Positions 1-26,843 of a DNA stretch of 26,843 bases are shown here, piece by piece (the stretch's first letter is position 1; the number at the start of each line of letters is the position of its first letter). A program made the translations under genes and the position numbers. Source of the stretch: a virus; the IMG/VR virus record IMGVR_UViG_3300024348_000202, positions 1-26,843 of that record. One strand, written 5' to 3'. Under the pieces are notes generated by a model. It was not told the DNA's origin. It did not search any database and saw nothing but the letters and a program-made list of their open reading frames with translations.

Positions 1-1
1 C

Positions 2-127
2 GGTGCATGGGGTGAATGGCAAGAGATACAAAAACTTGCAGAAACCAATCCTGCTGTAAAAATTGCATTAGACAAATTAATGACTGTTTATCATTTAAGT
101 AAAGATCATGGCAACAACAAAACCTAA
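2..127 (+). CDS. 3' end of an unidentified phage gene (partial)
   Basis: An open frame enters from the left edge and stops at a TAA at 125-127, giving the last 41 residues of a protein. The tail is helical in character and ends in SKDHGNNKT. It overlaps the start of the next gene by 20 nt, the tight coupling seen throughout this block. In T4 the gene before 62 is the clamp-loader large subunit (44), but I cannot confirm that identity from this short tail. Function is not assigned. Confidence 0.6.
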   Translation, partial: GAWGEWQEIQKLAETNPAVKIALDKLMTVYHLSKDHGNNKT

Positions 128-599
128 AAAAGAACCAAAGAAACGGGCACTTGATTTAACTAAGGTGTTGTCTGCCGTTGACAATAAGAACTATGAATTC
201 TACGACAATCTCACAGCCGCAGAATTAAAAGAGTTTAGTCCTTATGTATTGCTAAGATTTGTTAGTAGTGTTGGATCTAATGACAGAGACATTCAAGAAT
301 GGTTTGTTGAAATGACCAATGAGATGGTTAATAAACACCATTGGATGCTAAGTAAGAATCATGAGAAGTTGTTGTGGTTATTGTATGCCGCCACCGGCGC
401 AGGCATTAAAAGCTATCATCCTTACTTGCCAGCCCTGAAGTCGGACTTTGACAAGTTTGAAAAGCTATTAGCTGTCCTACATCCAACATATAAGATGGAT
501 GAGATTAAATTATTAGCCAGTGTAATGACCGAGGAAGAAAAACTAGAGCTGTTTGACAAAATGGGTTTTGATAAAAAAGATAGAAAAGAATATCAATGA
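108..599 (+). CDS. probable sliding-clamp loader small subunit (T4 gp62-like)
   Basis: A 163-residue protein with a Lys-rich N-terminus followed by an all-helical body. The pattern SPYVLLRFVSS near residue 45, the polar helical centre and the acidic C-terminal part (MTEEEKLELFDKMG) resemble the small, fast-evolving gp62 family of T4-like phages, which joins gp44 to load the gp45 clamp. Length is close to gp62 (T4: 187 aa). There are no catalytic residues to check, because gp62 is a scaffold, so the call rests on general resemblance and on replication genes elsewhere on the same strand. The next gene starts within its last codons (ATGA overlap at 596-599). Alternative: an unrelated conserved phage protein. 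Confidence 0.5.
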   Translation: MATTKPKKEPKKRALDLTKVLSAVDNKNYEFYDNLTAAELKEFSPYVLLRFVSSVGSNDRDIQEWFVEMTNEMVNKHHWMLSKNHEKLLWLLYAATGAGIKSYHPYLPALKSDFDKFEKLLAVLHPTYKMDEIKLLASVMTEEEKLELFDKMGFDKKDRKEYQ

Positions 600-1291
600 T
601 AGCACTTGTGGAACAGCCTTTTATTTGTGTACATTGTAGTAAGAGTTTTATGAAAGAAAAGACTCTTGTTGCTCACATGTGCGAAAGGAAACGCCGAGCT
701 CTACAAGAGACTGAGAAGCGAGTGCAGGCAGGATTTATGGCCTATAATAGATTCTATCAACTTACACAAGGCAACAAAGTTCTTAAGAACTATGACCACT
801 TTTGCAACTCTGCTTACTACAATGCCTTTGTAAAATTTGGTAGTTTTGTTAACAATGTAAATCCATTATATCCTACTAAGTTTATTGACTTCGTTATTAA
901 GAGTGGTGTTAAGTTAGATCATTGGTGCAGGGATGAACTCTATGAACAGTATCTATTTGAGATGCTTAAAGTAGAACCAGTTGAAGCCGCAGTACAACGG
1001 ACCTTGCAGACAATGATGGAATGGGGTGATGATCATAATGCAAATTTTGCACATTACTTTAACTATGTTAGTCTTAATAAAGCGGTTCATGATATTGTCA
1101 ACGGCAAGATTAGTTGTTGGGTTTTGTTAAATTGTAATTCAGGTAAAGACATGGCAGGTAAGATGAATGACGAACAATTGGCAATGATTGAACCTGCATT
1201 TGACCTCAAGTATTGGTTAAAGAAATTTAAAGAATTTCCCGCAGATGTAGCACTTGTTAAAGAGATACTTGCAGAGGCAGGAGTTAAATGA
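596..1291 (+). CDS. conserved-looking phage protein with N-terminal zinc-finger-like motif
   Basis: 231 residues. Residues 9-33 hold a C2H2-like arrangement, FICVHC...SFMKEKTLVAHMCERKRR: Cys-x2-Cys, then His and Cys about 12-16 residues later, followed by a basic stretch. This suggests a small zinc-binding nucleic-acid-interacting module. The rest is aromatic-rich and helical (FCNSAYYNAFVKFGSF, LDHWCRDELYEQYLFEML) and matches no enzyme family I recognise. It overlaps its neighbours by 4 nt on both sides, so it is co-translated with the clamp-loader-like gene. A role in DNA replication or transcription is only an inference from motif and context. Confidence 0.55.
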   Translation: MIALVEQPFICVHCSKSFMKEKTLVAHMCERKRRALQETEKRVQAGFMAYNRFYQLTQGNKVLKNYDHFCNSAYYNAFVKFGSFVNNVNPLYPTKFIDFVIKSGVKLDHWCRDELYEQYLFEMLKVEPVEAAVQRTLQTMMEWGDDHNANFAHYFNYVSLNKAVHDIVNGKISCWVLLNCNSGKDMAGKMNDEQLAMIEPAFDLKYWLKKFKEFPADVALVKEILAEAGVK

Positions 1292-1503
1292 CCGTGATTA
1301 AATTATTAGATAAAGACCCTACTGAAGTTATAGAAATTGTTAAAGCAATGAGAAACAGTGGCTTAACTCAAGGAAAAGATTTTGATTTTGCTTTTTATCA
1401 AACCCGCTGGGATCCTATGATCGGTGATGTTAGGGGGTTTACTAATTTTATATTTTACGAAGAAAAGTTAGCAACCTTGTTTGCATTAAGATATGCTTCA
1501 TGA
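1288..1503 (+). CDS. small conserved-looking phage protein, unknown function
   Basis: 71 residues starting MTVIKLLDKDPTEVIEIVKAM. It overlaps the preceding and following genes by 4 nt (ATGA junctions at 1288 and 1500), which fixes start and frame. The sequence has an N-terminal helix and an aromatic centre (DFDFAFYQTRWDP) but no catalytic motif, signal peptide or membrane segment. Lengths and overlaps are typical of a phage operon. I do not recognise a function. Confidence 0.6.
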   Translation: MTVIKLLDKDPTEVIEIVKAMRNSGLTQGKDFDFAFYQTRWDPMIGDVRGFTNFIFYEEKLATLFALRYAS

Positions 1504-1835
1504 CTGGATTTGCAAGTAAAAGGGCAATGTCTCGTAGTTTACAAGATGACATTTTAGATCACATGGGAAAAGACATAGCTCGTGAGATAGACAGTGAATT
1601 GTTGGATACAATTATGATTGATGTATTAAAAGACGAAGGTTGGACAGCAACTAAAGTTAATCCTGCGTTTACAGACATAGGAATAAACATAGTGCCAAGC
1701 AGATTTGATCATTGGTATAGTCAAACAGCAGAATGGATACATTTAAATGCCCAAGGTGACTACAAGTTGCTAAAAGGGCAGTGGTTGTTCAAAGACCCTA
1801 AGGATGCTACAATGTTTATATTGAGGTGGTCATGA
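1500..1835 (+). CDS. small conserved-looking phage protein, unknown function
   Basis: 111 residues, beginning MTGFASKRAMSRSLQDDILDHMGKDIAREID. The start overlaps the previous stop (ATGA). The first half is amphipathic helix with many Asp/Glu and the second half is Trp/Phe-rich (FDHWYSQTAEWIHLN, GQWLFKDPKDATMF). No known motif is seen. Its stop codon (1833-1835) is entangled with the ATG of the following cupin gene. Unknown function. Confidence 0.6.
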   Translation: MTGFASKRAMSRSLQDDILDHMGKDIAREIDSELLDTIMIDVLKDEGWTATKVNPAFTDIGINIVPSRFDHWYSQTAEWIHLNAQGDYKLLKGQWLFKDPKDATMFILRWS

Positions 1836-2152
1836 AACATTTTAAATTAAAAAATACAGGTGCAAGGGGCTGGTTTGTGGGATCATTTCCGGAAGCAGCC
1901 GTTCAAACAGATCTGGCAGAAGTTTGTTACACTCCGGAACCAGTTGGACCTATCAAAGCTCATTATCATATCAAATGTACAGAAACATTACTCATAATTT
2001 CAGGGAGCTGTATCATTCATGGCAATAAGTATATTGCAGGTGATGTTATTGTTTTAGAGCCAGGCGAAATAAACGATTCGAATTACCTAGAACCATCGTT
2101 TGTCATTGGAGTAAAAACTCCAGCAGGCGGTGATGATAAAGTATACATATAA
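1832..2152 (+). CDS. cupin-fold protein (first of two)
   Basis: 106 residues from the ATG at 1832, which overlaps the upstream stop as ATGA and lies 5 nt behind a GAGGT ribosome-binding site (1823-1827). The in-frame GTG at 1826 is less likely. A cupin signature is visible: HYHIKCTETLLIISG (metal-binding His-x-His, then Glu, then Gly) and a second conserved turn, GDVIVLEPGEIND. Single-domain cupins of this kind occur as sugar isomerases/epimerases or metal-binding sensors. It sits two genes upstream of a second cupin and an HldE-like pair, so a role in sugar or sugar-nucleotide metabolism is plausible but inferred. Confidence 0.65.
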   Translation: MKHFKLKNTGARGWFVGSFPEAAVQTDLAEVCYTPEPVGPIKAHYHIKCTETLLIISGSCIIHGNKYIAGDVIVLEPGEINDSNYLEPSFVIGVKTPAGGDDKVYI

Positions 2153-2154
2153 GT

Positions 2155-2532
2155 ATGGAAAATATAAAACAGTTCTGTGAACAACATCAAATCCGAGTAC
2201 TCGATACAAACAAACGAGCAAGTCGATATCATAAAGTTAATATAAATTACTTTAGAGATCCTATGGATTTTAATCGAGTATATGAAGATATTGTAGTTGA
2301 TAGTGAACCCTTGTATACTGTAGAGATTGCAGAAAGTGAATTAGAACGTATTGCAGATTTTGAAGCGCAGGTTTTTAATAATATGAAAAAGCAAGGTCAT
2401 TATCATATGTTTGAAATGATTATGGAACAGAAAGAACACGAGAAATATTTGTATAACAAATATGCAGCAGTAAAAAAAGCATATGAACATTACAGTCTAA
2501 TGCTAAAATTGGCCGAAAGCGGAGAACTATGA
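2155..2532 (+). CDS. conserved-looking phage protein, unknown function
   Basis: 125 residues, very rich in charged and aromatic residues, with a long C-terminal helix ([33 protein letters not shown]) suggestive of a coiled coil. It lies 2 nt after one cupin and overlaps the next by 4 nt, so it belongs to the same operon. No enzymatic motif, signal peptide or transmembrane segment is visible. The opposite-strand ORF across its end (2420-2851) is a shadow. Confidence 0.6.
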   Translation: MENIKQFCEQHQIRVLDTNKRASRYHKVNINYFRDPMDFNRVYEDIVVDSEPLYTVEIAESELERIADFEAQVFNNMKKQGHYHMFEMIMEQKEHEKYLYNKYAAVKKAYEHYSLMLKLAESGEL

Positions 2533-2885
2533 GATTAAAAGGATTTGTAGAAAAAGGTTGGGGCAGTGAATTGATTTGGGCAACTAACGACAAATACTGC
2601 GGTAAGTTTATGAACTTTAATGCAGGTGCAAAGTTTAGTATGCACTTCCATAAAGACAAAGAAGAAACTTGGTATATACAATCAGGTAAGTTTATTGTTC
2701 GTTGGATTGATACTGCTACTGCTGAACTACACGAAACAGAATTACGTGACGGTGGCGTGTGGCATAATACTCCTTGCATGCCACACCAATTAGAGTGCAT
2801 TGAAGCAGGCACAGTTATCGAAGTCTCTACACCAGATAGCGTAGAAGACAATTATCGTGTAGGAAAAGGCGATAGTCAAAAATGA
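2529..2885 (+). CDS. cupin protein resembling the mannose-6-phosphate isomerase type II fold
   Basis: 118 residues. The opening [13 protein letters not shown] resembles the entry strand of type II phosphomannose isomerase / ManC C-terminal cupins (usually KPWGxE). The metal site is clear: [17 protein letters not shown] (His-x-His, Glu, Gly), with a second-motif His in [14 protein letters not shown]. The start overlaps the previous stop (ATGA, 2529-2532) and its own stop overlaps the nucleotidyltransferase start. Together with the adjacent HldE-like halves this suggests a sugar isomerisation step feeding a nucleotide-sugar pathway; the substrate cannot be read from sequence. Confidence 0.7.
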
Positions 2886-3277
2886 AAATTATAGTCAATG
2901 GTACATTTGATATACTGCATCGCGGTCATGTTGAATTACTTGAACATGCAAAAAGTCTAGGAGAATTTCTTCTAGTGTGTATAGACACTGACGAAAGAGT
3001 AAAAGAACTTAAAGGTGCTAATAGACCTATTAACAATCAAAACGATCGAGCATTTATGCTTCAGGGATTAAAATGTGTAGATGCTGTATGGACATTTAAT
3101 TCTGAAAAAGACCTAGAACAGATTTGTGAAATGTATCAAGCTGACATAATGGTTAAGGGCAAAGATTATGAAGGCAAACGTATTGTTGGTGCCGAGCATT
3201 GTAAAGAAATTAAATTAGTGGAACTAGTAGATGGATACTCAACAACAAATATTATTCAACGTATTACTGATCGGTGA
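2882..3277 (+). CDS. sugar-phosphate nucleotidyltransferase resembling the HldE/RfaE C-terminal domain
   Basis: 131 residues, the size of the isolated C-terminal domain of HldE (ADP-heptose synthase). The cytidylyltransferase signature is intact: [15 protein letters not shown] (HxGH at about residues 15-18), then [15 protein letters not shown], then [11 protein letters not shown] and [12 protein letters not shown], each aligning with E. coli HldE from memory. In the family this domain transfers AMP from ATP to D-glycero-beta-D-manno-heptose 1-phosphate. Here it is a free-standing gene placed before the kinase, the reverse of the domain order in bifunctional HldE. It overlaps the cupin by 4 nt and the kinase gene by 47 nt. 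A related substrate, such as glycerol phosphate, cannot be excluded. Confidence 0.85.
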
Positions 3278-4001
3278 TACTTGTACCGATAGGTATAATA
3301 TTGGTAGCGTGGATAGATTGAGTCCAGAGGCTCCTGTGCCTGTGTTAAAAATTGTTGATACTTATGATGTACCTGGCATGGCTTCAAATGTTAATCTTAA
3401 TCTAATCAATTTAAATATTTCTGCAGATTTTGTAACCAACAACGACCCTATTACAAAAACTCGATTCATTGATGAAAGATCAGGACAACATCTGTTACGT
3501 GTAGACGACGAACCAAAAATAACAGGATGGAGTGGGGATATTCCATTTCCGTTAGAGCATTATGATGCTATTGTTGTATCAGACTACAATAAAGGATTTT
3601 TATCTTACATGGATATAATACACCTAATTAAAAATTCTGAATGCCCTGTGTTTATCGACACTAAAAAACATGACCTAAATATGTTTAATATGCCAGATAC
3701 GTATGTTAAAATTAATGAGATGGAATTCAACAATTCAAGTTCCAAACACGACAATTTAATTGTTACGTTAGGTAGTAGAGGTGCTATGCATAACGGTGAT
3801 GTATATCCTACTACAAAAGTAGAAGTTATGGATGTATGTGGTTGCGGAGATACCTTTATGGCAGCGTTAGTTACTCAATACCTCTTTACAAAAGACATAG
3901 AAAAAGCTATAATATTTGCTAATGTTGCGGCAGGTATTACTGTTCAACACCGCGGAAACTACGCACCATCATACGACGAGATTAGAAATGCCGGATATTG
4001 A
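3231..4001 (+). CDS. PfkB-family kinase resembling the HldE/RfaE N-terminal domain
   Basis: 256 residues, shorter than the roughly 310-320-residue kinase domain of HldE. It keeps the family landmarks: an N-terminal [26 protein letters not shown], a shortened [11 protein letters not shown] (usually PGGAANVA), [10 protein letters not shown], and the PfkB signature DVCGCGDTF with the catalytic Asp at about residue 207. In HldE this domain phosphorylates heptose 7-phosphate at C1. The ATG at 3231 lies inside the preceding nucleotidyltransferase gene (47-nt overlap), so the two halves are translated together and may form a complex. The missing stretch around residues 70-90 is a family-unusual deletion in the sugar-binding lid. 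Confidence 0.85.
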
Positions 4002-4566
4002 TATTGACTTTGCTGATAGAAGAAAAGTATTGGACGTTATCCAACATGTCCCTGCGGCAATGAAAGAAAATGATACTTTTAAAAAGCACAATACTGGTGT
4101 ATATTGTCATGCTATACCGTATAATCCGTTAACAGACACAGCTAGTGTAGAATATAAAAAAGCCGAAGATAGAGGCTACTTTAAGATAGATTTTTTGAAT
4201 GTAGGCATATATAAAGATATACGAGATGAAGAGCATCTCAAAACTTTAATGGAAACAGAGCCACTATGGGACCTTTTAGAGCAGGACGATTTCAGCAGTT
4301 TACTATTTCACGTCAACGGACACGGCAGCATTTTGAGGCAGATGAAGCCGAGGAGTATACTCCAGCTAGCGGCCGTTTTGGCTATGATACGACCCGCCAA
4401 GAGACAATTGATTGGGGAGAGTTGGAATACGGTTATGGAGACGATCTGGACGAAACCCACTGACGGTGAATACTACTTTAAGAAGGCTCATGCAGTGGCC
4501 TATGCTATGGCGGTAGTAGTGCAGATGAATTTAATTTGTGAAGGTATCAGTTACGGATACTCTTAA
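3988..4566 (+). CDS. miniature DNA polymerase III alpha (DnaE)-like protein
   Basis: 192 residues from the ATG at 3988, which overlaps the kinase stop; the longer frame back to 3916 is read-through. The landmarks of the DnaE palm appear in order but compressed. PDIDIDF (residues 2-8) carries the two metal-binding aspartates (E. coli D401/D403). HNTGVYCHAIPYNPLTD matches the HAAGVVI region. GYFKIDFLNV has an Asp at 68 matching D555. LFHVNGHGSILRQMKP and MIRPA match the 'Q.ES.GM...L...kP...RP' region, and FKKAHAVAYAM (164-174) matches FNKSHSAAYAL. The PHP, most of the fingers, the clamp-binding and the OB domains are absent; bacterial DnaE is about 1,160 residues. Whether it polymerises DNA, proof-reads or is a regulatory decoy is unknown. 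Confidence 0.75.
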   Translation: MPDIDIDFADRRKVLDVIQHVPAAMKENDTFKKHNTGVYCHAIPYNPLTDTASVEYKKAEDRGYFKIDFLNVGIYKDIRDEEHLKTLMETEPLWDLLEQDDFSSLLFHVNGHGSILRQMKPRSILQLAAVLAMIRPAKRQLIGESWNTVMETIWTKPTDGEYYFKKAHAVAYAMAVVVQMNLICEGISYGYS

Positions 4567-4924
4567 CTGATCTTACTAGTTGAATTGATTTTCTTTTTAT
4601 ACGTTTCTCAGCAATTTCGCTGAGATTGACAGTTGGCCCAAAGACTAATTCTGCATCTTTAGCATTAAACGTTTTAATAAATGGCCTGAATATCTGCATT
4701 TCAGATTTTAGAAAAATGTTAATGGGTATTTTACGATTACTTTCCCACCACCAAATCTCACCCATTTCTAAAAATAGTGTGCGTTCAGTTTCACCTAATA
4801 TCATCGATATATCATAGATGCTGGCAATATAATCATCAAAGTTGATGACGATGCCGACGTATTCTTTATCATTGGATTTAACGCAAGATATAAAGGGGAA
4901 ATTTTCTTGAAACTGTTCTCTCAT
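4547..4924 (-). CDS. conserved-looking T4-like phage protein, unknown function
   Basis: 125 residues on the minus strand, converging with and overlapping the DnaE-like gene by 20 nt. It has a beta-rich first part (FISCVKSNDKEYVGIVINFDDYIASIYD), a Trp-rich centre (EMGEIWWWESNRKIPINIFLKSEM) and a basic tail (RIKRKSIQLVRSVKS). I remember closely similar small proteins from T4-like phages, where they have no established function. It is the only leftward gene in the first 8 kb and so must be expressed separately from its neighbours. No signal peptide or membrane segment is visible. Confidence 0.65.
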   Translation of the reverse strand: MREQFQENFPFISCVKSNDKEYVGIVINFDDYIASIYDISMILGETERTLFLEMGEIWWWESNRKIPINIFLKSEMQIFRPFIKTFNAKDAELVFGPTVNLSEIAEKRIKRKSIQLVRSVKSIRN

Positions 4925-4933
4925 TATTTTTAA

Positions 4934-4941
4934 ATAAATAC
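4934..4941 (+). promoter_or_regulatory. T4-type late promoter box (ATAAATAC)
   Basis: The sequence ATAAATA followed by C ends only 4 nt before the ATG of the structural-protein gene at 4945. T4 and T4-like cyanophages use TATAAATA / NATAAATAN as the sole element of late promoters, read by the phage gp55 sigma factor. Position before a structural gene fits, but the normal start point would fall at or just inside the ATG, giving an almost leaderless transcript. In AT-rich DNA such a motif also arises by chance. Confidence 0.4.
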
Positions 4942-4944
4942 TTT

Positions 4945-5781
4945 ATGCAAATTTTACCAATCTATTTATATCCAAATACTCTCGCCGTTATATTAGATTT
5001 GGACGCAACTACTAGGGGAGTTAACCAGGTTATGTATCAACGAGACTTGAAAATACAAAAAGGGATTAAGAACCAAGTTCGAGTCCAGTTTAAAAACAGC
5101 GATCAGAAAAAGGTTAGAATTTACAATACCCAAACATTTGTATTCAGTATGTTTGACGCAATTAATCAACGACTGATAGTAGAAAAAGGATTAGACATTT
5201 TAGATCTTGGTACTACTTCTACACGCGGCCTAGCCCTGTTAACTCTTAACGAAAGCGATACACTAGACTTGGATAGGTCTAGCTATCAATATAGTGTCAA
5301 ATTATTAGGATCCGATGGTAGTTACGCTCCTGCATATTCAAATACTTATTATGGAATGGCCGGTACCCTGCATTTAAGTAATGATGTGAATCCAGTGCTT
5401 AAAGACAGTGTTTCAGTTACTACATTCAATCCGGTCTGGAACGATGGAATTAGCCTATATGAAAATTTTAGCGGTAACCTTTATGCAGATCCAGCATTTA
5501 ATGGAAACTCTGCATTACATACAGTAGCCATTTATATGACAGCTTACAAAGGCACTGTTTACGTAGAAGCTACATTGGATAACACTCCGGGTAGCAGTGG
5601 AAACTATTCTGTGGTCAGCACTCTAACCTATAACGGTTATACCGGAATTGGCTACGCTAATTTTAATGGGGTATATTCATATATTCGAATTAAACACGTT
5701 CCTACCCGAGGACCTACTGATGCGGACAATAGAAATACTGCGTTCTCCGGAACAGTTGACAAAATCCTCTACAGAAGTTAA
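4945..5781 (+). CDS. probable virion structural protein with baseplate/BppU-like N-terminal domain
   Basis: 278 residues. The N-terminal half (MYQRDLKIQKGIKN, VRVQFKNSDQKKV, FVFSMFDAINQRLIVEKGL) resembles the phage baseplate upper protein N-domain, a beta-sandwich with the pattern D-hydrophobic-x-F-x-N-x-D. The C-terminal half is Gly/Ser/Tyr/Asn-rich beta structure (TVYVEATLDNTPGSSGNYS, YSYIRIKHVP), as in tail-fibre or virion decoration proteins. No signal peptide is present. A late-type box lies directly before the start. It stands alone between a leftward gene and the primase; the primase follows after 9 nt. Exact location in the particle is not determined. Confidence 0.6.
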   Translation: MQILPIYLYPNTLAVILDLDATTRGVNQVMYQRDLKIQKGIKNQVRVQFKNSDQKKVRIYNTQTFVFSMFDAINQRLIVEKGLDILDLGTTSTRGLALLTLNESDTLDLDRSSYQYSVKLLGSDGSYAPAYSNTYYGMAGTLHLSNDVNPVLKDSVSVTTFNPVWNDGISLYENFSGNLYADPAFNGNSALHTVAIYMTAYKGTVYVEATLDNTPGSSGNYSVVSTLTYNGYTGIGYANFNGVYSYIRIKHVPTRGPTDADNRNTAFSGTVDKILYRS

Positions 5782-5790
5782 ACTGTATAT

Positions 5791-6795
5791 GTGAATGATA
5801 TACAATCTGCATTATTAGCATTACTGCCTCCAAAAAGAAAACTAACGTCTGGTGGTTGGACAAGCTTCAATGCGCCATGTTGTTCTCATAGAGGCGAGCG
5901 TCAAGATAATCGACTTCGTGGCGGTGTAAAGTTAGATAAAGACGGATTTGTTTATCACTGCTTTAATTGTGGATTTGCCGCAGGCTGGACGCCAGGTAAA
6001 CTATTAAGCAAGAATACAAGAAACTTATTCCAGTGGATTGGCATGAGTGAGATGGATATAGGAAAACTTAATCTGGCCACTATGAAGATCAAAGATGATC
6101 AGCCAGTACTTAAGAAAGCATTTAATCTAACACTACTAGAAAGGTCCTTGCCTGAAGGTACAATGTCAGTAATGGATTGGATTAATACTGCATACTTGCC
6201 AGACATAGCAGAAGACATTGGTAAAATAGTAGAATACATTCTAGGTAGAGGCATGACACTAGATTGGTATAATTGGATGTGGAGTCCTACAGCAGGATAT
6301 AAAGATAGAGTACTGATTCCTTTCTATCAAGATGGTAAAGTGGTGGGCTATACAGGAAGAAAAATTACCGACGGCAAACCAAAGTATCTAACAGATAGTC
6401 AAAGTGGTTATGTGTTTAATATAGACTCACAAGACTACAATAGAAAGTTTGTCATAGTCACCGAAGGCCAGTTTGATGCTATTGCTATAGATGGTGTCAG
6501 CATAATGACCAATGAACCTAACGAAGCCCAAGTTACTAGGATAAATGCTTTAGCTAGAGAAATAATTGTAGTACCCGATAAAGATAGACCGGGCGCTAAA
6601 CTACTTAAAGCCGCAATAGACAACGGCTGGAGTGCCAGTTTGCCGCCCTGGAGTGACGATATTAAAGACGTTGCAGATGCAGTACAAAAATACGGACGCC
6701 TGTACGTACTAACCACAATCCTGCACTATAGAGTGTTGGGAGAGATAAAAATAAATCTAATGAAGAAAAAACTAGAAGCACTAAAAGATGACTAA
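5791..6795 (+). CDS. DNA primase, CHC2 zinc finger plus Toprim (T4 gp61-type)
   Basis: 334 residues, starting at a GTG; no better ATG exists near the zinc domain. The zinc-binding module has CC-x-H at residues 30-33 and CFNC at 57-60. The catalytic Toprim domain follows: FVIVTEGQFDAIAI with Glu 225, and IIVVPDKDRPG with the two metal-binding Asp at 263/265. This is the priming enzyme of the replisome, making RNA primers for lagging-strand synthesis on the helicase. Its length is near T4 gp61 (342 aa). It overlaps the helicase gene by 8 nt, the primase-helicase pairing expected of a primosome. Confidence 0.92.
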   Translation: MNDIQSALLALLPPKRKLTSGGWTSFNAPCCSHRGERQDNRLRGGVKLDKDGFVYHCFNCGFAAGWTPGKLLSKNTRNLFQWIGMSEMDIGKLNLATMKIKDDQPVLKKAFNLTLLERSLPEGTMSVMDWINTAYLPDIAEDIGKIVEYILGRGMTLDWYNWMWSPTAGYKDRVLIPFYQDGKVVGYTGRKITDGKPKYLTDSQSGYVFNIDSQDYNRKFVIVTEGQFDAIAIDGVSIMTNEPNEAQVTRINALAREIIVVPDKDRPGAKLLKAAIDNGWSASLPPWSDDIKDVADAVQKYGRLYVLTTILHYRVLGEIKINLMKKKLEALKDD

Positions 6796-8260
6796 AGAAA
6801 AAGCACCTAAACCAAATTACAACTACGACATTCAGAAACTATATCTCGAAATGTTTATGAGCGATGCAGAGACATTTGTCCGCTGTCAAAACATTTTTGA
6901 CCCTCTAAACTTTGACCAACGACTGCAAGACATTGCTACATTCATTACCAAATATGTAGATGAGTATAAGGTAATGCCCGAAGCAACAATTGTAAATGCT
7001 AGTACGGGTTCGGATTTAAATCCTGTGCAATTGCCCAAAGAAAATTATGATTGGCTAATGAATGAGTTTGAAAACTTTAGTCGACATAAGGGATTAGAGC
7101 GAGCCATCATTGATTCTAGTGATCTATTGGAAGCAGGTGACTACGGTCCAGTAGAAAAGCTGATCAAGGATGCTATCCAGATCAGTTTGAACAAGGACAT
7201 GGGCACTGATTACTTTGAAGATCCTAGGGCTCGTCTTAATAAACTTAAAGATGGTAATGGGCAGATCAGCACAGGATGGCCCAGCATTGATAAGAAATTG
7301 TATGGTGGATTTAACCGCGGTGAGTTAAACATTTTCTGTGCAGGATCCGGTGGTGGTAAGAGTTTGTTCTTGGCAAACCTAGGATGTAATTGGGCACTTC
7401 AAGGACTTAATGTATTGTATCTTACATTTGAATTGGCTGAAGGTCTAGTGTCTATGCGTTTAGATTCTATGATGACTGGTATTAGCACTCGTGAAGTATT
7501 CAAGAGCATTGACGAAGTTGAACTTAAAGTTAAGATGCTGGGCAAGAAGGCGGGTAACCTGCAGGTCAAGTATATGCCAAGCGGTAAGAACTGTAACGAC
7601 ATTCGTGCGTATTTGAAAGAGTATCAAGTTAAGAAAGGGTGCAAGCCCGACGTTATTCTAATCGACTATTTGGACTTGATGATGCCGCTGAGTGTTAAAG
7701 TTAGCCCAAGTGATTTGTTTGTCAAGGACAAGTATGTGTCAGAAGAGATTCGTAACTTGGCCATGGAAACACAATGTATCACTGTTACAGCCAGTCAGTT
7801 AAATCGTTCAGCAGTTGAGGAAATTGAATTTGATCACAGCCACATCTCGGGTGGTTTGAGTAAGATTATGACAGCAGATAATGTCATAGGTATCTTTACG
7901 TCACGTGCTATGAAAGAACGTGGACGTTATCAAATCCAGTTTATGAAAACACGTAGTAGTAGTGGTGTAGGTCAGAAAGTTGATCTAGAGTTTAATGTAG
8001 AAACTCTGCGTATCACTGATCTAGGCGAAGATGAACAAGAAGGCAGTTTTAATCAACAGCGACAGAATAATGGTGGTACCAGTAGTGTGTATGCAGGACT
8101 AAAACGTACTAGTACTGTGAATACTACAACAGATCCAGAGACTGGTGAGATTACTCCAATTGACCCCACACAGGGAGTAAGCATTGTTAAATCTAAGCAC
8201 ACTAAAGGTATTGCGGATATTAGAAATATCCTTGCTGGATTAAACAGCGAACGAGATTAA
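6788..8260 (+). CDS. replicative DNA helicase, DnaB family (T4 gp41-type)
   Basis: 490 residues with an N-terminal helical domain and a RecA-like motor. Walker A is AGSGGGKS at residues 185-192, Walker B is the hydrophobic strand VILIDYLDLMM, followed by a Gln-bearing sensor (CITVTASQLNRS) and an Arg-rich end (RYQIQFMKTRSSSGVG). These are the DnaB signatures for a 5'-to-3' hexameric helicase that unwinds the fork and recruits primase. Length is close to T4 gp41 (475 aa). It overlaps the primase by 8 nt and ends 4 nt inside the convergent YqgE-like gene. The C-terminal tail (residues 430-490) is low-complexity Thr/Asn/Gln-rich. Confidence 0.95.
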   Translation: MTKEKAPKPNYNYDIQKLYLEMFMSDAETFVRCQNIFDPLNFDQRLQDIATFITKYVDEYKVMPEATIVNASTGSDLNPVQLPKENYDWLMNEFENFSRHKGLERAIIDSSDLLEAGDYGPVEKLIKDAIQISLNKDMGTDYFEDPRARLNKLKDGNGQISTGWPSIDKKLYGGFNRGELNIFCAGSGGGKSLFLANLGCNWALQGLNVLYLTFELAEGLVSMRLDSMMTGISTREVFKSIDEVELKVKMLGKKAGNLQVKYMPSGKNCNDIRAYLKEYQVKKGCKPDVILIDYLDLMMPLSVKVSPSDLFVKDKYVSEEIRNLAMETQCITVTASQLNRSAVEEIEFDHSHISGGLSKIMTADNVIGIFTSRAMKERGRYQIQFMKTRSSSGVGQKVDLEFNVETLRITDLGEDEQEGSFNQQRQNNGGTSSVYAGLKRTSTVNTTTDPETGEITPIDPTQGVSIVKSKHTKGIADIRNILAGLNSERD

Positions 8261-8817
8261 AACCAGGTAGAAACCTGCATACGTCCGCTCTCAGCAATAA
8301 TTTTATGCCATTGGTCTATGTCATCTAGACCAAATAATATATCAATGTCAGCGGGTATAAAGGTCCAAGTATGATTGATATTCCACGGATCTTCACCTAT
8401 AATTTCTCCGTCAAGGTGTCCGGGCAACCATCTAGCAAACCCTGCCACTACTCTAAAATATTCTGGACCCTGTCCTTCTGATATAGCGGCTAACACGCTG
8501 ATGTCATTGCTGACTCCAATTTGGTCAGTGATCTTAGTTGTGCTGGAACTATACCAATCTAAACTATGTATAACGTGTATTCGGTTTGTAGCTTCTGGCC
8601 CTCCATTATACAATGGTTGGTCAATGGGATTGGGTAATCCCACAGTATTCATCACAGTGTTAAAACTAACATTGTTGCTAAAAGGTTTATTAATCTGTAA
8701 TCCAATAGCACCTGAACTATCGTGGTCAAGTACTAACATGACACCTTTGCGTAAATGCGGATCGGGTCTTTTAGGATGTGCGGCTAATAAGTAGCCTCGG
8801 TAATTCTGTTCAATCAT
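8257..8817 (-). CDS. YqgE/AlgH-family protein (DUF179)
   Basis: 186 residues on the minus strand. Hallmarks are LLAAHPKRPDPHLRKGVMLVLDHDSSGAIGLQINKP (residues 10-45), the NGGPEA...HVIHS segment and the late VVAGFARWLPGHLDGEI. These match the bacterial UPF0301 family from memory (LIAMP...DP.F...V.Y...H...GA.G..INRP; GGPV....; G.A.WGPGQLE.E). Length is typical (about 185). The biochemical role of the family is not established; it has been linked loosely to alginate regulation. It overlaps the helicase stop by 4 nt in convergent orientation and is divergent from the gene at 8847. A cellular housekeeping gene in a phage core is unusual. Confidence 0.85.
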   Translation of the reverse strand: MIEQNYRGYLLAAHPKRPDPHLRKGVMLVLDHDSSGAIGLQINKPFSNNVSFNTVMNTVGLPNPIDQPLYNGGPEATNRIHVIHSLDWYSSSTTKITDQIGVSNDISVLAAISEGQGPEYFRVVAGFARWLPGHLDGEIIGEDPWNINHTWTFIPADIDILFGLDDIDQWHKIIAESGRMQVSTWF

Positions 8818-8831
8818 ATCGATATTTAACT

Positions 8832-8839
8832 TATAAATA
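8832..8839 (+). promoter_or_regulatory. T4-type late promoter box (TATAAATA)
   Basis: An exact TATAAATA lies 7 nt before the ATG at 8847, in the 29-bp gap between two divergent genes. This is the canonical T4 late -10 element. As at 4934 the gap to the ATG is very short, so the transcript leader would be only a few nucleotides. AT-richness makes chance occurrence possible. Confidence 0.5.
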
Positions 8840-8846
8840 TATATCT

Positions 8847-9536
8847 ATGCGTATACTTGAGTTAGATCTAGGGTTTGAACAACACAACGAACTTAATCCT
8901 TTGCTGTGGCAGGGTGAAGAACTACGACCAGAAGTTAAAATGGCTCTGCTAAAGATAGCCAAGGACTTTGTTGAATATGTTGAAGTACCTTTTGAAGTTA
9001 AAGACTTAGTACTAACAGGTAGTCAACTGGGCTATTACTATACCAAACACAGCGATCTAGATCTGCATATCATTGTAGACTTTGATACTGTGAACTGTGA
9101 TAGAGAAGCCGCTGAGTTATTTGATACCAAACGCCTACTTTACAAGAAACAATACGATATCAGTATACACGGTGTTCCTGTAGAAGTCTACATAGAAGAC
9201 TCAAACTTCCCCGCAGTCAGTGCCACATATAGTTTGGGCAACGGCGGTTGGAAGGTAAAACCCAACAGCCAACCTGAAGAAATTGACTCCGCTGAGATCA
9301 TAAGAATGAGTAAAATATGGGGAACAGTCATAGGTAAAGCCATCGAATCAAACGACCTCGAAACCGGACGAAAAGTATTAAAAATGCTTCGAAACTACCG
9401 CAAATTAGGCCTAAAACAGACCGGAGAATACGGTATTGAGAACCTAGTATACAAGACCCTACGTAACAGTAAAATCATAGAAAAACTAATGAAAATGATT
9501 GGTGATCTGCACGATCAAAGTTTGAGCATAAAATAA
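8847..9536 (+). CDS. nucleotidyltransferase-fold protein of T4-like phages
   Basis: 229 residues from the ATG at 8847; the frame extends further upstream but that part crosses the divergent gene. The polymerase-beta-type nucleotidyltransferase signature is visible: LTGSQLGYYYTKHSDLDLHIIVDF (Gly-Ser, then Asp-x-Asp), and a later acidic strand VPVEVYIED may give the third metal ligand. The second half is helical and Lys/Arg-rich. Similar proteins are common in T4-like phages of aquatic bacteria; the substrate is unknown. A T4-type late box precedes it. Confidence 0.7.
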   Translation: MRILELDLGFEQHNELNPLLWQGEELRPEVKMALLKIAKDFVEYVEVPFEVKDLVLTGSQLGYYYTKHSDLDLHIIVDFDTVNCDREAAELFDTKRLLYKKQYDISIHGVPVEVYIEDSNFPAVSATYSLGNGGWKVKPNSQPEEIDSAEIIRMSKIWGTVIGKAIESNDLETGRKVLKMLRNYRKLGLKQTGEYGIENLVYKTLRNSKIIEKLMKMIGDLHDQSLSIK

Positions 9537-9625
9537 ATCCCTGCCCTGTCAACGAGTTTCTGGGCTACTGCGTTATATATGTATACAGGGATAATTCTTG
9601 TATTAAACAAACCAAGGAACTTAAA

Positions 9626-9856
9626 ATGAAAACTATCGCTACCCTAATCGCCACATTGGCCATGTCCGCTACTGCTTTTGCCGCTGAGCCAGCTAAGAAA
9701 GAAGAAAAGAAAGACGCAGCCAAACCAGCTGCCACAGCACCTGCTAAACCAGCCGCAGCCGCTCCAGCAGCCGCACCCTCCGTGGCTGCGCCAGCAACGC
9801 CTGCTAAAAGTGAGCCTGCTAAGAAAGACGACAAGAAAGACGCAGCCAAGAAGTAA
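9626..9856 (+). CDS. small exported Ala/Pro/Lys-rich protein
   Basis: 76 residues. It has a textbook signal peptide: MKTIATLIATLAMSATAFA followed by AEPAKK, with Ala-x-Ala at the predicted signal peptidase I site after residue 19. The mature part is low complexity: two charged blocks (PAKKEEKKDAAK and PAKKDDKKDAAKK) flank an Ala/Pro linker. A good ribosome-binding site (AAGGAAC) precedes the ATG. It would be released to the periplasm. Similar short Ala/Lys/Pro-rich exported proteins are common in Beta- and Gammaproteobacteria, so this may be of host origin. Function unknown. Confidence 0.75.
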   Translation: MKTIATLIATLAMSATAFAAEPAKKEEKKDAAKPAATAPAKPAAAAPAAAPSVAAPATPAKSEPAKKDDKKDAAKK

Positions 9857-9860
9857 TCCA

Positions 9861-10040
9861 GGAGGTCTAGAGGACAGTGACTTTGAATTCAGTGATGAAG
9901 TCACCTTTGGCCGCAATCGACGCAGTGCAGAATATGGTAAGTTAGTAGATGAAGATCTAGAACTATCGGATCACGTAAAGTTTAGATTATGGCTGGCTAG
10001 ACAGCTTGCCATGGCCAAATACAGAGAAACCCAGGTTTAA
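9861..10040 (+). pseudogene. coding fragment without a visible start codon (FRLWLARQLAMAKYRE family)
   Basis: An open frame reads GLEDSDFEFSDEVTFG...LEDELELS-like acidic text, then HVKFRLWLARQLAMAKYRETQV and TAA at 10038-10040. The C-terminal half looks like a small protein family of T4-like phages. A strong AGGAGG lies at 9860-9865, but the frame has no ATG, GTG or TTG between it and the conserved part. The frame is +1 relative to the exported-protein gene that ends at 9856, so frameshift fusion, a non-canonical start or decay are all possible. An intrinsic terminator directly follows the stop, which suggests it was a real last gene. Confidence 0.5.
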
Positions 10041-10056
10041 ACCCCCTGGGTTTTTT
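10027..10056 (+). terminator. rho-independent terminator
   Basis: A 9-bp stem AAACCCAGG (10027-10035) with CCTGGGTTT (10045-10053) and a 9-nt loop is followed by a T tract (10051-10056). The stop codon of the preceding frame lies in the loop. It ends the rightward unit 8847-10040. Confidence 0.85.
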
Positions 10057-10133
10057 CTTGACGTGATTTAGGGAGGAGAACGGCCCGAAGCCAGCGCGAA
10101 GCGCCAGCGGTAAAAAACAAATTTCACCTTTAA

Positions 10134-10160
10134 TTAACTACCAACATTAAAGCCACCAGC
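10134..10160 (-). repeat. diverged duplicate of the 3' end of the HAD gene
   Basis: Read on the minus strand this stretch encodes AGGFNVGS and a stop. The 3' end of the HAD gene at 10919-10945 encodes AGGFKVGN and a stop, with similar DNA. The copy begins exactly at the stop codon of the gene 10160-10918, so that gene is bracketed by two HAD 3' ends. No other part of a second HAD gene is present. Confidence 0.7.
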
Positions 10161-10918
10161 TAGAGTAAAGAATTATCGAAATACTCTTTTAACTTTTGAT
10201 CGGGCTCTTGATATAGAAAAGAATTTATACTTTTCCAATAATTGAATACTTCGATATTTAAATTGTTGTCTCTTACAAAATTACCATTTACTATATCTTC
10301 AAATTCCACATTTTGGCACAACGGATGCGGCCTCCATATATTATTAGCTCGTATTTGCAACGATCTTAAATAGTCAGGAAAAAGATCAAACATTAAAGAG
10401 TCATCTAATGGATCGTTGGGGTCAAATCCGCCTGCTAATATTGCTTGTTTGATATCATCGTTGATCTGTACGCCACGTTCGGTATCCCATGGGGACCGTC
10501 CTTTTCCTAGTTTAATAATTCCATTGACTAATCTTATAAACAATAATAATCTACTGGCATAGCTCTCATTGGTAATAACTATGACTTTGCTAGTGGTTAA
10601 TATACTATCCGGAATAGTTGTGGGATGCCAGTGCGATCCCACCCAGGTGTCTGGCGATTTATTGTTTGATCTAAGTTCATCTACGGCCCGGGAATAAGTG
10701 TATTCTGAAAATGCCCCATTGCTTACATCTATATATCCAGATTTTATTCTCATAAAACCTTTTAACATATTATGCTCTCGATTGTTGATACGGTACGTTG
10801 AATGTGTCTCGGGGCCAAGTCTTTTTGAGTTTGAGATAACATGGTCAAGGGGAGTGTTATTCATTAAATCACACATTATCCCTCCTGCTGTGTGCGAACT
10901 AAAGCAAATTATATTCAT
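10160..10918 (-). CDS. protein of unknown function, possibly sulfotransferase-like
   Basis: 252 residues, starting MNIICFSSHTAGGIMCDLMN. The start ATG directly abuts the stop of the HAD gene (TAA then ATG), so the two are co-transcribed. The N-terminal hydrophobic strand followed by a small turn, and the internal WVGSHWHPT...SKVIVITNESYASRLLLFIRLVN, recall P-loop sulfotransferase-type proteins (His followed by a strand and Ser/Arg), but no clear PAPS-binding loop is seen. It is AT-rich relative to the HAD and acetyltransferase genes upstream, which fits a later insertion. Function not assigned. Confidence 0.5.
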   Translation of the reverse strand: MNIICFSSHTAGGIMCDLMNNTPLDHVISNSKRLGPETHSTYRINNREHNMLKGFMRIKSGYIDVSNGAFSEYTYSRAVDELRSNNKSPDTWVGSHWHPTTIPDSILTTSKVIVITNESYASRLLLFIRLVNGIIKLGKGRSPWDTERGVQINDDIKQAILAGGFDPNDPLDDSLMFDLFPDYLRSLQIRANNIWRPHPLCQNVEFEDIVNGNFVRDNNLNIEVFNYWKSINSFLYQEPDQKLKEYFDNSLL

Positions 10919-11515
10919 TTAATTACCAACTTTAAAACCACCTGCAGCCACAATGGCGTCCGCCATGGCATTCAACGAAGCCATACTACGTAGGCTCATT
11001 CGTCGATTCAAATCAAAGGCCACCTGTCGTATAGTGTCCCCTAGATTATTATTTAGTACTTGTACAGCCAAACCCCCGGCAGCAATCCACTGTGAGCAGT
11101 TATCAGGTCTATCGTCCACTAAGATATCACCCTGAGTACAATGCCTGTGCTTGTCCCAACTATGCGGTCCAAAGTGTACAGGTATATCGGGGAAGTGAGC
11201 CTGGGCCCACAGTACTTTATCGTAATAGGCCCAGGGTACATCATCATCCTTGGGTACAGCAGTTAGAAACAATAATTCCCAACCTAGTCCATCACGATAA
11301 CGTCGAGCTAGATCAACTAGTTCACTACAACGTGGCATTAGTGGTAGATCACGATAAAATCTACCCTGCGTCTTGATACGAAGCCATTCTTCTGGAGTGT
11401 TCTTGTAGTGTGTACGTGGATCAGCACCCCGTGTAGGGCGTCCTAAAAACTCACTGGCAGCCGTGTCCCAATCTGCAACAACTCCGTCCATGTCCAGATA
11501 AAATGTATTAGTCAT
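10919..11515 (-). CDS. HAD-superfamily phosphatase, 5'(3')-deoxyribonucleotidase-like
   Basis: 198 residues from the ATG at 11515. The longer frame to 11614 lies inside the upstream gene and lacks homology. HAD motif I is FYLDMDGVVADWD at residues 4-16, with nucleophile and acid Asp. Motif II is LLFLTAVP, followed by a Lys-bearing helix, and motif III/IV is GDILVDDRPDN. The combination matches the NT5C family, which removes phosphate from deoxynucleoside monophosphates; T4-like phages use such enzymes in nucleotide pools. Residues 165-198 form an added helical tail. It overlaps the acetyltransferase-like gene by 8 nt. Confidence 0.8.
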   Translation of the reverse strand: MTNTFYLDMDGVVADWDTAASEFLGRPTRGADPRTHYKNTPEEWLRIKTQGRFYRDLPLMPRCSELVDLARRYRDGLGWELLFLTAVPKDDDVPWAYYDKVLWAQAHFPDIPVHFGPHSWDKHRHCTQGDILVDDRPDNCSQWIAAGGLAVQVLNNNLGDTIRQVAFDLNRRMSLRSMASLNAMADAIVAAGGFKVGN

Positions 11516-11948
11516 AGATGTAATTAACTGTGTCCGGATTAACACTGAGTACTCCAGCACCATTGCGTAAGTGGAATGTACGTGCCATTTCAGTGGGCGG
11601 TGATAATGTGACAAAAGTCACTATGTTCTTATAGTCTAAGCGTATACTACGCTGTGCTTCTTGTATGAGTCTGCGTCCTGCTCCGGGCACATAACTCCAT
11701 ATAGTGTAGAATACTGCCACTGTAGGAACCTCAAGATCCAATGCAGCCAACTCTAGAACATCTTTGGGCACACTACTTTTACGGGCAACACAGACTACGG
11801 CTTGTGGCTTACTGTATAGATCGTCCAATAACACGTATACACTGCAATGTTCACTTACTCTAAAGTCAATGGGAATGTCAGGACGAACAGGATCGTCCTT
11901 GATCAAGGCTAGTAGTGGATCTTCCAAAGCTGTGATAGTGTATAGCAT
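11508..11948 (-). CDS. GNAT-type acetyltransferase-like protein
   Basis: 146 residues, first gene of the leftward operon 11948-10160. The central strand and helix VPTVAVFYTIWSYVPGAGRRLIQEAQRSI resembles the acetyl-CoA-binding beta4-alpha3 of GNAT enzymes (the usual R/Q-x-x-G-x-G/A loop appears as PGAGRR). The later VTLSPPTEMARTFHLRNGAGVL resembles the beta5-alpha4 end, with a typical FHLRNGA. The target is unknown. A consensus promoter lies 20 nt upstream. Confidence 0.6.
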   Translation of the reverse strand: MLYTITALEDPLLALIKDDPVRPDIPIDFRVSEHCSVYVLLDDLYSKPQAVVCVARKSSVPKDVLELAALDLEVPTVAVFYTIWSYVPGAGRRLIQEAQRSIRLDYKNIVTFVTLSPPTEMARTFHLRNGAGVLSVNPDTVNYIYD

Positions 11949-11968
11949 AATTTTCCGAACAATTAAAC

Positions 11969-11997
11969 ATTATATACATACTTATACGATATGTCAA
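11969..11997 (-). promoter_or_regulatory. sigma-70 promoter for operon 11948-10160
   Basis: Minus-strand TTGACA (11992-11997) and TATAAT (11969-11974), 17-bp spacer. Both hexamers are perfect consensus. Confidence 0.9.
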
Positions 11998-12093
11998 GAA
12001 TTATATGTGTAGGAGGAAAAAATTAGTAAAAAAATTTTCAAACCTCCAAAATGTATATACAGTGATAGTTTTAGAGTGTATACTAAGAACACT

Positions 12094-12378
12094 ATGTACA
12101 TAAAACTAACCAATGCCACGCCGGCACACAAAGGCACACCGCTGAGCATCAGACAAGATCTAGTGATCAGCGTACACCACAATACAGTGGTAAGAGAAGA
12201 TGGAACTGTGGAAGCAGTGACATTCCTACACTGTCCACCACACGGAACCTGGGAAGCACAGGACACGTTTGACAGTGTTATATCACAGTTGAACAATGCA
12301 GTTGCGGGCTTAGTAGTGGCACCTATTGCACCCACTACAACTAAACGAGCCACTAAAGTCAAGACTGAAACGGTATAA
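12094..12378 (+). CDS. small phage protein, unknown function
   Basis: 94 residues from the ATG at 12094 (MYIKLTNATPAHKG); the GTG at 12076 is a weaker alternative. It is rightward and alone. The central part is beta-like (LVISVHHNTVVREDGTVEAVTFLHCPPHGTWEAQD) and the tail is Thr/Lys-rich (TTTKRATKVKTETV). No motif is recognised. A TATACT hexamer at 12079-12084 may be its -10 but the -35 is poor. An A-rich stretch with an AGGAGG lies farther upstream at 12011-12016, too far away to serve the start. Confidence 0.6.
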   Translation: MYIKLTNATPAHKGTPLSIRQDLVISVHHNTVVREDGTVEAVTFLHCPPHGTWEAQDTFDSVISQLNNAVAGLVVAPIAPTTTKRATKVKTETV

Positions 12379-12600
12379 CTTAGTGTCTAGGGCACCGAGG
12401 TCTACAGTAGCTAAAAAATTGCCGCGCAGTTAAAAAGTGGTGAAGAGATCTCGGCCCCAGGTGATCTACTCTAACATGGTGGTTGATTTTGGAAAGAACT
12501 TTGGAGAAAGTTTGAGAACTTTTGAGAACTTTTGGCATGCTTGCAAGTTAGTGCTTACTAACTTGTTTGCATGTATACCCCCCACCCCCCGGTCGGCCCC
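12379..12600. other. convergent noncoding gap with phased repeats and a hairpin
   Basis: There is no credible gene here; the + frame 12437-12637 has no family resemblance and runs into the next gene. 12487-12534 holds imperfect direct repeats of TTTGAGAAC-like units, with two exact copies of GAGAACTTTT 10 nt apart. A hairpin follows: CAAGTTAGT (12544-12552), loop GCTT, ACTAACTTG (12557-12565), extended by CATGC/GCATG outside a 3x3 internal loop. A C-rich run (12577-12591) comes next. The hairpin may end transcription from both sides, but it lacks a T tract. Confidence 0.5.
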
Positions 12601-12855
12601 TCAGGCCTCGTCTAGGTCCAGTTCTCTCTCACCGTAGCAGTCAAAGCCTTCTGCTTCCAGCTCTGCGATAGCTTCGTGCATGAGCTCTTCTACCAGTTGA
12701 ACCTTGTCCACTATGGTAAGTTCCTTCTTGCGCTTGGCCCGTGCTGTACCCTCTTTGTAGACTACGTACAGGTGCTCTGCACAGTAATTGCGCCCGGGTA
12801 GGCTAGGCGCTGTACAGCCGCTACCGTCCCCTATGTATGTACATGTATCAATCAT
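12601..12855 (-). CDS. small Cys/His-rich protein, probable zinc-binding
   Basis: 84 residues. The N-terminal third has CTYIGDGSGCTAPSLPGRNYCAEH, a Cys-x8-Cys-x10-Cys-x2-His spacing expected of a small zinc site, followed by a Tyr and basic stretch (VYKEGTARAKRKKELT). The C-terminal half is an acidic helix. It overlaps the upstream membrane-protein gene by 4 nt (start ATG at 12855) and is last in the unit begun by the AAA ATPase. Phage proteins with this GC-PSLPGRNYC-EH pattern are familiar to me, with no known role. Confidence 0.65.
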   Translation of the reverse strand: MIDTCTYIGDGSGCTAPSLPGRNYCAEHLYVVYKEGTARAKRKKELTIVDKVQLVEELMHEAIAELEAEGFDCYGERELDLDEA

Positions 12856-13085
12856 AGGTCGTCCAGTATCTTCTTAACATCTTTTTGTTGATCGGGTGTC
12901 ATCTGGGTGTACATGTCTATGCCATGTACTACACCCGTCTGGAACGATAGTTGCTCTAGGATCATTGCTATGGCCAACACGCACCACACAGCCCATCCGT
13001 ATTCCACGGGTGAGTCTGCGTAGAGTACCCACAGCACCGCTATCATTGCAGCCAGTGCTGAGATACGCTGTATATTACGTATCAT
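12852..13085 (-). CDS. small membrane protein, unknown function
   Basis: 77 residues with two hydrophobic segments: residues 8-24 (ISALAAMIAVLWVLYAD) and 30-46 (GWAVWCVLAIAMILEQL). A cytoplasmic-type charged tail follows (MTPDQQKDVKKILDDL). The start is 1 nt beyond the stop of the AAA ATPase gene and the end overlaps the zinc-protein gene, so the three are one transcription unit. No family is recognised. Confidence 0.6.
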   Translation of the reverse strand: MIRNIQRISALAAMIAVLWVLYADSPVEYGWAVWCVLAIAMILEQLSFQTGVVHGIDMYTQMTPDQQKDVKKILDDL

Positions 13086-13086
13086 G

Positions 13087-13959
13087 TCACGCTCGCTTCA
13101 TACACGTGGTCTTGACCATAGCGGCCCAGTTCTTTGGAAAGCTCTTACGCAGATCAGCGATCTTTAGCACCATACGCAGACTCAGCTCACGTAGCTTGTC
13201 CTGGTTCTCAATGATGAACTCAATGACCTCGTCCTTTTGGATGGGCTCAAACTCGTAGCGATCCAACATGTTACCGTCACGGGCGATCTGCTGTATACGC
13301 AAGATCTTCTCACGGTTGGTGTCCATTTGCAGATCAATGTAGTGGCAACGTGACTCTAATGCATCCAAGTGATCACGCAACTTCTTTGATCTCACGTGCT
13401 CGAACTTGATGTTAGTGATAAAGATAGCCGCACCTTTGAACTCAAAGCGATCTGGAATGCCTTCTGAACGTAGCAGTCGGCTGTCAGTGTTCCAGCTGAT
13501 GAACCTGCGCTCTGAACTGTCCAAGGCACCCTTGAGAATGTTCAAGCTCAAGTCTTCCATTAGAATGCTGTCACAGTCGTCAAAGACTACAACGTTGCCT
13601 ACAGCTGAGAACTCGTAGAGTTTAGCATAGAGTCCAATGGCTGACATGGCACCCTTGCAGACTTCATGTTTGGGCTTGCGCTCTGCCAATGTGTCGAACA
13701 GGCCGTCCTTTTGTAGCACAGATTCTACGCCGTAGCTCTTGCCCACGCCCGGAGGACCACTGACAATCATAGCACGGACATTGCCGTTCTTTACAGCCTT
13801 GGTCATCTCTTCCAGAATCTCAAAGCGCTCTGACAAGCGATCCAGGATCTGGACATCAGTCTCTTTGGCTACTTCCTTCTCACGGCGCTTGATAGCATCC
13901 GTATCGAATTCTAGTACTGTGGTGCCCTTGCTGGGTGCTTTGGTCTTTGTTGCGGCCAT
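13087..13959 (-). CDS. AAA+ ATPase
   Basis: 290 residues. Walker A is GPPGVGKS (residues 68-75), Walker B is VVVFDDCD (123-130), sensor-1-like strand is GAAIFITNI with Asn, and an arginine-bearing helix follows (RDHLDALESRCHYIDL). The C-terminal lid is helical (KDEVIEFIIENQDKLRELSLRMVLKIADL). The pattern is that of AAA+ single-domain phage ATPases related to the Cdc48/RuvB-like clade, which remodel protein or DNA complexes. Substrate unknown. It is the first gene behind its own consensus promoter and heads a unit with a membrane protein and a zinc protein. Confidence 0.85.
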   Translation of the reverse strand: MAATKTKAPSKGTTVLEFDTDAIKRREKEVAKETDVQILDRLSERFEILEEMTKAVKNGNVRAMIVSGPPGVGKSYGVESVLQKDGLFDTLAERKPKHEVCKGAMSAIGLYAKLYEFSAVGNVVVFDDCDSILMEDLSLNILKGALDSSERRFISWNTDSRLLRSEGIPDRFEFKGAAIFITNIKFEHVRSKKLRDHLDALESRCHYIDLQMDTNREKILRIQQIARDGNMLDRYEFEPIQKDEVIEFIIENQDKLRELSLRMVLKIADLRKSFPKNWAAMVKTTCMKRA

Positions 13960-13985
13960 GTTAGTCCTTAAGTGTTTAAAATTGT

Positions 13986-14014
13986 ATTATAGCAGACTAG
14001 GGCACCTTTGTCAA
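13986..14014 (-). promoter_or_regulatory. sigma-70 promoter for the AAA ATPase unit, with -35 in a hairpin loop
   Basis: TTGACA (14009-14014), 17-bp spacer, TATAAT (13986-13991), extended -10 TGC. A perfect 10-bp inverted repeat ACTAGGGCAC (13996-14005) / GTGCCCTAGT (14015-14024) holds the -35 in its loop. It starts 6 nt after the stop of the upstream gene, so it may also act as that gene's terminator. Confidence 0.9.
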
Positions 14015-14030
14015 GTGCCCTAGTGCCCAA

Positions 14031-14360
14031 TCAGTCTGCTCGGCCGCCTGCGTAGGCTTTGTCAATTCCGAAGCTACGAAGCACATCAGCGTAGGCCTGG
14101 GCGCCAGCTTCTTTGACTGACATGCTCTGTGTGCCGTGTCCACTGGGATTCCACAGCTGGAGTCCGCCACCGTATGCTGGCTTGAAGCCCACAGCCTTCA
14201 ATGCACGGCCCAACTTGGTTGAGCCCTTTTCGTAGACCGTAACCCAAGCAAAGCCACAGTACCAGTCTTCACCATGCTTGGTGATGTAGTCCTGTGCGGC
14301 CTTTTGTGCGGCAGTGGATGCAGTGTTGTGGATGGACTCAATGTTCTCTAATGCAATCAT
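14031..14360 (-). CDS. conserved-looking phage protein, unknown function
   Basis: 109 residues starting MIALENIESIHNTASTAAQKAAQDYI. The middle is aromatic and Gly-rich (DWYCGFAWVTVYEKGSTKLGRALKAVGFKPAYGGGLQLWNPSG), which looks like a compact alpha/beta fold, followed by an Ala-rich helix. No catalytic motif is obvious. It has its own promoter (14393-14421) and an AGGAGC ribosome-binding site. It stands alone as a one-gene unit bounded by the dyad at 13996-14024. Confidence 0.65.
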   Translation of the reverse strand: MIALENIESIHNTASTAAQKAAQDYITKHGEDWYCGFAWVTVYEKGSTKLGRALKAVGFKPAYGGGLQLWNPSGHGTQSMSVKEAGAQAYADVLRSFGIDKAYAGGRAD

Positions 14361-14392
14361 TTCTAGCTCCTGTTTAGTGTGTGTAAGTATGT

Positions 14393-14421
14393 ATTATACT
14401 GCCGTTTTACGCTTCTGTCAA
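14393..14421 (-). promoter_or_regulatory. sigma-70 promoter for gene 14031-14360
   Basis: TTGACA (14416-14421), 17 bp, TATAAT (14393-14398). The spacer carries CGTAAAACG, a variant of the TGGTAAAACC box found in seven other promoters here. Confidence 0.9.
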
Positions 14422-14424
14422 CTG

Positions 14425-14634
14425 TTATTTACTGGTGTTGCTTTTAAACAACATCCCGCACAAGGCACTCAAACCCCATGCTTGGAACACTGTGATCTCT
14501 TTAAGTCCAAAGATAGTGGGCATCAACCAGTCCCACAACCACATCACAGGCAGGGCATAGACTAGGCTGACTATGATGATCAACCCAACCACTACAGCAA
14601 CGGGTCCGATGGTGTCCAGGACCACTTCTTTCAT
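14425..14634 (-). CDS. small membrane protein, unknown function
   Basis: 69 residues. A hydrophobic segment spans residues 7-28 (VLDTIGPVAVVVGLIIIVSLVYALP) and a second, weaker one 30-43 (WLWDWLMPTIFGL). The stop is 4 nt before the -35 of the next unit. The start overlaps the upstream gene by 4 nt. It is the last gene of the unit started at 15282-15310. No family recognised. Confidence 0.6.
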   Translation of the reverse strand: MKEVVLDTIGPVAVVVGLIIIVSLVYALPVMWLWDWLMPTIFGLKEITVFQAWGLSALCGMLFKSNTSK

Positions 14635-14879
14635 TTTCTAATGCTGATCTTGGCCAGCAGGGCTTTGACATCCATGGGCTCTGCAATGCCATCGTAGCAT
14701 TGTTCGATTGCCGCCATCTTCATCAGATCCACGATGCTCTTTGCTTCATTGCGGAAAGCCTGTGTGGGCAGTGCCTTGATGAAGCGATCAACTTCGGGCT
14801 TGTCTTCGCAGGCCCAGATGATATCTGCTAGGATCATCTGACGGGGTGTAAGACCTTCAAGTGTAAATTCAACTGACAT
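14631..14879 (-). CDS. conserved-looking phage protein, unknown function
   Basis: 82 residues from the ATG at 14879 (MSVEFTLEGLTPRQMILADIIWACEDK), chosen because an AAGGAG ribosome-binding site sits just upstream and the longer frame would run through the previous gene. It is helical with two Cys and no signal or membrane segment. The LTPRQMILADIIW...EVDRFIKALP text resembles small phage proteins I have seen annotated only as hypothetical. Coupled to its neighbours by a 4-nt overlap downstream. Confidence 0.65.
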   Translation of the reverse strand: MSVEFTLEGLTPRQMILADIIWACEDKPEVDRFIKALPTQAFRNEAKSIVDLMKMAAIEQCYDGIAEPMDVKALLAKISIRK

Positions 14880-14880
14880 T

Positions 14881-15114
14881 TTAGTACTCCTTCTTGTCGC
14901 CGTGGGCTTCGTTGTAATCATAGCCCATCATGTAGGCTTCGTATTCTGCTGTACCAGGTTCAAGGTCAACTCTCAGTCCTTGATAGGTGCCATCTGGCCA
15001 CTTGTGGGGATTGCGTGAGCGATTGTAATAACTGTCTGCGGCACCACGGTCAAATGCACCGCCATGTTTGGTAAAGGCTTTTGCTATCTGTGTTGGATCT
15101 ATTGCAACCATCAT
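14881..15114 (-). CDS. conserved-looking phage protein, unknown function
   Basis: 77 residues. The second half carries a GTYQGLRVDLEPGTAEYEAYMMGYDYNEA stretch, an Asn/Tyr-rich pattern common in small phage proteins with RGAADSYYNRSRNPH-like starts. There is no enzymatic motif. AAGGACC precedes the double ATG at 15114. It ends 1 nt before the ribosome-binding region of the next gene. Unknown function. Confidence 0.65.
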   Translation of the reverse strand: MMVAIDPTQIAKAFTKHGGAFDRGAADSYYNRSRNPHKWPDGTYQGLRVDLEPGTAEYEAYMMGYDYNEAHGDKKEY

Positions 15115-15120
15115 TGGTCC

Positions 15121-15255
15121 TTACTTTGACTTTGATTTAGCTTCTTGAGCGGCAATCTTACCGCTGTAGGCTTTGCCGGCACTGTGGATCAAACCGGTCT
15201 TTGTGTAGGTAATCGTTCCACCAGTGCTGGATGCGATTGGCTTAGGTAATGTCAT
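15121..15255 (-). CDS. 44-residue small protein, unknown function
   Basis: A short frame with a good ribosome-binding site (AAGGAC) before the ATG at 15255, reading MTLPKPIASSTGGTITYTKT, GLIHSAGKAYSGKIAAQEAK, SKSK and a TAA at 15121-15123. It is the first gene after the promoter at 15282-15310, and the next gene follows within 7 nt. Gly/Thr/Lys-rich with a basic tail. Position and ribosome-binding site support it; function is unknown. Confidence 0.6.
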   Translation of the reverse strand: MTLPKPIASSTGGTITYTKTGLIHSAGKAYSGKIAAQEAKSKSK

Positions 15256-15281
15256 TGTGTGTCCTTGTTGTGTAAGTCTGT

Positions 15282-15310
15282 ATTGTAACATAGAAAAACC
15301 TCGGTGTCAA
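15282..15310 (-). promoter_or_regulatory. sigma-70 promoter for genes 15255-14425
   Basis: TTGACA (15305-15310), 17 bp, TACAAT (15282-15287), extended -10 TGT. It heads a four-gene unit. Confidence 0.85.
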
Positions 15311-15399
15311 CCTACGAAGTGCCCAGGCGATGCAACCGGTGGCCTTACGGCAGGGGGTTGCTGTTGCAGGGTCTAGTGGTAGGCTGACACTCCGGCAAA

Positions 15400-15639
15400 T
15401 TATGCTACCTCTTTGAACACCTTGTAGCCGCGGCCCGCCAATACACGGATGGCCGATTGGACTTCTTGGTAGTTCTTTTCTTCCCAATCCAACATCTCTT
15501 TGGCACCCTTGATGGTGTCCTCATCGGAGGTGTTGCCTGAAGCAAAGTGAGTGTAGGCGTAGAACCGATCACCGTCCTCGTCCTTGCCCATTTGGATTGT
15601 ACCAATGTTCTTGTGTATCTGCAGTTCATTGAGTTTCAT
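15400..15639 (-). CDS. small phage protein, unknown function
   Basis: 79 residues starting MKLNELQIHKNIGTIQMGKDEDG. Acidic-aromatic text (RFYAYTHFASGNTSDEDTIKGAKEMLDWEEKNYQEV) ends in a basic strand (GRGYKVFKEVA). There is an AGGGAGC ribosome-binding site and a dedicated promoter. The overlapping frame 15405-15629 is a shadow. About 90 nt of Gly/Cys-codon-rich noncoding DNA with short dyads separates it from the next promoter. Confidence 0.65.
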   Translation of the reverse strand: MKLNELQIHKNIGTIQMGKDEDGDRFYAYTHFASGNTSDEDTIKGAKEMLDWEEKNYQEVQSAIRVLAGRGYKVFKEVA

Positions 15640-15669
15640 TTTGCGCTCCCTTTGTGTTAGTGTGTATGT

Positions 15670-15698
15670 ATTATAACAGCTTTAGACCCAGCTGTCAA
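15670..15698 (-). promoter_or_regulatory. sigma-70 promoter for gene 15400-15639, inside an upstream gene end
   Basis: TTGACA (15693-15698), 17 bp, TATAAT (15670-15675), extended -10 TGT. The -35 encodes part of the last codons (Val-Asp) of gene 15682-16068. A 6-bp dyad ACAGCT/AGCTGT spans the spacer. Confidence 0.9.
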
Positions 15699-16068
15699 CC
15701 ATCATAACGGGCTTCTTAAGGGCTCGCTTAACAAAGCTCTCGGGCTCGTCATCTACACGGACTAGCATATAGCCAAATGCCTCTACCAAGTCCACTTCTG
15801 CCACTTCCAGTTCCACGCCTGCCTTGTCAAAGGCAATGTTCATCTTAGTAAGGGCATACTTAACGCCTGCACAGAAGGCCTCGTGCTCGCTGTCTGTAAC
15901 GTCTTCAAAGTCGAAGTTCTCTACCATTACAGTCTCGTAGTCCTGTCCGTCTGCTACAATGAACGGGCGGATCTTAGCCCATTGCTTCTGGTCTACGCAG
16001 TCAAAATGGTCACAAGCTTCGTTAAGGTCGAAACTGTTAAACGCATCGTAGTTTACTTTTTTAGCCAT
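15682..16068 (-). CDS. acidic phage protein, unknown function
   Basis: 128 residues, strongly acidic and aromatic (FNSFDLNEACDHFDCVDQKQW, ENFDFEDVTDSEHEAF, VELEVAEVDLVEAFGYML). An alpha/beta mix with no known motif or membrane segment. The last codons, MMVDSWV, are at the same time the -35 region of the next unit. It has its own promoter (16099-16127) and a GGGAGC ribosome-binding site. Acidic DNA-mimic or inhibitor roles are common for early phage proteins, but nothing here proves it. Confidence 0.65.
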   Translation of the reverse strand: MAKKVNYDAFNSFDLNEACDHFDCVDQKQWAKIRPFIVADGQDYETVMVENFDFEDVTDSEHEAFCAGVKYALTKMNIAFDKAGVELEVAEVDLVEAFGYMLVRVDDEPESFVKRALKKPVMMVDSWV

Positions 16069-16098
16069 CTGTCGCTCCCTTTGTGTTAGTGTGTATGT

Positions 16099-16127
16099 AT
16101 TATAACAGGATTCTTAGGCCCTGTCAA
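16099..16127 (-). promoter_or_regulatory. sigma-70 promoter for gene 15682-16068, containing a stop codon
   Basis: TTGACA (16122-16127), 17 bp, TATAAT (16099-16104), extended -10 TGT. The TGA stop of gene 16124-16600 is read from within the -35 hexamer. A 5-bp dyad ACAGG/CCTGT spans the spacer. Confidence 0.9.
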
Positions 16128-16600
16128 CCTGCTAATTTGGCACGTAGCAGGTCGTTTAGAGTGGGCTGATGCTCTCCTGGAACAACCACACCCTCGACGA
16201 ACAGTTCCACAGACTCGCTGTAGTAGCCGTTGCTCTCACCCAACCAACGAACATCCACATAGCCCTTACGGGTAGCGAACTTGTAGAAGGTGTAAGTGTA
16301 GCTCTCGTCGTGCTCTTCGTCTGGCTCAGTGGCACCCTTGACTTCCTCAGCAACCAACAAAGGTTGGCCACACAGGTCCTGCAGGTCACCAACGATGTCG
16401 TTGATGTCCACGGACTCACAGCAGTCCTGTTGGTGAGCGAACATGAAACGCTCGCCCTGTGCTGTTTCGAACAGCATCTCGCCATCACCAACGGAACCAG
16501 TCACCTGCACAAAGGTCTTGCCCAGCATCTGTGCCATGCCCCGTTGAGTGTCTACTATGTTGTTGTAATCCATTTTGTGCTCCTGTTTGTTTGTGTCCAT
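16124..16600 (-). CDS. acidic phage protein, unknown function
   Basis: 158 residues; the ATG at 16600 (MDTNKQEHKMDYNN) has a modest leader, and an internal Met at residue 10 (MDYNNIVDTQRGMAQ, preceded by GGAG) is a better-supported alternative start at 16573. Beta-rich with acidic stretches (QDCCESVDINDIVGDL, EVKGATEPDEEHDESYTYTF). The stop codon lies inside the -35 hexamer of the next promoter. The opposite frames here are shadows. Unknown function. Confidence 0.65.
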   Translation of the reverse strand: MDTNKQEHKMDYNNIVDTQRGMAQMLGKTFVQVTGSVGDGEMLFETAQGERFMFAHQQDCCESVDINDIVGDLQDLCGQPLLVAEEVKGATEPDEEHDESYTYTFYKFATRKGYVDVRWLGESNGYYSESVELFVEGVVVPGEHQPTLNDLLRAKLAG

Positions 16601-16606
16601 GTGTGT

Positions 16607-16635
16607 ATTATAAGCTCATTTGGACAAGATGTCAA
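16607..16635 (-). promoter_or_regulatory. sigma-70 promoter for gene 16124-16600, inside an upstream gene end
   Basis: TTGACA (16630-16635), 17 bp, TATAAT (16607-16612). The -35 encodes Val-Asp in the C-terminal RLVDILSK of gene 16616-16825. Confidence 0.9.
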
Positions 16636-16825
16636 CCAGTCTTTGGTTGATCAAATCCATCTCTGCTTGCTCGACATAGAAGTCTGTGGTCGGATCGTAG
16701 TAGGCACCCTCTTTGTTGCAATAATACAACACTTTGCCCGAGAAGTTAAATGGACCTTCGAGTCCCTTGCGGGGGCCGTACTTGGTACGCATCATGTCTG
16801 TGGTGTCCAAAACCTTGTAGCCCAT
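16616..16825 (-). CDS. small phage protein, unknown function
   Basis: 69 residues from the ATG at 16825 (MGYKVLDTTDMMRTKYGPRKGLEGPFNFSG), preceded by AGGAGT at a normal distance. The longer frame to 16891 overlaps the short membrane-protein gene upstream and is less likely. The centre is Gly/Tyr-rich (GKVLYYCNKEGAYYDPTTDF) and the end is helical. The last codons double as the next unit's promoter. Unknown function. Confidence 0.65.
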   Translation of the reverse strand: MGYKVLDTTDMMRTKYGPRKGLEGPFNFSGKVLYYCNKEGAYYDPTTDFYVEQAEMDLINQRLVDILSK

Positions 16826-16826
16826 A

Positions 16827-16940
16827 TTAAACTCCTGCGATGAAAGAGAGGCCAACCATGCAATAGATTGCGACCAGTTGAGCAATTCCAAAATGGAACA
16901 TGGCCCAAACTACAGTACACCAACCTATCAATTTCAGCAT
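16827..16940 (-). CDS. 37-residue single-helix membrane protein
   Basis: A short frame too small for usual gene callers. It begins at the ATG at 16940 after AAGGAGTTGATC and ends with TAA at 16827-16829, one base before the ATG of the next gene. The product is almost entirely hydrophobic: MLKLIGWCTVVWAMFHFGIA then QLVAIYCMVGLSFIAGV. Its own ribosome-binding site and first position in a promoter-led unit support it. It is likely a one- or two-helix inner-membrane peptide of early phage type. Confidence 0.65.
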   Translation of the reverse strand: MLKLIGWCTVVWAMFHFGIAQLVAIYCMVGLSFIAGV

Positions 16941-16966
16941 GATCAACTCCTTGTTGCGATGTATGT

Positions 16967-16995
16967 ATTATAGCACCAAACAATAACCCAGTCAA
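16967..16995 (-). promoter_or_regulatory. sigma-70 promoter for genes 16940-16616
   Basis: TTGACT (16990-16995), 17 bp, TATAAT (16967-16972), extended -10 TGC. Confidence 0.88.
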
Positions 16996-17006
16996 CCGGC
17001 GGGTCT

Positions 17007-17237
17007 TTACAGGTTCTCTCCAGTCTCAGCGTCAATGGCGCCAGTGTAGACTGCCTTGAATCCGTTGCCGGTCTCGAGCCAGCCATTTATGTTCCAGTTA
17101 TCACGATGCTGGTTGTAGAATCCCGCCCACATGAGTGCATCCTCACGGGTGTTGAACTCTTCCTCTCTGATGACCTTGTGATCATTCACATGACCAGCAT
17201 AGACAGGGTAGACTTGAACATTGTGTACGATCATCAT
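17007..17237 (-). CDS. small phage protein, unknown function
   Basis: 76 residues starting MMIVHNVQVYPVYAGHVNDHKV, with Asn/Trp-rich text (RDNWNINGWLETGNGF). A GGAGCAC ribosome-binding site precedes the start, and it follows the gene at 17245 by 7 nt, so the pair is one unit. No motif, signal or membrane segment is seen. Unknown function. Confidence 0.6.
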   Translation of the reverse strand: MMIVHNVQVYPVYAGHVNDHKVIREEEFNTREDALMWAGFYNQHRDNWNINGWLETGNGFKAVYTGAIDAETGENL

Positions 17238-17244
17238 GTGCTCC

Positions 17245-17559
17245 TTACCAAGCCAGCTCTTTGGCGGGGTAGCGGATGGAGCCCTCGTACTCCAACTGGT
17301 CCTTTTCGAACTCTGTGAGGTAGTCGTTGGCTACGATCTCCCAACCGATGATCGTCTCGCGGAAGCCTTCATTGTCCTGCTCAATCTGACCACGCAGAGC
17401 CATCACGGTCTCTGTGACCTTGTTGAGGTCTTTGAACTTCTTGACCACGTAGTCGTTGCCGCCCTTGGCTTTCCAGTACTGTGGGCACTCACCAACGCCG
17501 TCCCAATCGTGGGCACCGTAGTTCTCGTAAACCTGTGTAGTGATTAGTAGTTTAGCCAT
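17245..17559 (-). CDS. conserved-looking phage protein, unknown function
   Basis: 104 residues starting MAKLLITTQVYENYGAHDWDGVGECPQYWKAKGG. The middle is a helix (KKFKDLNKVTETVMALRGQIEQDN) and the tail has YLTEFEKDQLEYEG. The Tyr/Trp/Gly-rich first part resembles small hypothetical proteins shared by phages and some bacteria. It has its own promoter at 17594-17622. Function unknown. Confidence 0.7.
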   Translation of the reverse strand: MAKLLITTQVYENYGAHDWDGVGECPQYWKAKGGNDYVVKKFKDLNKVTETVMALRGQIEQDNEGFRETIIGWEIVANDYLTEFEKDQLEYEGSIRYPAKELAW

Positions 17560-17593
17560 TGTGTGTTCCTAGTGTGTTGCTGTCTATGTGTCT

Positions 17594-17622
17594 ATTATAG
17601 CAAGGTTTTACCAATCTGTCAA
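17594..17622 (-). promoter_or_regulatory. sigma-70 promoter for genes 17559-17007
   Basis: TTGACA (17617-17622), 17 bp, TATAAT (17594-17599), extended -10 TGC. The spacer contains TGGTAAAACC and is identical over all 17 bp to that at 22037-22053. Confidence 0.92.
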
Positions 17623-17653
17623 CCATTCAAGTGTTGTATTTTTACAACAAGAT

Positions 17654-17713
17654 GAACCCCACGCACTTCACAGTGGGCGGGGTTCGGGGGTTGCCTGGGA
17701 CACTACCCCCAGG
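17654..17713 (-). terminator. two stem-loops between units (possible terminator)
   Basis: After the stop of gene 17730-17999, two GC-rich dyads occur: CCTGGG (17694-17699) with CCCAGG (17708-17713), and GAACCCC (17654-17660) with GGGGTTC (17679-17685). No T tract follows, so termination efficiency is uncertain. Confidence 0.4.
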
Positions 17714-17729
17714 ACTTCGGAGCGAACTC

Positions 17730-17999
17730 TTAGACTAGGCCAAGCGCCAATGCTTTGTAACCAGCGGCAACGATCTTGCGGCTTGGTGTACCGATTGTGT
17801 ACTCGGTAACTTCAACATGGTTGCCAGCGGTACGCTTGTTAGCGTAAACGGCATAACCACTTTGACGAATGCGACTGACTTCGGCACTCACGTTCTTAAT
17901 ACCAAAACGCTTCTCTGCTTGGCTAGCAGTAACCTTCTCGCCGTTGTACATTGCGTTGAACAACTTGAAAGTTTTTGTTTCTTCACTAAATCTTTTCAT
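17730..17999 (-). CDS. small winged-helix/HTH-like DNA-binding protein
   Basis: 89 residues. The stretch TFKLFNAMYNGEKVTASQAEKRFGIKNVSAEVSRIRQSGYAVYANKR reads as a helix-turn-helix or winged helix: a helix, the turn 'VTASQAEKRFGI', a recognition helix with Ser/Arg, then a basic wing. Proteins of this type are common in phages and may act as repressors of the early promoters next to it, but no operator is proven. A basic end and the dedicated promoter (18043-18071) support it as a real gene. Confidence 0.7.
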   Translation of the reverse strand: MKRFSEETKTFKLFNAMYNGEKVTASQAEKRFGIKNVSAEVSRIRQSGYAVYANKRTAGNHVEVTEYTIGTPSRKIVAAGYKALALGLV

Positions 18000-18042
18000 T
18001 TTATGTTTTCCTTATAAGTTCTGTTTCTCAACAGTTGCTACT

Positions 18043-18071
18043 AGTATAGCAAGTATAACCTATAAGGTCAA
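18043..18071 (-). promoter_or_regulatory. weaker sigma-70 promoter for gene 17730-17999
   Basis: TTGACC (18066-18071), 17 bp, TATACT (18043-18048), extended -10 TGC. Two deviations from consensus make it the weakest of the leftward set, fitting a regulator gene. Confidence 0.8.
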
Positions 18072-18286
18072 GCATTAATTTTGCCAAACTCTCGACCCAC
18101 ATAGTGAGCAATGAGTTCTCTTTGGATTTGGGTAACAAGATCACCGTGTGAATCGTTTACCACAAACCTTACAGGGCATCTGCCCCAGGCACCGTACTTA
18201 TTAAAGTTGGCAAACCATTTGCGATGTTCTTTGTTGTGGGCATCAAATACTACCCAAGGTCTTCCGAATAATTGTAATCTGCTCAT
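18068..18286 (-). CDS. small phage protein, unknown function
   Basis: 72 residues starting MSRLQLFGRPWVVFDAHNKEHRKWFANFNKYGAWGRCPVRFVVNDSHG. The middle has a GAWGRCPVRF stretch and the tail is helical. It is basic and Trp-rich with no signal. It may be the second gene of the unit from 18818-18846, though a stem-loop lies between them. Its end overlaps the promoter of the HTH gene. Unknown function. Confidence 0.6.
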   Translation of the reverse strand: MSRLQLFGRPWVVFDAHNKEHRKWFANFNKYGAWGRCPVRFVVNDSHGDLVTQIQRELIAHYVGREFGKINA

Positions 18287-18312
18287 AGTCTCTCTGAATA
18301 CCCCGGTGTGCT

Positions 18313-18340
18313 AGAGGGGACTTATTGGCACTGCCCCTCT
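18313..18340 (-). terminator. stem-loop between genes 18345-18761 and 18068-18286
   Basis: AGAGGGG (18313-18319) pairs with CCCCTCT (18334-18340) with a 14-nt loop, right after the stop at 18345. No T tract on the minus strand, so it may be an attenuator or a partial terminator. Confidence 0.45.
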
Positions 18341-18344
18341 TTGA

Positions 18345-18761
18345 TTAGTAAGGTGCGTCTTCCATGTCAGCCAACTGGGCTATCACTTCGGCCTTGGAGA
18401 CTGTAGTCTTAGGGGCCTTGGCACGAATAGCCGCTAGCGTGGGCTTAGGAGCAGGAGCCTTCTTAGGCTTCTTAGCTTCCTTCTTAGGCTTGTCCTTAGA
18501 CGCAGCCTTGGGCGTATTGCCACGCTTGTCAACTTCAGACTCCAATGCTGCACGAACAGCAGTGTTGCCGTTGTCGAAGTCGATGCTGATCAGATAAGCA
18601 AGGGCTTCTTCCTTGTTCATTGGGTTCTTCAACTCAACGATGTCGATGTCAGTGTGACCGTTCTTGATCAACACCTTAGTACGCATCGCGTCATTTGCGA
18701 AACGAACTTTGAACTCACCGTCCAACTTAGAAACACCTGCATGGGTAAATGATTTAGACAT
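18345..18761 (-). CDS. conserved-looking phage protein with Lys/Ala/Pro-rich C-terminal linker
   Basis: 138 residues. The N-terminal 75 residues (MSKSFTHAGVSKLDGEFKVRFANDAMRTKVLIKNGHTDIDIVELKNPMNKEEALAYL) form a conserved-looking alpha/beta domain that I remember from several aquatic T4-like phages. A low-complexity basic linker (KPKKEAKKPKKAPAPKP) leads to a short helical tail (VSKAEVIAQLADMEDAP). The basic linker suggests nucleic-acid or membrane contact. Own promoter at 18818-18846. Function unknown. Confidence 0.7.
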   Translation of the reverse strand: MSKSFTHAGVSKLDGEFKVRFANDAMRTKVLIKNGHTDIDIVELKNPMNKEEALAYLISIDFDNGNTAVRAALESEVDKRGNTPKAASKDKPKKEAKKPKKAPAPKPTLAAIRAKAPKTTVSKAEVIAQLADMEDAPY

Positions 18762-18817
18762 AAAATCTCCTTATGTGTGAATGTCTGTGTGTCCTGCGAA
18801 CTATTTCGCATTAATTA

Positions 18818-18846
18818 ATTATAACACAATTGGGCGGCTGTGTCAA
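18818..18846 (-). promoter_or_regulatory. sigma-70 promoter for genes 18761-18068
   Basis: TTGACA (18841-18846), 17 bp, TATAAT (18818-18823), extended -10 TGT. A 5-bp dyad ACACA/TGTGT spans the spacer. Confidence 0.9.
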
Positions 18847-18859
18847 CCGTTTTTTGGTT

Positions 18860-19042
18860 TTATGCGCCGTAGTAGGGACTATAGATCTCGTCCTCCTGTG
18901 GCGAATCCGCCACACCAGTGTCTTCTAGGAAGCCCAATACTTGTTCAATCGGGCAATCCAAAGTTACTGCAATCATCTTGGCACTCATGCCGTCAATGTA
19001 CAGTTGCTCAATGTCGTAGGCTAAGTCTTTAATCGCGCTCAT
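18860..19042 (-). CDS. 60-residue protein with HTH-like helix pair
   Basis: Starts MSAIKDLAYDIEQLYIDGMSAKMIAVTLDCPIEQVLGFLEDTG. The text 'LYIDGMSAKMIAVTLDCPIEQVLGFLED' has the spacing of a helix-turn-helix (small residue, turn, second helix), as in sigma-region-4-like or phage HTH proteins. The acidic tail (ADSPQEDEIYSPYYGA) is short. The start overlaps the stop of the gene at 19039 (ATGA). A DNA-binding role is inferred only. Confidence 0.6.
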   Translation of the reverse strand: MSAIKDLAYDIEQLYIDGMSAKMIAVTLDCPIEQVLGFLEDTGVADSPQEDEIYSPYYGA

Positions 19043-19515
19043 TCTGCTGTCTCCTCTTGTGCAATTCGATCTTGTTCGTCTGCAATTGCAGACTTCAATG
19101 TAACATAGGGGTCATCGTGGCATTGAACATACCAGTTGCCGTCTTTGCGTAGGATGTACTCGTATTCCTCGTATGAGTGATGAGCCAAGTAGTCCTGGAA
19201 GTCAACGAACTTGTGTGCAACAAGTTTCTCGCCGCGATCGCGGGCGTAGAAGGTACACATATTTGCTGTCCGATTGATAAAGGCTTCTACTTCTTCCTTA
19301 GGCAAGTCAAACTGGCTAAAGGCGTGCTTGGTACCAATTGTAGGGCGCAGGCTACTCAAGCCGCCCAGGTCAATCAAGTCACGCAAGATGAACGGGTTAC
19401 TGTAGTGCTCCAACAGCATCAAGCCGTTGTGTGCCAAGTAGCCGTCCCAGTGACAGTAGACTTGCTCTACTGTGCCGTCTGCGAATTCCAATGCGATAGT
19501 GCTTCGTGTTGCCAT
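19039..19515 (-). CDS. phage/bacterial hypothetical protein of the MATRSTIAxE..CHWDGY family
   Basis: 158 residues. It begins MATRSTIALEFADGTVEQVYCHWDGYLAHNG, an opening shared by a family of proteins common to phages and bacteria without a known function. The rest includes HYSNPFILRDLIDLGGLSSLRPTIG and ARDRGEKLVAHKF. It has its own promoter (19544-19572) and an AGGAGC ribosome-binding site. First gene of a two-gene unit. The opposite frame 19177-19617 is a shadow. Confidence 0.75.
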   Translation of the reverse strand: MATRSTIALEFADGTVEQVYCHWDGYLAHNGLMLLEHYSNPFILRDLIDLGGLSSLRPTIGTKHAFSQFDLPKEEVEAFINRTANMCTFYARDRGEKLVAHKFVDFQDYLAHHSYEEYEYILRKDGNWYVQCHDDPYVTLKSAIADEQDRIAQEETAE

Positions 19516-19543
19516 TGTGTGCTCCTAGTGTGTGTAAGTGTTT

Positions 19544-19572
19544 ATTATAACAGCTTATGCCAGTTCTGTCAA
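19544..19572 (-). promoter_or_regulatory. sigma-70 promoter for genes 19515-18860, inside an upstream gene end
   Basis: TTGACA (19567-19572), 17 bp, TATAAT (19544-19549), extended -10 TGT. The -35 is read as codons Leu-Thr in the C-terminal YHLTELA of gene 19555-19809. Confidence 0.9.
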
Positions 19573-19809
19573 ATGGTAGTCAACATAGACCTTATCCACT
19601 GTGTGGTTATAGTCTAACCACACTTTGGTGCTGTCAGTGCCACCTTTCACATGGAACACTGCCATGTAGCAGAACTGTCCACCGTTAGTGATGCCCAAGA
19701 ACTTTGCACCTGTGAACTCTGGGCCTCGGTAGCCGCAACGTTGAGCCTCTCGGGTCAGGTCCTGTGCTGTGTACGAGATAAGTGTTTTGAGTGTGTCTGC
19801 TGTGATCAT
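19555..19809 (-). CDS. small phage protein, unknown function
   Basis: 84 residues from the ATG at 19809 (MITADTLKTLISYTAQDLTREAQRCGY). That ATG overlaps the stop of the tiny membrane gene as ATGA; the in-frame ATG at 19824 lies inside that gene and is less likely. Beta-rich second half (KFLGITNGGQFCYMAVFHVKGG, VWLDYNHTVDKVYVDYHL). The last codons contain the -35 of the next unit. No recognised motif. Confidence 0.65.
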   Translation of the reverse strand: MITADTLKTLISYTAQDLTREAQRCGYRGPEFTGAKFLGITNGGQFCYMAVFHVKGGTDSTKVWLDYNHTVDKVYVDYHLTELA

Positions 19810-19898
19810 TTTACCATCCACCATATTAAAGTTATAAAGGCCACCATCACTGCTTTGAACAGTAACATCTCTAAGAAAAATTTAGTATCTTCGCTCAT
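19806..19898 (-). CDS. 30-residue single-helix membrane protein
   Basis: A short frame from ATG at 19898 to TGA at 19806-19808, reading MSEDTKFFLEMLLFKAVMVA then FITLIWWMVK. The C-terminal 20 residues are a transmembrane helix with Trp-Trp at the interface. Its stop overlaps the start of the next gene (ATGA), and it begins 1 nt after the stop of the gene at 19900, so it sits exactly in a co-translated string. This fit is the main evidence; the ribosome-binding site (GAGATTGAT) is modest. Function unknown. Confidence 0.6.
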   Translation of the reverse strand: MSEDTKFFLEMLLFKAVMVAFITLIWWMVK

Positions 19899-19899
19899 A

Positions 19900-20154
19900 T
19901 CAATCTCTGCAAGTTTCTAGACCGCGGTCCTCGTTGCCGTACTCGCTCTCACGTCCTGCTTCGTCCTCAAGTTCCTCTGCGGCACTTAGGAATGCTTCGC
20001 ACATATTGAACAGTTCCTGATAGGCCCTCTTCTCTGTGCGGTTCAGTTCCTGCAGGAACATAGGGCCTTCTTCGCGCATGGCTTCCATCACTTGCCCCAG
20101 TGCAGACAGGGTGTTCTCGCACATGCAGTAACTCATATTTGGGTAGCTTGACAT
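19900..20154 (-). CDS. conserved-looking phage protein, unknown function
   Basis: 84 residues starting MSSYPNMSYCMCENTLSALGQVMEAM. A Cys/Met-rich N-terminus, then a helix pair (FLQELNRTEKRAYQELFNMCEAFLSAAEELEDEAG). The MSYPNMSYCM-ENT opening is familiar from T4-like phages, where it is hypothetical. Own promoter at 20185-20213 with a GGAGCAAC ribosome-binding site. First gene of a three-gene unit. Confidence 0.7.
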   Translation of the reverse strand: MSSYPNMSYCMCENTLSALGQVMEAMREEGPMFLQELNRTEKRAYQELFNMCEAFLSAAEELEDEAGRESEYGNEDRGLETCRD

Positions 20155-20184
20155 TGTTGCTCCTTAGTGTTTCAGTGTGTCATA

Positions 20185-20213
20185 ATTATAACACGGTTTT
20201 ACCATTCTGTCAA
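20185..20213 (-). promoter_or_regulatory. sigma-70 promoter for genes 20154-19555
   Basis: TTGACA (20208-20213), 17 bp, TATAAT (20185-20190), extended -10 TGT, spacer with TGGTAAAACC. Confidence 0.92.
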
Positions 20214-20215
20214 CC

Positions 20216-20233
20216 AAAAGCCCTTTCGGGCTT
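20216..20233 (-). terminator. rho-independent terminator of gene 20238-20576
   Basis: Minus-strand AAGCCC-GAAA-GGGCTT, a GNRA-capped 6-bp stem, followed by TT. It lies 4 nt after the stop of gene 20238-20576 and directly before the -35 of the next promoter, so each unit is separated. Confidence 0.75.
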
Positions 20234-20237
20234 AGGG

Positions 20238-20576
20238 TTATGCGTTTTGCATAAACGTGTTAATAAAACGCTCGCCAACATCGCAGGACACATAAGTGTC
20301 TCCCTGCATACCCTGCTCGCTATACGACACATCGCTAGCGTCAAAGCCCTTAGCAGTTAACAGCTTTTTAAGCTCTTTCATAAACTGTTTGTCTGTATAT
20401 ATGAGACCCAGATTGTTTACATCCCAAGTTGCAGTATTAAAACACACACGCAACTCGCCAAAGTCCAGTTCGTCGTTTGTGTATGCAAGTTGCAGTGCCG
20501 TAATCTCTACAGCCGTTTTAGTGTTGCTCCAAAAGCCGCCGCCGCCTGTGCGTAGTGTTGCTGTTACTTTGTACAT
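20238..20576 (-). CDS. phage protein, unknown function
   Basis: 112 residues starting MYKVTATLRTGGGGFWSNTKTAVEITALQLAYTNDELDFGELRVCFNTATWDVNNLGLIYTDKQFMKEL. A beta-rich fold with a Gly cluster; the second half carries GFDASDVSYSEQGMQGDTYVSCDVGERFINTFM. No enzymatic motif. It has its own promoter and terminator, a one-gene unit. Confidence 0.65.
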   Translation of the reverse strand: MYKVTATLRTGGGGFWSNTKTAVEITALQLAYTNDELDFGELRVCFNTATWDVNNLGLIYTDKQFMKELKKLLTAKGFDASDVSYSEQGMQGDTYVSCDVGERFINTFMQNA

Positions 20577-20602
20577 TGTGTTTCCTTTGTTGCTAAGTGT
20601 GT

Positions 20603-20631
20603 ATTATAACGCAGAACAGCGCATCTGTCAA
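20603..20631 (-). promoter_or_regulatory. sigma-70 promoter for gene 20238-20576
   Basis: TTGACA (20626-20631), 17 bp, TATAAT (20603-20608). No extended -10 TG and no TGGTAAAACC box. Confidence 0.9.
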
Positions 20632-20662
20632 ATACGCTGTTAAGACCCTACAGGCAGCAGGG

Positions 20663-21280
20663 TTATTCGTTAGTGGCGCTCAGGCCACCATCGAGGTCGA
20701 TGTCAATGTTCTCGTCTTCCTCTGCGTTCTCTGCTTCCCATTCAGCCACACTCTCGCTGATGCCAAACGCTTCGTCAAGTGCTGATGGCAAAGTCTCTGC
20801 AATGCCTACACTGTCTAAGCCGCCATACTCGTAGTAGTCATCCTGGCCGTCTTCAAAGATGCCAGCAAACGCCATGCCCGGCTCGTAATACATAGCAAGG
20901 ATCTTAAAGCCCAGTTCCTCTAGTTTCTCATAAGCCTGAATAGGAGGAGCCCAGGCACTGTCAAAGCCTACAATGATGCCACCGTCGAAGTCATTAAGGA
21001 CTCCATCGTCGCCACCAACATCCCACTTGGTGCCCCACTCGTTGACACAGAAGTCATACCAGTTGCCGTAGCCATGCGTGACTCGGTTCAGCTCAGTCTG
21101 CTCTACCAACTTAGCCTGCTCCACGGCATCACCTACTGAACCTGCTACAATCTGTAGATCCTCCGGCACTGGAATGAACTCCGCCAGCAAGCGACCATCA
21201 AGGAACGCAGCCTTGGCTCGGGCGATCATTGCTGGGTCTTCGTGTTCCAGCGTCAATGTGTTGTTGCACCAATTAGGCAT
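20663..21280 (-). CDS. Api92/YubB-type ferredoxin-like phage protein (DUF1281-like)
   Basis: 205 residues. The opening MPNWCNNTLTLEHEDP and the later FCVNEWGTKWDVGG, with FDSAWAPPIQAYEKLEELGF, are the landmarks of the Api92-like/DUF1281 family (usually MPNWCxNxLxV ... ENRWGTKWxxx ... FxTAWxPP). Members are found in phages and plasmids and lack a known activity. The C-terminal 45 residues are a disordered acidic tail (EWEAENAEEDENIDIDLDGG). It is the last of a unit with genes at 21273 and 21454 and overlaps the former by 8 nt. Confidence 0.85.
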   Translation of the reverse strand: MPNWCNNTLTLEHEDPAMIARAKAAFLDGRLLAEFIPVPEDLQIVAGSVGDAVEQAKLVEQTELNRVTHGYGNWYDFCVNEWGTKWDVGGDDGVLNDFDGGIIVGFDSAWAPPIQAYEKLEELGFKILAMYYEPGMAFAGIFEDGQDDYYEYGGLDSVGIAETLPSALDEAFGISESVAEWEAENAEEDENIDIDLDGGLSATNE

Positions 21281-21452
21281 AAGGGACCTCTGTTAAGTAT
21301 GATTTAAGATTAGTGTCAGGCACTGCCTTCAATAGTTCCTCAAGGGCTGTTAAGTCGCCGTTCATCAAGTCTTCTGCAATCTGTTCAAGAACTAGATCGA
21401 TCAAATCCCGGTCCTCTAAGAGATTGTCATCTGCTGGATTATAGATAGCCAT
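21273..21452 (-). CDS. 59-residue acidic phage protein
   Basis: A short frame from ATG at 21452 to TAA at 21273-21275: MAIYNPADDNLLEDRDLIDL, VLEQIAEDLMNGDLTALEEL, LKAVPDTNLKSYLTEVPYA. Helical and acidic, with the 'LIDLVLEQIAEDLMNGDLTALEELL' pattern common in T4-like phage small proteins. GGAG is positioned before its ATG (GGAGATCTAAA). It starts 1 nt after the stop of the upstream gene and overlaps the Api92-like start by 8 nt, so it belongs to that unit. Confidence 0.75.
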   Translation of the reverse strand: MAIYNPADDNLLEDRDLIDLVLEQIAEDLMNGDLTALEELLKAVPDTNLKSYLTEVPYA

Positions 21453-21453
21453 T

Positions 21454-21720
21454 TTAGATCTCCATTTCGTATTCGTAGAACTTAACCGCAGGATCCAACT
21501 TCTTCAGTTGCTTGGCCGCTGTCATCAGTTCCTTGTATCTCCGATTGACCTCTGCACGGGGCAGTTCGCCATCGCAGGTAAGGTTCTCAGGGCTTAGAGC
21601 CGCATCAATCATATCTGCAATGCGCTGACGACCTTTAGCAGTTTGGATCTCATACTGCTCGCCTTTGAAGAATGAGTTCCAGTGATTCTTCTGCTCGATA
21701 AACTTTGCTAGTGCTTGCAT
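21454..21720 (-). CDS. small phage protein, unknown function
   Basis: 88 residues starting MQALAKFIEQKNHWNSFFKGEQYEIQTAKGRQRIADMI. Basic, helical, with several Lys/Arg pairs and RYKELMTAAKQLKKLDPAVKFYEYEMEI at the end. No membrane segment or catalytic motif. GGAGCAAC precedes the start. First gene of a three-gene unit. Unknown function. Confidence 0.65.
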   Translation of the reverse strand: MQALAKFIEQKNHWNSFFKGEQYEIQTAKGRQRIADMIDAALSPENLTCDGELPRAEVNRRYKELMTAAKQLKKLDPAVKFYEYEMEI

Positions 21721-21752
21721 AGTTGCTCCTTAGTTGCTGTGTGTAAGTGTGT

Positions 21753-21781
21753 ATTGTAACACGGTTTTACCATGTTGTCAA
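21753..21781 (-). promoter_or_regulatory. sigma-70 promoter for genes 21720-20663
   Basis: TTGACA (21776-21781), 17 bp, TACAAT (21753-21758), extended -10 TGT, spacer with TGGTAAAACC. The -35 begins 9 bp after the 3' arm of the candidate RNA. Confidence 0.9.
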
Positions 21782-21789
21782 CCCCTAAT

Positions 21790-22024
21790 GGACAGTTAGA
21801 AAAAAGTTAAAGGAAGTTCTTGACACGCATCACCAACTTGCGTCAAGACCTCATTACAGCCTAGCGGTCCGCCGCCTTCCTGGAGTTTGATAGTCCTTAT
21901 CCTCGGGCTCGATGGTGTCTCGCCTTACTTTAGGACCCTCCTGCTTCATGGGTATCCGGGTCGTATCACCCTTCGTTCACCCCTAGCGGACTAGGTAACC
22001 TTTAACTCTTTTCTAACTGTCCAT
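21790..22024 (-). ncRNA. candidate structured noncoding RNA, about 235 nt
   Basis: No ORF of note occupies this gap, but it has its own consensus promoter (22031-22059) whose predicted +1 is 22024. The first transcribed bases form the 5' arm (22022-21999) of a 24-bp helix closed by the 3' arm (21813-21790), with one non-Watson-Crick position (G-U or A-C type). Inside it, CCTAGTCCGC pairs with GCGGA and CTAGG around a 3-nt bulge (CCG), and a 3' hairpin CTTGACGCA/TGCG-T-GTCAAG sits at 21819-21847. Further short stems (GGGT/ACCC, GTCCT/AGGAC) fill the interior. The transcript ends at the next promoter. I match it to no RNA family I know. Confidence 0.7.
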
Positions 22025-22030
22025 GTGCTT

Positions 22031-22059
22031 ATTATAGCAAGGTTTTACCAATCAGTCAA
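22031..22059 (-). promoter_or_regulatory. sigma-70 promoter of the candidate ncRNA, containing a stop codon
   Basis: TTGACT (22054-22059), 17 bp, TATAAT (22031-22036), extended -10 TGC, spacer identical to that of the promoter at 17594. The TGA stop of gene 22056-22295 is part of the -35. There is no ribosome-binding site or ATG downstream that starts a gene. Confidence 0.9.
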
Positions 22060-22295
22060 CCAAATGCTTTGTATAACCCTACAGCCATTGTGGCTAAGCC
22101 TGCAACGTTGACTGCCATCTGTGGCTTATTTGCCACACGGATGGTCCATGTCAAGAACAGTGCAGTTCCCACAGCGAACGCGGCAATGTTCCAAATGTCC
22201 CTGTGATAGGCACTCCCCATGGTGTTGAGCACGTGTCCTACAGTGATGAAGAACGCCCCCGTCCACTGTAGTACTTCATCCTTATTAATAGTCAT
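22056..22295 (-). CDS. small membrane protein, unknown function
   Basis: 79 residues with three hydrophobic stretches: AFFITVGHVLNTMGS, IAAFAVGTALFLTWTI and AVNVAGLATMAVGLYKAFG. Few charges separate them, typical of a small multi-pass membrane protein. It overlaps the upstream gene by 4 nt and its stop lies in the -35 of the ncRNA promoter. Last gene of the unit from 23083-23111. No family recognised. Confidence 0.65.
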   Translation of the reverse strand: MTINKDEVLQWTGAFFITVGHVLNTMGSAYHRDIWNIAAFAVGTALFLTWTIRVANKPQMAVNVAGLATMAVGLYKAFG

Positions 22296-22669
22296 GCCAC
22301 ATGTCCTGCATCAAGTTCCCAACTCAGGTTCTGAAACGTCTTGTACAAGCGATAGACCTGCGTCTTAGCTTCTGCTAGAGCCACTGAGATTTCGTTCTCC
22401 GCAAGCCCGTCAGTAAGGACCTCTCGGGCGTCTTTGTATAAGCATCCGCCCACACTGGACGATCCAATCTCGAGCCCTTCAACCAGGACGCGGACCCGGA
22501 GGATGAACCAGTCAAGATTCCCGCACTCGATGTCCTCGCAGAGTTGTTTGATATCACTGACGCAGTCGTCAAAGAGGTCGTTGGGGTGAGTGTCTTCATA
22601 GGTCTTCTCCACGATGATATCAAAGCCGTTGCGTTCGTAAACTGCCAGTTCGTCGTATTCGCGTGTCAT
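22292..22669 (-). CDS. acidic helical phage protein, unknown function
   Basis: 125 residues. The N-terminus MTREYDELAVYERNGFDIIVEKTYEDTHPNDLFDDCVSDIKQLCEDIECGNLDWF is beta then helix, and the second part is helical with a Gly/Ser loop. Three Cys lie in a helix (DDC, QLCED, ECG). Resemblance to T4-like small proteins is general. Overlaps both neighbours by 4 nt. The frame 22375-22623 is a shadow. Confidence 0.65.
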   Translation of the reverse strand: MTREYDELAVYERNGFDIIVEKTYEDTHPNDLFDDCVSDIKQLCEDIECGNLDWFILRVRVLVEGLEIGSSSVGGCLYKDAREVLTDGLAENEISVALAEAKTQVYRLYKTFQNLSWELDAGHVA

Positions 22670-22839
22670 AGTGTACCTTCCATTTGTCTAATAGTCACAT
22701 CTTGTATCTCTACACTTAGGTTCCACTCCAAAGAGCTGGCCCTAGTGGGGTAGTCTTCTACCAAGATCCTTGCTAACTTAGCAAGACTCTCATTGCTCAT
22801 GAACGCCAGTTCACTGGCCAATAGTTCTAGCTTGGTCAT
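22666..22839 (-). CDS. 57-residue phage protein, unknown function
   Basis: A short frame from ATG at 22839 (AAGGAAAC upstream) to TGA at 22666-22668: MTKLELLASELAFMSNESLA, KLARILVEDYPTRASSLEWN, LSVEIQDVTIRQMEGTL. A helix pair and a short strand. It overlaps the next gene by 4 nt (ATGA) and follows gene 22849 by 9 nt, so it is part of the four-gene unit. Unknown function. Confidence 0.65.
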   Translation of the reverse strand: MTKLELLASELAFMSNESLAKLARILVEDYPTRASSLEWNLSVEIQDVTIRQMEGTL

Positions 22840-22848
22840 CTTGTTTCC

Positions 22849-23052
22849 TTATCGATTGGCAAATTCGCAGTCAGCACCGTTAGGTCCCACCTTGACTTCA
22901 TCAAACCAGACGAAATCATGACAGAAGTCATGCCTTGAATCTTCCAACACTGCACATCGAGCTTCAGCCAGCTTGGCAGTGGGATACACTCCGTAGATGA
23001 TGCTCTCAGGAGCGCCACGGTCCTCAGCACGTACAATAAAAACTGAAGTCAT
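22849..23052 (-). CDS. small conserved-looking phage protein, unknown function
   Basis: 67 residues starting MTSVFIVRAEDRGAPESIIYGVYPTAKLAEARCAVLEDSRHDFCHDFVWFDEVKVGPNG. A strand-helix-strand pattern with VFIV, a helix AEARCAVLED and EVKVG, resembling small phage proteins that carry only a hypothetical label. An overlapping frame (22836-23036) is a shadow. First gene behind the promoter 23083-23111. Confidence 0.65.
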   Translation of the reverse strand: MTSVFIVRAEDRGAPESIIYGVYPTAKLAEARCAVLEDSRHDFCHDFVWFDEVKVGPNGADCEFANR

Positions 23053-23082
23053 TTTGTTTCCTTAGTGTGTTGCGATGTGTGT

Positions 23083-23111
23083 ATTATAACAGGGTTCTTA
23101 GGCCCTGTCAA
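23083..23111 (-). promoter_or_regulatory. sigma-70 promoter for genes 23052-22056
   Basis: TTGACA (23106-23111), 17 bp, TATAAT (23083-23088), extended -10 TGT, and a 6-bp dyad ACAGGG/CCCTGT across the spacer. Its spacer differs from that at 16105-16121 by one base. Confidence 0.92.
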
Positions 23112-23116
23112 CCGCC

Positions 23117-23323
23117 TTAGCAGTCTGCGTCAAAGCTTTCCCACTCCTGGGCTTCGTCGGGCTGGCCGTCATCCTCATCTTCTTCGTCGAGAATGTCGTT
23201 GCTTCGCATCATATCCGCAACATCGTCCTCGCTCATGTAAGCGAGAGCCATCTCTGCAATGGCTTGGGCGCTGATCAATCCCTCGTCCATCATCTCAAGC
23301 AAACGTGTAGTCTGTGTACGCAT
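23117..23323 (-). CDS. small acidic phage protein, unknown function
   Basis: 68 residues. A helical N-terminal part (MRTQTTRLLEMMDEGLISAQAIAEMALAYMSEDDVADMMRSNDI) with the 'MMDEGLISAQAIAEMALAYMSEDDVADM' text familiar in T4-like phages, followed by a strongly acidic tail (DEEDEDDGQPDEAQEWESFDADC). Own promoter at 23349-23377; the next promoter begins 6 nt after its stop. Function unknown. Confidence 0.7.
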   Translation of the reverse strand: MRTQTTRLLEMMDEGLISAQAIAEMALAYMSEDDVADMMRSNDILDEEDEDDGQPDEAQEWESFDADC

Positions 23324-23348
23324 ATCAACTCCTTGTTAGTGTAGGACA

Positions 23349-23377
23349 ATTATAACACGGTTTTACCACTCTGTCAA
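23349..23377 (-). promoter_or_regulatory. sigma-70 promoter for gene 23117-23323
   Basis: TTGACA (23372-23377), 17 bp, TATAAT (23349-23354), extended -10 TGT, spacer with TGGTAAAACC. Confidence 0.92.
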
Positions 23378-23451
23378 CCATGATCCGGGTCTTAGGTCTT
23401 TAAGTGCTTCTGGCACTGCCCTGGTTGACGCCCGGAAAGGAATTCATTGAA

Positions 23452-23781
23452 TCAATAGTGATGACGTGAACCAACATAGTTGAAGTCATTCATCGGGTCA
23501 GCCATGTCCTCAATCACTGTGAGCATATTCGCAGGCACTCTCCAAAGTCCGTTAACAGTCTGTACTGTGACGTACTTGATAGCGATCTTCATCACTACGC
23601 CAGTGACGTTGCGACCCTGCTTGACACTGTTGAAGTTGACATTGTCGCCTATACGCAGGCCTCGCTTGGTCTGTTCTGTAAGACGTGCTCGTGCAAACTT
23701 CACAGCGTCGATGATTGAGATCAGTTGATCGTTGGTGAAGTTACCCTGCAGGATCTCTGCGTTGACTGTTTGAATGCTCAT
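23452..23781 (-). CDS. phage protein with KOW-like beta core, unknown function
   Basis: 109 residues: an N-terminal helix pair (FTNDQLISIIDAVKFARARLTEQTKRGLRIGD), then a strand-rich core (DNVNFNSVKQGRNVTGVVMKIAIKYVTVQTVNGLWRVPANMLTVI). The 'L-x-x-GD-x-V-x-F......G-x-V' arrangement with 'KYVTV......WRVPANML' recalls KOW/SH3-like nucleic-acid-binding domains, common in phage small proteins. Start overlaps the upstream stop (ATGA). A 70-nt gap below it holds a small hairpin (GTGC/GCAC at about 23403-23415). Confidence 0.65.
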   Translation of the reverse strand: MSIQTVNAEILQGNFTNDQLISIIDAVKFARARLTEQTKRGLRIGDNVNFNSVKQGRNVTGVVMKIAIKYVTVQTVNGLWRVPANMLTVIEDMADPMNDFNYVGSRHHY

Positions 23782-23972
23782 GTCAGCTCCTTGTTAGTGT
23801 AAGTGTTTATTATAGCACCGGTTTTACCATCTGTCAACCGAAAAGTCATCACAGGATGTATCCGTTGCATCTTGACAACTTCCCTGCGGGCCCGGGCCAG
23901 GCTGTAGTCCTTCCAGTAGTGTCCGGAATACAGCCGATCCTTGTAATACATCTGGCATATATAACTGTACAT
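23778..23972 (-). CDS. small phage protein whose C-terminus overlaps a promoter
   Basis: 64 residues from the ATG at 23972, which overlaps the previous stop as TGATG; the GTG at 23975 is a secondary start. The text MYSYICQMYYKDRLYSGHYWKDYSLARARREVVKMQ is Tyr-rich and basic. The last 20 residues (RLTDGKTGAIINTYTNKELT) are encoded entirely by the promoter and leader of the next gene, so the tail may be a by-product of promoter placement. It stops in an ATGA overlap. Function unknown. Confidence 0.65.
   Translation of the reverse strand: MYSYICQMYYKDRLYSGHYWKDYSLARARREVVKMQRIHPVMTFRLTDGKTGAIINTYTNKELT
23809..23837 (-). promoter_or_regulatory. sigma-70 promoter for gene 23452-23781, inside gene 23778-23972
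   Basis: TTGACA (23832-23837), 17 bp, TATAAT (23809-23814), extended -10 TGC, spacer with TGGTAAAACC, all within the coding 3' end of the upstream gene. Confidence 0.9.
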
Positions 23973-24256
23973 CACATGGTCCAGTAGAGTTCGCTAGAGG
24001 GATCACAACTGCGGGGAGTGTCATGTGCTATTTGTACGTCTACGCCCGTCATCAAGTTCTTCACAGTCTTCATTGTGGCTACGAACTCGAGTCGGTAGCC
24101 CTGCGACACGGGCCACGTAGAGTATTGCAACTCCCGCACCTCACGAGCCATCTCAGCGGCATCCCTGTTGCGCCATACAGTAGTTGACAACAGACGCTCG
24201 CCGCTTTTGGTGCGCTTGTCTGCTTTGTATATATACAGTGTGTGGTCTACTTTCAT
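23972..24256 (-). CDS. phage protein, unknown function
   Basis: 94 residues starting MKVDHTLYIYKADKRTKSGERLLSTTVWRNRDAAEMAREVREL. The pattern is strand, basic loop, strand, helix, strand, as in a small alpha/beta fold: TLYIYKADKR-TKSGERLLSTTVWRN-RDAAEMAREVREL-YRLEFVATMKTVKNLMTGV. Own promoter at 24284-24312 and a GGAGCAAC ribosome-binding site. No known family. Followed by a coupled gene (TGATG). Confidence 0.65.
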   Translation of the reverse strand: MKVDHTLYIYKADKRTKSGERLLSTTVWRNRDAAEMAREVRELQYSTWPVSQGYRLEFVATMKTVKNLMTGVDVQIAHDTPRSCDPSSELYWTM

Positions 24257-24283
24257 TGTTGCTCCTTGTTAGTGTATGTGTTT

Positions 24284-24312
24284 ATTATACAGTGGTTTTA
24301 CCATGTTGTCAA
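24284..24312 (-). promoter_or_regulatory. sigma-70 promoter for genes 24256-23778
   Basis: TTGACA (24307-24312), 17 bp, TATAAT (24284-24289), spacer with TGGTAAAACC. Confidence 0.92.
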
Positions 24313-24323
24313 CCAATGCCCCT

Positions 24324-24662
24324 TCAATCCCCACGGCAATCAGTGTTCAACACGGGCTTCACGGCCCTACGGATCTCAACTTCTCTACGATGAGCTTCTG
24401 CCTTGCCGCGAATGACTTCGTGTACGAAGACAGCAATCTCACTCTTGTCTGCAAGTGTACGAAGCTCTGCACACAGAAGCCAGTTCTTAGTCTCGGTCTT
24501 TGCACGATAGAAATGCTTTGCGGCACGTGACAGTACACTCTTGTTCACAGTAGACTCTGTCTTGGCAGTGACGCCTATGTAGTTCTTGCCATTGACCACG
24601 AGCTCATATATGATATGATTGCGGTCTGTGCGCTTTTTGCGGGTTAGTGTTTGTGTCGTCAT
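24324..24662 (-). CDS. GIY-YIG-like nuclease-fold protein
   Basis: 112 residues. The GIY-YIG motif appears as IIY (17-19) and YIG (28-30), in IIYELVVNGKNYIGVTAK. A conserved-type Arg lies at 46 (SVLSRAAKHF), and a Glu in HRREVEIRR (E94) precedes KPVLNTD, as expected for the catalytic Glu and the 'P..N' end. Small free-standing nucleases of this fold occur in T4-like phages, cutting host DNA or homing. Only one domain is present, with a basic N-tail (TRKKRTDRN). The start ATG coincides with the predicted transcription start, so initiation may be leaderless. Confidence 0.75.
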   Translation of the reverse strand: MTTQTLTRKKRTDRNHIIYELVVNGKNYIGVTAKTESTVNKSVLSRAAKHFYRAKTETKNWLLCAELRTLADKSEIAVFVHEVIRGKAEAHRREVEIRRAVKPVLNTDCRGD

Positions 24663-24667
24663 AGTGT

Positions 24668-24696
24668 ATTATAGCAAGGTTTTACCACTCTGTCAA
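24668..24696 (-). promoter_or_regulatory. sigma-70 promoter for the GIY-YIG gene
   Basis: TTGACA (24691-24696), 17 bp, TATAAT (24668-24673), extended -10 TGC, spacer with TGGTAAAACC. Only 5 nt separate the -10 from the ATG. Confidence 0.92.
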
Positions 24697-24736
24697 CCAA
24701 AGACCCTACAACAAGACCGTGTACTAAAAGCCACAC

Positions 24737-24765
24737 TTGACGGCACTCCAAAAAGACACTATAAT
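24737..24765 (+). promoter_or_regulatory. sigma-70 promoter for the rightward genes 24793-25224
   Basis: TTGACG (24737-24742), 17 bp, TATAAT (24760-24765), followed by an ACACAC leader as in the leftward set. It is back to back with the promoter at 24668-24696, so this is the only divergent early promoter pair. Confidence 0.88.
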
Positions 24766-24792
24766 ACACACATACACTAAAAAGGAGCTCCT

Positions 24793-25053
24793 ATGTTAAG
24801 TACTGCATTTAATACACTTGCTAAAGCAAAACTTGTTTATAATCGCAATAAAGAATTATATAAATTAGTAATTGCGTTTAACGTACATACTAAAGTAAAA
24901 GATAATGGAGATATTGTGCATATATTCCCTACACAAGCAAAATGCGCTTATGTTAGCGGAGATATTATATATGAGGAACTGCAAGCAGAAGTAAGTCGCT
25001 TAACAGACGTTGCAAAACTGCAATTACGTACAGATAATATAGAATTTGTTTAA
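24793..25053 (+). CDS. small AT-rich phage protein, unknown function
   Basis: 86 residues with an ideal ribosome-binding site (AAAGGAGCTCCT) before ATG 24793. The text MLSTAFNTLAKAKLVYNRNKELYKLVIAFNVHTKVKDNGDIVHIFPTQAKCAY is helix then strands. It is much richer in A and T than the leftward genes next to it, and on the opposite strand, which suggests a different origin. No motif is recognised. Confidence 0.65.
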   Translation: MLSTAFNTLAKAKLVYNRNKELYKLVIAFNVHTKVKDNGDIVHIFPTQAKCAYVSGDIIYEELQAEVSRLTDVAKLQLRTDNIEFV

Positions 25054-25071
25054 TAAAAAGGAAATACCATT

Positions 25072-25224
25072 ATGTTAGATTATAAACAGCGTTTAGATAA
25101 TGCAATGTTGCAGTTACAATTCATTATCGATGAAGATTATGAAGATAATGATAATGTGCAAGACGCATTTAATATGCTTGCCGTAGTATTAGATGAAGAA
25201 ACTGCTCGCAGTATTAATAGATAA
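25072..25224 (+). CDS. 50-residue acidic phage protein
   Basis: A short frame too small for most gene callers. ATG 25072 follows AAAAGGAAATACC and TAA is at 25222-25224: MLDYKQRLDNAMLQLQFIID, EDYEDNDNVQDAFNMLAVVL, DEETARSINR. A helical, acidic protein. It is 18 nt after the preceding gene with the same AT-rich composition, so the two form one unit ended by the hairpin at 25237-25268. Function unknown. Confidence 0.65.
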   Translation: MLDYKQRLDNAMLQLQFIIDEDYEDNDNVQDAFNMLAVVLDEETARSINR

Positions 25225-25236
25225 TCACAAAAGAAA

Positions 25237-25268
25237 ATAGAGATAATGCATAATAACATTATCTCTAT
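25237..25268 (+). terminator. 12-bp stem-loop after the rightward unit
   Basis: ATAGAGATAATG (25237-25248) and CATTATCTCTAT (25257-25268) form a perfect 12-bp stem with an 8-nt loop, 12 nt after the stop codon. AAAA precedes it, but there is no T tract on the + side, so it may protect the 3' end or act as a weak or bidirectional terminator. Confidence 0.55.
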
Positions 25269-25500
25269 CGTCAGTATTCAATATACGCAGGTGTCGTTAT
25301 CGAATCCCCGCCAACTTATTCCTATTATCTCTCGATAATGAGCCCTTACCACTAGAAGTTTATATGGTTATTGGTTTGGCGCAGTAACGGTTAGACTATA
25401 TCACCCCTCATCTTGTCTCGAAGATCTCCCAGACTTCTAGCTCCTGATCCCCACTGACAAGTATATATCCTGCATCCTCGGGTTTGTTACTCTATTTACT
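25269..25500. other. gene-free stretch with long-range pairings
   Basis: No ORF with a start and ribosome-binding site was found. Complementary segments suggest folding: CTAGAAGT (25353-25360) with ACTTCTAG (25433-25440); TTATCGA (25298-25304) with TCGATAA (25333-25339); CTTGTC with GACAAG around 25412-25461. Strand and identity unknown; it lies downstream of the tRNA on the minus strand. Confidence 0.4.
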
Positions 25501-25512
25501 GTATATACACTA

Positions 25513-25590
<78 letters not shown>

Positions 25591-25621
25591 GTACACAGTA
25601 TACATTACTCTGCATACAGTA

Positions 25622-25650
25622 ATTATACACTAGAACTGGTTCAAGAGCAA
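25622..25650 (-). promoter_or_regulatory. possible promoter of the tRNA gene
   Basis: Minus strand TTGCTC (25645-25650), 17 bp, TATAAT (25622-25627), 31 nt upstream of the tRNA 5' end. The -10 is perfect and the -35 matches 3-4 of 6. Confidence 0.55.
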
Positions 25651-25658
25651 GTTATCAG

Positions 25659-25710
25659 TGTGGATAATTGTGGCAAACACGTGACAAAACTATGGAAAAT
25701 TTGTGGAAAA
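25659..25710. repeat. four phased DnaA-box-like sites (origin candidate)
   Basis: TGTGGATAA (25659-25667), the reverse complement of the ideal DnaA box TTATCCACA, is followed by TGTGGCAAA (25669-25677), TATGGAAAA (25691-25699) and TGTGGAAAA (25702-25710). Their start-to-start spacings are 10, 22 and 11 bp, so they lie on one face of the helix. The stretch is noncoding. Origin function is an inference. Confidence 0.55.
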
Positions 25711-25825
25711 AGGCCGGAATTTGATGGATTTTGGCCCAGTTTGACAGCCTTTTCTAGGGTTTTTTACAGTAGAATTCTTGAGGTCACGGTGGGGTTGAGA
25801 GGCTATAGTCAAATACTTTTTCACC

Positions 25826-25856
25826 CTCCTCCCACTCTCCTCCCACTCTCCTCCAC
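25826..25856. repeat. 11-bp tandem pyrimidine repeat
   Basis: CTCCTCCCACT is repeated twice exactly, followed by a third copy lacking two bases. A one-sided pyrimidine run of this kind can melt, form triplex or bind protein; function unknown. Confidence 0.7.
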
Positions 25857-25874
25857 CACAGTCTCACAGACCTC

Positions 25875-26054
25875 TACAGCGGGGTATTCACGGTGATCAC
25901 ACTGTTTTCAGTCCATAGGCGTGGCCCCCTATGGACTGCGAGCCGGCACAGTGCTCAAACCGTACAGCGGGGTATTCACTGTACAGTCACTATATACACT
26001 ATACCTAGAGTTCTCTATGTGTTAGACCACTTTGGGCTACAGCGGGGTATTTGA
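25875..26054. repeat. three direct repeats TACAGCGGGGTATTCAC
   Basis: Copies at 25875-25891, 25963-25979 (exact 17 bp) and 26038-26054 (first 14 bp exact). They are spaced 88 and 75 bp apart in the same orientation, in a noncoding tract next to the DnaA-like sites. Either iterons or a regulator-binding set. Confidence 0.75.
25909..25938. repeat. 11-bp perfect inverted repeat between repeat copies 1 and 2
   Basis: CAGTCCATAGG (25909-25919) and CCTATGGACTG (25928-25938) enclose an 8-nt loop CGTGGCCC. No T tract, so a simple terminator is unlikely. A cruciform or a transcript hairpin is possible. Confidence 0.7.
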
Positions 26055-26156
26055 GTATATACATGCTAGAGCAGTCTATGCTATACTATGTTCATACAGT
26101 GTGTGTATGTGTACAGCAATGATCTAGTCGCTCTTTACGGTAGCTCAAGACAGTTT

Positions 26157-26230
26157 CAAGAATATGCAACTACACACATATTTTAGTATGTCCGCGCAAG
26201 AATATGCACTACACGCATATTTCAGTGTAT
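26157..26230. repeat. two tandem copies of a hairpin-forming unit
   Basis: CAAGAATATGCA-CTACAC-CATATTT-type units at 26157-26190 and 26197-26230 (about 34 nt each, mostly identical). Each folds AATATG(C)/(G)CATATT around ACTACAC. Copy 2 has the extra closing C-G pair that copy 1 lacks. They lie just before the leftward genes' end. Confidence 0.65.
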
Positions 26231-26236
26231 ATAGTA

Positions 26237-26350
26237 TTAATTCAGATACTTGATCAATACCAGTATCAGTCCCAGACCTATTAGTCCCACAGTGACATAC
26301 AGTGACCAAAGCAGTAAGGTCAATAGGATTTCAACCAGTATTTGATACAT
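26237..26350 (-). CDS. 37-residue single-helix membrane protein
   Basis: A short frame from ATG 26350 to TAA 26237-26239: MYQILVEILLTLLLWSLYVT then VGLIGLGLILVLIKYLN. Nearly all hydrophobic, likely two crossings or one long helix. It overlaps the 3' end of the DUF6165-like gene by 20 nt and has AAAAGAGC upstream. Similar in size and character to the tiny membrane proteins at 16827 and 19806. Function unknown. Confidence 0.6.
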   Translation of the reverse strand: MYQILVEILLTLLLWSLYVTVGLIGLGLILVLIKYLN

Positions 26351-26720
26351 AGCTCTTTTCTTCTATGATACTTGAACCAGTTAGTGTATTAATCCTACGT
26401 TTGAGTTGGGCACGTAGATCGTTCTTTAAGTAGACTTCACGAGCGGCTTCTATGAACTTGTGATCAAAACCCTGTTCCAGTTCACAGCCACGTTTAAAGT
26501 TCTCTATATACCACAGTTCTCGATTCACCGTTTTGAGCGCTTCGCGCTCATTGTTCAGGGGTGTTTTAATTAGTAGGTTGCTTAAAATCTTGTTTAGTTC
26601 ACTGAGTTCGTGGTTGATGTTAGCTTGTTTATCTCTGTCTTTGATCAACTCTTGTTTGAGCTCTAGTATGGTGATCTTATCGATTAACTCGCCGAGGCTT
26701 ATGGGTGCTAGTATTTGCAT
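26331..26720 (-). CDS. DUF6165-like protein
   Basis: 129 residues from the ATG at 26720, after the previous stop by 4 nt; the longer frame to 26804 lies in the upstream gene. The opening MQILAPISLGELIDKITILELKQELIKD matches, from memory, the DUF6165 start (.ISLGELIDKITILEIK...). A coiled-coil part follows (RDKQANINHELSELNKILSNLL), then an aromatic-helical part (VNRELWYIENFKRGCELEQGFDHKFIEAAREVYLKNDLRAQLKRRINTLTG). The family often sits beside glycosyltransferases; activity is unknown. Confidence 0.7.
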   Translation of the reverse strand: MQILAPISLGELIDKITILELKQELIKDRDKQANINHELSELNKILSNLLIKTPLNNEREALKTVNRELWYIENFKRGCELEQGFDHKFIEAAREVYLKNDLRAQLKRRINTLTGSSIIEEKSYVSNTG

Positions 26721-26724
26721 TTTG

Positions 26725-26843
26725 TTAGCCCGCTGAGAATATTGTAGCTGACTGTTTGAGTTCTGGATTGTGAAGATAGGTCCATGCACCCAGGAATGTG
26801 GCACTGAGTTGTATGTGATGCTGGGGGATGAAGTAACGTTCCG
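26725..26843 (-). CDS. 3' end of an unidentified gene (partial)
   Basis: A frame entering from the right edge ends with TAA at 26725-26727. Its last residues read ERYFIPQHHIQLSATFLGAW, then TYLHNPELKQSATIFSAG. It precedes the DUF6165-like gene by 4 nt and is on the same strand, so they form one unit. The visible 38 residues do not allow a family call. Frame choice rests on the tight spacing and the natural residue mix. Confidence 0.5.
   Translation of the reverse strand, partial: ERYFIPQHHIQLSATFLGAWTYLHNPELKQSATIFSAG

Follow-up and report, generated by a model that had tools for sequence, protein, structure and literature searches.

A structured RNA family of jumbo phages with an invariant core and exchangeable arms

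Locus and promoter

The analysed stretch of DNA, a 26.8-kb IMG/VR fragment hereafter called the window, is most likely jumbo phage DNA. Its DnaB-type helicase shared 49% identity with those of Pseudomonas phage PA5oct and Agrobacterium phage Atu_ph07. ARAGORN detected a single tRNA gene in the window, for tRNA-Met, and no tmRNA. The part between 12 and 25 kb was of early type, with small genes on the minus strand, many of them preceded by a near-perfect sigma70 promoter. Approximately 19 near-identical consensus promoters were found on the minus strand at 12000–25000, mostly directly 5' of one small gene, giving a very regular layout; six of them had the spacer TGGTAAAACC in common.

One early promoter had been singled out in the initial annotation as having no gene behind it. 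A comparison of the ORF list with the promoters bore this out: the promoter at 22059–22031 was the sole one of the approximately 19 without a nearby start codon downstream, and the gene that follows next (21720–21454, 88 aa, minus strand) has a promoter of its own at 21781–21753. The sequence behind the promoter was identified as an RNA gene with the following features, listed in the direction of transcription.

22031–22059, minus strand: sigma70 promoter TTGACT-17-TATAAT with extended -10 (promoter scan; same promoter type in relatives)
21788–22024, minus strand: RNA gene of approximately 237 nt (family model built without the window, E = 6e-19; covariation)
21999–22024, minus strand: closing stem P1, 5' arm (folding and inverted-repeat search; strong covariation across the family)
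21982–22000, minus strand: most conserved block, GGUUACC(U/A)AnnCCGnUAGG, comprising the end of P1, the UUA joint and the P2 5' strand (invariant columns)
21986–21995, minus strand: P2 5' strand, CCUAGUCCGC (covariation and helix tests)
21950–21982, minus strand: hairpin arm P3 with a GGGU/ACCC outer helix and an inner helix (inner helix covaries)
21882–21941, minus strand: arm P4 with terminal loop GACACCAUCG (compensatory changes in five of seven inner pairs)
21913–21917, minus strand: CACCA in the P4 loop, which probably contacts UGGUG in the P5 loop (co-occurrence)
21860–21872, minus strand: P2 3' strand, GCGGA-ccg-CUAGG, with a 3-nt bulge (covariation)
21852–21857, minus strand: conserved joint GUAAUG between P2 and P5 (invariant columns)
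21818–21848, minus strand: hairpin arm P5 at the 3' side (helix test; exchangeable module across the family)
21831–21835, minus strand: UGGUG in the P5 loop (co-occurrence with ACACCA)
21788–21813, minus strand: closing stem P1, 3' arm, forming 26 bp with the 5' arm (inverted-repeat search)

The promoter matched the consensus at 11 of 12 positions and carried a TG before the -10 box. P1 begins 7 nt downstream of the -10 box, at the expected transcription start (approximately 22024).

Fold of the RNA

P1 consisted of 25 Watson-Crick pairs and one G-U pair, and no other inverted repeat of such quality was present in the window. The initial annotation had described this stem as a 24-nt end-to-end arm with one non-Watson-Crick pair; the locked ends and the single G-U pair were recovered, and the arm proved to be 26 nt long (22024–21999 with 21813–21788). 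The second long-range helix with a 3-nt bulge that it had proposed was real and conserved and is here called P2, in which CCTAGTCCGC pairs with GCGGA-ccg-CTAGG. The hairpin it had placed on the 3' side, at 21819–21847, is the P5 arm, and the interior was gene-free as described, with no ORF of at least 50 aa within the RNA gene. Folding suggests that the UUA and UAA bases, which are invariant, may extend P2.

Minus-strand folding gave a z-score of -5.3, and none of 200 shuffles was as low. The plus strand reached a z-score of -6.4; its good fold is due to the inverted repeat.

Family membership and covariation

Viral contigs were first searched with two neighbouring proteins, and relatives were recognised when the RNA was compared with the loci so found. 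In these relatives, which lay both at the same locus and elsewhere, the ends were conserved while the interiors had diverged. Scanning for the pattern of the most conserved block, GGTTACCWANNCCGNTAGG, yielded many more loci, and at least 79 distinct sequences of approximately 190–280 nt were extracted from metagenomic jumbo phages. Since further scans still added members to the window's subtype and to the CCAACTCCGG subtype, the true family is larger than 79.

Alignments made with MAFFT for each subtype folded independently to one plan, in which P1 closes the molecule, the bulged P2 follows, P3 and P4 stand on top, and P5 lies between P2 and P1. When a covariance model (R1) was made from 26 relatives, excluding the window, it recovered the window RNA (E = 6e-19) and every other subtype. 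The first MAFFT alignment, of 26 sequences without the window, had two-sided changes in 42 of 64 pairs, and no shuffle reached any of the measures. In an alignment of 58 members with a median identity of 58%, 90.7% of 3347 base-pair cells were kept and 731 cells were changed on both sides, compared with a shuffle mean of 219 (0 of 500 shuffles reached the observed value); two-sided changes occurred in 52 of 64 pairs. When the partner was slid as a control, pairing fell to 38–48%. The 58-member alignment was fitted to the model and its counts lean the model's way, and the unfitted MAFFT alignment of 26 sequences gave the same result. When members of the window's own subtype were compared with the structure drawn from the window, 96.5% of cells were paired and 15 pairs had two-sided changes.

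G-U cells were far more numerous than A-C cells (417 vs 65), so the RNA strand under selection is the one transcribed from the promoter. These comparative data exclude a chance origin of the fold, and we regard the existence of the RNA family as nearly certain. The helices proposed from the single sequence were therefore conserved in relatives with strong covariation, and the candidate for a new structured RNA with an early promoter gained homologues in many contigs, most tested genomes having a single copy. Comparison also brought out what the sequence by itself had not revealed, namely that the RNA mostly occupies other loci, often tRNA arrays, that a conserved core bears exchangeable arms, and that two loops are probably in contact.

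Conserved core and exchangeable arms

Invariant or nearly invariant positions comprised GGUUACC, the A and CC that follow it, and UAGG. The same held for two further motifs, GAA between P3 and P4 and UAAUG between P2 and P5. P1, P2 and P5 meet in a three-way junction with the conserved joints UUA and GUAAUG, and a second junction bears P3 and P4. The P1/P2/P5 junction with GGUUACC(U/A)AnnCCGnUAGG and GUAAUG, by which membership of the proposed family was judged, was supported by covariation. GGUUACC is presumably complementary to the 16S 3' region over seven bases; it lies within the paired and junction segment, and the match was not counted as evidence.

P3, P4 and P5 each occurred in several forms, which were exchanged between subtypes. 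Among the matches listed, UGGUG was present in P5 in 14 of 14 members with an ACACCA P4 loop and in one of 65 members without it. The retention of UGGUG by two different P5 arms suggests a loop-loop contact. Pairing of CACCA in P4 with UGGUG in P5 is thus probable, a reading based on co-occurrence among related members in which both sequences are invariant and hence do not covary.

Genomic context

Classified by simple rules, the 79 members extracted had their own promoter in 31 cases, a tRNA array in 35, both in one and neither in 14. In most of these 31 promoter-driven members, P1 started 3–17 nt after the -10 box. Several members of the class with neither were preceded by a second, smaller RNA with its own promoter.

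In the tRNA arrays, every neighbouring tRNA found was on the strand of the RNA. Counted from the first base of the P1 3' arm, the downstream tRNA commonly started after 25–33 nt, and the arm itself was typically 23–31 nt long. Since the tRNA often begins where P1 ends, these positions suggest that RNase P would make the 3' end of the RNA. An extra short hairpin preceded the element upstream of P1 in several arrays (L177, L204, L254 and L315). Motifs resembling TATATGTAAACAC recurred in array spacers and may serve as a processing signal common to the array.

Copy number and companion genes

Exactly one copy of the RNA was present in 18 of 20 large phage contigs (147–383 kb), and the window's helicase was found in 16 of the 20 with 55–81% identity. 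Two helicase-bearing relatives with tRNAs and tmRNA (G004 and G016) had no copy by the model, by a motif search allowing two mismatches or by a core model; the RNA is therefore not universal. Related phages very likely rely on it.

Nine RNA-bearing genomes were tested for companion RNA genes: eight encoded 24–39 tRNAs and all nine had one permuted tmRNA gene. Over all 11 genomes tested for other RNA genes, 12–39 tRNAs were found in 10, and just two tRNAs were detected in G007, a genome of the promoter type. Exactly one permuted (two-piece) tmRNA gene scored above the Rfam cut-off in each of the 11 (G001, G002, G004, G005, G007, G009, G011, G012, G013, G016 and G017), and another was observed at L185:3150–3572.

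Searches of isolate phages with blastn, using the window RNA and four concatenated subtypes as queries, returned short chance pieces or nothing. The full model R1 and the core model R2, with strict filters, found nothing in PA5oct, Atu_ph07, Phosso, XaC1, Vibrio 2.275.O or Erwinia SNUABM_19. Four matches to the exact core motif, to which the search of GTDB genomes was limited, were all rejected by the model.

Comparison with known RNAs

An Rfam search, as the initial annotation had advised, gave no match even at permissive thresholds, neither for the window RNA region (Rfam 15, 4227 models, E up to 10) nor at the member coordinates of 20 further loci (E up to 1). The models covered 6S, tmRNA, RNase P, SRP, GOLLD, ROOL, group I and group II introns and riboswitches, among others. 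No description of the family was found in the open-access literature, screened mostly by title and abstract.

GOLLD and ROOL are phage and prophage RNAs of unknown function that often lie near tRNA islands (2025 cryo-EM study, PMC12286853). Like the RNA described here they are phage-encoded, elaborate and often close to tRNAs, but the ROOL model (RF03087) spans 574 positions and many GOLLD RNAs exceed 800 nt, whereas the new family measures approximately 190–280 nt and has a different fold. Both GOLLD and ROOL form large homo-oligomeric cages. The GOLLD model gave no cmscan match in the window, where the RNA is 237 nt long, or in the member loci scanned. The ROOL model likewise matched nothing in the window, in the loci scanned or in 20 member-type genomes, the last being a search in which the positive-control genomes were also silent.

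The T4 RNAs rnaC and rnaD (species 1 and 2 RNA) are small stable RNAs beside phage tRNA genes, a niche like that of the new RNA, but at 139 and 119 nt they are shorter. Kinship with them was examined by running R1 unfiltered on T4 positions 69500–73500 and was rejected: the best hit, of 8.9 bits, fell outside rnaC and rnaD, and nothing credible lay over them. Since the models did not match and both size and fold are different, the RNA does not belong to GOLLD, ROOL or T4 rnaC/rnaD. tmRNA (tmRNA_permuted, RF04321) resembles it in its closed ends, its single copy and its occurrence in the same phages, but it is encoded separately in these genomes, and the new RNA had no detected tRNA-like domain or tag frame and no Rfam match. 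Judged by these comparisons, the family is new and unrelated to them, shares the niche of phage RNAs beside tRNA genes, and is not catalogued in Rfam.

Proposed role

The probable explanation of the whole is a single-copy, trans-acting, highly structured phage RNA that acts on translation or tRNA metabolism; this overall judgement blends near certainty about the RNA family with a much more tentative view of the translation part. A core that stays invariant while its arms are exchanged points to an RNA acting in trans, as do the neighbours, which differ between phages. A role in translation or tRNA metabolism is suggested by the company that the RNA keeps with tRNAs and tmRNA, and we propose it tentatively from this gene neighbourhood. 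The two tRNAs of G007, and the tRNAs and tmRNA in G004 and G016 without a copy of the RNA, are points against it.

RNA families with such covariation and a near-universal single copy in a lineage are usually central in role. We know of no established function for the large phage RNAs described so far (GOLLD, ROOL and T4 rnaC/rnaD). It is conceivable, though doubtful, that the single-copy, double-junction RNA represents a new class of RNA core that remodels translation or RNA metabolism or is catalytic, with a standing like that of tmRNA or RNase P RNA and not that of a small regulator.

A less likely reading is that the RNA counters host defence. Produced in abundance, it would serve as a structured decoy and, early in infection, occupy or inhibit an immune RNase, a sensor or an anticodon nuclease of the host. 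The early promoter in the window and the adjoining tRNAs are consistent with such a decoy, and arm exchange with the core held constant would be in keeping with an arms race; PMC12409363 describes tRNAs that some viruses encode against tRNA-cutting defences. Yet one copy with an invariant core in diverse phages resembles a housekeeping part more than a decoy.

Two further functions are far less likely than the decoy and about equal to each other. A regulator that shifts transcription by binding the host's RNA polymerase would share with 6S RNA the paired ends and the early-type promoter that drives it, but 6S RNA is a long rod with one central bubble, whereas the new RNA is a multi-branched junction and had no Rfam match to the 6S family. 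A catalytic or ligand-binding RNA, either a ribozyme or a standalone sensor, could have the invariant junctions as its active site, and its conserved core, invariant unpaired joints and variable peripheral arms recall group I introns and RNase P RNA; against this, no ribozyme or riboswitch family matched, no gene is interrupted, and the downstream genes vary between members.

A leader RNA controlling the 88-aa gene is very improbable and largely refuted by the varied neighbours: that gene is the next on the same strand and no intrinsic terminator was found between the two, but it has its own promoter, and in relatives the RNA precedes unrelated genes or tRNAs. A DNA element, whether a mobile element ending in inverted repeats or a site of replication or recombination, is largely excluded, for although 26-bp inverted repeats form the ends, both strands fold and the gene is placed differently in different phages, the P1 sequence changes freely with complementarity kept, the excess of G-U over A-C cells marks one strand as selected as RNA, genomes having the RNA carry exactly one copy, and no duplicated target site was seen at the flanks.

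For the preferred reading of a trans-acting RNA in translation or tRNA metabolism, we envisage the following mechanism. The RNA is predicted to be stable and discrete. In the window phage, a strong host-type promoter active early would set its 5' end; in the relatives with tRNA arrays, tRNA processing would cut out the ends, including the 3' end by RNase P. The invariant core would then act on the infected cell's translation machinery or on its tRNA metabolism, as part of a phage RNA kit with the tRNAs and tmRNA. The peripheral arms would hold the core in shape via loop-loop contacts and may bind partners.

At approximately 190–280 nt, the RNA is small enough for direct structural work, and dozens of natural variants define its core. 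The family also marks which phages to study. The identity of its partner could reveal what jumbo phages need beside tRNAs and tmRNA for translation in a dying host, or could point to a new anti-defence RNA.

Other observations at the loci

On the plus strand of the window, at 2882–4001, two ORFs look by eye like a cytidylyltransferase and a sugar kinase of the PfkB type, which together would recall the heptose pathway enzyme HldE in split form. At L227:493–568 in a phage contig, ARAGORN predicted a tRNA that has the anticodon CUA and the label Pyl; it may be an amber suppressor. A second RNA of approximately 95 nt, with its own sigma70 promoter, was observed in L015, L018, L044, L053, L169, L246 and L257, either upstream of the main RNA or alone. 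It followed the pattern AAGGCGATCCTCAAATGYAAGAACCC..GCAG..ATGCAAAAAGGGTTGTARCCAAGGGATACG..GAGTTTGGAGACTCGGCC and had no Rfam match in the loci scanned; it is likely another uncatalogued phage RNA family.
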